From Tomocerus qinae (lineage: Eukaryota; Arthropoda; Collembola; Entomobryomorpha; Tomoceridae), in NCBI GenBank assembly GCA_020055645.1, contig CM034546.1, positions 57,164,001 through 57,228,000 on the forward strand: DNA of 64,000 bases. The letters run 5' to 3'. How positions within the stretch are numbered: the stretch's first letter is position 1; each line of letters begins with the position of its first letter. Below the pieces are notes generated by a model, which saw nothing but the letters and a program-made list of their open reading frames with translations, was not told the origin of the DNA and did not search any database. This document shows positions 1 through 64,000 of the stretch, piece after piece. The position numbers and the translations under genes were made by a program.

Positions 1-1277
1 TCTAGGATCAAAAATATGTCGTCAATAAAGCGTACATTAAATGCTACTTCAGGTTTGTTATGAAAGTTTGATTGTAGTTCCCTTGATACAGTTATATTAG
101 CAATGACTACACTAGCACTTGAACCCATTGGAATTCCTTTGTGTTGTTTATAATATAAATTATTGAATTCTACATAGCTATAATTTAAAGTCCAATTTAA
201 CAGTTTTTCCAATTGTTTAGTTGATAATGGTACATTATCATTTAACAAGTGCCTGTTTTCTTCATACGCTGCTAAACAGTGATGTTTACAAGTAATAATT
301 GGTAAATTAGGATACAAAGATTCTATATCTGCTGTTACAAGTACATACTTTCGGTTGGGGTTTAATTTAACTTGATTTAACCGTAAAATGAAATGTGTTG
401 TATCTATTATTACTTCTGGAAGTAGATTCATTACTGGTTGCAAAGTTATATCCACTAATTTGCTGTAATTTCTATTACCACATTTAACGTTACTACTTAT
501 TGGTCTAACAGGTGGGAACGTTTTAAAATCTTTGTGTACTTTTGGTAAACCATGAAACATAGCAGGTTCATAGTTTGTGTCTATTAAATCTTTAACTTTT
601 AATTCAGGTGGAAACTTGTAGCTTTTAATTTCATCAATCATTGATTCCATTTCATAAATAAAATGCGCTTTAGTTGAAGGCAGGTATACTTCTAAATTAT
701 TTAACTGTTTGAGGATTTCTTTATCATAATCAACCCTATCCATAATACAAATACCAGCGTTTTTATCCGCAGATTTTATAATAATATTTTTTTCCGATTG
801 AATGTTTTTAAATGACTCCAAAAATTCTTTAGAAATTAATTTATTTGTTGTAGTATTAGCCTTTATTCTTTTCATAAAGTTGTCACATGAATCTTTTGGT
901 TTATTAAAAATTAAGGGTTCTATAGAAGAGTGTACTTTGTTGTATCCAGTTTTACTTTTCTTAAAACTATGTACAAGCTTTTCAATATTATTTAATGAAC
1001 ATTTTGGTTTATTAAAAAAGTATACAAACCAAGCTATCTTTCTCATTCCTTCATTAAAACTCATAATCAAATTCTTAGGATTAGGCGAAAGAGTAAAACT
1101 GAATTTCATTCCTAAATATAACAACGTTTTTATCTCAAATGGTAGTGGAATTTTATCTCTGGTTAAATTGTGTACTGAATTTTGATTTTGCTTACTAATT
1201 ACATCATTGTAAAGTTTATAATATAAATTAATCCTTTTCCTATTAGGATATTGTCTTAATTTAAAAACCTTACACAT
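1..1277 (-). CDS. PLE reverse transcriptase ORF2, unit A (3' end outside window)
   Basis: It starts at ATG 1277. The sequence matches unit C over this stretch, including the four-T run at the position where unit B is shifted, so the frame appears uninterrupted to the window edge. It covers the DKG-type motif, RT motif A and motif B; the window ends just past motif C. Confidence 0.75.
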   Translation of the reverse strand, partial: MCKVFKLRQYPNRKRINLYYKLYNDVISKQNQNSVHNLTRDKIPLPFEIKTLLYLGMKFSFTLSPNPKNLIMSFNEGMRKIAWFVYFFNKPKCSLNNIEKLVHSFKKSKTGYNKVHSSIEPLIFNKPKDSCDNFMKRIKANTTTNKLISKEFLESFKNIQSEKNIIIKSADKNAGICIMDRVDYDKEILKQLNNLEVYLPSTKAHFIYEMESMIDEIKSYKFPPELKVKDLIDTNYEPAMFHGLPKVHKDFKTFPPVRPISSNVKCGNRNYSKLVDITLQPVMNLLPEVIIDTTHFILRLNQVKLNPNRKYVLVTADIESLYPNLPIITCKHHCLAAYEENRHLLNDNVPLSTKQLEKLLNWTLNYSYVEFNNLYYKQHKGIPMGSSASVVIANITVSRELQSNFHNKPEVAFNVRFIDDIFLIL

Positions 1278-1376
1278 GTTAATAAATTTACGACATTTTT
1301 TCTTCTTCTTAGAGTTAGTGGTGATAATTATACTTAAATCTATATCGTTACAACTGTCTTCTCTAATGGCAATTTC

Positions 1377-2817
1377 CTAATTATTTTCATTATCCTTAGT
1401 CGTGGGAGTATTGATAATTTTATTGTTATCATTAGTGATTAATTGTTTGTCTCTTAGATCATTATTACAATTTCTTTTATGGTCAACTCTGCTATGTCCC
1501 CTGAATCTATTATTAAAATTCCTACCTGGGAAATTTTTACCTACATTGCCGTTGGTATTTCTAGAAAAGTGGATTTGTTTTGGTTTAAAGTTTCTGTTGA
1601 ATTTTCTAAAATTACGTTTCTGGTTGTAATTATAATTTCCTCCATCCTGTCTATTAATTTCAGCGTATCTTGGACCTCCTTCTGAATTAACATTATCTTT
1701 TGTGAATAAATTAACATTATCTGCTTTGTCTTTTGCTTTAGACAAAAATAGCTCATATTCTTTTTTGGTTTGTTCTCCTTCTAGAATTTCCAGTCCGTTT
1801 TGAATCCTATCAGTTATTTTTACTGCAAACCGATTAAAATTAAAATCTGGTACCTTGTGATTGGGATCTTTTCTCCAAAACGGCAAAATGTTTCTAACTC
1901 GACCTTCTTTTGTTTTCCAATCAATATTTTTTTCTTTAAAATTATTACCAAATTCCATCTTTGCTTTAAAATACCCAATAGCAAACAAATGACAATACAT
2001 GTTCTCTCTATCTCTGTCTTGTAAGTCATTTGTGTGGGCAGAAATGTAATTCAGAATTTCATTATTGATTTTTAGTAGTAAAAATTCTTTTTGAAATCGA
2101 TTGCCTCTAATAGCTGATTTTTGGACTTGTAACACTAAAGCCTTTTTTAATTCACAAAATTCATTATGGGTAGTTAAAGGTAGTAAATTAAATTGAGGTA
2201 TACGAAAATTATAAGTTGGGTTCACAAGTGTAACTGAGTTGTTTGTGGCATTTCTAACATTCTTTTGAAAATATTCAATTTGGAAGTATGACATAAAATT
2301 TGAAATGATAGGTTTAAAAATACTATCGGCTATTAATAGCTCCGGTATATTAGATAACATTTCATTCATGTCTTTTTCGTCTAATAAAACAGGCGGAAAT
2401 TGAGGATATTTAAGCAGCATTTCTACGTATTGTTTCACTAGCTCATCTGTGTCATAATATTCAATAATGTAATCATGTATACAACAAATGTTTTGCGGAT
2501 CAATCTTACGTAACTTTTCCATAATAGATTTATGATCCATTTTCTGTTTCTTTTGAACAGCTTCTTCTTCCGGAGATCCCAAATGCCTTTTTTCCTTTTG
2601 GAGTAGAAGTGAAAGTAGGTTGGCCGTTGCAGATTGGAATTTGTTTTTGATTATTTGGCATCATTGTCTCATTGAGCAGTGAAGGTGAAGGGGGTGTTTT
2701 ATTAACTGGACTCTGTGTTTCCATTAACATTGACATTGACCGGCCAGACATCATTTGTGAGTTCGGTGAGTAGTGAAATCCATGTGATGAATTTTTTGGT
2801 GAAGGATTCTTAAACAT
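1377..2817 (-). pseudogene. PLE ORF1, unit A (one homopolymer frameshift)
   Basis: It is split into an N-terminal frame (2817-2530) and a 401-codon frame (2582-1377) by a T6 run near 2588 where units B and D have T5. Everything after that point, including the basic C-terminus, is intact. The TAG at 1379-1377 is in frame with ORF2. Confidence 0.8.
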
Positions 2818-3407
2818 TTTTCAGAGATTCCGTTGAATGCAAAAGGTCGATTTAAGACAGCAGTTTTTTGTAACGAACTTGGATGTTTTGATATGCAATA
2901 AATTTATCACAAGTTAATCGGCCCAAATCCAAAAAATGATTAAAAAATTTCTTCAATTCAAAATCCAGTTTGGTAATAGGACAACATGTTTCGATTTAAT
3001 CTTTGTCAAGTCCAACTGGAATACATTACATAAAAATACATTGTTCGTTTTAATTTTATGTTCAGTAATGTAATACTATACAAGGAATCACTTTGAAGTC
3101 TTTGACATTAAAATAATAATTATATTATATAGTAATTAACTTTTACAGATAATATTGTAAGTTTGTATAAAATAATATAAAATAAATATAAAATAATATA
3201 AAATAAAATAATTGCCATTAGAGGAGACTTACCCAAATAACAGTGTTATGTATCTAAATTAGTACACTGTACATTGTGTTAAATTGTGTTAAATTTATAA
3301 ATATAATTACAATTAATGAGATTAATCATTCGCTCATTGTCAGCTGAAAGAGCGCGGTTCTCATGTTACTCTATTTTTGAACATTGGCGCAAATTCATTT
3401 TCCCCAT

Positions 3408-5373
3408 TTATTTTAGGAGATATTGATTTAGTGAATTAGTCTTACAAAAGGCCAGAGAGATACTTAGGTTGTCTAAAATCTGTAGAAATCTATTGTCTAT
3501 ACATTGTTTCATCGCCTCAATTAATTGTTCATTAAAGATTTTCCCCAAATTGTTAATATTTTTGTAGAATGGTAAAACTAGAAAGATTTTGTTACCCGTG
3601 TTAATTGCATTATTAAATACCTCAGAAATACTAACATTATATTGGTTTAAAACCTCTGGTGTATGTAAATACAAATTAGTAATAAGCATTTTTTTCTTAG
3701 GCCTTAAGATTTCGTATCTTGTTATTTTACTTAGCTTATCAATGCTATTTTCTATTAAACTATTTGGATAGCCTCTTGGTATGAATTTCTCAAGTTCATT
3801 TTTGATTTCAATTTTTGCAGCGTCTTCATTTGATGTACATCTTATAATTCTGATACCAGCAGAGAATGGTAGGGATTGTTTTACATGAAAAGGGTGATTA
3901 GAAAGGTAGTGTAAGTATTGGTGCTTGCTCATAGGTTTTCTGAAAATGCTTGTACTTAGTTCATTATTATCATTTATATTTACAGTTAAATCTAGAAAAT
4001 TCACAGTTTTGTCATTAACATTATAGGTAAAGGTTAAGAAATTATGTTTTAACATAGTATTAATGTAATTATTAACATCAATAATTTCTGTAACATCTAG
4101 GATCAAAAATATGTCGTCAATAAAGCGTACATTAAATGCTACTTCAGGTTTGTTATGAAAGTTTGATTGTAGTTCCCTTGATACAGTTATATTAGCAATG
4201 ACTACACTAGCACTTGAACCCATTGGAATTCCTTTGTGTTGTTTATAATATAAATTATTGAATTCTACATAGCTATAATTTAAAGTCCAATTTAACAGTT
4301 TTTCCAATTGTTTAGTTGATAATGGTACATTATCATTTAACAAGTGCCTGTTTTCTTCATACGCTGCTAAACAGTGATGTTTACAAGTAATAATTGGTAA
4401 ATTAGGATACAAAGATTCTATATCTGCTGTTACAAGTACATACTTTCGGTTGGGGTTTAATTTAACTTGATTTAACCGTAAAATGAAATGTGTTGTATCT
4501 ATTATTACTTCTGGAAGTAGATTCATTACTGGTTGCAAAGTTATATCCACTAATTTGCTGTAATTTCTATTACCACATTTAACGTTACTACTTATTGGTC
4601 TAACAGGTGGGAACGTTTTAAAATCTTTGTGTACTTTTGGTAAACCATGAAACATAGCAGGTTCATAGTTTGTGTCTATTAAATCTTTAACTTTTTAATT
4701 CAGGTGGAAACTTGTAGCTTTTAATTTCATCAATCATTGATTCCATTTCATAAATAAAATGCGCTTTAGTTGAAGGCAGGTATACTTCTAAATTATTTAA
4801 CTGTTTGAGGATTTCTTTATCATAATCAACCCTATCCATAATACAAATACCAGCGTTTTTATCCGCAGATTTTATAATAATATTTTTTTCCGATTGAATG
4901 TTTTTAAATGACTCCAAAAATTCTTTAGAAATTAATTTATTTGTTGTAGTATTAGCCTTTATTCTTTTCATAAAGTTGTCACATGAATCTTTTGGTTTAT
5001 TAAAAATTAAGGGTTCTATAGAAGAGTGTACTTTGTTGTATCCAGTTTTACTTTTCTTAAAACTATGTACAAGCTTTTCAATATTATTTAATGAACATTT
5101 TGGTTTATTAAAAAAGTATACAAACCAAGCTATCTTTCTCATTCCTTCATTAAAACTCATAATCAAATTCTTAGGATTAGGCGAAAGAGTAAAACTGAAT
5201 TTCATTCCTAAATATAACAACGTTTTTATCTCAAATGGTAGTGGAATTTTATCTCTGGTTAAATTGTGTACTGAATTTTGATTTTGCTTACTAATTACAT
5301 CATTGTAAAGTTTATAATATAAATTAATCCTTTTCCTATTAGGATATTGTCTTAATTTAAAAACCTTACACAT
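3408..5373 (-). pseudogene. PLE reverse transcriptase ORF2, unit B (one frameshift)
   Basis: The N-terminal 228 codons run from 5373 to 4687. An extra T at about 4692 then shifts the frame, and the RT palm, thumb and C-terminal extension continue from 4655 to the stop at 3408 (415 codons from an internal Met). This copy shows that the RT domain and the C-terminal linker form one continuous frame when the run near 3690 is T7. Read together, the full ORF2 is about 655 codons, shorter than endonuclease-bearing PLE proteins. Confidence 0.85.
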
Positions 5374-7537
5374 GTTAATAAATTTACGACATTTTTTCTT
5401 CTTCTTAGAGTTAGTGGTGATAATTATACTTAAATCTATATCGTTACAACTGTCTTCTCTAATGGCAATTTCCTAATTATTTTCATTATCCTTAGTCGTG
5501 GGAGTATTGATAATTTTATTGTTATCATTAGTGATTAATTGTTTGTCTCTTAGATCATTATTACAATTTCTTTTATGGTCAACTCTGCTATGTCCCTGAA
5601 TCTATTATTAAAATTCCTACCTGGGAAATTTTTTACCTACATTGCCGTTGGTATTTCTAGAAAAGTGGATTTGTTTTGGTTTAAAGTTTCTGTTGAATTT
5701 TCTAAAATTACGTTTCTGGTTGTAATTATAATTTCCTCCATCCTGTCTATTAATTTCAGCGTATCTTGGACCTCCTTCTGAATTAACATTATCTTTTGTG
5801 AATAAATTAACATTATCTGCTTTGTCTTTTGCTTTAGACAAAAATAGCTCATATTCTTTTTGGTTTGTTCTCCTTCTAGAATTTCCAGTCCGTTTTGAAT
5901 CCTATCAGTTATTTTTACTGCAAACCGATTAAAATTAAAATCTGGTACCTTGTGATTGGGATCTTTTCTCCAAAACGGCAAAATGTTTCTAACTCGACCT
6001 TCTTTTGTTTTCCAATCAATATTTTTTTCTTTAAAATTATTACCAAATTCCATCTTTGCTTTAAAATACCCAATAGCAAACAAATGACAATACATGTTCT
6101 CTCTATCTCTGTCTTGTAAGTCATTTGTGTGGGCAGAAATGTAATTCAGAATTTCATTATTGATTTTTAGTAGTAAAAATTCTTTTTGAAATCGATTGCC
6201 TCTAATAGCTGATTTTTGGACTTGTAACACTAAAGCCTTTTTTAATTCACAAAATTCATTATGGGTAGTTAAAGGTAGTAAATTAAATTGAGGTATACGA
6301 AAATTATAAGTTGGGTTCACAAGTGTAACTGAGTTGTTTGTGGCATTTCTAACATTCTTTTGAAAATATTCAATTTGGAAGTATGACATAAAATTTGAAA
6401 TGATAGGTTTAAAAATACTATCGGCTATTAATAGCTCCGGTATATTAGATAACATTTCATTCATGTCTTTTTCGTCTAATAAAACAGGCGGAAATTGAGG
6501 ATATTTAAGCAGCATTTCTACGTATTGTTTCACTAGCTCATCTGTGTCATAATATTCAATAATGTAATCATGTATACAACAAATGTTTTGCGGATCAATC
6601 TTACGTAACTTTTCCATAATAGATTTATGATCCATTTTCTGTTTCTTTTGAACAGCTTCTTCTTCCGGAGATCCCAAATGCCTTTTTCCTTTTGGAGTAG
6701 AAGTGAAAGTAGGTTGGCCGTTGCAGATTGGAATTTGTTTTTGATTATTTGGCATCATTGTCTCATTGAGCAGTGAAGGTGAAGGGGGTGTTTTATTAAC
6801 TGGACTCTGTGTTTCCATTAACATTGACATTGACCGGCCAGACATCATTTGTGAGTTCGGTGAGTAGTGAAATCCATGTGATGAATTTTTTGGTGAAGGA
6901 TTCTTAAACATTTTTCAGAGATTCCGTTGAATGCAAAAGGTCGATTTAAGACAGCAGTTTTTTGTAACGAACTTGGATGTTTTGATATGCAATAAATTTA
7001 TCACAAGTTAATCGGCCCAAATCCAAAAAATGATTAAAAAATTTCTTCAATTCAAAATCCAGTTTGGTAATAGGACAACATGTTTCGATTTAATCTTTGT
7101 CAAGTCCAACTGGAATACATTACATAAAAATACATTGTTCGTTTTAATTTTATGTTCAGTAATGTAATACTATACAAGGAATCACTTTGAAGTCTTTGAC
7201 ATTAAAATAATAATTATATTATATAGTAATTAACTTTTACAGATAATATTGTAAGTTTGTATAAAATAATATAAAATAAATATAAAATAATATAAAATAA
7301 AATAATTGCCATTAGAGGAGACTTACCCAAATAACAGTGTTATGTATCTAAATTAGTACACTGTACATTGTGTTAAATTGTGTTAAATTTATAAATATAA
7401 TTACAATTAATGAGATTAATCATTCGCTCATTGTCAGCTGAAAGAGCGCGGTTCTCATGTTACTCTATTTTTGAACATTGGCGCAAATTCATTTTCCCCA
7501 TTTATTTTAGGAGATATTGATTTAGTGAATTAGTCTT
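3444..7537 (-). mobile_element. PLE unit B (complete)
   Basis: A 4094-bp unit. It is the only unit whose ORF2 C-terminal region reads through the T-run that shifts the frame in units C and D, but it has its own single-base indels: an extra T at the run near 4692, a missing T near 5858, and a C loss plus a T gain near 5595-5632. Confidence 0.9.
5473..6911 (-). pseudogene. PLE ORF1, unit B (homopolymer frameshifts near the C-terminus)
   Basis: The frame runs from ATG at 6911 through the N-terminal and central parts, matching unit D, then shifts at the shortened T-run near 5858. The basic C-terminal region continues in another frame (5841-5617), with further one-base changes near 5595-5632 before the TAG at 5475-5473. 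The N-terminal T-run near 6685 is the open T5 form. Confidence 0.8.
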
Positions 7538-9465
7538 ACAAAAGGCCAGAGAGATACTTAGGTTGTCTAAAATCTGTAGAAATCTATTGTCTATACATTG
7601 TTTCATCGCCTCAATTAATTGTTCATTAAAGATTTTCCCCAAATTGTTAATATTTTTGTAGAATGGTAAAACTAGAAAGATTTTGTTACCCGTGTTAATT
7701 GCATTATTAAATACCTCAGAAATACTAACATTATATTGGTTTAAAACCTCTGGTGTATGTAAATACAAATTAGTAATAAGCATTTTTTCTTAGGCCTTAA
7801 GATTTCGTATCTTGTTATTTTACTTAGCTTATCAATGCTATTTTCTATTAAACTATTTGGATAGCCTCTTGGTATGAATTTCTCAAGTTCATTTTTGATT
7901 TCAATTTTTGCAGCGTCTTCATTTGATGTACATCTTATAATTCTGATACCAGCAGAGAATGGTAGGGATTGTTTTACATGAAAAGGGTGATTAGAAAGGT
8001 AGTGTAAGTATTGGTGCTTGCTCATAGGTTTTCTGAAAATGCTTGTACTTAGTTCATTATTATCATTTATATTTACAGTTAAATCTAGAAAATTCACAGT
8101 TTTGTCATTAACATTATAGGTAAAGGTTAAGAAATTATGTTTTAACATAGTATTAATGTAATTATTAACATCAATAATTTCTGTAACATCTAGGATCAAA
8201 AATATGTCGTCAATAAAGCGTACATTAAATGCTACTTCAGGTTTGTTATGAAAGTTTGATTGTAGTTCCCTTGATACAGTTATATTAGCAATGACTACAC
8301 TAGCACTTGAACCCATTGGAATTCCTTTGTGTTGTTTATAATATAAATTATTGAATTCTACATAGCTATAATTTAAAGTCCAATTTAACAGTTTTTCCAA
8401 TTGTTTAGTTGATAATGGTACATTATCATTTAACAAGTGCCTGTTTTCTTCATACGCTGCTAAACAGTGATGTTTACAAGTAATAATTGGTAAATTAGGA
8501 TACAAAGATTCTATATCTGCTGTTACAAGTACATACTTTCGGTTGGGGTTTAATTTAACTTGATTTAACCGTAAAATGAAATGTGTTGTATCTATTATTA
8601 CTTCTGGAAGTAGATTCATTACTGGTTGCAAAGTTATATCCACTAATTTGCTGTAATTTCTATTACCACATTTAACGTTACTACTTATTGGTCTAACAGG
8701 TGGGAACGTTTTAAAATCTTTGTGTACTTTTGGTAAACCATGAAACATAGCAGGTTCATAGTTTGTGTCTATTAAATCTTTAACTTTTAATTCAGGTGGA
8801 AACTTGTAGCTTTTAATTTCATCAATCATTGATTCCATTTCATAAATAAAATGCGCTTTAGTTGAAGGCAGGTATACTTCTAAATTATTTAACTGTTTGA
8901 GGATTTCTTTATCATAATCAACCCTATCCATAATACAAATACCAGCGTTTTTATCCGCAGATTTTATAATAATATTTTTTTCCGATTGAATGTTTTTAAA
9001 TGACTCCAAAAATTCTTTAGAAATTAATTTATTTGTTGTAGTATTAGCCTTTATTCTTTTCATAAAGTTGTCACATGAATCTTTTGGTTTATTAAAAATT
9101 AAGGGTTCTATAGAAGAGTGTACTTTGTTGTATCCAGTTTTACTTTTCTTAAAACTATGTACAAGCTTTTCAATATTATTTAATGAACATTTTGGTTTAT
9201 TAAAAAAGTATACAAACCAAGCTATCTTTCTCATTCCTTCATTAAAACTCATAATCAAATTCTTAGGATTAGGCGAAAGAGTAAAACTGAATTTCATTCC
9301 TAAATATAACAACGTTTTTATCTCAAATGGTAGTGGAATTTTATCTCTGGTTAAATTGTGTACTGAATTTTGATTTTGCTTACTAATTACATCATTGTAA
9401 AGTTTATAATATAAATTAATCCTTTTCCTATTAGGATATTGTCTTAATTTAAAAACCTTACACAT
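7502..9465 (-). pseudogene. PLE reverse transcriptase ORF2, unit C (one frameshift)
   Basis: The same protein as in unit D: open from ATG at 9465 to 7741 (574 codons), with the catalytic motifs DIESLYPN, GIPMGSSAS and FIDD intact. The frame then shifts at the T6 run near 7784 and continues as a 93-codon frame to the stop at 7502. The reading frame also extends upstream of the ATG, without a stop, for 33 codons to the ORF1 TAG at 9567-9565. Confidence 0.85.
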
Positions 9466-9567
9466 GTTAATAAATTTACGACATTTTTTCTTCTTCTTAG
9501 AGTTAGTGGTGATAATTATACTTAAATCTATATCGTTACAACTGTCTTCTCTAATGGCAATTTCCTA
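9463..9567 (-). promoter_or_regulatory. In-frame TAG junction between ORF1 and ORF2 (candidate stop-codon readthrough)
   Basis: On the minus strand ORF1 ends AAT AAT TAG GAA ATT. From this TAG to the ORF2 ATG is exactly 102 nt, with 33 sense codons and no stop, including a run of five Lys codons. The spacing is the same in units A (1379 to 1277), B (5475 to 5373) and C (9567 to 9465); unit D is one A shorter (13661 to 13560). Readthrough of the amber codon would give an ORF1-ORF2 fusion, as gammaretroviruses do for gag-pol. The shared frame is observed; use of readthrough is inference, and reinitiation at the ATG is the alternative. Confidence 0.45.
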
Positions 9568-11006
9568 ATTATTTTCATTATCCTTAGTCGTGGGAGTATT
9601 GATAATTTTATTGTTATCATTAGTGATTAATTGTTTGTCTCTTAGATCATTATTACAATTTCTTTTATGGTCAACTCTGCTATGTCCCCTGAATCTATTA
9701 TTAAAATTCCTACCTGGGAAATTTTTACCTACATTGCCGTTGGTATTTCTAGAAAAGTGGATTTGTTTTGGTTTAAAGTTTCTGTTGAATTTTCTAAAAT
9801 TACGTTTCTGGTTGTAATTATAATTTCCTCCATCCTGTCTATTAATTTCAGCGTATCTTGGACCTCCTTCTGAATTAACATTATCTTTTGTGAATAAATT
9901 AACATTATCTGCTTTGTCTTTTGCTTTAGACAAAAATAGCTCATATTCTTTTTTGGTTTGTTCTCCTTCTAGAATTTCCAGTCCGTTTTGAATCCTATCA
10001 GTTATTTTTACTGCAAACCGATTAAAATTAAAATCTGGTACCTTGTGATTGGGATCTTTTCTCCAAAACGGCAAAATGTTTCTAACTCGACCTTCTTTTG
10101 TTTTCCAATCAATATTTTTTTCTTTAAAATTATTACCAAATTCCATCTTTGCTTTAAAATACCCAATAGCAAACAAATGACAATACATGTTCTCTCTATC
10201 TCTGTCTTGTAAGTCATTTGTGTGGGCAGAAATGTAATTCAGAATTTCGTTATTGATTTTTAGTAGTAAAAATTCTTTTTGAAATCGATTGCCTCTAATA
10301 GCTGATTTTTGGACTTGTAACACTAAAGCCTTTTTTAATTCACAAAATTCATTATGGGTAGTTAAAGGTAGTAAATTAAATTGAGGTATACGAAAATTAT
10401 AAGTTGGGTTCACAAGTGTAACTGAGTTGTTTGTGGCATTTCTAACATTCTTTTGAAAATATTCAATTTGGAAGTATGACATAAAATTTGAAATGATAGG
10501 TTTAAAAAATACTATCGGCTATTAATAGCTCCGGTATATTAGATAACATTTCATTCATGTCTTTTTCGTCTAATAAAACAGGCGGAAATTGAGGATATTT
10601 AAGCAGCATTTCTACGTATTGTTTCACTAGCTCATCTGTGTCATAATATTCAATAATGTAATCATGTATACAACAAATGTTTTGCGGATCAATCTTACGT
10701 AACTTTTCCATAATAGATTTATGATCCATTTTCTGTTTCTTTTGAACAGCTTCTTCTTCCGGAGATCCCAAATGCCTTTTTTCCTTTTGGAGTAGAAGTG
10801 AAAGTAGGTTGGCCGTTGCAGATTGGAATTTGTTTTTGATTATTTGGCATCATTGTCTCATTGAGCAGTGAAGGTGAAGGGGGTGTTTTATTAACTGGAC
10901 TCTGTGTTTCCATTAACATTGACATTGACCGGCCAGACATCATTTGTGAGTTCGGTGAGTAGTGAAATCCATGTGATGAATTTTTTGGTGAAGGATTCTT
11001 AAACAT
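9565..11006 (-). pseudogene. PLE ORF1, unit C (two homopolymer frameshifts)
   Basis: The sequence matches the 479-residue ORF1 of unit D but is split into three frames: 11006-10719, 10771-10502 and 10482-9565. The breaks are a T6 run (T5 in units B and D) near 10780 and an extra A in the run near 10502-10508. Both are single-base changes in mononucleotide runs, so sequencing error is a real alternative to genuine decay. Confidence 0.8.
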
Positions 11007-11596
11007 TTTTCAGAGATTCCGTTGAATGCAAAAGGTCGATTTAAGACAGCAGTTTTTTGTAACGAACTTGGATGTTTTGATATGCAATAAATTTATCACA
11101 AGTTAATCGGCCCAAATCCAAAAAATGATTAAAAAATTTCTTCAATTCAAAATCCAGTTTGGTAATAGGACAACATGTTTCGATTTAATCTTTGTCAAGT
11201 CCAACTGGAATACATTACATAAAAATACATTGTTCGTTTTAATTTTATGTTCAGTAATGTAATACTATACAAGGAATCACTTTGAAGTCTTTGACATTAA
11301 AATAATAATTATATTATATAGTAATTAACTTTTACAGATAATATTGTAAGTTTGTATAAAATAATATAAAATAAATATAAAATAATATAAAATAAAATAA
11401 TTGCCATTAGAGGAGACTTACCCAAATAACAGTGTTATGTATCTAAATTAGTACACTGTACATTGTGTTAAATTGTGTTAAATTTATAAATATAATTACA
11501 ATTAATGAGATTAATCATTCGCTCATTGTCAGCTGAAAGAGCGCGGTTCTCATGTTACTCTATTTTTGAACATTGGCGCAAATTCATTTTCCCCAT

Positions 11597-13560
11597 TTAT
11601 TTTAGGAGATATTGATTTAGTGAATTAGTCTTACAAAAGGCCAGAGAGATACTTAGGTTGTCTAAAATCTGTAGAAATCTATTGTCTATACATTGTTTCA
11701 TCGCCTCAATTAATTGTTCATTAAAGATTTTCCCCAAATTGTTAATATTTTTGTAGAATGGTAAAACTAGAAAGATTTTGTTACCCGTGTTAATTGCATT
11801 ATTAAATACCTCAGAAATACTAACATTATATTGGTTTAAAACCTCTGGTGTATGTAAATACAAATTAGTAATAAGCATTTTTTCTTAGGCCTTAAGATTT
11901 CGTATCTTGTTATTTTACTTAGCTTATCAATGCTATTTTCTATTAAACTATTTGGATAGCCTCTTGGTATGAATTTCTCAAGTTCATTTTTGATTTCAAT
12001 TTTTGCAGCGTCTTCATTTGATGTACATCTTATAATTCTGATACCAGCAGAGAATGGTAGGGATTGTTTTACATGAAAAGGGTGATTAGAAAGGTAGTGT
12101 AAGTATTGGTGCTTGCTCATAGGTTTTCTGAAAATGCTTGTACTTAGTTCATTATTATCATTTATATTTACAGTTAAATCTAGAAAATTCACAGTTTTGT
12201 CATTAACATTATAGGTAAAGGTTAAGAAATTATGTTTTAACATAGTATTAATGTAATTATTAACATCAATAATTTCTGTAACATCTAGGATCAAAAATAT
12301 GTCGTCAATAAAGCGTACATTAAATGCTACTTCAGGTTTGTTATGAAAGTTTGATTGTAGTTCCCTTGATACAGTTATATTAGCAATGACTACACTAGCA
12401 CTTGAACCCATTGGAATTCCTTTGTGTTGTTTATAATATAAATTATTGAATTCTACATAGCTATAATTTAAAGTCCAATTTAACAGTTTTTCCAATTGTT
12501 TAGTTGATAATGGTACATTATCATTTAACAAGTGCCTGTTTTCTTCATACGCTGCTAAACAGTGATGTTTACAAGTAATAATTGGTAAATTAGGATACAA
12601 AGATTCTATATCTGCTGTTACAAGTACATACTTTCGGTTGGGGTTTAATTTAACTTGATTTAACCGTAAAATGAAATGTGTTGTATCTATTATTACTTCT
12701 GGAAGTAGATTCATTACTGGTTGCAAAGTTATATCCACTAATTTGCTGTAATTTCTATTACCACATTTAACGTTACTACTTATTGGTCTAACAGGTGGGA
12801 ACGTTTTAAAATCTTTGTGTACTTTTGGTAAACCATGAAACATAGCAGGTTCATAGTTTGTGTCTATTAAATCTTTAACTTTTAATTCAGGTGGAAACTT
12901 GTAGCTTTTAATTTCATCAATCATTGATTCCATTTCATAAATAAAATGCGCTTTAGTTGAAGGCAGGTATACTTCTAAATTATTTAACTGTTTGAGGATT
13001 TCTTTATCATAATCAACCCTATCCATAATACAAATACCAGCGTTTTTATCCGCAGATTTTATAATAATATTTTTTTCCGATTGAATGTTTTTAAATGACT
13101 CCAAAAATTCTTTAGAAATTAATTTATTTGTTGTAGTATTAGCCTTTATTCTTTTCATAAAGTTGTCACATGAATCTTTTGGTTTATTAAAAATTAAGGG
13201 TTCTATAGAAGAGTGTACTTTGTTGTATCCAGTTTTACTTTTCTTAAAACTATGTACAAGCTTTTCAATATTATTTAATGAACATTTTGGTTTATTAAAA
13301 AAGTATACAAACCAAGCTATCTTTCTCATTCCTTCATTAAAACTCATAATCAAATTCTTAGGATTAGGCGAAAGAGTAAAACTGAATTTCATTCCTAAAT
13401 ATAACAACGTTTTTATCTCAAATGGTAGTGGAATTTTATCTCTGGTTAAATTGTGTACTGAATTTTGATTTTGCTTACTAATTACATCATTGTAAAGTTT
13501 ATAATATAAATTAATCCTTTTCCTATTAGGATATTGTCTTAATTTAAAAACCTTACACAT
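11597..13560 (-). pseudogene. PLE reverse transcriptase ORF2, unit D (one frameshift)
   Basis: ATG is at 13560. The frame is open for 574 codons to 11836, then a T6 run near 11877-11882 shifts it; the conserved C-terminal part continues in another frame to the stop at 11597. PLE marks in order (residues of the 574-codon frame): the DKG-type motif as ADKNAG near 170; RT motif A, DIESLYPN, near 317; motif B, GIPMGSSAS, near 381; motif C, FIDD, near 417; then FRKP and LHYLSNHP in the thumb near 477-495, diagnostic of PLEs. The C-terminus ends about 90 residues after the shift in a segment matching the linker that normally precedes the GIY-YIG nuclease. No GIY-YIG residues follow. The role is RNA-templated DNA synthesis. 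The shift may be an assembly error, because unit B has T7 and reads through. Confidence 0.85.
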
Positions 13561-13658
13561 GTTAATAAATTTACGACATTTTTCTTCTTCTTAGAGTTAG
13601 TGGTGATAATTATACTTAAATCTATATCGTTACAACTGTCTTCTCTAATGGCAATTTC

Positions 13659-15098
13659 CTAATTATTTTCATTATCCTTAGTCGTGGGAGTATTGATAAT
13701 TTTATTGTTATCATTAGTGATTAATTGTTTGTCTCTTAGATCATTATTACAATTTCTTTTATGGTCAACTCTGCTATGTCCCCTGAATCTATTATTAAAA
13801 TTCCTACCTGGGAAATTTTTACCTACATTGCCGTTGGTATTTCTAGAAAAGTGGATTTGTTTTGGTTTAAAGTTTCTGTTGAATTTTCTAAAATTACGTT
13901 TCTGGTTGTAATTATAATTTCCTCCATCCTGTCTATTAATTTCAGCGTATCTTGGACCTCCTTCTGAATTAACATTATCTTTTGTGAATAAATTAACATT
14001 ATCTGCTTTGTCTTTTGCTTTAGACAAAAATAGCTCATATTCTTTTTTGGTTTGTTCTCCTTCTAGAATTTCCAGTCCGTTTTGAATCCTATCAGTTATT
14101 TTTACTGCAAACCGATTAAAATTAAAATCTGGTACCTTGTGATTGGGATCTTTTCTCCAAAACGGCAAAATGTTTCTAACTCGACCTTCTTTTGTTTTCC
14201 AATCAATATTTTTTTCTTTAAAATTATTACCAAATTCCATCTTTGCTTTAAAATACCCAATAGCAAACAAATGACAATACATGTTCTCTCTATCTCTGTC
14301 TTGTAAGTCATTTGTGTGGGCAGAAATGTAATTCAGAATTTCATTATTGATTTTTAGTAGTAAAAATTCTTTTTGAAATCGATTGCCTCTAATAGCTGAT
14401 TTTTGGACTTGTAACACTAAAGCCTTTTTTAATTCACAAAATTCATTATGGGTAGTTAAAGGTAGTAAATTAAATTGAGGTATACGAAAATTATAAGTTG
14501 GGTTCACAAGTGTAACTGAGTTGTTTGTGGCATTTCTAACATTCTTTTGAAAATATTCAATTTGGAAGTATGACATAAAATTTGAAATGATAGGTTTAAA
14601 AATACTATCGGCTATTAATAGCTCCGGTATATTAGATAACATTTCATTCATGTCTTTTTCGTCTAATAAAACAGGCGGAAATTGAGGATATTTAAGCAGC
14701 ATTTCTACGTATTGTTTCACTAGCTCATCTGTGTCATAATATTCAATAATGTAATCATGTATACAACAAATGTTTTGCGGATCAATCTTACGTAACTTTT
14801 CCATAATAGATTTATGATCCATTTTCTGTTTCTTTTGAACAGCTTCTTCTTCCGGAGATCCCAAATGCCTTTTTCCTTTTGGAGTAGAAGTGAAAGTAGG
14901 TTGGCCGTTGCAGATTGGAATTTGTTTTTGATTATTTGGCATCATTGTCTCATTGAGCAGTGAAGGTGAAGGGGGTGTTTTATTAACTGGACTCTGTGTT
15001 TCCATTAACATTGACATTGACCGGCCAGACATCATTTGTGAGTTCGGTGAGTAGTGAAATCCATGTGATGAATTTTTTGGTGAAGGATTCTTAAACAT
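13659..15098 (-). CDS. PLE ORF1 protein, 479 aa (intact copy)
   Basis: The frame is uninterrupted from ATG at 15098 to TAG at 13661-13659. The first 80 residues are rich in Ser, Pro, Met, Asn and Gln and look disordered. The middle (about 95-370) is mostly alpha-helical in character with conserved hydrophobic spacing. The last 110 residues are very basic and Asn/Arg/Gly/Phe-rich, with repeated RNF, RGR and FNR-like groups, suggesting RNA binding. No zinc knuckle or enzymatic motif is visible. I infer an RNA-packaging ORF1 protein similar in role to those of other retroelements; the family is not recognised. The TAG stop is followed by 33 sense codons before the ORF2 ATG (see the junction entry). 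Confidence 0.8.
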   Translation of the reverse strand: MFKNPSPKNSSHGFHYSPNSQMMSGRSMSMLMETQSPVNKTPPSPSLLNETMMPNNQKQIPICNGQPTFTSTPKGKRHLGSPEEEAVQKKQKMDHKSIMEKLRKIDPQNICCIHDYIIEYYDTDELVKQYVEMLLKYPQFPPVLLDEKDMNEMLSNIPELLIADSIFKPIISNFMSYFQIEYFQKNVRNATNNSVTLVNPTYNFRIPQFNLLPLTTHNEFCELKKALVLQVQKSAIRGNRFQKEFLLLKINNEILNYISAHTNDLQDRDRENMYCHLFAIGYFKAKMEFGNNFKEKNIDWKTKEGRVRNILPFWRKDPNHKVPDFNFNRFAVKITDRIQNGLEILEGEQTKKEYELFLSKAKDKADNVNLFTKDNVNSEGGPRYAEINRQDGGNYNYNQKRNFRKFNRNFKPKQIHFSRNTNGNVGKNFPGRNFNNRFRGHSRVDHKRNCNNDLRDKQLITNDNNKIINTPTTKDNENN

Positions 15099-15242
15099 TT
15101 TTCAGAGATTCCGTTGAATGCAAAAGGTCGATTTAAGACAGCAGTTTGTAACGAACTTGGATGTTTTGATATGCAATAAATTTATCACAAGTTAATCGGC
15201 CCAAATCCAAAAAATGATTAAAAAATTTCTTCAATTCAAAAT

Positions 15243-15297
15243 CCAGTTTGGTAATAGGACAACATGTTTCGATTTAATCTTTGTCAAGTCCAACTGG
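15243..15297 (-). ncRNA. Hammerhead-ribozyme-like fold in the PLE 5' region (core non-consensus)
   Basis: Reading the minus strand: outer stem CCAGTT/AACTGG plus GG/CC; a three-pair hairpin GAT-TAA-ATC; then CGAAAC, a two-pair hairpin CA-TGT-TG, and GTC. This is the order stem I, stem II, GAAA, stem III, GTC cleavage triplet of a type I hammerhead, which PLEs are known to carry. The strand that should read CTGATGA instead reads CTTGACAAA, lacking the usual G8 and adding a base, so it may be inactive or coincidental. The same 55 bp is present at 11154-11208, 7059-7113 and 2965-3019. Confidence 0.35.
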
Positions 15298-15825
15298 AAT
15301 ACATTACATAAAAATACATTGTTCGTTTTAATTTTATGTTCAGTAATGTAATACTATACAAGGAATCACTTTGAAGTCTTTGACATTAAAATAATAATTA
15401 TATTATATAGTAATTAACTTTTACAGATAATATTGTAAGTTTGTATAAAATAATATAAAATAAATATAAAATAATATAAAATAAAATAATTGCCATTAGA
15501 GGAGACTTACCCAAATAACAGTGTTATGTATCTAAATTAGTACACTGTACATTGTGTTAAATTGTGTTAAATTTATAAATATAATTACAATTAATGAGAT
15601 TAATCATTCGCTCATTGTCAGCTGAAAGAGCGCGGTTCTCATGTTACTCTATTTTTGAACATTGGCGCAAATTCATTTTCCCCATTTATTTTAGGAGATA
15701 TTGATTTAGTGAATTAGTCTTTAGAATTAGCCTTAAGGCTTGGCTAAAAATTAATCCTAAAGTCATTGTATTTTATATATTTCATTTAGCCAACTCGACC
15801 AGGGTTTTCAAGTTTCATTAAAAGG

Positions 15826-16213
15826 TGTCAAATCCCAAGCCTTATTATTCATATGGTCAATTAGTTTTAGATTTCTGTCTGTATTCCTAGATCGTACGAT
15901 TTTTGGTGTCCTAGAACTCTAAAGATAGTGTGACTTTTTGATCTACTAAGATGTGAATGTATGACTTACAACCGACTTCCAGACTACATAATTAAATAAT
16001 TAGTCTCTGGAAGCCGGCAGGTATTTGAATGTATGAACCAGCGATTAACACTAAGCTGATTGTATGAATGCTAAGGTCAATGCAATATTATTTATACTGC
16101 TACCTACCTGTCATTTCAACTTACTTGCATTTTGCTCTTCCTTCACTCAACTTCTCTGTAAATAAAATTAGCTCTACAGCTTACACGTTTTCTCATCAGT
16201 CTCAATTTCCCCA
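15826..16213 (+). mobile_element. Candidate solo LTR related to the BEL/Pao element at 30648
   Basis: The stretch resembles, in the opposite orientation, the long terminal repeat at 30648-31348. Shared landmarks in order: gtcctagaactct, agatagtgtga, a block around tctctggaag, an AATAAA-containing segment, and the terminal tctcaatttcccca. It begins near tgtcaaatc, close to the other LTR's TGTGAAATC. Similarity is patchy, so it is an older and shorter relative. No matching target duplication was seen. Confidence 0.5.
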
Positions 16214-16764
16214 TACCGACACTTAGGCACACACATAAATTCACTAGATTTTTTACGAACATAAACCTTTAGTTTCCTAACATTTTTTTGAACTTTTGAG
16301 TTGTTAATACCAAGCTAGTAGCTAAAATTGACAAGGAATACACTTAAGTATATAGGTATTATGGTTATTTTTATATTATACCATATATAAAGCAATATTA
16401 AAAATTTCATATTATGTATCGGGCATTGGGTATAGTTTAGATTCATGACTGGCTGAAAATTTAGCCAGATTCCCCAAACAAATTTTTACATCCGAAACCC
16501 TTAATTTATTATACATTGACCATATTATAATTAATAATTCAGTGGCTAGGTGTTCTACAAGGGTATAAAAATCCCATTGTAGGTAACTCAGGAAAATAGT
16601 TATAGTTTAAGAAAACGACTTTTGGCTATTAGCCACTTAATGAGAGCGCGGGTTAAGAAATATTGTTGTATTTTTGTACTTACATAATTATTATTAAGAA
16701 AGGGAAAGTTTCCTTCCAGGGTTCACGTTTACTAAGAATTATGTTATTTATGTTTTAACCTTAC
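16214..16764. other. Intron 4 remnant of BTB1, no gene seen
   Basis: AT-rich sequence with blocks matching the exon 4-exon 5 introns of BTB5 and BTB6, such as the region around cattatgtatcgggca and gactggctgaa. Nothing else was recognised. Confidence 0.6.
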
Positions 16765-17675
16765 AGGACAAGATCCCTTTGTGAGCGTTGAAGGTTTTGT
16801 CTTGCGTCTGAATTGTAGCATCACTGAATAGTGAAGATATCAACAAATCTTTAAAATTCGTAATCAAGTCATTGTTTCTTCGATTTTTTTTATTTAGGGG
16901 ATCCAATCTCTCATTGGAGAATAATTTCTGCACAGGGGTAAGTTTAATACGAAATGAACAATAAATTTTAAGAGTATCGTCATCAAGGAAATGACTTTGT
17001 GGGTCTATTAAATCTTCCGTCTTTACAAATTTGGGCCAACCATAACCACCTGGGTCAGTGAATGTATATTTGGTTTCTGGACAAAGTAAACATATTTTAA
17101 TGCAATTAATAATCACATTTATAAACCACTACCGACAATTTCGCAATAATCAAAAATAAAAATGAACAATTCTGTTAAGTTACCTCTCCTGAGATCTTCA
17201 CCTGCAAGATTGAGAATACCAAGTTCAAAAGTTACAATAGTTGGTTTCATTCCTTTGATAAACTGAAAAAATATCGATAAGTATTCGCATTTTTCATCTG
17301 ATTCGTTTTTCTTCTCTGCAAACTTAGTGTAAACTAGAAGCTGCCTGTTAATTCTTGAATCACCAATTAGAAAAGACGGTTTCAATACTAAATATATTAT
17401 TCGAGCGATTTAGAAAGTTACCATTCATAATCAACCCCTTCTTCGGAAAGAGGGACGCTAAACAATGATTCGGTTTTTGAAGTTCTTGTCCGAACTTCAA
17501 ACTTTTGATATTCCCTGATGCTATAAAATGATTTTCATGGTTTTAATAATTCCATTTTACTAAAAATGAATAATATTAATAATAATGTCAAATTAAAATA
17601 TATTTATGTGTACCTCGGTTACGGCCAGATAATCGTACTTAGACGTGCCTTTTAAAACTTTTTAAGTAACACTCA
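16765..17675 (-). pseudogene. BTB1: MATH-BTB (SPOP-like) pseudogene, exons 1-4 only
   Basis: Exon equivalents are E1 17614-17675, E2 17422-17520, E3 17184-17344 and E4 16765-17076. E1 is 62 bp instead of 75 and reads M-S-V-T-stop. E2 is 99 bp instead of 125 because of two deletions (10 and 16 bp), neither a multiple of three. E3 and E4 keep open frames for the MATH end and the BTB start (LLISSLFSDATIQTQD). Exons 5-7 (rest of BTB, BACK-like) are absent to the right of the PLE array and would lie beyond it, so the array probably sits in intron 4. The gene is certainly non-coding as it stands. Confidence 0.85.
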
Positions 17676-18647
17676 TTTCACAAAATGGTAATTTTAAATT
17701 GAACAAAATACTATTAATTTTATTGAATTTTTTTGTTATCATTACATTTCAAATATTCAAATAAATATTCACTTGCGGCAGCGGCACATCTCTAACTACC
17801 TTGCTGATCTTTCTGTTTTTTATTGGAGTACAAAAATGAATCACGAAAACATTGACACTGACGGCTAACTGAATTTTTGTTGCTTTAGAGAGATATAGCT
17901 TTATGGCTTACCTGTTGATAAGGAAAAGGAAAAGAATGACGGGGTATTGTGTTAATTTTCTGTCTTCCCACATCAATTTATGACCTTGTAAATGAATTCA
18001 TCCAAACGGATGAATGAACCGATTCCGCTAACTTAGACTTTATTGAACACGAGTAATAATGGATAATTATAATCGACATACAATGATACAATCTATCACA
18101 TAACAACATTGTCCCTAAAAACTTAGAAATTATGCATAATGCTGGTGGGTAAATTGTGTGTTATTTAATGTGATCAGTGCTTTTATGGTACCCTTAAATA
18201 AATGCATTATAGGAACAAATTAGTATATTTTTAACTAACCTATTTATTTCCTAACTAGAATTAAATTCAATTGTGAACACAAATCTCTAATCGAGTATCG
18301 TAGCGTCTTGTCTGGTCTAATCATACAAAATAAAACATCAAACATACAAAATAATTAATTTGATTCTTGCGTGGTGCTCAAGCATAGCATAATAATAATA
18401 TTTTAGCACCATTCATAGAGTAACTAAATCAATGACATTGACAACATAAAACATATAATATCATAATCCAAATACAATTCTCAACAATACATGTAAAATA
18501 AGAAAATCACAATTTTTGGCACTGTTACAAAATTACAATGCAGAAAATAAATTGAAATCCATTTGAGCGATTTTTCTTGATGTGCGTCCGTAAATGATTG
18601 TTTAATTGACCTTTTTGGGTAAACAGCTTACCACATACAGTGCACTT
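17676..18647. other. Intergenic, BTB1 upstream region and ZNF-A 3' flank
   Basis: It holds the MATH-BTB upstream block (tattcactt near 17768 and tctttctg...ttggagtac near 17808-17835) seen before every copy. At 18560-18647 lie the in-frame remains of an eleventh zinc finger after the ZNF-A stop. No other gene was seen. Confidence 0.6.
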
Positions 18648-20419
18648 CTAAGGTTTTTCTCCACTATGAATACGTAAGTGGTAATTTAAATTACTTCGTT
18701 GGGTAAATGATTTTCCGCAAATGGTGCACTTATGAAGTTTTCCTCCACTGTGTATACGCGAATGAGTTCTTAAATAAGTTGGATTAGAAAATGATTTGAC
18801 ACACAAGTTACACTTATAAATCTTTTCTCTATTGTGTGTATGTATATGGTTGTCCAAGTTATAATTGTTGGCGAAGGATTTCTGACACAGATTACACTTG
18901 TAAGGTTTTTCTCCAGTGTGTACTCGAATAATATGTTTGATTAAACTGGTTTTTTGTGAAAATGATTGGTCACATGTGCTACATTTAAAAGGTTTTTCTC
19001 CATTATGAGCACGTATGTGAATGTATAAACTCCCTTTTTTAAAAAACAATTTATCACAAAAATTACACTTGAATGGTTTCTCTCTATTTCCATTGTGAAT
19101 ATTTAAGTGAAGAGTTAATTGCCTTTTGGTTGCAAACGTTTTTTCGCATTTGGTACATCCGTAAGGCTTTTCTTTATTGTGACATCGTATATGGTCGTTC
19201 AAGCTAGTTTTGTGAGAAAATGATTTCTGACACAAATTACACTTGTAAGGTTTTTCTCCACTGTGTACTCGCCTATGTCTTTTTAAATAGGTTGCCTGTG
19301 TGAAAGTTTTATCACAAACGGTGCACTTGTAAGGCCTTTCTCCATTATGAGTACGAATATGAATGTTTAAGGTATTTTTAAGAGAAAAGGTTATGTAACA
19401 CAAATTACACTTGTAGGGTTTCTCTCCAGTGTGCACACGTTTGTGAATTATTAAAAGACTTGGGAAAGGAAATGATTTATTACATTGGTCACATTCAAAA
19501 GATTTGATTATTTTACGAGGTTTTTGTTTTTCGGGGAACTGCTTGCTACAAGAATCACATTGAACTGATTTAACACTTTGGATTGTTTTTTTATGCAGAA
19601 CTTTTTGCCTTTTTAAAAACGGTTGTTGACATCGGATACAATTTTTAGTCATTTTCTCACTGCAGGCTTTTAAATCTCTAATCCCGTGGCTACTAAAACT
19701 CTTTTCGTTATCGCTGGCACTTTTGAAGTCATTTTCCTTTTCCAAATCACCTTTTTGTAAATTGTTTAATAAATTATTTCCACAGGATAATAATGTTTTG
19801 CAAAAGCTATATTGACCAGTGCTGGATCCATTACTGTCATCAAGACTTCTTATACATTTTCTTGCATTCTGGTTTTCCTTGTGTATAGTAGAGGAACTCT
19901 CGCAACGGATTATGTGTTTAGTGTCCTTGGCAAGGTCATCATTTTCCTTCGCTCTGAAATTGCAATTCAAATTTTTGAAAACCACACATCTGCAAGGTAA
20001 AAGAGTTTCTGGCTCTTAAAATGCATTTTATAATATTCTATACATTGCATCCCATTGATTATCTTCTCTCTATTAATTTTTATTACGTACTTATCGTTAC
20101 AATATCAAAAATCGTAAAAAATATATCTATAAGGACGATGTTTTAGTCTGTTTAAGTAATACCTTGTTTCAAAATTTGCTTCTTGCTATTCTAATAAGCA
20201 CAAAATGAGAAAAAAATTCAAAATGTGGGAGTACTGTATCTGAGAGTACGTTACCTGATCATAATACCATTTAAGAAAATTAATTCAGCTCTTGAAAACC
20301 AAAAACCTTTACCTTATAAGTTTCTGGTAATGTTTATCGAAATCCTGTTTACTTAGACGATCCAACTTAATTTCAAATGATTTAGCCACGAAAAATACGA
20401 CGGTTCCCTTCAGCTTCAT
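18648..20419 (-). CDS. ZNF-A: C2H2 zinc-finger protein, 2 exons, 482 aa
   Basis: Exon 1 is 20313-20419 (ATG at 20419, starting MKLKGTVVFF), with donor AG|GTAAAGG. Exon 2 is 18648-19989, with acceptor TTGCAG. The joined frame is 1449 nt and the exon 1 peptide is conserved in ZNF-B. A roughly 160-residue Ser/Asn/Lys-rich linker is followed by ten consecutive C2H2 fingers with TGEKPY-type linkers (for example HTGEKPYKC). Finger 7 has a H-x4-H spacing. The protein is probably a nuclear DNA-binding regulator; its target is unknown. The frame ends at TAG in the linker GEKP-stop, and an intact-looking eleventh finger follows in frame. Confidence 0.88.
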
Positions 20420-20436
20420 GTTTTCGAAAGCTGGTG

Positions 20437-20832
20437 TTAATTGGAGTTATTAAAAGAAAGTTTGTCGTTTAAACTCAGGATAGTTTTCATTTCAGTATTA
20501 AGAAAATCGAAGACTTTACGATCGACAAGAAAATTATTAAGTAACAGGTTGTGGTTGTTGTTGTTGTTGTCAAGCCCGCCTTTAAATTTAAACGATATTG
20601 TAATGTTGTTCCACTGCAATACAAAATACAACATGTAAGGTGCACCTGACTCTGCCTGGGGCAGTTGAGAATTAATGTTTTCAATAATGTGCCCCAACGC
20701 ATACTTCCATATACTAATTTTACTACATGAAGATATGCGTTGGGGTACATTATTGAAAACATTAATTTCAGGTGCATAATATTGTTCATTGTTCATAATA
20801 TCATCATACAGTGCATCCCGTATTGTAGACAT
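20437..20832 (-). CDS. Small ORF (131 aa) just upstream of ZNF-A, function unknown
   Basis: The frame opens at ATG 20832 (MSTIRDALYDD) and stops 17 nt before the ZNF-A ATG. It is Asn-rich with no recognised domain. A 92-bp palindromic insertion (20673-20764) lies inside it and keeps the frame. The duplicate upstream of ZNF-B is frame-broken. It could be a 5'UTR uORF, a real small protein, or a fortuitous frame. Confidence 0.3.
   Translation of the reverse strand: MSTIRDALYDDIMNNEQYYAPEINVFNNVPQRISSCSKISIWKYALGHIIENINSQLPQAESGAPYMLYFVLQWNNITISFKFKGGLDNNNNNHNLLLNNFLVDRKVFDFLNTEMKTILSLNDKLSFNNSN
20673..20764. mobile_element. 92-bp palindromic insertion (31-bp inverted arms)
   Basis: Positions 20673-20703 and 20734-20764 are reverse complements with one mismatch, separated by 30 bp. 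The paralogous sequence near 37260 (tgagaatttcaggtgc) lacks the whole block, so it is an insertion in this copy or a precise deletion in the other. It is compatible with a tiny MITE. Confidence 0.7.
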
Positions 20833-20844
20833 TACATTAGACAC

Positions 20845-21867
20845 TCACACTGATAACGAATAATATGTAATTAGTTTATTAATGCAAGCATCTCAATCCA
20901 TTTCTCTTGCCATTCCCATTTCAAAAGTGACCACAGCGACAGTGAAAAATTATGGTAGTTAGGCTAGATTTGTCCGGTGTGTGTTAAAATTGATTTTAAT
21001 GTGTGAAAGCTATGTCGAAATAAATTAGTCCCTTATAAACTTAAATCTCTTTTACAGCTTGTTGTGATTGTCGGGAATCTCACTGTAATGTTTACTTTGG
21101 TTACCCAAAATCGGAAACGTTCCATCGAGGCGAGGTAGACATTGAAAATCGTTACACCTGAATAGACAAAAGTTGTTGTAAACATCCTTGTTATATAATA
21201 ATATAATTTGATTGACTTACGACTTGACAGCAACGACGTCTGGCTGAGGTTATTATTATTACTATTATTTTGGTTTTACAAAAAGTAGGTTTCAGATAAT
21301 GAAGGGATATCTAAAAAACTGAATTACAGAATGTATGTCCTCAGCTGTAGATTTCAACTTTCTCATGCAACAGGAATTGAAAACTCCACAACTCCAGTGT
21401 ACTTATAATTAATTATAATCTTAAGGATGTTAAAAAGTAAATCAATGCAAAATCCTGAAACGTCAAGTTGTTTTATGTTACGTCATTCAAAGTAGTCAAT
21501 TATTGAAAATAACTCTATTTTTAAAGTTTGTTTATTACAATTCTACCATAAAATAGTTACATCGATACTAGAAAACTTCTAATTTACGATAAATATTGGA
21601 CCTCCTCTTCAATAAACTCGAAAATATCTGTTTCCATGGGCCTACAGTGATTCAGATTTTGAATCTCTTTTCTGACTTTATTTATATTCCATGCCGAAAC
21701 AATAGTTTTTTTCTTTCTGCCGACCGGGTTTTTGTTTACCGAGAGAAAAAACTCATGGGTTTTTCATGCCCTGTTCAGTAGTATTAATTAATTAGTAGTG
21801 AAATGAATGCCCAACCTATAAAAAGTAGTTACTATATCCTACAGTGCATTGGTACAGTAGTGGTTAA
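20845..21867. other. Intergenic between the ZNF-A and BTB2 regions
   Basis: No gene seen. Positions 21480-21867 match 42340-42830 (shared block around tccatgggccta), part of the MATH-BTB 3' flank. A short hAT-like end, ggtttttcatgccctg, lies at 21758-21773. Confidence 0.5.
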
Positions 21868-21874
21868 AAGTTAG

Positions 21875-22969
21875 GCAAGTACCCCAGGGCCGCCCCGCCC
21901 GCCCGTCAGATTTGGGGATCTGGTCCTGCGGGCGGGCGGCTCTAGGGGGCTCTACAGCCGCCCGGGCGGCGCTAGGGGACTTCTCTATCTAGATGTCCCC
22001 TAAAGCCGCCCCGCCCGAACGGGCGGCTGTGGGGGACATCTCTATCTACATGTCTCCCAGAGCCGCCCGACCGGGCGGGGCGGCTCTGGGACAGAGCTGC
22101 CCGCCTTTCTCTAAAGAATTTCATAGGAAGTTGTAATAAGGACACTTATCTGTACCTATAGTACCTACATTAATTATTAAGGACTTCTTTCAGAAAAACA
22201 GAATATATTACTGTTTACGCGACTAAATCACTAAATAATTATTCTATAAACTTTTTTGTACAATAAATATGTCTCAAATATAACTATCCCCAAACTAACT
22301 TGTATGCTACTGTTTTTTTTTTGATTTTTCGATGAAAAGAGCGTGACATTATTTGACTATTAATTACCGTCATATTTAGTACACTGAATTAAAAATCAGC
22401 TCACTTCTTCAAGCGAGGTTAGTTATATTTTATTTTAGTGGCTATTTTAGTTATATAGTGGCTATTTTAGTTATATAGTGGCTATTTTAGTTATATAGTG
22501 GCTGTTTTAGTTATATAGTGGCTATTTTAGTTATATAGTGGCTATTTTAGTTATATAGTGGCTATTTTAGTTATATAGTGGCTATTTTAGTTATATAGTG
22601 GCTATTTTAGTTATATAGTGGCTATTTTAGTTATATAGTAACTATTTTAGTTATATAGTAACTATTTTAATTATTCAGTGGCTATTTTAGTTATTTAGTG
22701 GCGATTTTAGTTTAATTTTTATTTTTTTGGGGTATATTATTTATTTTGATGGTGAATTAATTTCTTTAGAGAAAGGCGGGCGGCTCTAGGGGACATCAAG
22801 ATAGAGATGTCCCCCAGAGCCGCCCGCTCGTTCGGGGCGGCTCAGGGGGACATCTAGATAGAGATGTCCCCCACAGCCGCCCGCTCGGGCGGGGCGGCTC
22901 TAGGGGACATCTAGATAGAGAGGTCCCCTAGCGCCGCCCGCCAGGGCGGGGCGGCCCTGGGGTACTTGC
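21875..22969. mobile_element. GC-rich foldback transposon with about 210-245-bp inverted arms
   Basis: The left arm (21875-22120) and right arm (22760-22969) are inverted copies of each other. They start gcaagtaccccagggccg and end with its complement cggccctggggtacttgc. The arms are built from alternating short palindromes: GCCGCCC/GGGCGGC pairs and about 26-bp near-palindromes of the form GGGGACATCT-AGATAG-AGATGTCCCC. The arms are far more GC-rich than the AT-rich surroundings. The centre is AT-rich with a 20-bp tandem repeat and no ORF. Candidate target duplication aagttag lies at 21868-21874 and 22975-22981, the right one offset by five bases. It resembles foldback-type elements; the family is not identified. 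Confidence 0.85.
22431..22714. repeat. 20-bp minisatellite, about 14 copies
   Basis: The unit is ttatatagtggctattttag, repeated head to tail with few changes, at the centre of the foldback element. The last copies diverge. It is non-coding. Confidence 0.95.
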
Positions 22970-23402
22970 TTTGGAAGTTAGAGTGACTGTCACTGAAACA
23001 TGAAAGAGTACTACCAAAAACACAATTGATTATCAACAGTTGAGTAATAAGCCTATGGTATCAATGATATATCTTATTACATCCTTGTGTGTCTTAATGA
23101 ATAATCGAAGTAACAATAACTATTCCGTCTTTGGCAAATATAATTATTCATACATTTCATTATCAATTTCAACAAATAGAGTAGGTATATTATAATATGT
23201 AAACCAGTCAATTCGTTTACTGATAAATTAATAAGTATATTCATATGCTAAAAATTCTGCTATAACTGTTTTCTTAATTCATTAATGATGGGGTCATAAT
23301 AATAATACTGCATTATAAAGCTACTAACAAAATCATCGTAGTACAAAAGTCATGATATTATAAATATAATGAAACTGCTAATTTCACTACAATTACTAAT
23401 GC
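22970..23402. other. 3' flank of BTB2, no gene seen
   Basis: AT-rich; it matches the 3' flanks of BTB3 and BTB4 (for example aaaaacacaattgat), marking the duplicated cassette. Confidence 0.5.
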
Positions 23403-26400
23403 TTAATTTGCTAAGTAAAGGTCCATAAACAGTGATTTATTGCTGATGGCCATTTTCTTGAATCCTTCGGTTTGAACAACCGCAGCTTTATTTCTAATTA
23501 TTTTTGGAAAGCCAAAAAGATATTTTGAAGAAATCTAATTAGTAATTAATTATACACAATTTAAAACATTGATAAAAAACTTACATGTTGAAATACTTAA
23601 TTGCCTTCGCCTTCAGATTCAAAGCGTTGTGCATATCTGCCAAACACAGAGTTTCAGCAGCATTTTCCACGGAAAGATGTTCTGCAATGATCTCTTCAGA
23701 TTCTTCTTTTAACCCTGTTATGTCATACTTTTCTGAAATCTGTAAAAACTCTATTGCTTTGTCCTTCAAGGTTTGTGCATCTATCCAACCACTAAATAAT
23801 TAAAGTCATAAAAGCGTTTTTATAATTGTAAGCAAAAATCAAAAATATAAGTGTACACAAATTATCAAAATTACTTATAATTATTACGTGAATATTTTAA
23901 GACTAGCGACCAAACAAACTACTTTGGATTGCTGATATACATTTTCAATTATTTGAACTTAATATTAACTAAGATACCTGTACATTATCTGTGAATGTAT
24001 ATACCTGTAAATGTACCGCAGCATTCCATAAACAATGTCATTGCCAAAATCGGGAATTTCCACGGTATTATTGATGGATTCATACATTTTGCTTAAGAAC
24101 ATTGCCTTAAAAACTGAACTCCGACCTAAACAAATGAATTATTATGTTCGTTATTCATTATATTCAAAAAACAGTGATTGAAACCAACATATCATTTTAC
24201 ACACATATCGGCTGCTTAACATTACTAAGTAACAAGCCCATCTCCTGTTACAATAAATTACATTAAATTACAAGTAAGTAACATCTCCTGATACACGTGG
24301 TTACCACTGTATCAGGATATGTGAATTGTTACTTTGTCGAAATGGCTTGTTACTTTGTAGAAGCCATGATAAAACGGCTTGTTACTTAGTAATGTTAAGC
24401 AGACGATATTATGGCAAATTAGAGAATTATAAACTATGGAAGAAAGCTGGTTTTCAAGATAATTTTGATATATACTTAATTAACCCGCGCCATCATGACC
24501 TAAAATTTTTACGTTTCCTGATGGCCTGGGCCTGGCTAATGTATTTTATATATTTCATTCATAGCATGGGTTAGGGTTAAGCTGCGCCTGCCCAAGTTAC
24601 AATAAAAGCAACACCGTTGCCCTGCCCTTTTGTCTTTTTGGTGTGTTTATTGGTTAATCGACTTCAATATTAAGAATATATGTCTATATATCTGCAATAA
24701 GTATTTACTTGTATACATTAAGTTTACAATAGATGACTTGAAGCATAAATATTTACAGCTTAACCCCTTTTCTTAGTTTTCTTATATTAACATCTAATAA
24801 TTAAATGGCTATTACTCTACACTGTTAAAACTACCAACTGCATATCTAGTAAAAACATACTGCATATCCGCGGATGCCATTGAACACTGGGTTTTCAATA
24901 TTCGGATTGCTATGAACCCCGGTAAATGCAGTAAGTGAAAATGCAGTAACATTTCTCATGCATATACATTAAAAATTAGCCAAAATGTTCTCATGATTCC
25001 TACCGGGAGTCGCTATGAGTGAAACCTATATATGCAGTAATGATTACCGGTTTACCAGATATGATACTGTATTTCCAGTAACATAAAAATGAAAGCAAAA
25101 CCGCAGCATTTAGCCTTCCATATCAAATTCAATGGTACTTATTGCACTTGTAGTCAATTAAATGGAGACACATAATTTATTACAATCAAAATATGAGCAA
25201 ACATTACTAAAATTTGGCATATAATAATACAATTGATTTCAGAGTTTTATTTAGGTATTATAGGTAGGTTTACATATTAATTAAATTTAAAATAAATTAT
25301 TATAATTTAAATTTGTAAAGTAAACTTTTAAGATGTCCAATGCACATAAATAGTAACTATTATAGGTACATCATTTTGTTGCCATATATTAGAATTTCTT
25401 GCAGCTATCCCTTTAGGATTGTTAACTTCCTGAAAAGCAGAAATATCAACATGTTATTTCACAAATTTTTAGTGTAGCTCTAACTGCCAACAAAATTTAA
25501 ATTATTCTTAAATATCTACTTACAGAACATTGTGTTTAAACCATCATTTTCGATACTTTGGTATAGTCATAAAAACTCGAGAATGGAATGCGTTCTGATA
25601 CTCTGCTACGACTATTTTGAGATAGACTCTGGGAAAGTCTTTCAGCTTTTAGGGTAATCTTTCGTCCGCATTGTTGGAGTAGCAGAAATCCAACAATCAT
25701 GTATAATCTAAGTAAAAACATAAAAATGCCACTTTATAATTTAGGAAAATACTTTTCTAGTATATAGTTACCTCAATAAATTCTGTTGTAAAAGTTACAT
25801 TTACTTACCCCTTTTTTGGCAGCCCCTTTCGTACCGCTTTTCTTAGCATTTGGCATCCATTGTAGCAGAACATTCGAAATATTATTTGTCAGCCTTCACT
25901 ATAGCCCTTTTCCCAGCAGTTGTCAGCCTCTGTCGACGGTCCTTCTTAGTAATCAAACATTGAATCCTAAATAAAAATATAAAAATGCCATTTTATAATT
26001 TAGGAAATTCCTTTTCTAGTATTTAGTTGCCTCAATAAACTCTGTTGTAAAATTTACATTTACTCACCCCCTTTTTGGCAGCCCCTATCGTACCGCTTTT
26101 CTTAGCATTTGGCAGCCATGGAAGCAGAACATTTGAAATATTATTTGTCAGCCTTCACTATAACTGTTTTCCCAGCAGTTGTCAGCCTCTGTCGACGGTC
26201 CTTCTAAGTAATCAAAAATTGATTCCTAAATAAAAATATAAAAATGCCATTTAATAATTTAGGAAATTACTTTTCCACATTATTTCTAAAGCTGCATCAT
26301 TAAATCATTAACCTCTATTGTAAAATTTACTTTTACTTACGCAATTTTAGTTGTCAGCCACTTTAGTACCGCTTTTCTTAGTATTTGGCAGCCATTGTGG

Positions 26401-28651
26401 TGGAACACTCAAAATATTATTTGTCAGCCTTTACTATTGCCCTTTTGCCAGCATTTGTCAGCCTCTGTCGACGGTCTTTTGTCCTTCTCAGTAGTCAAAC
26501 TATAATACAAAAATGCAATTTAAAATTTCCCAATCTATCTATAGCAAACGTAATTTAGTGAATAATAAGACACTTAGTAAACAAGTTTTAATTTTATATG
26601 ATGAATATATAAATAACCTAGCTTCAAAATTTAGATAAACATATAAAAAGGCCATTAATAATAAACAAGGATATACATTTTCCACATTATTTCTAAAGTT
26701 ACATCATTAACCTCTCTTGTAAAATTCACTTTTACTTACGCAATTTTTAGTTGTCAGCCACTTTAGTACCGTTTTTCTTAGCATTTGGCAGCCATTGTGG
26801 TGGAACATTCAAAATGTTATTTGTCAGCCTTTACTATAGCCCTTTTGCCAGCATTTGTCAGCCTCTGTCGACAGTCCTTCGTCCTTCTAAGTAGTCAAGC
26901 TGTTATACAAAAATGCTTTTTTAAAATTTCCTAATCTATCTATATGAAACGTAATTTAGTGAATAAATATGGCACCTAGTAAATGAATTTTTATTTTATA
27001 ATATGATTAATATAAACGGCTTACCTTCAAATTTGGTAATAGATGTGCTAGGTTCAAGCTGTCCTACATACCCTTTACAACGGTGATGGGTCACAACCTT
27101 TTTACAGAGTAAATTTGATAATCTAGTTGATTTAATTAACTGTTACTTCTGAAAATTATTTGTTTGACCAAAAGAAAGAAGTGCAATCTTGGTGCATGCC
27201 GCTCATACAGTTGGCATTTTTCCACTCCAACGGAAAATCTATTGTTTTTTAGTGTATATGCATGAGTGGTAAGATCGCGTATGTTCACGTATGCTCAATG
27301 CAGTAATTATTACCGGATTTTAGTGTGCGCCATATTGAATTTGATAATGTTACTGTATGAACACTTACTTGTAGATTTAGGATGAACACAAAGTAATATT
27401 CTTACGGATATCTAGTGACGATTTTTGTATTATTACTATATTTTTACTTAAAGCTACGGTTATCTCGTTCCCAGTAGCAGAGATTTTTAACAGTGTAGGA
27501 AGTACCAAAAAATTCTAATGTTGTAGGTAACTCAGGAAAACAGTTTTAATATACGGAAAGGCCTTTTTGGATAAAATATTAGCCACTTTATGAAGGCGTG
27601 GGTTAAGAAATGCTTTTGTGGGTACTTATATTATAGCTGTAATTACATAACTATTATTAATGAAAAGTTTTCTTCCAGAATTCATGTTTACCCAAAATTA
27701 TTTTTTAACCTTACATGACAAGATTCCCTTGTGAGCCTTAAAGGTTTCGTCTTGTGTCAAAATTGTAACATCACTGAATAGTGAAGAAATCAATAAATCT
27801 TCAAAATTCATACACAATTCATTATTTCGTCGAGTATTTTCATTCTCGGGATCCAATGTCTCACCGGAGAACAGTTTCTGCACAGGAGGAAGTTTAATAC
27901 GCAATAAGCAATAAATTTTAAGGGTATCATCATCAAGAAAATGATTTTGCGGATCCAATAAAGCTTCCGTCCTTACAAACTTGGGCCATCCATAGCTATC
28001 TGGCTCATTGAATGTATGATCGGTTTCTGGACAAATTAAACAACTTATATTTAAGACAATTAATAATCATTTTCATATATCAATGCCGACAATTTTGCAA
28101 TAGTCAAAAATAAAAATGGACAATTAAGTCAGGTTACCTTCCCTGAGACCTTCGCCTGCATTATTGAGAATGGCAATTTCATAAGTCACAACCGTTGGTA
28201 TCCTTCCTTTTCGAAATTCTAAAAATATCGATAGGTATTCACTTTCATCATCTGATCCATTTTCCTTTTCTACGCACTTAGTGTCAACCAGAAGCTGCCT
28301 GTTAATTTTTGAATCACCAATTGAAAAGACGTTTTTTAATAATACATCATTCGAAAATTTTAGAAAATTACCACTCATAATCAACCCCTTCTTCGGAAAG
28401 AGGGAATGGATGAGACGCTAAGCGATGATTCGGTTTCTGAAGTTCTTGTCTGAACTTCTTTATATCATAACGGTAAATTTTTGATATTTCTTGATGCTAT
28501 AGAAATTATTTTCATGGTTTTAATAATTTTACTAATAATGAAATAATAATGATAAATTAAAATATATTATTTGTACCTCGGTGACGGCCAGATAATCATA
28601 ACTATTACTTATTTTAGGCGTTCCTTGTTTATTCACTGAAGTAACACTCAT
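23403..28651 (-). CDS. BTB2: MATH-BTB protein (SPOP-like), 7 exons, 363 aa
   Basis: Exons: E1 28577-28651, E2 28372-28496, E3 28138-28298, E4 27715-28026, E5 24005-24125, E6 23585-23791, E7 23403-23493. They join without a stop (1092 nt) at GT-AG sites, including donors GTACAA, GTAAGG and GTAAGT. MATH domain: E1 to early E4 (YRYDI, YEW-QLLVDTK, EYLSIFLEF). BTB: late E4 and E5 (LLISSLFSDVTI, FKAHKGIL, RSSVFKAMF). A BACK-like C-terminal part follows in E6-E7 (LSVENAAETLCLADMHNAL). SPOP-family proteins recruit substrates through MATH and bind cullin-3 through BTB; the substrate here is unknown. Intron 4 is 3.6 kb instead of about 0.45-0.7 kb because of two transposons. Confidence 0.88.
24204..24409. 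mobile_element. Palindromic MITE in BTB2 intron 4
   Basis: The 34-bp terminal inverted repeats (24204-24237 and 24376-24409) match with one mismatch. They begin atatcg and continue through ctgcttaacattactaag. An internal hairpin, tcctgataca/tgtatcagga, lies near 24276-24317. The outer TA could be a TA target duplication. The aligned BTB3 and BTB4 introns lack it. Confidence 0.8.
24820..27495. mobile_element. 2.7-kb TIR DNA transposon in BTB2 intron 4
   Basis: The ends are inverted: 5' CACTGTTAAAA at 24820 and its complement TTTTAACAGTG ending at 27495, each flanked by TA (24818-24819, 27496-27497). The flanks are contiguous in the aligned introns of BTB1 and BTB6, so this is an insertion. 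Subterminal tgcagtaa repeats occur near both ends. No transposase was recognised. The interior holds five exon-like blocks on the minus strand (separate entry). Confidence 0.75.
25524..26899 (-). repeat. Tandem exon-like blocks with splice sites inside the 2.7-kb transposon
   Basis: Four related blocks (25809-25966, 26068-26225, 26341-26499, 26740-26899; 158-160 bp) share cores such as gtcagcctctgtcgac. On the minus strand each begins after an AG acceptor (TTTATTTAG, TATTATAG or TATAACAG) and ends at GTAAGT or GTGAGT. A fifth block at 25524-25707 also has both sites. Partial frames are Lys/Arg-rich (ITKKDRRQRLTTAGKRAI; MPNAKKSGTKGAAKKG), but no frame crosses a whole block. It could be a repeated-exon non-coding transcript or a decayed coding gene. 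The family is not recognised. Confidence 0.55.
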
Positions 28652-28866
28652 GTTACAAACTGGGAATTGTAAATTGAACAAAATATTTATGAAATTTATA
28701 AATATCTCTTCATTTATTTGATTTCAATTAGTATTCACCAACTATTCACTTGCCACTGTTTTCTGTAATGACCTGCTGGTCTTTCTGTTTTCCGTTGGAT
28801 GGAGTACGAAAGTGAATCACGAATGAATTCTGCCGAGTTGCTGTATTAATTATAGCTTTTAGATAA
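28652..28866. promoter_or_regulatory. BTB2 upstream block (putative proximal promoter)
   Basis: It contains the block shared upstream of all MATH-BTB copies: tattcacc...tattcacttg near 28730-28752, then tctttctgttttc with ttggatggagtacg to about 28810. The usual CCAAT (minus strand) reads CCAAC here. The promoter role is inferred from conservation alone. Confidence 0.35.
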
Positions 28867-28874
28867 GGTTTAGG

Positions 28875-29268
28875 CAGGGTTGGCACATGGCTTTAACCAT
28901 CCTGGTTATAACCGGCTGGCAAAAACCTAATGGCAAAAATTAGTTGAAAGTGGCTTAAATTCATAAATGTGGCAAAACACATTTTCCCATTATTTGGAAC
29001 GGTTTATAAAGTTAATTTAAAAGCTATATAAAACCGGAGCCTAACTTGTTAACGACTTCCAACAAGACATCTGATTTCGTTTTCACTGACGTTCAACGTA
29101 GTGTATCTAATCAGTCAAGATCAAAATGAGAATTTTAACTGAAAACTTTTTTTTGGTTTTTCATATTGAAATGAAATATATTTTCTCAGCGACTTTTCAC
29201 CTGGTTTAAACCTGTTTCTGCCAGGAGGTTGCCAAAAACGAAATTTTCGTGGCGTAACCCCAACCCTG
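28875..29268. mobile_element. hAT-like MITE, copy a
   Basis: It begins CAGGGTTGGCA and ends with the complement of CAGGGTTGG, with 8-bp flanks ggtttagg and ggaatagg (6 of 8 identical). The end sequence and 8-bp duplication size fit hAT transposons. The interior has no ORF and includes the inverted motifs ccggctggc and ctggttataacc. A second copy lies at 57816-58217. Confidence 0.75.
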
Positions 29269-30647
29269 GGAATAGGTTTGCACAAGTATTTATTATTTAT
29301 GTAAGAAATTGAGACTGAAAGAAATGAATGAGCGATTCACGCGTTGAGTGTCTGTCTTCTGTGAAATCCAGTATGACCTTAGATATCGAGTCCAAACGGG
29401 TGAATGTAACCTAAACTATCGGACTATATCGAACATTTGAGTAATATTTACAATCTGCCTCACAAAATTTAATTAGTAGATATTTTTAAACTATGTAGAG
29501 CGTATAATATTATAATGTGTAATGTTATTGTTATTGTCAATTTGTTTTGTGCATTCCTTTCTATTTGTTTTATATGTATATAAGTAATTATACTTTTTAT
29601 GTGGGTGGAATATACAGTCTTTTCATTACCTCTGACCTTAAGATAAGGATACACACTAATATTTGTGATTTGGAACAACAAGAAAAGCAGTAAAATAAAG
29701 CACAAGTATAGTAACCGACAATATCGGAAAAAATGATAATTAAGATGGCTATATACTATCTTATTGTATGCTTGTGGTGGTATGGAAGGTTAAGTGAATG
29801 GAATAATATTTTCCCTAGACTGTAGATCCACTTGTCTTTGTATTAATTCTCTATACAAACAACCCATTCTACTCTACCAAATTCATATTCAAAGTTTTCT
29901 TGTTAAATATACTGTATCTAATGCATGTAAATAATCAACGGAAATAATCAAACTATGCAACGTTAACGTTACATCACGTTTTAGTGCATTGTTCATTAAC
30001 CTTTGACACAGGCATCAAAAATCTCTTGCAACCTGGTTGCTGTGGAAATCGGCCTTCGCCTCGCCCACACTATGCCCCGCCCTAAAGTAGGAGTGGCTTA
30101 CGTATTCTCAGGCAAGGAGGAGTGGCCAGTGGGCGGAGCTAAAGTGTGGAAATTAGCCAGTGTGCGGGACCTGTTACATTGGAAATTAAAAATTTTTCGA
30201 TGCCTGCTTTGATAACATTTCGAACGAGATAAGCTATTTCATGAAGTTCCACAACTACGAAAACTAAAGGAACACCAATTATTATTTTTTGAACCATGCC
30301 TACAGACAATGTGTGTACCCGATATATTTAACTTCAACTTTACTTTCATCCATCGATTAGGTACAGAAAATTTGAACTGATAATGTTAACTGCTCTTGAG
30401 TTGTATGTAACGGGAATTAGGAAGGGCAGACAGACAGACGAATCGGGCACTCCTATAGAGCAGTTCCACTACTTAATAATCATTGTATATTTGGTGATCA
30501 CTTTGTATATGAGAAAAGCTATAACCTAGCTATGTGTTCTCAACACAAAGTTCAAAAATCGTTAGGACAAATCTGAAATGTTTCCACAAAAAAGATCTAA
30601 ATGTCTCCGCAGTTTGGATGGTAAAGTGCTAAGATGATCTAACTGGA
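29269..30647. other. Intergenic between BTB2 and the BEL element
   Basis: AT-rich and without a supported gene. A 69-codon open frame at 30003-30212 lacks any recognisable domain. Positions 29340-29460 resemble the 5' flanks of other BTB copies. Confidence 0.5.
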
Positions 30648-31348
30648 TGGGGAAATTGAGACTAGAGAAAAAGAACGTTTTAAATTGCAGAGAATTTATT
30701 TACAAAGAAGAAGTGTAGTCACCTAAGGACAAGAGAGAAGTGTACGACGATTACAGGTAAGTCACAGGTATTTATAACCTGAGCATTGACACAGTTACCT
30801 TCCTTGATTTTAGGTTCAAGTTTACTGAAGGTTGCTTCCAGAGATCAATTATGCAATTATGATGTCTGGAAAGCAACCCAACTCATACATTTAGAAAAAA
30901 AGGTAGGACAGAAGTTCACACTATCTTAGAGTTCTAGGACAAAAATCATCATACTATCTTAGATTTTAGAACAAAATTGCATACAACTTATTAGAATTAA
31001 CAAATAAATCATATTTAGAATATAACTTATATAAAAAAACCATTGTCCATATAGATACAGACAGTCACTTACTGGTTCACTGAGAACCAGTGACTACTAT
31101 AATATATGCAACCAGTGAGTCTAGGCATAAATACATGTATTATAGGCAAGGAGCACCCCATTTCAAAACCTGTAAACCTTGACCTAGAACAGCATATGAG
31201 GTATCATATGAAAGGTAAAAATATACTTAATTAACCTATCAGAAAAGATTTTAAGCAAAGTTAATTTTTCATGAAATATAAATGAAATAATCCTAACTAC
31301 GTTATGAACTACTAGGTACATATTATATTTCATGCTGTAGATTTCACA
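30648..31348 (-). repeat. 3' LTR of the BEL/Pao element (complete)
   Basis: In minus sense it starts TGTGAAATC and ends TTTCCCCA, with an AATAAA polyadenylation signal near the end. The full extent is supported by similarity of its last 220 bp to the solo LTR at 15826-16213. Confidence 0.75.
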
Positions 31349-31517
31349 TACTCCCACTGAATTAACTATATTAATAGGTTAATTCTAAAGATACAGCATG
31401 AAAAAATATCATTAAATAATATTAAAGGAAATCATAAATATTTTACAAAAAATACCTACATTTCATCAACTCAAATGACATTTGCACAGGACACAAGAAT
31501 TCACTATTGAGATGACG
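31349..31517. other. Internal BEL sequence between pol stop and 3' LTR
   Basis: It holds the polypurine-like tract and an inverted copy of the LTR edge (atttcatgctgtag against acagcatgaaa) that could form a hairpin. Confidence 0.5.
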
Positions 31518-33881
31518 TTAGTAGCCCAGCCGTTTAGGAATAATAACAGATCGTCCACTTCGGGTTTTCATCTTGGGATTAGACTCGACGGTAGGGTTAT
31601 GGTCGTCTGTTGTTTGATGAATTTCTGGCTGAGGTGGTTGTAATGTAGGTCGTTCTTCAGACGAGACCTCCAAGGGAAAGAGTCGTTGAATTGGACGAAC
31701 TAACTCTCCTTTGGCGGTCTTCAGTCTCACCACTCGAACGTTCCCATCAGTTCCTGGGTAAACTTCGATGACTTTCCCCAAAATCCAATCGATCCTTTTG
31801 CGGATGTCGTCGCCGATGAGGACGATATTACCGGGAGAGACGATGTCAGCCTTCTTCTTGGAGTTTGACTGGGTCAGCATGCCAAGATACTCGCGGCGGA
31901 GTCTTCTCCTTAAGTCGTCCCTCAGTCTTTGGCAGTATGAGAGACGTTTGTTGAGTCCGTGAGAGTCTAGCAGGTCCATGTCAGCTACCCCAGATCCCCT
32001 TACTTCCTGAAGGAACATAGCAGGAGTCAACGGAGCCAGGTCTTCTGGGTCTTCGGAAATGTAGGTGAGAGGTCTCCCGTTTAAAATGGCTTCTACGTCA
32101 CAGAGGATAGTCAGGAGCTCTTCGTAGTCCAGAGAGACGTTTCCCAACACAGGCCGCAAAATCTTCTTCACCATCTGGATGAGCCGCTCCCACCAGCCTC
32201 CGTGCCACGCCCCAGTAGCTGGTATGAATCGCCACAGGATTTGTTGGACCACTGCTTTAGCTGCAACCACTTCCCAATTGAGACGGGTGAACAGATTGTC
32301 GGCTCCGACGAAGTTGGTGCCATTGTCGCTGTACACGGTAGCAGGGCGGCCTCTTCTTGCGATAAATCTTCGGAGTGTCTGGAGAAAAGCTTCAGTCGAC
32401 ATAGACCCAGTAAGCTCCAAGTGCACCGCTCTGTAAACAGCACAGGTATAGAGGACAATCCAGACCTTCTTTCCTCCTTTCAAGTAGAGTGGGCCAGTCA
32501 GATCAACTCCGGTTACTTCGAAGACGGAAGCATCTCGAACACGATCAGGAGGAAGGGCTGTAGGCTCTGCTACCAAAGGTTTCGAAAAGAAGCGTCGACA
32601 CCGCACACAGGATGAAATGACTTTTTTTACAGTTTTTCGGGAGCGGAGTATCCAGTATTTCTCCCTCAGGGCAGATTGGACGAACTGGACACCGGCGTGG
32701 CTCATTTCCAAATGCTTTCCCCTGATGATTGTTTTCACCAGCGGATGATGGGATGGCAGAACAGCGGGTGTCTTGAAATCGTAGTTGTCCTGTCTCCTTA
32801 AAAGCTTCGTCTTCACTCGTAAGACTCCTCGTTCATCTTTGGATAGCCGGACAAAATCGAAGACAGTTTTATTCTCCTTTAGGGCTTCTTGTTGTACCAA
32901 CCAGATTAGGGCAGTTTCAGCGTCCTCCAGCTCCTTGGCCGTCAGGATGCCTGTGGGATGTTCAGCAGGATCACTTCTTTTTCGCCCAAAACGACGGATG
33001 TACGCCACGACACGGATGATGCTGGAGTACTCCGACCTGTAGTGCAAGAGACTTTCGGAGAACTTCTCAGAGTTCGTCGTCGTGGTATGCGCCGCTATTG
33101 TTTTTCTCCGCTCCGAGTTGACGATGTCTTCGTCGGGGCAGAATGAAGGATTGGGCCAAAGTTCTTCTGGCTCTCTCAGCCAGTCGGGTCCCTCCCACCA
33201 TTTAGACTCCAGGAGATGGTCAGCAGTGCAGCCTCTTGAGGGAAGATCAGTGGGGTTGAGATTCCCTGGAACATGTCTCCAGGCTTCGTAGTCACTCAGC
33301 TCCCGAATCTCCTTCACACGATTTGCCACAAAGACTGCCCACTGCTCGCTCTTCTGGATCCAAGACAGGGCGTTGGAAGAATCACTCCAGAAAATGGTCC
33401 GCAGGTCAGGATAGGCGATCGCTCTCTTGATGGAGTCTGCCAGGCGTGATCCAATGCAGCATGCCATCAGCTCGAGTCTTGGGATAGATATTGTCTTCAC
33501 CGGGGCAACTCGCGTTTTGGCTGAGATGAGTTGAACTGCTACACCCGTTGCCGCCTCTCCTCTTAGAAAAATACACGTACTGTAGGCGGCTTTGCTAGCG
33601 TCGACGAAGACGTGTAGTTGCCAAAATTGTTTAGGACAGTCCATCCTAAATAGCCATCGAGGAATTCTCACATCAGAAAGGCGGGGAAGAGAATGAGACC
33701 ATTTGTTGAATTCCCTGGTGATTTCTTCTGGCAGCTCGTCGTCCCAGCCGGCCTTCAACTCCCAGATCCGTTGCAGCAACAACTTCGGAAAGAGTGTGAC
33801 AGGACACGTAAATCCAATGGGATCGAACACTCGGTGGGCGGTAGACAAGATTTTCCTTTTGGTGATAGGTCTGTTCTGTTC
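31518..33881 (-). pseudogene. BEL/Pao pol fragment: RNase H and integrase
   Basis: An open frame of about 776 codons from the first Met at 33848 (33881 to the junction). Start ILSTAHRVFDPIGF is the RT-to-RNase H bridge typical of BEL/Pao. RNase H acidic residues lie in FVDAS (about D83), RLELMA (E126) and WSDSSN (D155). Integrase has the HHCC finger (H379-H384, CVRC near 414-417) and catalytic residues in GVDLTG (D449), SDNGTNF (D508) and WWERL (E554). The frame is intact but has no start, gag, protease or RT, because the 5' part is fused to a truncated LTR. It is not autonomous. Confidence 0.9.
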
Positions 33882-34374
33882 TTATGATGTCTGGAAAGCA
33901 ACCCAACTCATACATTTAGAAAAAAAGGTAGGACAGAAGTTCACACTATCTTAGAGTTCTAGGACAAAAATCATCATACTATCTTAGATTTTAGAACAAA
34001 ATTGCATACAACTTATTAGAATTAACAAATAAATCATATTTAGAATATAACTTATATAAAAAAAACCATTGTCCATATAGATACAGACAGTCACTCACTG
34101 GTTCACTGAGAACCAGTGACTACTATAATATATGCAACCAGTGAGTCTAGGCATAAATACATGTATTATAGGCAAGGAGCACCCCATTTCAAAACCTGTA
34201 AACCTTGACCTAGAACAGCATATGAGGTATCATATGAAAGGTAAAAATATACTTAATTAACCTATCAGAAAATATTTTAAGCAAAGTTAATTTTTCATGA
34301 AATATAAATGAAATAATCCTAACTACGTTATGAACTACTAGGTACATATTATATTTCATGCTGTAGATTTCACA
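33882..34374 (-). repeat. 5' LTR of the BEL/Pao element, truncated
   Basis: It matches the first 490 bp of the 3' LTR (31348 down to about 30858) and then jumps directly into pol. The last 210 bp, with the polyadenylation signal and LTR end, are missing. Confidence 0.85.
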
Positions 34375-35234
34375 GTATATTACATAATTTACACACCTAA
34401 CTACAACTTACATAGGTTCATGACCATCAAAATACATTGCACAAATACAAGACAGGTAGCTAAGGCCAGGAATTCGTCAAATAAATTACCTGAATACTGA
34501 ATGTGAAAATACAAATTCCAAAACTCTTTCGGTTAGAATACAATACAGTGATATAGTAAAACCATTAACTATCTTTTAAAGTAAAATGGAAGGCGTTTAA
34601 TGTCGGGGGGACTGCATTGTATATAAATTGGGTTATTATATTATGATGTAATGCACAAAATGTTGCTTGAAAATGTTTAAAAAGATTTTATTACTACATT
34701 TTCTATTATATATTAACATAGCTACTCGAATTTCAAAGAAATTCAATTTCAGGAATTTAAGTCACAGACATACGCATACGTGGACATTAAAACGGAATGC
34801 ACCATCCCTAGAATGTATTTCAGAAACCAAATTTTAACAAACCAAACATAATTTAAAACAGTTTGTTCACTGTCAAATGTACTTTCATGTAAGTTTAATT
34901 GATTTAAACTATGTTAGGCTCGTTAAAAATCAACATTTTGGTTAGATAATTATAATTAGTTTTTGTTTCTAAATATCTCATAAATTATACGTGTAAAATA
35001 ATAAACTACAACTTTTGGCATTCGGACAATCTAAATTTCAGCATAAATATATTTGTAGTTCAGTTCATCCATTTATTTATATGAGAACTGATGAGAAAAT
35101 GTTGAGCAGGTCCTTCGTACTATTTTTGAATTGCAATACAGGAAATAAAATGCAGTATAACAATTTCAGGATTGTTTCATAATGTGGGTTCGTAAATGAT
35201 TGTTTAATTGGCCTTTTCGGGACAACAGTTTACC
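34375..35234. other. Intergenic, ZNF-B 3' flank
   Basis: No gene seen. Positions 35160-35234 contain the remains of an eleventh zinc finger in frame after the ZNF-B stop. Confidence 0.5.
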
Positions 35235-37021
35235 TCATACTGTGCACTTGTAAGGTTTCTCTCCACTATGAATGCGTAAGTGGACATTTAAATAACATCG
35301 TTGGGTAAATGATTTTCCGCAAATGGTGCACTTATGAAGTTTCTCTCCACTGTGAATACGCGAATGAACTTTTAAATAAGCTGGATTAGAAAAGGATTTG
35401 CCACAGAAGTTACACTTACAAAGCTGTTCTCTATTGTGTGTATGTATATGGCTGTGCAAGGTATATTTGTTTGCGAATGATTTCTGACACAGATTACACT
35501 TGTAAGGTTTTTCTCCAGTGTGTACTCGCATATGTCGGTTTAAATGGGGTTTTTGTGAAAATGATTGGTCACATGTGCTACATTTAAAAGGTTTTTCTCC
35601 ATTATGAGCCCGTATGTGAATGTATAAATTCCCTTTTATAAAAAACAATTTATCACATAAATTACACTTGAATGGTTTCTCTCTATTTCCATTGTGAATA
35701 TTTAAGTGAGGAGTTAATTGGCTTTTGGTGGAAAACGTTTTTTCGCATTTGGTACATCCGTAAGGCTTTTCTTTACTGTGAAATCGTATATGGTCGTTCA
35801 AGCTACTTCTGTGAGCAAATGATTTCTGACACAAATTACACTTGTAAGGTTTTTCTCCACTGTGTACTCGCTTATGCCTTTTTAAATCGATTGCCTGGGT
35901 GAAAGTTTTGTCACAAACGGTGCACTTGTAAGGTCTTTCTCCATTATGAGTACGAATATGAATGTTTAAGGTATTTTTAGTAGAAAAGGATTTGTTACAC
36001 AAATTACACTTGTAGGGTTTCTCTCCGGTGTGAACACGTTTGTGAATTATTAAACGGCTTGGGGAAGGAAATGATTTATTGCACTGGTCACACTCAAAAG
36101 ATGTCATTATTTTCCGAGGTTTTGGTTTTTCAGGGAACTGTTTGCTACAAGAATCACATTGAGCTGATTTAAAACTTTGGGATGGTTTTTTATGCAGAAC
36201 TTTTTGTCCTTTTAAAAACGGTTGTTGACACCGGGTACAATTATTAGTCATTTCCTCACTGCAGGCTTTTAAATCTCTATTCCCGTGGCTACTAAAACTT
36301 TTTTCGTTATCGGTGGCACTTTTGAATTTATTTTTCTTCTCCAAATAACCTTTTTGTAAATTGTTTAATAAATTATTTCTACAGGATATTAAGCTATATT
36401 GATCAATGCTGGATCCATTGCTGTCATCAAGAGTTCTTACACATTTTCTGCAGGTACATCTTACATTCTGGTTTTCTTTGCGTACAGTAGAGGAACTCTC
36501 ACAACTGATTATGTGTTTAGTGTCCTTGACCAGGTCATCATTTTCCTTTACTCTGAAATTACAATTCAAATTTTTGAAAACCACACGTCTGCAAAGCAAA
36601 GAATTTTTGGCTTTTAAAATGCATTTTATAATACTCTATTCATTGAATCCCATTGATTATACCATCTCACTATGCAATTTTATTACGTACTTATCGTTAA
36701 AATATCAAACATCGTAAAAAAATATTTTTAAGGATGATGTTTTAGTCTATTTAAGTAGTACCTTGTTTCAAAATTTGCTTTTTGCTATTCTAATAAACAA
36801 AATGAGAAACAAATTCAAAATGTGGGAGGAATACTGTATCTGAGATTGTACATTACCTCATTATAATACCATTTACAAAAATTAATTCAACTAGAGAAGA
36901 CCAAAAACTTTTACCTTATAAGTTTCTGGTAATAAATATCGAAATCCTGTTTACTTAGACGCTCCAACTTAATTTCAAATGATTTAGCCACGAAAAATAT
37001 GACGGTTCCCTTCAGCTTCAT
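35235..37021 (-). CDS. ZNF-B: C2H2 zinc-finger protein, 2 exons, 486 aa
   Basis: Exon 1 is 36915-37021 (MKLKGTVIFFVAKSFEIKLE), with donor AG|GTAAAAG. Exon 2 is 35235-36588, with acceptor TTTGCAG. The joined frame is 1461 nt. It is a close paralogue of ZNF-A, with the same linker and ten fingers; finger 7 has the normal H-x3-H. It ends at TGA replacing the second Cys of finger 11 (CTV-stop-GK), a different lesion from ZNF-A. Fingertip residues differ from ZNF-A in several fingers (for example QATYLKR against QAIDLKR), so DNA specificity may have diverged. A nuclear transcription factor role is inferred. Confidence 0.88.
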
Positions 37022-37039
37022 GTTTTCGAAAACTGGTGT

Positions 37040-37320
37040 TAATTGGAATTACTAAAAGAAAATTTGTCGTTTGTATTCAAGATAGTTTTCATTCAAGAAA
37101 AATCGGAGACATTAACACATTGACAAGAAAATTAAATTAACAGGTTATTGTTGTTATTGTCAAGCCCGCCCTTAAATTTAAACGATGATGGAATGTTGTT
37201 TCATTGCCACACAAAATACAACATGCTAGATGCACCTGTTACTCTGGGGCAGGTGAGAATTTCAGGTGCAAAATATTATTCATATCATCATACAGTGCAT
37301 CCCGTATCGCAGACATTACT
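37040..37320 (-). pseudogene. Broken counterpart of the small ORF upstream of ZNF-A
   Basis: It aligns with 20437-20832 (shared catcatacagtgcatcccgtat and caagcccgcc), but after ATG the frame meets a stop within about 20 codons and there are several indels. It lacks the 92-bp palindrome. This argues that the ORF is not under strong constraint. Confidence 0.5.
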
Positions 37321-37760
37321 CAGTGGTAACGAATAATATGTAACTAGTTTATTAATATGCAAGCATCTCAATCCACTAAGGGGTCCCCTGATACATGAAT
37401 AAGTCCTTGCAAAAACACAATTGATGATAACTGTCGAGTAAAAAGCCTATGGTATCAATTATGCACGGGCAATCACAGTAACAGTAACTTTTCGGTCTTT
37501 GGCTAATATAATCATTCATATATTTTATTATCACTTTCAACAAATAGAGTATATAATATATAAACGAGTCAATTCGTTTACTGGTAAATCAATAAGTACA
37601 TTGTTATGCTAAAAATTCTGCTATATATAACTGTTTTTAAATTCATTAATGATGGGGTCATAATAATAATAATTCATTATGTAGCTACTAACTATATCAC
37701 CGTAATAAAAAATTCATGATAATATAATGAGACTACTAATTTCACTACCACTACTAATAC
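37321..37760. other. 3' flank of BTB3, no gene seen
   Basis: It aligns to the 3' flanks of BTB2 and BTB4. Nothing else was recognised. Confidence 0.5.
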
Positions 37761-39860
37761 TTAATTTGCTAAGTAAAGGTCCATAAACAGTGATTGATTG
37801 CTGATGGCCATTTTCTTGAATCCTTCTGTTTGAATAACCTCAGCTTTATTTCTAATTATTTTTGGAAAGCAAAAAAATAGCCAATGTCAAAAAGATTCAT
37901 TGCAGATAGCTAATTAGTAATTAATTATACACAATTAAAAAAAATGATAGGAAACTTACATGTTGAAATATTTAATAGCTTTCACCTTCAGATTCAAAGC
38001 GTTGTGCATATCTGCCAAACACAGAGTTTCAGCAACATTTTCCACGGAAAGATGTTCTGCAATGATCTCTTCAGATTCTTCTTTTAATCCTGTTATGTCA
38101 TACTTTTCGGCAATCTGTGAAAACTCTGAAGCTTTGACTTTCAAGGCTATTGGATCTATACAACCACAAAATAATAAAAATCATAACAGCTTCAGTTGTG
38201 TAAAGATCAAAAATGGAATTTAAATTATCAAGCTTACTTATTCTTACTGTAAGCTTATTTATAACTGGGGACTAACTATACTTTGGATTGCTAATATACG
38301 TCTTAAGTCTTTGTACTTTATATCCATTATATTCCGTGAATACCTGTAAATGTACCGCAGCATCCAATAAACAATGTAATAGTTGAAGTCGGTAATTTTG
38401 ACGGTATTGTTGATGGATCCAAACATTGGATTTAAGAACATTGCCTTGAAAACTGAACTCCGACCTATAAAATGAGTTTTTATGTTCAGGGAATTTAATC
38501 AAAAATCATCCTGATTGAAAGCAACATTCTATTTTTCACACCACGATTCAAGATAATATTATACTATTATGGCATATTCGACAACTCTGAACCTGGGAAG
38601 GAAGCTGGTTTATACGATAATGTTAAAGTTGAGAAATTTATTTAACCGTCGCCCTCATGACTATCACTTTACTTTAATTTACTTTATAATAATAATTTAA
38701 ATGTTAACTTTATATAATTTAATTTACTTGCTAAATTGTTTTATGTTACGTTATAACTTTACGTTTCCTTAAGGCTTGGCTAAAATTCTGGCCATTTTAT
38801 TTTATTATACTTCATTTCACTTAATGAGGGCGCGGGTTAAGAAATATTGCTGTGTAACTTACATAATTATATTAATAGAGAATTATGTTATTTATGTTTT
38901 AACCTTACATGACAAGATCCCTTTGTGAGCCTTGAAGGTTTTGTTTTGCGTCTCAATTATAACATCACTGAATTGTGAAGAATGGAATAAATCCTTGAAA
39001 TTCATAAGCCATTCATTGTTTCTTCGAATTTTTTTATTTACGGGATCCAATCTCTCACCGGAAAAAAGTTTCTGCACAGGAGGAAGTTTAATACACAATG
39101 AACAATAAATTTTGAGAGTATCATCATCAAGTAAATGATTCTGTGGGTCTAATAAAAGTTCCGTCTTCATAAATCTACGCCAACCATGCCTTTCTGGTTT
39201 CTTAAATGTATGATTCATTTCTGGGAAAAAAATAATTTATATTTAATACAATTAATAATCATAATATTATTCATGTATCAATACCGACAAATTTGCAATT
39301 ATCAAAAATACTAAAAATGGACAATTATTTCACGTTACCATGATGTTTGATAAGTTCGCCTGCTTGATTCAGAATGCCAATTTTACAAGTTACAACAGTT
39401 GGTTTCATTCCTTTGAGAAACTTTAAATATATCGATAAGTATTCGCATTTTTCATCGGATTCGTTTTTCTTATCTGAAAACTTGCATTCCCGAAGCTGCC
39501 TGTTAATTTTTAAATATCCAATTTAAAAGACCTTTAACCATACTAATTATTCAAGCATTTTAAAAGGTTACCACTCATAATCAATCCCTCCTTCGGAAAG
39601 AGGGAATGGAGGTGAAGTTAAACGCTGATTCGGTTTTTGAAGTTCTTGTCTGAAATTCCTTATATCATAACGGTAAATTTTTGATACTTCCTTATGCTAT
39701 AAAAATGATTTTCATGGATTTAATAAATACATTTTACTAAAAATTCAATAATAATAATAACAAACTAAAATATATTTATATGTACCTCGGTGACGGCCAT
39801 ATAATCATACATATTAGCTATGTTATGTCTTGCTCTTTTAATTCCTGAAGTAACACTCAT
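37761..39860 (-). pseudogene. BTB3: MATH-BTB gene with lost exon 6 acceptor
   Basis: Exons: E1 39786-39860, E2 39572-39696, E3 39339-39499, E4 38909-39220, E5 38344-38464, E6 37960-38166, E7 37761-37851. All lengths match BTB2 and the frame would be 1092 nt. The E6 acceptor, TTTAG in every other copy, reads TTTTG here. The conserved GW at the start of E6 became GC. E5 has lost D/E residues (FLNPMFGSINN). E1-E4 are otherwise intact with the usual MATH and BTB motifs. Either E6 is skipped or replaced by a cryptic site, or this is a young pseudogene. Confidence 0.7.
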
Positions 39861-40785
39861 TTCACAAAATGGTAATTGCAAATTGAATAAATTATTTATA
39901 ATATTATTATGTATAAATCCGTTATCATTTATTATTCGACTTCACTTATTCACCAAATATTCACTTGCGACTGGTTTCCCTAATGTCCAACTGACCGTCC
40001 TGTTTTCTATTGGATTTGATGGGAGTTCAAAAATGAATGCCCAAGACACAAATGAATACTACCATTTTCCGAGTTACTGTATCTGTATTTGTATCTTTAG
40101 ACAGGTATATATAATATAGCCTTGTAGTTTGCTTGCATATTGATAAGAAATTGTGATTGCCGATTTCATTGGTGAAGGGAATGACTTTGTCTGTCAGTGC
40201 CTTCTATGATATTAATAGACCATGTTCTTAAGTACCCGTGCCTATGCATTGAATTGAAACTCAAATACGTATATAAAAAAGCCCTATGTATATAGTATAA
40301 GGCACAGTAAATATTATAAAAATTTAAGATAGATATAATAGTGCATGCATTTAATTAGTGTCAATATGCTTTCTGCAGTGCAACCTTCCTATTTGTGTTC
40401 CCTTTAGGTAGGTTTGCCTTCACGTTTTTTGTAGGTATATTATTTAGCTAATACTATAATGCATGATAGATAATGTGAAAGGTGGGTGGAATATTTTTCT
40501 TATAGGACTACTGGTTTCGATATTAGTTTTCATAACACAAGTGCACACTCAAAATTTGTTTAAATGTTCAATGCAAGTTTAGGGAATATGTTGTCATAAT
40601 AAGTAGTAAATTGTTAAGATAAGCCACCACGACGGATATCTTCCCTTAAAATGAGATACATGTAAGTGTTGTGATTAGTGTGTGGTCGAGATAACATAAA
40701 ATATATCTATACATCTATCTATACATAATGCAAATGACTATACTTTGTATTCGTTGCCACATTGCAGCTCCAATTAGTTGAATTT
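39861..40785. other. BTB3 upstream region, no gene seen
   Basis: It holds the shared upstream block (attattcgacttcacttattcacc, tctattggatttgatggg near 40005-40022, giving minus-strand CCAATAG), then AT-rich DNA. Confidence 0.45.
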
Positions 40786-41542
40786 CAGGGTTGTGGGTCG
40801 ATTTTTTATGGATTGGGGTTTTTTGGCGAAAAATCCACACCGCTTCACTTAAAAATCCCTGGGTTTATTTGGTTTTTTGGGTTTTTTACAAAACAGACAA
40901 TAATGTCCACCAAAGCTCCATCTAGACAAGCAAAAACATACTAATTTTCTCATATTTCTATTCAAAAATGTAAACAAATATACAATCAGGTGGAAACGAA
41001 CTGTAGCTCCTACTTACTACACTTTTACGTACAAAAATGCATCGTATGGAGATGACTAGTAGCTATATATATATATAGTTTGCAAGAATTAATCGTTTTG
41101 GAAGATTATATATTGTTGTATACATAATTATGCTCAATTTTAATTAACTCCTTACATTTTCAATTCATTTCGGTACTGCTTCACAATTAAAGCTCCAAAT
41201 TAATGAAGGAATTTCATTAAGTCAATTTAATCAGTAAAATATTATTATGAATAGTTATTCAGTAGTTGTTATCAAAGCGTAATAATAGTATAGATGCTCA
41301 AAAAAATTGCATATTTGCTGTGTTAAAATATGTTAACAAATAAACTTTTTGTGTTTTAATTTTTGTTTTAAGTAATAGCAGTTGCAAGATTACACAGATG
41401 TTGTTATTGTCAGCTGTAGTTTCCCTAGTATAAGATAGGCTTGCATTTATGCCTTTATTTAAGTTATATAAAAAATCCTTAAACCCTAAAAACCCGGGGT
41501 CGTGGATTTTTTCCTAAAAAACCCGGGTTTTTCGATACCGTG
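40786..41542. mobile_element. hAT-like non-autonomous element, 757 bp
   Basis: It starts CAGGGTTGTGGGTCG and ends with the complement of CACGGTATC. Flanking 8-mers ttgaattt and gttcattt are imperfect (5 of 8). The subterminal regions are rich in aaacccggg and ggtttttt motifs. A relative at 50794-51498 has a perfect target duplication. Confidence 0.75.
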
Positions 41543-43182
41543 GTTCATTTGATTATTAGTGCAAAGTATTTTCACTCCCATCCACATCCTCTTAGTGACA
41601 AATCTGAGAAAAATTTTCATAAATAGGCTGGCTGATGCAATGACTCTATAAGGTCAAGAGGACCATATTATAAGGTAACTTCCGTAGCCAATACTGTCAT
41701 AGATAAGCTATCTCACGTCAGCTACTACGTATTTATTCAATACCTTCCCCGCAATAAAATCCTTTCGAAACATAAATTCGGCAACGTAAGAATTAAATTG
41801 TGGAAATTTCGTTCCGTTCCCCATATTGCAAATTTGTTGTGTAATAAAAATAAAAATGTCTCCCCTTGACATATGTTTTGTTAAATAAATAAAAGAAAGG
41901 GAGTATAACTGCGAAACAGCATTATGCAAAAACTGCCTTCAGTTATTGCTGTACAATAAAAAATCTTATTTATAATTCGTATACCTGTTTAAAAAGATTT
42001 TGTGACATATATAGGCTACATTTCCTATCTTCTAAATATTGGCATGGGACGGGCACGCACCCAGAAATTTGTTCAAAGGGGGGCGGAAGCAAAAATGATA
42101 CTAAAAATAAGACATAATCGCGCGAAGCGCGAAAAATTTTTGCAATTTTAGGCCATTTTTGAGAAAAAAATCTCTTTTTCTCAGATTTAGGGGGAGCGCT
42201 GCGCCCCCCCGCCCCTTACTAAATACGTGCTAGCATGGGACATAGGTCGCATAAATATAAAGTAGAAATGAAGTAACCTTTATTATTAGCCAGTAGTAAA
42301 TAGAGATAAGCGACCACGGATGTTTTCATTTGAAATGATATGCATGCTTAAGTCAATTATTAAAAATAACTCTATATAATAATATGTTCAACGTTTGTTT
42401 ACTACAATTCTACTGTAAAATAGTTACATCGATACTTATAAACTTATAATTTACCAATTACCATGCATATCCGTCCCCTCTTCAATATACTCGACAATAA
42501 ATGCTTCCATGGGCCTACTATGGTTCAGTTTTTAAAGATGTTTTCTGACTTTATTTTTATTCCGTGGCAACATAACAGTGTTTTTTTCTTTCTGTTGACT
42601 TTAACTTTGGTTTAAGTAACGCAGGGCATGAAAAACACAAAAACCTAGGTATAAGGGTTGGGATTTTGTTTACTGAATGGAAAAACGTATGGGTTTGTCA
42701 TGCCCGGTTCAGTTACAGTAACTAATTAGTAGTAAAATGACTGCTCAATATATAAAAATTAGTTACTAAAGTTACTATACTACCAGTTCATTAGTAGTGT
42801 ATTGGTTAGTCAATAGTCAGACAAGCACTGATACATGAAAGAGTGCTTGCAAAAACACAATTGATGATCAACAATTGAGTAATAGTCTATCCTTTATAAA
42901 TTATATCCTTGTGTGACTTAATGGGCAATTAAATGAACAGAGTAACTATTCGGTCTTTGGCGCATATAATTATTCATATATTTTATTATAAATTTCAAAA
43001 AATGGAGTATATAATATATAAACGAGTCAATTAATAAGTACATTGCTATGCCAAAAATTCTGCTATCACTGTTTTTTAATTCAATAATCACGGGGTCAAA
43101 ATAATAATAATTCATTAATATAGCTACTAACTAATTCACCGTTGTACAAAATTCATGATAATTTATAATGAAATTCTAACAC
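41543..43182. other. Intergenic between BTB3 and BTB4
   Basis: No gene seen. It contains a repeat-like stretch (about 42050-42235) with cgcgcgaagcgcg and gggggagcgctgcgcccccc, a short hAT-like piece at 42622-42707 (cagggcatgaaaaac to gtcatgcccgg), and the MATH-BTB 3' flank block 42340-42830. Confidence 0.5.
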
Positions 43183-45543
43183 TTAATTAGCTATGTAAAG
43201 GTCCATAAACAGTGATTTATTGCTGATGGCCATTTTCTTGAATCCTTCTGTTTGAATAACCTCAGCTTTATTTCTAATTATTTTAGGAAAGAATTTTAGT
43301 CAATACGTCAAAAAGATACATTGTAGATAGCTAATTAGTAATTAACTATAAACAATTAAATAATGATGGGAAACTTACATGTTGAAATACTTAATAGCCT
43401 TCACCTTCAGATTCAAAGCGTTGTGCATATCTGCCCAACACAGAGTTTCAGCAACGTTTTCCACGGAAAGATGTTCTGCAATGATCTCTTCAGATTCTTC
43501 TTTTAATCCTGTTATGTCATACTTTTCTGCAATCTGCAAAAACTCTGAAGCGTTGTCTTTCAAGGTTTTCGCTTCTATCCATCCGCTAAATAATTGATGT
43601 CATGACAGTTTGAGTTGTGTAAAGATCAAAAATGTATTTGTAATTATCAATCTTATATATTCCTACTATATGAATATTGTATGACTAGGGACTAACTATA
43701 CTTTGGATTGCTAATATACATACTAAGTCTTTGAACTTTACATCAATTACATTCTCTGTGAATACCTGTATATGTACTGTAGCATTCCAAAAACAATGTC
43801 ACTGTCAAAATCAGGAATCTTCACTGTATAATTGATGGATTCAAACATTTCATTTAAGAACATTGCCTTAAAAACAGAACTCCGACCTATAAAAATAGAT
43901 TATTATATACTGTACCGTTCAAAAAACATCCTGATTCAAAACCAGATAATATCATTTTTCACACTACCACTCAAGACATATTATACCGTATTTGACAACT
44001 CTGAACTTGGGAAGTAAGCAGATTTTCACGGTAATCTTTATCCACTTATTTAACCCACTCCTTCAAAACCACGACCTAAAAACTACACGTTTACTTATGG
44101 CCTGGCTAAAATTCTGGCCTTTGTATTTTATATATGTCATTCAAAGCCAGGCAGGCTGAGTTTTTAGTCGGTATAACCTATAGGTCTTCAGGTTACAAAA
44201 AGCATTACACTTATAATATTATATTAATTGCCATATATAGTGATTTGTGTCAATTTCTATATTATGCTTAATATATATGTCTATATAATAGGCAATTACA
44301 TATTACATTATATGAATGATACAAATAATATATATATGTATATGTATGGACAGCACATCGTCCCATAAGAACTGTAAAAACCTCTATCCAATTTCAAATT
44401 GGTACAGGAAGCCTATATGTATCCACTTTTCGTTTGGTACTGGAAATAACTTACATCCTTTTGCAGCATTAAAGTAAAAATTCACTTTACTTGTAATTAA
44501 ATAATAATAATTATTAATGGAAAGTTTGTTTCTAGGGTTGACGTTTATTCAGAGTTATATTTTAAACTTACATGACAAGATTCCCTTGTGAACCTTAAAG
44601 GTTTCGTCTTGTGTCTCAATTGTAACATCACTGAACAGTGAAGAAATCAATAAATTTTCAAAATCCATAATTAAGTCATTGTATCTTCTGATATTTTTCT
44701 TTACCGGCTCCAATTTCTCACCGTTGAACAGTTTCTGCACAGGAGCAAGTTTAATACGTAACGAACAATAAATTTTTAGGGTATCATCGTCAAGGAAATG
44801 ATTTTGTGGATCTAATAAAACTTCCGTCTTAGCAAATTTGGGCCAACCATAGCTATCTTGTTCATTGAAAGTATGATTGGTGTCTGGACATATTAAACAT
44901 ATTTAATACAATTAATATTAATAATCACACATATAATAATGTATTATATCATTGACGACAAATTTGCAATAATCAAAAATAAAAATGGATAATTATGTCA
45001 AGTTACTTCTCTTCTTAAGAGCTTCGCCTGACTGATTAAAAATGCCAAGTTCATAAGTTACAACCGTTGGTTTCCTTCCTTTGAGAAATTTTAAATATAC
45101 CGATAAGTATTCACATTTTTCATCTGATTCGTTTTCCTTCTCTGCAGACTTAGTGTAAACTTGAAGCTGCCTGTTAATTTTTGAATCACCAATTGAAAAG
45201 ACGCTTTCAATACTAAATATTATATTATTCGAACGTTTTAGAAAGTTACCACTCATGATCAACACCTTCTTCGGAAAGAGGTAATGAATGAGAAACTAAG
45301 CGTTGGTTCGGTTTTTGAAGTTCTTGTCTGAACCTTTTTATATCATAACGGTACATTTTTGATATTTCCTGATGCTATAAAAATTATTTTCATTGATTCA
45401 ATAAATACATTTTGCTAAAAATGAATAATATTAATAATAATGCCAGATTAAAATATATTTATATGTACCTCAGTGACAGCCAGATAATCATATCTATTAC
45501 TTATGTTTGACGTGCCTTTTATATTTCCTGAAGTAACACTCAT
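43183..45543 (-). CDS. BTB4: MATH-BTB protein (SPOP-like), 7 exons, 364 aa
   Basis: Exons: E1 45469-45543, E2 45250-45374, E3 45007-45170, E4 44572-44883, E5 43766-43886, E6 43379-43585, E7 43183-43273 (1095 nt, no stop). E3 is one codon longer than in BTB2. MATH (YDYLAVTE, EW-QLQVYTK, EYLSVYLKF), BTB (LLISSLFSDVTI, FKVHKGIL, SSVFKAMF) and the C-terminal LSVENVAETLCWADMHNAL are all present. E7 ends DLYIAN. All splice sites fit GT-AG, and exon 1 starts MSVTSGN. Confidence 0.87.
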
Positions 45544-45661
45544 TTCATAAAATAGGAATTGAAAACTGAATAAAATATTTATTGAATTTATAGATCTCCT
45601 CCCATCTATTTTCAATCATTCACCAAATATTTACTTGACACTGTCTTCTGTTATGTCCTGC

Positions 45662-45700
45662 TGCGACCTTTCTGATTCTATTGGAGTACGAAACTGAATC
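45662..45700 (-). promoter_or_regulatory. Conserved block with CCAAT about 120-160 bp upstream of the BTB4 ATG
   Basis: The minus strand reads CGTACTCCAATAGAATCAG. Equivalent blocks occur upstream of BTB1 (about 17808-17838), BTB3 (40000-40025), BTB5 (57615-57643) and BTB6 (61710-61741, CCAAT changed to TCAAT). Conservation could simply reflect recent duplication. Confidence 0.35.
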
Positions 45701-46385
45701 AGGAGTATATAGGTTTGTAGCTTGTATATTTATAAGAAGTTGAGATTGATGAAGGAAATGAATGACAGAATAATGTGATAAGTGTCTGTCTTCCGATATC
45801 AATTTATGACCTTGTTAAAACCAAACGGATGAATGAACAGAAGCAACTAACTCAGGCTCTGTCGAACATATAAGTAATTGAAACAATCTATCACACAACA
45901 GTTTTCAGTTAACATAATAAATCACCAATATAGAATTGAATCTCAAATACGTATAGTATACTATATACATATTAGTATATGGCACAGTCAATATTATTAA
46001 AACTTGTGGAATTTATAATATTATTACATGTAGTATAAACTAGTGTCCATATCCATTCTGTATTCTCACCAACCTATATGTGTTCTATTTGGGTAGGTAA
46101 TATAAATAGGTATATATCTTTCATGCTTAGGTCTTAAATGGATAGCGCAGTAAGGCTCTTCGTTACCTGAAGATAAAGGATAGTAAATAGTTGTGATTTG
46201 GAACAAGAAAAACAATGAATGAGGCAGCACCGTAATCTATTTTAAGGAAGCTGACATCTCATGTAGCCAAAATTAAAAGCCATAATAATCGTCTGAAATT
46301 CATAGCAAAATGAGTCAACTACCACCTTACAATACAATAATATCGCGAATGATTTCATTTTTTCTGGATTTCGGAAGGAGGCTTA
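45701..46385. other. Intergenic upstream of BTB4, no gene seen
   Basis: AT-rich, with short blocks shared with the flanks of BTB3 and BTB5. Confidence 0.45.
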
Positions 46386-46435
46386 GTGCCCATGAGTATT
46401 TGCTTTCGGTGAGAAAAAACCCAACCCAAAAACCC

Positions 46436-47216
46436 GGGTTTTGAGTTTTTGAGCACAAACCCAGGTTTTGAATTTTTGAGAAAAACCCCAGGTTTTGGTT
46501 TTTTAGAAAAAACCCAGGTTTTGGGTTTTTTTTAAAAAAACCCAGGTTTTGGGTTTTTGAGAAAAATCCCAGGTTTTGGGTTTTTGAGAAAAATCCCAGG
46601 TTTTGGGTTTTTGAGAAAAATCCCAGGTTTTGGGTTTTTGAGAAAAATCCCAGGTTTTGGGTTTTTGAGAAAAATCCCAGGTTTTGGGTTTTTGTGAAAA
46701 ATCCCAGGTTTTGGGTTTTTGAGAAAAATCCCAGGTTTTGGGTTTTTGAGAAAAATCCCAGGTTTTGGGTTTTTGAGAAAAATCCCAGGTTTTGGGTTTT
46801 TGAGAAAAATCCCAGGTTTTTGAGAAAAATCCCAGGTTTTGGGTTTTTGAGAAAAATCCCAGGTTTTGGGTTTTTGAGAAAAATCCCAGGTTTTGTGTTT
46901 TTGAGAAAAATCCCAGGTTTTGGGTTTTTGAGAAAAATCCCAGGTTTTGGGTTTTTGAGAAAAATCCCAGGTTTTGGGTTTTTGAGAAAAATCCCAGGTT
47001 TTGGGTTTTTGAGAAAAATACCAGGTTTTGGGTTTTTGAGAAAAATCCCAGGTTTTGGGTTTTTGAGAAAAATCCCAGGTTTTGGGTTTTTGAGAAAAAT
47101 CCCAGGTTTTGGGTTTTTGAGAAAAATCCCAGGTTTTGGGTTTTTGAGAAAAAACCCGGGTTTTGGAGCAAAAACCCGGGTTTTTGCTGTTTGCCACCCA
47201 AAAACCCGGGTTTTTT
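46436..47216. repeat. 27-bp minisatellite, about 27 copies
   Basis: The unit contains gggtttttgagaaaaatccc followed by aggtttt. The period is exactly 27 except for one short copy near 46811. Because the unit has no stop codons, all three minus frames and one plus frame stay open, giving false proteins of 180-299 codons. The edges carry cccgggtttt motifs, and the right flank ends ggtttttcatgtcctg (47232), like hAT-type ends elsewhere in the window, so the array may be an expanded subterminal repeat of such an element (about 46386-47232). Confidence 0.93.
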
Positions 47217-47232
47217 GGTTTTTCATGTCCTG

Positions 47233-47514
47233 CTAAAAAGTAAATCCCGGTAACCTCCTGGTTGGGGAGGTTGGTGAAAACTAAGACATGTTATTAACAC
47301 ACCACTTTATTACACCCATTTGTACATGTTTATGTTTTATTGATTTCTTAGTTATATCTCTTAGTCGCCATTTTAAGCCAATAATATCTACATCATTAAA
47401 TGAAACACTGAATTACATAATAATACATTATACAAAATAATATTATTATTCATTGGTAGCAGTATCTTAACGATAAGTATTTATACAGTCTATGACTATC
47501 ATTATGACTACAGG
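47233..47514. other. 3' flank of the IR gene
   Basis: AT-rich; no feature recognised. Confidence 0.4.
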
Positions 47515-49488
47515 TCAGTCAGATTTAGCAGATGAAGTCGTACTTGGTTTTACAGATTTAGACAAAGTTGCCCATCGTTGCTCTACGTTTACTTTTTTTA
47601 TATGGCAAGATAAGACACACTTAACAATATTTTTCAGTTCTCCGTTCAAACAAAGGTCTTTAAACCGGCCCCAACAGAACTCCGATAGAAAGATAATTGA
47701 AGAAGCAGCTAGCAGAAACAAATACCAAATGAATACAACGTGAACTTTCATTTCAAGGCTGACTGGTATGGGTTGATAATTAATTTCATAATTTAATAAT
47801 GACTCTTTGTGGAAAGTAGAATACAAAGTTAGATGATTATCCAAGTTTTTCCACATTCCGATCAATCCCGATTCGAGAATATTGCGAAAAAAATCTTGAA
47901 ATTTGTTCCGAAATGCAAAATAAAACATCCAAGAACGAACTTTTTCAGCAACCTTTTCATTTGCAACTTTGCAGATGGCTTTGGCTTCTCTCTTTCTTAT
48001 TAGTGAAAATATATGGTGTACATACGATTTAACAAATGTAACAAACAATTTTTTTTCTGGTTTGATAATTAGTTCCATGTTTAAATCAAACATTCTGTAC
48101 CCTTTCTCCCTGTACTCCTTCGCAGATTGTTCCTTTTGCCAGTTGTAAATATACAAATTGGAGCTTATCTTGTTTTCTAAGTGAAATCTGTAAAATATAT
48201 CAGTTGTATCGTTGTGACTTTGAAAATTGTCATATCCAACTTGGCGTAAAAGTTTATAATTGTTATCAATCAATTCTTTGAAATCGGCAAAGCTCCTCTT
48301 TTCAAGCGGTGCAATTAATTCTCCAGTTATATAAGTTTCATAATGACACCTGACTACAAACGCGACAATGATAATCAGTAGACAGAAATTTCTTCTTTCT
48401 TTTGTAATGTCAAACTGAGCTAAAACAATAGCCACAGAAGACATAATCACCCGTTCTACTCTAGCATAATATGAACGCATTTTGACCTTGTGAGTTGAAA
48501 TCCAATAGGCTGTAGGAAAAAGAATAATAATTGAAACCCAGCAAAATAGGTCGAATGTGTTTTGAATTATAGCATGAAGAGGGAGAGTGTAGAACGATTC
48601 TTTATCTTCGCAATAAACGAGTACACTATCTTCAGTATCAACAAAAATGTGTCTATTGAAACCATAACCGTAGAAAATGTAGCTGGATTCCACGTATATA
48701 TCTGAAATGTACATATGTACAATGATAGCCCTCTTTATTTTACTCCACGTATTGTGTCCTGCGTAGTCAGCGGAAAAATTAAATCGTTCAGCCATTGTTT
48801 TGATGGCTCTTGGAATATAATTGCAATTGAAAGTCATTGCATTATCTGTAGATTTCCGAATGCATTTACCTATCGGTATCGGTATTGGATTTACAGCATC
48901 AGGATCATATACTGATACTTTATTTCCATATAGTATTCGATTAAATATATTCCAAATTTTTCTCCAATCGGTTTCGTCTAATTTGGGATCAATATATATG
49001 AATTTATATGACCAAATTGGATACCTTTCACAGTATGGGCATATAATAGCAATTGAGTATGTCAAATCATTTTTAATGAAGATGTAGAAAATGTCTGCCA
49101 TGGGTTGCGAAACCGAGTGAAAAAGCCAGTTCCCATAATAAACCGTTTCTCCGACATACAGAAATAGAGTTATAAAATTTTGCCGTGAAGTTTTCTGCCC
49201 AAAATATTGATCTACACTGGCAAATGTTTGATCGGGTTCAGCAATAATGTTCACACTGCAAAGACCTTTTGACAAATCCTTAAATGTAGTCTTGTCCACT
49301 TCTGTGAATGTTTTGTTTTTCGACGAAGTAATCGTCCATAGTTGGCCATTTTGATTTCTCTCCAAGAATAACTCCAGCCATTTGGAATTAGGAAATCGAA
49401 TCAAGTTGAAATCACAGCTTTTGAACGACGATAAATTTCTAATGCAATTGACATTTTCTCCATAATAGAAAAGAAACAAAAAGGACAA
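47515..49488 (-). CDS. Divergent ionotropic receptor (IR), about 657 aa, 5' end incomplete
   Basis: This long exon keeps one frame from about 49488 to TGA at 47517-47515. Layout follows variant ionotropic glutamate receptors: an N-terminal half (1-305) with a ligand-binding S1-like part (FNFSADYAG near 236-244), a transmembrane segment at 312-330 (CWVSIIILFPTAYWI), a pore/second membrane region at 368-392 ending YETYITGELIAPL, the S2-like part, and a last membrane helix at 582-602 followed by FLSEFCW. Such receptors are chemosensory cation channels in sensory-neuron membranes. The first codon of the open frame is TTG with TAA just upstream, so the true start must lie in another exon; GGAG|AAAATG near 49460 is a possible acceptor. 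The ligand is unknown. Confidence 0.8.
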   Translation of the reverse strand: MSFLFLFYYGENVNCIRNLSSFKSCDFNLIRFPNSKWLELFLERNQNGQLWTITSSKNKTFTEVDKTTFKDLSKGLCSVNIIAEPDQTFASVDQYFGQKTSRQNFITLFLYVGETVYYGNWLFHSVSQPMADIFYIFIKNDLTYSIAIICPYCERYPIWSYKFIYIDPKLDETDWRKIWNIFNRILYGNKVSVYDPDAVNPIPIPIGKCIRKSTDNAMTFNCNYIPRAIKTMAERFNFSADYAGHNTWSKIKRAIIVHMYISDIYVESSYIFYGYGFNRHIFVDTEDSVLVYCEDKESFYTLPLHAIIQNTFDLFCWVSIIILFPTAYWISTHKVKMRSYYARVERVIMSSVAIVLAQFDITKERRNFCLLIIIVAFVVRCHYETYITGELIAPLEKRSFADFKELIDNNYKLLRQVGYDNFQSHNDTTDIFYRFHLENKISSNLYIYNWQKEQSAKEYREKGYRMFDLNMELIIKPEKKLFVTFVKSYVHHIFSLIRKREAKAICKVANEKVAEKVRSWMFYFAFRNKFQDFFRNILESGLIGMWKNLDNHLTLYSTFHKESLLNYEINYQPIPVSLEMKVHVVFIWYLFLLAASSIIFLSEFCWGRFKDLCLNGELKNIVKCVLSCHIKKVNVEQRWATLSKSVKPSTTSSAKSD

Positions 49489-50793
49489 AATATTTTAAAC
49501 AAATTCCCCTATACATAGCTCGAATTTAAATTACTCTTGTTGGCCTAGCTAATGGAATATAACCTAGAAATAAAGTTCTACTTTTTAAAAGTGCTGTAAA
49601 TGAACTGAGATTTGGAGTGTTCAAAGGTATATGTGTTATAATGTTGACACAAATGCCAATCAATTCAACACATCACTAAAACACTGTAGTCAGGCAACTT
49701 AGCTGTTCGGTTGGATTCGTTGGATCTACCTAATCCACTGATAAGGAGTAAATCTAACTTTTGTTCATTAGTTATTGTACCTGTTGTAGCTTTTGCAATT
49801 CGCTATGCAGTTTACAAAATTTGTGACAGTTTGTGTTGAAAATTGAAAATTCTTCAGAAATAATATATTTGAAGTGAATGACATGAAGGCGTAGATCCTT
49901 ATATATCCAGGGCCTTTTTTGCTTAATGTACAAAAATTCTGATATACAAAATTCAATCCTTTATCCTATATGCTTAATAATGCTATGGGGTTACTATATA
50001 TACTTTTGCAATTATTAATTCAGAACCAGAACATGTCTGAGAACATTGAGTTATTCAGTAGCAAATACCTAGACAGTCAACAGAATTTCTGTTCGTAGAC
50101 ATTCGGTAGATTTTTACCAAGAAAGACTTTTAGCCATACATGCAATACAAACCTAGTAGGCTAAACTTCCAATGTGCCTATATGTACAAATTATTGAAAC
50201 ATATTTATGTGATGTACTTCTTGAACATATCTAAATAATCAAGTTTCCTTAACCTGACTGAATGTGTAGATTTGTAACTGAAATAAATAAAATTTCCTCC
50301 AAAGGTTGAGCTTCCCCAAATAAATTCACTTAATAAATTTGAAAATTTTTCATTTTCTTCAATAAAATTGATTACTAAAACTAATCTAAACTGCCAATTA
50401 TAATATCATAACCTTTAGCAGTAACACAATACAAACCAATTATAGTAAAGCCATTGCACTAGCAAAGGCCAAATGTACATTGACCCCACATAATATGACG
50501 TTAACCTGCCCACTAATAGTCCCGAAAGACGCGGAGCAAGGGATGGACCTTTTTAATCAAGACTCATAATTACACCACTATGCACTAATTCATGAGAGAA
50601 AACACACGGCTCAGTTAGCCAACAGAATTACAACGATTAATATGTGTATTAGTATAGTTATTGTTATACACTTATTACAGTTGTTACCCAATGTATTCCT
50701 ACAGTCGGGGGGTTGACAGCCAGTAATTCGTTGTTTTAAGTTATATATAATGTAGCTGTATGAGAATTGTGTGTGTGTGCATTTGTTCCCCAT
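49489..50793. other. Region upstream of the IR exon, no gene seen
   Basis: AT-rich. A 34-codon ATG frame at 49879-49775, ending before a GTACAA donor, was considered as a first IR exon, but its phase does not match the only plausible acceptor. Confidence 0.4.
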
Positions 50794-51498
50794 CAGGGTT
50801 GTGGGTCGGGTTTTTTATGGGTTGGGTTTTTTGGCAAAAAACCCACCCCGCTTCGCTTAAAAAACCCGGGGTTTATTGGGTTTTTTAAAAACACAGTAAT
50901 GTACACTAAAGCTCCATCTATATAAGTAAAACATGCTAACTTAGTCATATTTCTATTCAAAAATGTAAAAAATGTATAATCAGGTAGAAACAAAATAATA
51001 TAGCTTTTATACTTTGATAACTGCAGCAATTCTATATCGTGAATGCGTGAATCATATGAATATATAAACATCACGATCGTGTTGTCGACATATTATTTGT
51101 TTTATGTATACTTTAATCCCTGGGAAGATATTGGTTTATATAATTAACTTAATAATGCATAGGTTTTCTTTAGTTGTTATCAAACAGTATAATCTATCTA
51201 AATAAAATAATTTATATCGATGTTCACGAAAAATACTGCGTGTTAACTGTACTAAAACATGTTAAATATTAAATTTTTATGCCTTAATTTTTGATTTTAT
51301 AGACGTAAATAATGGTAGTTTTAGGATTATATGGTTGTTGTTATTGTCAGCTGTAGTTTTCCTATGTATACTACAGTATACTTGGTATAGGCTTGTATTT
51401 ATGCCTATAATTATATAAAAAACCCTTAAACCCAAAAAGCCCTAAAAAACCCGGGGTCGAGGGTTTTTTCCTAAAAAACCCGGGTTTTTGATACCTTG
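50794..51498. mobile_element. hAT-like non-autonomous element, 705 bp, with perfect 8-bp TSD
   Basis: The ends are CAGGGTTGTGGGTCG and the complement of CAAGGTATC. Target duplication ttccccat lies at 50786-50793 and 51499-51506, exact. It shares both ends and the internal cccggg-rich segments with 40786-41542. No ORF. Confidence 0.88.
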
Positions 51499-51506
51499 TT
51501 CCCCAT

Positions 51507-54071
51507 GTGTCCTATATTTATATATAATTTAGAAGTGAATTCACTTCTAAATACGAAAGTTAGCTTCGGTGAAGTATGACAGGTGGAGGGGCTACTCCAA
51601 AAAGCACAAAAAGGCAAAAATTTCATGCCTTGAATGTAGCCTGCTGACTGCTTTTAAGAGTTTGATAAATTCACTATTGTTTGTGTTGTCAGTGCAATTG
51701 TAGTCGGAAATTCGCGACTGATTATCGTGGCCAGAAAATAGTATTACCAATGTAGTAATTGTTACAAGATAAAATACCCTCAAACATCAAAACTGGCTTT
51801 ACAACACACCACAGTAAGTATCAATTAAAGTTTCAAAAAGGGTTATTATTACGTCATTAAAGTTAAAGGCTTATGACCTAATATTGCGATGTGAAAATAT
51901 TTCATAAAGAAAAATTGCTTATACACCGTAATGTAATATTTTAGCGATTTTTTACTTTGTTAAACAAAAGTTTCGGTTTCGAGTGTTTCAGTTCCTTCTA
52001 GCTGCGTCCCTAATTCTAACTGGCATAGTCGTTCTAGTTCGAAAGTTTTGGTGTTGGCTCATTAATCATTAAGTGCGTTATATTAAGTAGGATTTAACTG
52101 GATTACATTGTGCTTGACTGATGTCAATATGAGAATTGCGGAAAGTCACTCAAATTATGTGTAGCTATGAAGTTTTCAACTATGAAGACCATAATATTAT
52201 TGCTATTTAAAAATGTAAATATGAGTCAAATGTCCCTAACCTAACCAATAAAATATTTAGAAAATGCTCACACGGTAAACGTTCAAATAATCTGACTTTT
52301 AAAAATAATTTAAGAAATCAAATGCAACAAAATGGTATAATATTAATTACTATTAATATTATTCACTGTCTTATCAGTCCCAGCTTTAAAGTAGTATTCC
52401 AAAAAGTAGTGACAATTAACATAATAAAATTAATGAAATTATTTGTGTAATAATGAGCATGTTTGTAACCCTCTTCGAAGAAAACCACCTAAGTCCATAT
52501 GTCTAAATAACTTAAATAATTCAGACAAACCTGGGAGGGTACAATTTTGTAGCCTATAGTAGTCAGCTAATTGCTTGACCGCACTTTGTAGAAATGTCTC
52601 AACACGTATAGGCTAATAATCTGTATATCAATCAAACTTTCAATGATATGGTCTGGTATAGGAAAACATAAATCCTGTTATTTTCCAACCTCATCAGATA
52701 CAAATATTAACTTTACAACCATTCCTATTTGCCAAGCTAACGCAGAAACACAAAGTAAGGTCCATAAGTATTTATTTCTCGGTTATGTTTTGCACGGAAG
52801 TGTCTCAAATAGCTAATACTTCAGGAGGCGAATTCAGTGGCAATAACTTGTCCATCCAACCGAATAATATTATTGGAGGTCCAGCCAAAATAGCATTGCA
52901 TATGTATCAGCCAACTCCAATTCGAGGTAAGGGTGTGATAGCCTGGTAGCCATTCCTCCCAACCGAAGACTAGATGACTTACTCTCTCCTGAATCAAGAA
53001 TTGAAAATTTTGTACAATATTTAGAGTTCACGTGTCAAGAATTTTCAAGTTCACGTGTCTCTCTATGGCCATGGACAAACTTTTTGTTTTGTTCTGGAGT
53101 GGCTACAAGAAATTGATTTTGCAAGATATACCAATATTATGGCTAATATCCTACTGCCAATACACTCCGATGACTCTGGCCCTATTGATATAAGATTGCA
53201 ATTATTACGATTTCAACTGCGTATACTACAAGCCATAGTCGACACCACTCCTATCCTAATGCCAATTGATTACTCAAAGCCTAGGATATTACATTCATGA
53301 ATATATTTTTCAGTGGTTATGGCAAATTAAAAATCTATCCTAGCTAATGTTCAAGTAGCTATTCTTACCATCGCAGAATTTACTTCTGGTAGTAAATTCA
53401 TTGATAACTTATGATAAGTTCCCTTATTAATCAATTTAGTTAGTTAATTCTACATAAGATTTATTAATTTTGACGAATAAAGACTATTTTATGTTTAATG
53501 ATACTGATTATAGAGATACATACAATATATTTGAGTAAGTATACGTTCAAGTGACAGACTTTTAAGTAGTTGACGCATAGGACATGTAATATTGTAATAA
53601 TTAGTAATTTTTAGTATCTTGTTAATATGTATACGTACGTGAAAACGCTATTAATGATTGAATTAATTATTCAATATTATAATGAATTGTTACATTCTTA
53701 ATTAAGTCCGCAGTAGTTGTTTTTATCAAATTTCATGTATTTGTAAGCCGCAGAATGTACAACATTTCAATTAATTCACTTTGGTGGTACATTTCATGTT
53801 GAAATTAAACAATAAATCAATCGCATAGTTATACACCCGCATTTAACGTATAAAAATTGTTTTTAAATGAAATTATTATTGATCATAAATAATATAACCG
53901 ATCATGAAAAAGTGTACAAGAAAAAACACATGCATTTTGTTTTTGCATTGAAATACTGTTGAAAAACATAGGAAAGGAAAATGTAACGGCAGCATCATTT
54001 CTACGTACTAGGTAAGTAACCTTTGAGTTTGTTTGGTAGAACAGGTGAATTTGTGAAAGGAAAGTGACAAT
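51507..54071. other. Intergenic, no supported gene
   Basis: AT-rich. Small frames occur at 51592-51783 (minus, hydrophobic start, but its first codon is TTG) and 53055-53300 (plus, 81 codons, no recognised domain). Neither is supported as a gene. Confidence 0.4.
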
Positions 54072-54656
54072 CAGGGTTACCAGGTATACTTAAATGGCAA
54101 GTATAATACTTAAATGGGGCCCTATACTTAAAATACTTGCAAGTATTTTAAAATACTTAAATTATACTTAAATATACTTAAATCAGCTAAAATCGGAAGC
54201 AGTGAAATAACTTGAAGTCCTTTAATGTTAGAACACACTTTGTTATCGTTGAGATACGCTGACTAATTGAAATTTTTTCGCGCTTCACGCGAATTTAAGC
54301 ATTTTTTGTCTCTAAATCCATTTTAAAAGTCAAAATTGTTTTCCAATTTCGAAGGAAATCCATTAATAACTTATCAGTGGGGTATAAATAACAAGCCTTT
54401 CTTCCTCAACTATGTCACTAAACCGTTAGAGCTAAATTGCTCAAAATTCGTTGAGATTTATATAATAAGTTCGTTGATATAAGTCTTTATTGTTCAGTTT
54501 TGAAGTTGAACTTTAAAAATTTCTCGCGCTTCGCGCGAATTCGTATTTTCTCTTAATTTCTTTCCAATTACCAAGATGCGCCCGCAGGGCGCGGGTTGGT
54601 AATTGGCTATTGTGGCCAGAATACTTAAATTCGTTGAAGAAAATCTGGCAACCCTG
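54072..54656. mobile_element. hAT-like non-autonomous element, 585 bp
   Basis: It begins CAGGGTTACCAGG and ends with the complement of CAGGGTTGCCAGA. The flanking 8-mers (gtgacaat, aatgaaat) do not match. Inside are a left subterminal repeat of atacttaaat and two cgcgc-ttc-gcgcg type palindromes (54280 and 54525). Confidence 0.7.
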
Positions 54657-55379
54657 AATGAAATACATATACTAAAGAACAATATCGGACGAAATGATAA
54701 TTAATTAGGGTATAATATAATATCTTATATTAAACGTAACAATAGCAAACCGTATTCCAAAGTAACGCAACCAAGGACAAGAACTATATTATTAGTTTTA
54801 TTTATTTGGGTATAAATAATAGTAGCCGTTAATTATAATTATATTATTTGTCTCTAGATCATTCATAAATTTGACTTGCAAAGTTATAAACTGCACTTTT
54901 ATGCCCTCCGTCAATAAACATTTCAGCATAAATGGGTCTGAATTTGTAATTTCTTGCTTTATGTAATGTCCATTGTAACAAAAAGCCACCATGTACATGA
55001 CATAGAACATACATACAATAGATAGTTACATACTACAAAGTTAGTTAGATTCATATGTACAAACACCTTTGTTTAGATGATGTGTCTAAATGGGTAATTA
55101 AGTGAATAGTATAGACAGTAACTACTCGGTCTTTAGGGAATGTAATTATTTGTCTATTTTATTAACAATTTCAACAAAGAGAGTTGTATTTGTAAACGAC
55201 TTAGATTATTAAGTATATTGTTATGACAAAAATTCTATGCTGTCATTGATTTTTTAATTTAATTTTTTTGTTCACTACTGAGTTATACTATTATGATGGG
55301 GTTATTGTTATATCATTATATTATTAATATAGCTACTACATATACCACCCTAGGTCAAAATTCAGAATTAAACTTAAAC
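54657..55379. other. 3' flank of BTB5, no gene seen
   Basis: AT-rich. The last 250 bp align to the 3' flanks of BTB4 and BTB6. Confidence 0.45.
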
Positions 55380-57491
55380 TTAATTTGCTAAGTAAAGGTC
55401 CATAAACAGGGATTTATTGCTGATGGCCATTTTCTTGAATCCCTCGGTTTGAATAGCTTCCGCTTTATTTCTAGTTATTATAAGAAACGAAAAAAGTTTA
55501 ATCACTGTCAAAAAGTTACATTGTAATTAATTGTAATTAATTACACAATTAAAATGACAGCAAACTTACATGTTGAAATACTTTATAGCCTTCGCCTTCA
55601 GATTCAAAGCGTTGTGCATATCTGCCAAACACAGAGTTTCAGCAACGTTTTCCACGGAAAGATGTTCTGCAATAATCTCTTCAGATTCTTCTTTTAATCC
55701 TGTTATGTCATACTTTTCTGCAATCTGTAAAAACTCTATTGCTTTGCCTTCCAAGATTTTCGCATCTATCCAACCGCTAAATAATTAAAGTCGTAAGTGT
55801 TTTAGTTGTAAATAGATTAAAAATGAATGTAATCAACCTTACTTTTTTACTATATGAATATTATTCTATGACTAAAAGCTAACTGCAGATACTTTGAGTC
55901 GCTAATATATATTTTAAATTCATTGAACTTTGTATGAATTAATGTGTGTGAATTACCTGTAAATGTACTGCAGCATCCCATAAACAATGTCATTGCCAAA
56001 ATCGGGAATTTTCACGGTATTATTGATGGATTCCAACATTTTATTTAAGAACATTGCCTTAAAAACTGAACTCCGACCTACACCAATGAAATGTTATGTT
56101 CAGGCGATTTAATCAAAAAACAATCCCAATTCAAAGTGACATAATATTACTATTCTCATCGCCGCTCCTCAAGACATAGTTTATAATATAATAAGCGTTT
56201 ACTGCCACTGCCATATGTCAAGCATATTGTAATTATATGGTTATTTGAATATTATAATATAATTAGATTGAATATATATTATTATGTATTGGGCAGCAAA
56301 GATTCATAACTGGCTGAAGTTTTAGCCACCTATAATACGAAATCCTAACGTGGCCAAAATCTTAACCGGGCATCAGAAATGTCGTTTTCAGTGCAAACTA
56401 ATTTTTACTCCCAAGCCCCTTAATTTATTTTATATTGACCATAATAATAATTAATGTGTGGCTTGGTATACTCCATATATGAGGATAACAAAACCCTAAG
56501 TAACTCAGGAAAAAAGTTTTACTATAAGTTAAAGGCATTTAGATAAACCTTACATGACAAGATCCCCTTGTGAGCCTTGAAGGTTTTGTCTTGTGTCTCA
56601 ATTATAACATCACTGAATAGTGAAGAAATCAATAAAACTTCAAAATCCATAAACAAGTTTATGTGTCTTCGAAGTTTTTTATTTACGGGGTCCAATGTCT
56701 CTCCAGAGAACAGTTTCTGCACAGTAGGAAGTTTAATACGCAAGGAACAATAAATTCTGAGGGTATCACCATCAAGTAAATGATTTTGTGGGTTTAATAA
56801 ATCTTCCGTCTTCACAAATGTGCGCCAACCATAGCTTCCTGGTTCCTTAAATGTGTGATTGATTTCTGGTAAAATAAAACAATTTAGGTTTAAAAAATTT
56901 AAATTTATATTTAATGCAGTTAATAATCATAATATTCATAAAAAATGGATAATTATGTCAAGTTACCACTTTTGAGATCTTCTCCTGCCTGATTGAGAAT
57001 GCCAATTTCACAAGTTACAACAGTTGGTTTCATTCCTTTGAGAAACTTTAAAAATATCGATAAGTATTCGCATTTTTCACCTGATGATTCGTTTAGTTTC
57101 TCTGCAAACTTAGTGTCAACTAGAAGCTGCCTGTTAATATTTAAATCACCAATTGAAACGCCTTTTTTAAAAACTAAATAAAATATTCGGACATTTTAGA
57201 GAGTCACCATTCATAATCAATCCCTCCTTCGGAAAGAGGGAATGGATGAGAAGCTAAACGTTGGTTCGGTTTTTGAAGTTCTTCTCTAAACTTTTGTATA
57301 TCATAACGGTAAATTTTTGATATTTCCTGATGCTATAAAAATTAATATTATGAATTTCATGGCTTTAATAATTTCACTAAAAATGAAATAATAATGACAA
57401 ATTAGAATAATATGCTTATTTTTACCTTTGCAACAGCCAGATAATCATACATGTTAGACCTTCCTCTTTTGATTCCTGAAGTACCACTCAT
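55380..57491 (-). CDS. BTB5: MATH-BTB protein (SPOP-like), 7 exons, 361 aa
   Basis: Exons: E1 57426-57491, E2 57208-57332, E3 56967-57130, E4 56554-56865, E5 55957-56077, E6 55570-55776, E7 55380-55470 (1086 nt, open). E1 is three codons shorter than in BTB4 and starts MSGTSGIKRG. MATH, BTB (LLISSLFSDVIIETQDKTF, AHKGILSC, SSVFKAMFLN) and C-terminal (LSVENVAETLCLADMHNALN) segments are complete. The donor of E1 is GTAAAA and that of E5 GTAATT, both acceptable. Confidence 0.86.
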
Positions 57492-57815
57492 TTCACAAAA
57501 TGGTGATTGTAAGCTGAATAAAATAATTATTGAATTTATAGGTCTCTCTTCATTTATTTATTTATTATTATTCACCAAATATTCACTCACCAGCTTTACA
57601 CTGTTTTCTCTAATCTTTCTGTTTTCTATTGGAGAACGAAAATGAATCTCGAATGAATACTAACACCGCACTAAAGGTATATTTTTGTGGTTTGCTTTCA
57701 TATTGATAAGAAATTGGGATTGTTGAAGGAAAGGAAGGACGAAATAACGTGATAAGTGTCTGTCTTCTACGATAATTCATGACCTTGTAAAACCAAATGG
57801 ATGGATAAATAGGGT

Positions 57816-58217
57816 CAGGGTTGGCAAATGGTTTTAACCAGCTGGTAAAATCCTAGTGGCTAAAAGAGGCTGAAAGAGGCTGAAACTCACAAATGTGACA
57901 AAACACAATTTTCCCAATTTCAAACGGTTTAAAGTTATTTTTACAGCGTTATTTAACAGTTTCATACATTTTACATTTTGCCGACTTACAACTTCTTTTT
58001 AGCAGACTTCCAATTTGTGTTTTTACTTTTTACCGACGTCCAACGCCGTGTATCTAAGCATTTGAAAATTTTAGCTGCTCAGATTTTCGTATTGAAATGA
58101 AGTATATATAATAGTATAGTTTCAGCCCCGCTTTGCATGGTTATAACCTGGTTTCAACCTGTTTTTGCCAGCCGGCTGGCATAAACGAAAATTGTGTATA
58201 GCAAAAATCTAACCCTG
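57816..58217. mobile_element. hAT-like MITE, copy b
   Basis: It is 402 bp, with ends CAGGGTTGGCA and the complement of CAGGGTTAG, and flanks aatagggt/aatagtgc (first five bases identical). The interior matches the MITE at 28875-29268. The BTB6 flank carries the empty site (around gaatgaacagtatcaac). Confidence 0.75.
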
Positions 58218-58276
58218 AATAGTGCAAACTATCTCAGAATATATCGAACACATGAGTAATACATACGATCTATCAC

Positions 58277-58446
58277 ACTAACGCATAACGTTAATTTAAC
58301 GTTAACGCATATAACACTAAATTAACGTTAACGCATAAAACGTTAAATTAAGGTTAACGCATATAACGTTAAATTAACGTTAACGCATATAACGTTAAAC
58401 GTGTTAACGCATAACGTTAAAATTAAGTCGTTAATTCAGTTAACAT
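58277..58446. repeat. Imperfect tandem repeat built from the GTTAAC palindrome
   Basis: About six copies of a 27-30-bp unit resembling acgttaaattaacgttaacg followed by catata. Each contains nested palindromes (acgttaaattaacgt, cgttaacg). Confidence 0.85.
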
Positions 58447-59428
58447 AATAAAGCACCGACGTTGGATTGAAACTCAAATAAGTTTACAAAGCTCTCCGCT
58501 TATAGTATATAATATATCACAGTAGATAATATTTATTATAATTTATGGAATTTAAAATATTAATAAAGTTAAGAATATAATAATATATCATTATTATGTA
58601 GTTTATATAAATTAGTGTCAATATACTTTGTGCATTCTCACCTACCTATTAATTGTGTTCCATTTAAGTAGGTATGCATTTTTATTTAGGTGGATAGCAC
58701 ATTCATGTAGGCTTTCGTTTACTTCAAGATAAAGAATAATAAGCCATTGTTTCACCATAGCAGTTATTTGTGTAACTTTATTTTGGAAACTGCAAATGAG
58801 CGTTATTTAATACAATACAATTATCTGTATATGCAGTAATGAGATGAATACTAAATATACAAAATGTAGTAACAATTAAATAAAAAATAGCCTTAATTTT
58901 GTTTCGTTTAATTAAACCGTTACTTTTGGTAAAACCAAGTTTGTATTTGTATTCTACTGGAGTACAATGATGTAGTAAATTAGGTATGAATGAATCTGTT
59001 AAGCTCCAGTAGTTTAGGTTTTAGAAAATGAAAGAACGAATGAACGATTTCTACAAAGAGTATGCCTATGCGATGGCATCAATTAAATATATCTTTATGT
59101 GTCTAAATGACTAGAATGAACAGCAACAATAAAATCTTTGACGAACGTTATTATTGATTTATTGAATTACCAATTTCTACAAAGAGGATATATCTGTAAA
59201 CGATAAACGAGCTATGTCGCTTATAGGTAAATTAATAAGTATAATATTCTTATATCAAAATTTCTGCTATCGTTGTTTTTTTTTATTATTCATTTTTTTG
59301 TTCATTGTTCATATACTGAGAAATAATATGACCAACAATGGGATCATAACATGGTATAATTATACAGCTAATAGATATACCATCGTATTAGCAAAAAATT
59401 CAGGATAAATATAATAATAATTTTAAAC
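58447..59428. other. Intergenic between BTB5 and BTB6, no gene seen
   Basis: AT-rich; the end aligns to other MATH-BTB 3' flanks. Confidence 0.45.
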
Positions 59429-61585
59429 TTAATTTGCTAAGTAAAGGTCCATAAACAGTGATTTATTGCTGATGGCCATTTTCTTGAATCCTTCGGTTTG
59501 AATAACTTCCGCTTTATTTCTACTTAATATAAGAAAAAAAACAATTAAATCCATGTCAAAAAGTTACATTGTATGGATAACTAATTAGTAATTAATTACA
59601 TAATGAAACATGATAGAAATCGTACATGTTGAAATACTTAATAGCCTTCGCCTTCAGATTCAAAGCTTGGTGCGTATCTGCCAAACACAGAGTTTCAGCA
59701 ACATTTTCCACGGAAAGATGTTCTGCAATAATGTCTTCAGATTCTTCTTTTAATCCTGTTATGTCATACTTTTCTGCAATCTGTAAAAACTCTATGACTT
59801 TGTCTTCCAAAGTTTTTGCTTTTATCCAACCGCTAAATAATTAAAGTCATAAGTACTTCAGTTGTACAAATATTAAAAATGTATTTATACACAAATTAGC
59901 AAGATTTACACATTCTGTCTAATTGAATATTTTAAGATCAGTGACAAAATTACTTTGGACTGCTGATATTTATCTTAAATTCATTGAAGTTTATAACAAT
60001 TATAATCTGTGAATACCTGTAAATGTACTGCAGCATCCCTTGAACAATGTCATTGCCAAAATCGGTAATTTTCACAGTATTATTGATGGATTCAAACATA
60101 TCATTTAAGAACATTGCCTTAAAAACTGAACTCCGACCTATACAAATGAATTATACTGGTTGAGGCTATTTAATCAAAGAAATAGTTATTTATATATTAT
60201 ATTATATGAATGATACAAATCTCATGTATATGATGAGTAGGGCATTGTGCAGTCTAAAAATATTACTCACGGTAACCTAGATCCAAACTGGCTAATATTT
60301 TAGTTACCTATAAAACGAAATCCTGAATCCTGGCATAGCTAAAATCTTAGCCTAGCATGAGAAAATATTTATTCTAGTGATTTGAGCTGACTTTCTGCAC
60401 AGAATCAAATTTTTACATCCAACCCACTTATTTTCTTATATATTGAACATTATAATAAAAAGGTGGTTAGGTACTTATATTCTAGTATAACAGCAAAAAT
60501 CCTAATATTGTAGGCGCAGTTGTAATTTCTGTGCGGTTGTTTAGATATACTATTATTACTCAAAGAAAGATTTCTTCCTGGGCTTAGTTTTCTCAAGATT
60601 ATATTATTTAACCTTACATGACAAGATTCCCTTGTGAGCCTTGAAGGTTTTGTCTTGTGTCTCAAGGGTAACATCACTAAATAGTGAAGAAATCAATAAA
60701 TCTTCAAAATCCATAAACAAATCATTGTATCTTCGAATCTTATCATTTACGGGCTCCAATTTCTCACTGGAAAACAGTTTCTGCACAGGAGGAAGTTTAA
60801 TACATAATGAACAATAAATTCTGAGGGTATCACCATCAAGTAAATGATTTTGTGGGTCTAATATAACTTCCGTCTTCAAAAATGTGCCCCAACCATGGCT
60901 TTCTGGTTCCTTGAATGTATGATTGAGTTCTGGTCAAATAAAACAATTTAGGTTTAAAAAATAATAATCACGTCGTCCTTTAAGAAGCAATTTATTTTTA
61001 TGGTTCCTTTAGAGACGAATAATCAAAAATAAAATTGACAATTGTATCAAATTACCATATTTGAAAATGTCTCCGGCCTGATTCAAAATTCCAACTTCAT
61101 AAGTTACAACCGTTGGTTGCCTTCCTTTGAGAAAGTTTAAAAATATCGCTAAGTATTCGCGTTTTTCACCTGAATCGTTTAGTTTCTTGACAAACTTAGT
61201 GTCAACCAGAAGCTGCCTGTTAATATTTAAATCCCTAATTGAAAAGATGTTTTTCTATATTAAATAAAATATTCAGATATTTTAGAGAGTCACCATTCAT
61301 AATCAATCCCTCCGTCGGAATGAGGGAATGGATGAGAAGCTAAACGTTGGTTCGGTTTTTGAAGTTCTTCTCTAAACTTCTGTATATCATAACGGTAAAT
61401 TTTTGATATTTCCTGATGCTATAAAAATTAATATGATTTAAATGGTTTTAATAATTTTATTAAAAATGAAATAATATTGATATGGCAAATTAAAATATAT
61501 TTATTTCTACCTCTGCGACGGCCAGATAATCATACCTATTAGCTATATTATATCTTCTCTTTTTATTTCCTGAAGTAACACTCAT
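59429..61585 (-). CDS. BTB6: MATH-BTB protein (SPOP-like), 7 exons, 363 aa
   Basis: Exons: E1 61511-61585, E2 61294-61418, E3 61056-61216, E4 60618-60929, E5 60017-60137, E6 59626-59832, E7 59429-59519 (1092 nt, open). It starts MSVTSGNKKRRYN. MATH (YRYDIQKF, EW-QLLVDTK), BTB (LLISSLFSDVTLETQDKTF, SSVFKAMFLND) and BACK-like C-terminus (KEESEDIIAEHLSVENVAE) are present. The E6 donor is GTACGA where the other copies have GTAAGT, which may weaken splicing. Exon 1 has a Lys/Arg cluster absent from BTB2 and BTB4. Confidence 0.86.
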
Positions 61586-64000
61586 TTCACAAAATGGTAA
61601 TTGTAAATTGAACAAAATTTTTACTGAATTTATAGAGCTCTTTTTGTTACACTCGGTTTCAATTATTCACCAAATATTCACTCGCCACTGTTTTCTCTAC
61701 AGCCCTTTTGATCTTTCTGTTTTCTATTGAAGTACGAAAATGAATAACGAATGAATACTGACACTGACGAGAAACTGCATTTTTGTTCCTTTAGAGAAGT
61801 ATAGCTTTGTGCTTGACATATTGATAAGAATTTGGGACTGTTGAAGGAAATGAATGACGGGATATTGTGATAAGTGCCTTAATTTTATGATATCAATTAT
61901 GACCTTGTAAAACCAAACGGGTGAATGAACAGTATCAACTTACTCATACTATATTGAACACAATGAGTAATGCATCTCACAAACGTTAATTCAGTTAACA
62001 TAACAATTTGTGAAACTCAAATATAAATATACAAAACTCGCAAATGGTATAAGACGTTGTTAGCTATTATAGCTTTAAGTTAGAAAGATTGAAAAATCCT
62101 TAGGTAGTAGACCAGCGCGTTTTGTTACTTAAGGTTGGTTCACTGAAGGTTGGTTGGTTGGTGTTTTTGAATTGAACTCTCTATTTTACAGTAATCAAAA
62201 TAGATAACAGCACTAATTTTAAGGACTGTAAAATAGCTTTGGCGAAAGTTAATTTGCAAAACTTTTAACAACAAGGAAGATATCAGGATACAACAAACAA
62301 TAATTATTATTAAGGTTGACTATCAGTAATGTTAATTTCCTATCTCAGGAAAGTGAAAATATCTGAAGTAATATTGCACGTACAGGATTTTGGTGCCTAT
62401 AGTTGGAAAGATTGAACATTTCCCTGGAACTTGTGGCCCTCTGAATTTCCAAAAACATACCAAATGGGCCATAATTAGCGTTTCAAAAAATATTTTTATA
62501 GAAAAAGGGCGCGGAAATTTTCTGGGACAATATTGTGATGTATTTTTATTACAATTTAATAATTTAAAAATCTGAGAGCCACTGTTCCAGACATCCTGGT
62601 GGATCAGCACAAAATTTTCAGAAATGAAATCGGTTGATTATTTTTTGATGTATGTCCACTATTCTAAAGGTCTGTAATTTGAAAAAAATGTATAAGCAAA
62701 ACCATCAGAGAACGACCCACAAATATAGAGTGGCAGAATACACACAACAAGTTATGAAACTAGAGTTACAGGTTACAGTGCACACTCAAAACAAACTAGA
62801 TTTGTTTTCTGTCCTAGTTCCGTCTTTCTTACAAATCCGTTTGAAAATATATCCAAATTTTATAAAAATATGAATTGTGATCTATCTAATCTATTTTTTG
62901 TGTGCGAAGGTAAATGTAATTTTGTGTTGGCGGAATTTAGAGGGCAAAAGTGTCTACTTTATAGCACTGCATGCAAGCAAATATCAATGCATTAAAATAG
63001 AATTCCGTGATTCCTGCTATTTTTGTCAAAGATTGATACCATTATGCCGCAGAGCAATCTCTATATGCATCATGGCACCATAACATCATCACTACCTGGT
63101 TTAGCCAAATTGGATTTTTAGCATTCTCGTATTTATAAAAATGGAGTTTTTCCACTAAGCATTAATTCAAACTTAGTTATGTAGCAGTGAAAAAAACACA
63201 TTAATAAATAACAATTTCCGTTCTTTTAAATAATCAACCGTGCACGTGTAACGCAATCGAACATTCTGTCTGATTCAACACGTTCGTGGACAAGAAGAAA
63301 GATTTCGAGCAATTTAGCCGTATAAATAATTTAAAATTTCTAAATGCGAAAATTAAATTACTAGTTTCCGTAATAATACTACATAACACGTTAGCTGGAA
63401 ACGATTAAGTATGTTCTAATACTAGCAAGTAGTGGAGTAAATATTTGCATGTGTGTATTATTTTCTATCGTTTCAGAATTTATCAAATATCACGGTGTCA
63501 TATCGTATATAATCACACACACAACATGTAATCGAATACTCACTTTTCAATTCACTTTCAAATTATTTCTGTTTGTGACCAAGAATTAATACGAAATCCC
63601 GCTTTTAAATGTATTTTTAAATAAGCACAAAATGTCAAAACGCCTTCTAGCTAAGACAGCTCAGCCGTAAACAAAGTCAATAATTGCCAAATGTCGTTTA
63701 TATAAACAAGTGAGTTTTGTATAACGGTTTATAAAATAATTTCGTATATATATATATTCCCTACTACTTTGTGATAACCTTACTTTGACTGACTACCTTG
63801 AAGTGAGGTCACATTTGACACGAGTTTTACACCAAATTGTGTTTAATATAAAATAATCTTCTTAAAATACTAACATAGACGGAGAAAATCATAACGGTAC
63901 AACCATTGCTGTTTTGCAAGTTGAATGGGCTAGAGGTGGTTACATGCTGAAGGCAGAAATTCTCACAATTTCTCTTTATTTATTGGTGTCTTATATAAAA
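61586..64000. other. BTB6 upstream region and right end of window, no gene seen
   Basis: Positions 61670-61745 carry the shared MATH-BTB upstream block. The rest is AT-rich with only short open frames (for example 62652-62873 and 62332-62610) that show no domain or splice support. Confidence 0.45.

Follow-up and report, generated by a model that had tools for sequence, protein, structure and literature searches.

The left part of the window, the 64,000-nucleotide stretch of the springtail Tomocerus qinae genome analysed here, is occupied by a head-to-tail array of a Penelope-like element (PLE) that encodes two ORFs, one of them a reverse transcriptase (RT), and carries no recognizable endonuclease. 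We consider the array to be a recent insertion that probably (roughly 60%) arose at one retrotransposition locus through break-primed reverse transcription that copied several units. PLE RTs and telomerase share common ancestry, according to passages of PMC3846280 and PMC6431247, and endonuclease-less PLEs have been linked to the ends of chromosomes. A long-lived endonuclease-less group that inserts inside chromosomes would, if borne out, represent a natural system for DNA-break-primed reverse transcription. Because both kinds of PLE are present in this genome, they can be compared directly for target duplications, dependence on breaks and help in trans.

Anatomy and position of the array

Self-comparison of the window confirmed the array, with 4.09-kb units arranged head to tail at start-to-start distances of 4089–4096 nt (Table 1). 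A previous, sequence-only reading had counted nearly four complete units; the tandem arrangement and near-identity stand, but the count is corrected to four complete units plus a 577-nt 5' partial copy, all on the minus strand. Following the contig leftward, as that reading had proposed, showed that the array continues past window position 1 and reaches its 3' end at genome position C1:57162769 (window -1231). Its further observation of almost no substitutions between units holds as well: the four units differ by one substitution, at unit position 802 (C in U2, in common with the copy at locus L013; T in U1, U3 and U4), and by nine single-base indels, all of which are run-length differences in single-base runs. 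Ungapped identity between units in 300-nt blocks is 93–100%, the lower values arising because a one-base shift falls within the block. At each unit junction, a 3' end with 3–6 A is joined to CTGCTGTC, the run being A3 between the partial copy and U1 and A6 at the remaining junctions. The array is located 57 Mb into a 140-Mb contig, surrounded by zinc-finger genes.

Table 1. Features of the array and of the related empty site in the window
Feature	Window position	Strand	Remarks
Tandem array, in-window part	1..15721	-	entire array G000:C1:57162769-57179721, 3' end 1231 nt left of window
5' partial copy	15145..15721	-	577 nt, unit 3513-4089; pseudo-LTR-like, last ORF2 codons and 3' UTR
Unit U1	11053..15144	-	4092 nt
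Unit U2	6958..11052	-	4095 nt
Unit U3	2864..6957	-	4094 nt
Unit U4, in-window part	1..2863	-	4095 nt, extends to window -1231; ORF2 open to natural stop
ORF1 of U1	13659..15098	-	479 aa, RG/N-rich tail, no Pfam match
ORF2 of U1 as read	11836..13560	-	574 aa, PLE reverse transcriptase, frame-shifted last residues
ORF2 3' part, other frame	11597..11884	-	linker, natural stop at unit 3548, no GIY-YIG
GT-AG intron in partial copy	15294..15510	-	217 nt; in every unit, missing from four fragments elsewhere
Hammerhead-type motif, partial copy	15256..15292	-	core UUGACAA
Hammerhead-type motif, U1	11167..11203	-	
Hammerhead-type motif, U2	7072..7108	-	
Hammerhead-type motif, U3	2978..3014	-	
Paralogous segment without insertion (empty site)	38380..39050		junction near 38757

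Coding capacity and the endonuclease question

ORF2 encodes a PLE-type RT that has the motifs of this type and is related to known PLE RTs; its relatives include RT-GIY-YIG proteins. The Pfam RVT_1 model matched only weakly (E 4.6e-4, below the Pfam cut-off), and no relatives of this RT were found in the PDB. The earlier description of ORF2 as a PLE RT that then stops needs a correction. A PLE RT without GIY-YIG it is, but the early, 574-aa stop of U1 and U2 exists because the A-run at unit position 3261 has six A instead of the seven present in U3 and in the copies at L013, L015 and L017. The natural end lies about 80 residues further on, still without an endonuclease. U4 also has six A at 3261, yet its frame is put right by another one-base difference, at 3303, and the early stop is therefore absent there; ORF2 of U3 is broken at 2261. 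No GIY-YIG follows either the 574-aa or the natural stop, and none was found hidden in ORF1 or past the ORF2 stop.

The proposal that this PLE lacks an endonuclease was borne out when intact GIY-YIG domains were sought in other copies: reading by eye found none downstream of the RT in 8/8 regions of seven related loci. The element has neither the C-terminal nor the N-terminal GIY-YIG of canonical PLEs, with L046–L048 as positive controls; these are the three fetched among 14 genome GIY-YIG matches, and all three are RT-linker-GIY-YIG PLEs. In an RT tree, the array RT and its relatives form a single endonuclease-less group that makes up one side of the tree, and identity between an endonuclease-less RT and that of a GIY-YIG PLE of the same genome is 27% over 377 aligned RT positions. 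When ORF2 is compared between families of this genome, pN is 0.18–0.31 and pS 0.72–0.81, values that show a signature of purifying selection on the endonuclease-less families. The RT group seems to have been without an endonuclease for a long time.

ORF1 has relatives in other families of the same genome, and no homologues were detected in the protein collection at E<=1e-3. Its structure model is all helical and, with pLDDT 42, too poor for use; nuclease activity of ORF1 may exist.

3' ends, introns and hammerhead-type motifs

The array and the other copies share a common 3' end, GTTACAAA, which at all five other loci examined (L013, L015, L017, L021, L022) is followed by 0–2 extra A or TAA. 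The 3' region also carries a spliceosomal intron of the kind found in PLE pseudo-LTRs (pLTRs). Among the four fragments without it, those at L021 and L022 join exactly, and two L013 pieces have one base changed at the joint; such intron-less fragments point to RNA templates.

Pattern search identified a hammerhead-type motif in every unit, in which stem I and the C3-G8 pair covary across families, the latter being U-A in some of them. Rfam models gave no hammerhead match, and the assignment to the hammerheads of PLE terminal repeats, called by pattern and covariation, is a putative one. In viral_contigs there were 70 pattern matches, none of which was confirmed.

Other copies, a second family and target sites

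Full-length units of the family were found at no locus other than the array; the remaining copies lack the 5' part or are fragments sharing this 3' end. The 577-nt 3' end has at least 34 genome matches, all on C1; full-length matches comprise five in the array and three 5'-truncated copies, with pieces elsewhere, all these counts being lower bounds. At present, no full-length source of the family seems to exist apart from the four array units. The L013 copy sits in satellite DNA. Inverted pLTRs occur at L013 and L022, and direct partial tandems in the array and in a second family (family 2), which follows the same plan: a 1,833-nt partial copy and two 4,365-nt units with a common 3' end and an intact ORF2 of 651 aa without GIY-YIG. 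Nine of the ten substitutions between its two units fall within one 0.6-kb patch.

The array flanks are contiguous in the paralogous empty site, with no target duplication, and no duplication abuts the junctions at the array, family 2, L015, L017 or L021. An exact target duplication of 77 bp is present at L022 and implies a staggered cut at that site.

Telomeric repeats

Passages of PMC6431247 describe published endonuclease-less PLEs as telomere-associated and arranged in head-to-tail arrays, and the sequence-only reading had suggested a telomere-like system. For this locus the suggestion is already refuted, unless the contig is misjoined, and we rejected it as having hardly any probability: the array occupies the interior of the contig, and no (TTAGG)n tract adjoins it, the nearest CCTAACCTAA dimers lying within a minisatellite ~8 kb away. 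The genome does contain TTAGG repeats (interstitial on C1 among the matches listed). The 600 nt that follow each of 24 hits of the hammerhead motif, those in inner units among them, contain at most two single TTAGG or CCTAA pentamers. The array has neither the telomeric repeats at the 3' junction nor the terminal position of telomeric PLEs. The sampled contig ends (both ends of C1 and C5; the starts of C2, C3, C4 and C6) lack TTAGG tracts and so may not be true ends.

Origin of the array

Under the retrotransposition scenario, the 3' UTR (pLTR) of the upstream unit would serve as promoter for the next one, and reverse transcription, primed by a broken chromosomal end, would always begin inside the RNA, at one set position immediately ahead of ORF1. 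The template would be a multi-unit transcript, or the RT might, on reaching the 5' end of an RNA, jump to the start point in the following one; it would pass through four units and halt inside a fifth, and end-joining would close the free end. The array anatomy, the common 3' end, the empty site without duplication and the plan of family 2 all count for retrotransposition at one locus, as do the position of the endonuclease-less RT group on one side of the tree and pN below pS. For the PLE PAc, internal RT start combined with multi-copy transcripts is a published scenario (PMC11167929). The initial idea of a self-templated or recombination product survives in the form of a product that is probably RNA-templated or recombination-expanded.

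It is conceivable but doubtful that, once inserted, a partial copy plus one unit grew to four units through replication slippage or unequal crossing-over. Such growth would readily yield units as similar as these, and any full unit is flanked by the 577-nt direct repeat; however, exchange between the partial copy and a unit end would bring A3 into the array, whereas the inner junctions have A6, weak evidence given that runs can slip. The substitution patch of family 2 fits different templates better than duplication, although gene conversion would also produce it. Rolling-circle copying, in which hammerhead-cut unit RNAs would be circularized and traversed several times by the RT, would account for exact unit repeats and for a covarying motif in each unit, but seems improbable. 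Hammerhead mutants of PAc were unaffected in insertion in vitro (PMC11167929), and the unit junction is not the cut site, since it lies 114 nt beyond the motif (90 nt in family 2); if the circle is closed, however, cutting would leave no trace. The shared C at position 802, a single site, speaks slightly against one template.

The cutting step might instead be borrowed in trans, which is possible because GIY-YIG PLEs share the genome and is in keeping with the staggered break at L022. This is nonetheless unlikely, given the junctions without duplications, the separate tree group and the low RT identity to a resident GIY-YIG PLE. Copy number and indels, read from the assembly rather than from raw reads, may be assembly effects, and the nine run-length differences in otherwise identical units resemble long-read errors. 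That the animal has fewer or more units is still rather improbable: both outer junctions are single, the units carry private differences, and the family 2 array occurs independently in the same assembly.

Relation to known PLEs

Coprina of fungi is an endonuclease-deficient PLE that, like the array element, has two ORFs, a 3' hammerhead and head-to-tail arrays. The same likeness extends to the Athena elements and Terminons of rotifers, described in parts of PMC6431247 as combining an RT without GIY-YIG, two ORFs, a hammerhead near the 3' end and head-to-tail arrays. The likeness is one of structure. Athena and Coprina attach to chromosome ends via telomere-complementary repeats beside the hammerhead, whereas the array element is internal and without a telomeric tract. 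GIY-YIG PLEs (Penelope/Poseidon, such as PAc, and L046–L048 here) also have partial tandems, pseudo-LTRs, inverted pLTRs, a pLTR intron, a hammerhead, internal sites and internal RT start, according to PMC11167929, PMC3846280 and PMC11722881; canonically, however, they have a single ORF with endonuclease, in contrast to the two ORFs without one found here.

PLEs ordinarily have tandems, pseudo-LTRs, introns in the pLTR and hammerheads. Less ordinary are the dispersal of an endonuclease-less group inside contigs and hammerhead-type motifs with U-A for C3-G8. We tentatively suggest, at somewhat less than even odds, that an old arthropod PLE clade without its own endonuclease spreads inside chromosomes by break priming in the fashion of telomerase, copying several units of a tandem transcript per event, with a U3-A8 hammerhead in some families; such hammerheads would show the limits of change in the catalytic core. 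RTs of ~650 aa from metagenomes and the springtail Orchesella dallaii (P0001–P0034, P0073–P0125), compared here as proteins and with no PF01541 among the matches listed, belong to the same RT group as the array ORF2, and those aligned share its C-terminal end.

Organization of the array and of its relatives

The sequence-only reading had described nearly four complete 4.09-kb units joined head to tail; the tandem arrangement held, and the count became four full units (U1-U4) plus a 577-nt partial copy once the left neighbour of the window (C1:57164001-57228000) was added. Blocks repeat at distances of 4089-4096 nt, and each inner junction reads ...GTTACA(A)n followed by CTGCTGTC.... The C of GTTAC is followed by 3 A at the partial-copy junction, by 6 A at each of the remaining three inner junctions, and again by 6 where the array itself ends on its 3' side. 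Comparison of the units shows 1 substitution plus 9 single-base indels, the latter all within one-base runs.

Features of the array, its surroundings and family 2
Feature	Location	Length or content	Strand
Array, left neighbour included	C1:57179721 down to 57162769		minus throughout
5' partial copy	unit 3513-4089	577 nt	minus
U1, U2, U3, U4		4092, 4095, 4094, 4095 nt	minus
Family 2 (L028 + L037)	C1:38065078-38075640	1,833-nt partial + two 4,365-nt units, plan as in window array	
GT...AG stretch	unit 3724-3940	217 nt	
Flanking zinc-finger ORFs	L009 2549-3934; window 18648-19985, 35235-36599		
Duplicated segments on both sides of array	window 16000-64000; L009-L012	74-99% alike; three C2H2 zinc-finger ORFs	
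Paralogous segment without array	window 38380-39050		
Pao-type LTR retrotransposon	window 31518-33848	776-aa ORF (Peptidase_A17, integrase)	
Open frame, no Pfam match at 1e-5	window 47515-49488	657 aa	minus
GC-rich minisatellite common to paralogous segments	window 21963-22090, 22778-22962; L009 7164-7348	57-nt, near-palindromic unit	
Satellite	window 46428-47166	27-nt unit, ~28 copies	

ORF1 is intact in U1 (479 aa). In U1 and U2, ORF2 is cut short at 574 aa by a 6-A run at unit position 3261; the run has 7 A in U3 and in three other copies of the family (L013, L015, L017). ORF2 of U3 is broken at 2261; U4 has the 6-A run too, yet another one-base difference further on, at 3303, brings it back into frame and leaves its ORF2 open as far as the natural stop. 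These frame-changing differences may be either real or sequencing errors. L013, 97% alike, carries an unbroken ORF2 of 654 aa.

The 577-nt 3' end, used as a census query, gave at least 34 matches. Full-length matches are the five of the array and those of L017 (100%), L015 (92%) and L013 (89%). Pieces of the family lie at 87.53 Mb (L021), 7.77 Mb (L022) and 138.24 Mb (L013). Three short matches, at 58.42 Mb (locus L019), 3.19 Mb and 62.02 Mb, cover the hammerhead stretch only and may represent related families; the remaining matches lie in the AT-rich intron stretch. Since the full-length 3'-end matches outside the array all belong to single, 5'-truncated copies (L013 from unit position 601, L015 from 1476, L017 from 2057), full-length units of the family were found at no locus other than the array. 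All 34 matches are on C1 (140.45 Mb), which makes up 42% of the genome (334 Mb in 115 contigs), possibly a chromosome bias.

The units of the second array, family 2, are 10 substitutions and 2 indel columns apart, with 9 of the substitutions at positions 521-1133, a packing into 0.6 kb that looks as if different templates or gene conversion had been involved.

An RT without an endonuclease

The element had been called endonuclease-less from its sequence, and this description stands: its ORF2 has no GIY-YIG past the natural stop, and an intact GIY-YIG domain was also sought downstream in other copies and relatives (900 nt, three frames, by eye) and found in 0 of 8 places in seven loci, read from near the ORF2 end (L013, L016, L019, L023, L026, L027 and, twice, L028). 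The end of ORF2 lies at roughly the same position in all eight. GIY-YIG is likewise absent among the best 25 of the 39 Pfam families matched by 78 scanned relatives; by sort order the remaining 14 should be single members with E > 0.088. ORF1 had no Pfam match, and its predicted structure is poor and rules out nothing. GIY-YIG itself is present in the genome, with 14 matches, and all three matches fetched (L046, L047, L048) are RT-linker-GIY-YIG PLEs, which serve as a positive control. The nearest of the 14 lies, by eye, ~0.4 Mb from any of the element places listed. Both kinds of PLE thus occur in one genome.

In a tree of 114 RTs, made by a quick method without bootstrap, midpoint-rooted and with long branches elsewhere, a single branch (SH-aLRT 100) separates the 43 endonuclease-less rows from all others. 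The rows of the tree comprise 36 of 79 clade candidates (>=480 aa), 7 rows plus 3 GIY-YIG PLEs from this genome, and 68 others. PF01541, the GIY-YIG domain, occurs in none of the RT matches ranked above protein P0126 among the best 120 of 278, and of the relatives listed with a named source the closest come from the springtail Orchesella dallaii. Between families of the genome, leaving aside two near-identical ORF2 pairs (window/L013, L016/L027), pN is 0.18-0.31 and pS 0.72-0.81, near saturation, for ORF2, and 0.36-0.42 and 0.75-0.76 for ORF1. With pN of ORF2 well under pS, the RT has been kept under selection in the absence of an endonuclease.

Comparison with known elements

Endonuclease-less PLEs are, reportedly after Craig et al. 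2021, generally confined to chromosome ends. We noticed no report of such elements dispersed in arthropod chromosomes in the literature searched, with most subscription journals outside its reach. Tandem arrangement by itself is ordinary for PLEs. PAc, a GIY-YIG PLE of the anole, has tandem loci, a multi-copy mRNA and an RT start inside the RNA, and its insertion in vitro does not need the hammerhead (PMC11167929). For Adineta, PMC3846280 describes pseudo-LTRs (pLTRs), some of them inverted, along with partial tandems and a duplication-free junction, and PMC11722881 reports introns within pLTRs. The window element has the two-ORF, no-endonuclease plan in common with the endonuclease-less PLEs of PMC6431247, which form telomeric head-to-tail arrays, and the inner-chromosome habit in common with PAc and the Adineta PLEs.

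Intron and hammerhead-type motif

The GT...AG stretch is kept in full copies and missing from four fragments of three loci, with exact joints in L021 and L022 and one base changed at the joint in both L013 pieces; besides RNA-templated loss, inheritance from one copy that had lost the intron is possible.

A putative hammerhead-type motif ends 114 nt ahead of the unit 3' end, the distance being 90 nt in family 2. The search pattern (>=4 pairs in stem I, CTGANGA or TTGANAA, GAAA) matched 37 rows of the DNA scanned, overlapping loci being counted repeatedly and 4 rows lying clearly outside the element, versus 0.8 per base-composition-shuffled set. In eight motif sequences, three of them close kin (window, L013, L019), 48 of 48 cells pair and both sides change in 5 of 6 pairs, giving a covariation score of 0.726 versus 0.321 shuffled (0/500), which is partly built in because the pattern required stem I pairing and admitted only C-G or U-A at C3-G8. 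That pair is C-G in 3/8 and U-A in 5/8, including the window's family. The motif's like position on the element strand in most families was not a pattern requirement; in L025, another locus, it is on the opposite strand. Rfam reported no hammerhead on the sequences scanned.

Insertion site and surroundings

The array interrupts one segment of a region of duplicated segments and is flanked by zinc-finger ORFs. The paralogous segment lacking the array is continuous over the joint (joined flanks 12-435, 82%), and by this comparison the insertion made no target duplication and left the net length unchanged. Beside the 5' junction 3 of 9 nt match the paralog, against 15/15 just beyond and 13/14 across the joint, and we read these nine as probable filler. 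Among six other insertions checked, an abutting target duplication was absent at family 2, L015, L017 and L021; the sixth, L013, sits inside satellite. At L022, an intron-less pLTR fragment, an exact duplication (95% identical) touches both junctions; at 77 bp it is unusually long for a target duplication.

Five-fold TTAGG occurs 235 + 296 times in the genome, versus 0 for the reversed control; together with the springtail source of the closest named RT relatives, this points to a probable arthropod host. Interstitial TTAGG stretches are numerous along C1, for example at 6315544-6315648.
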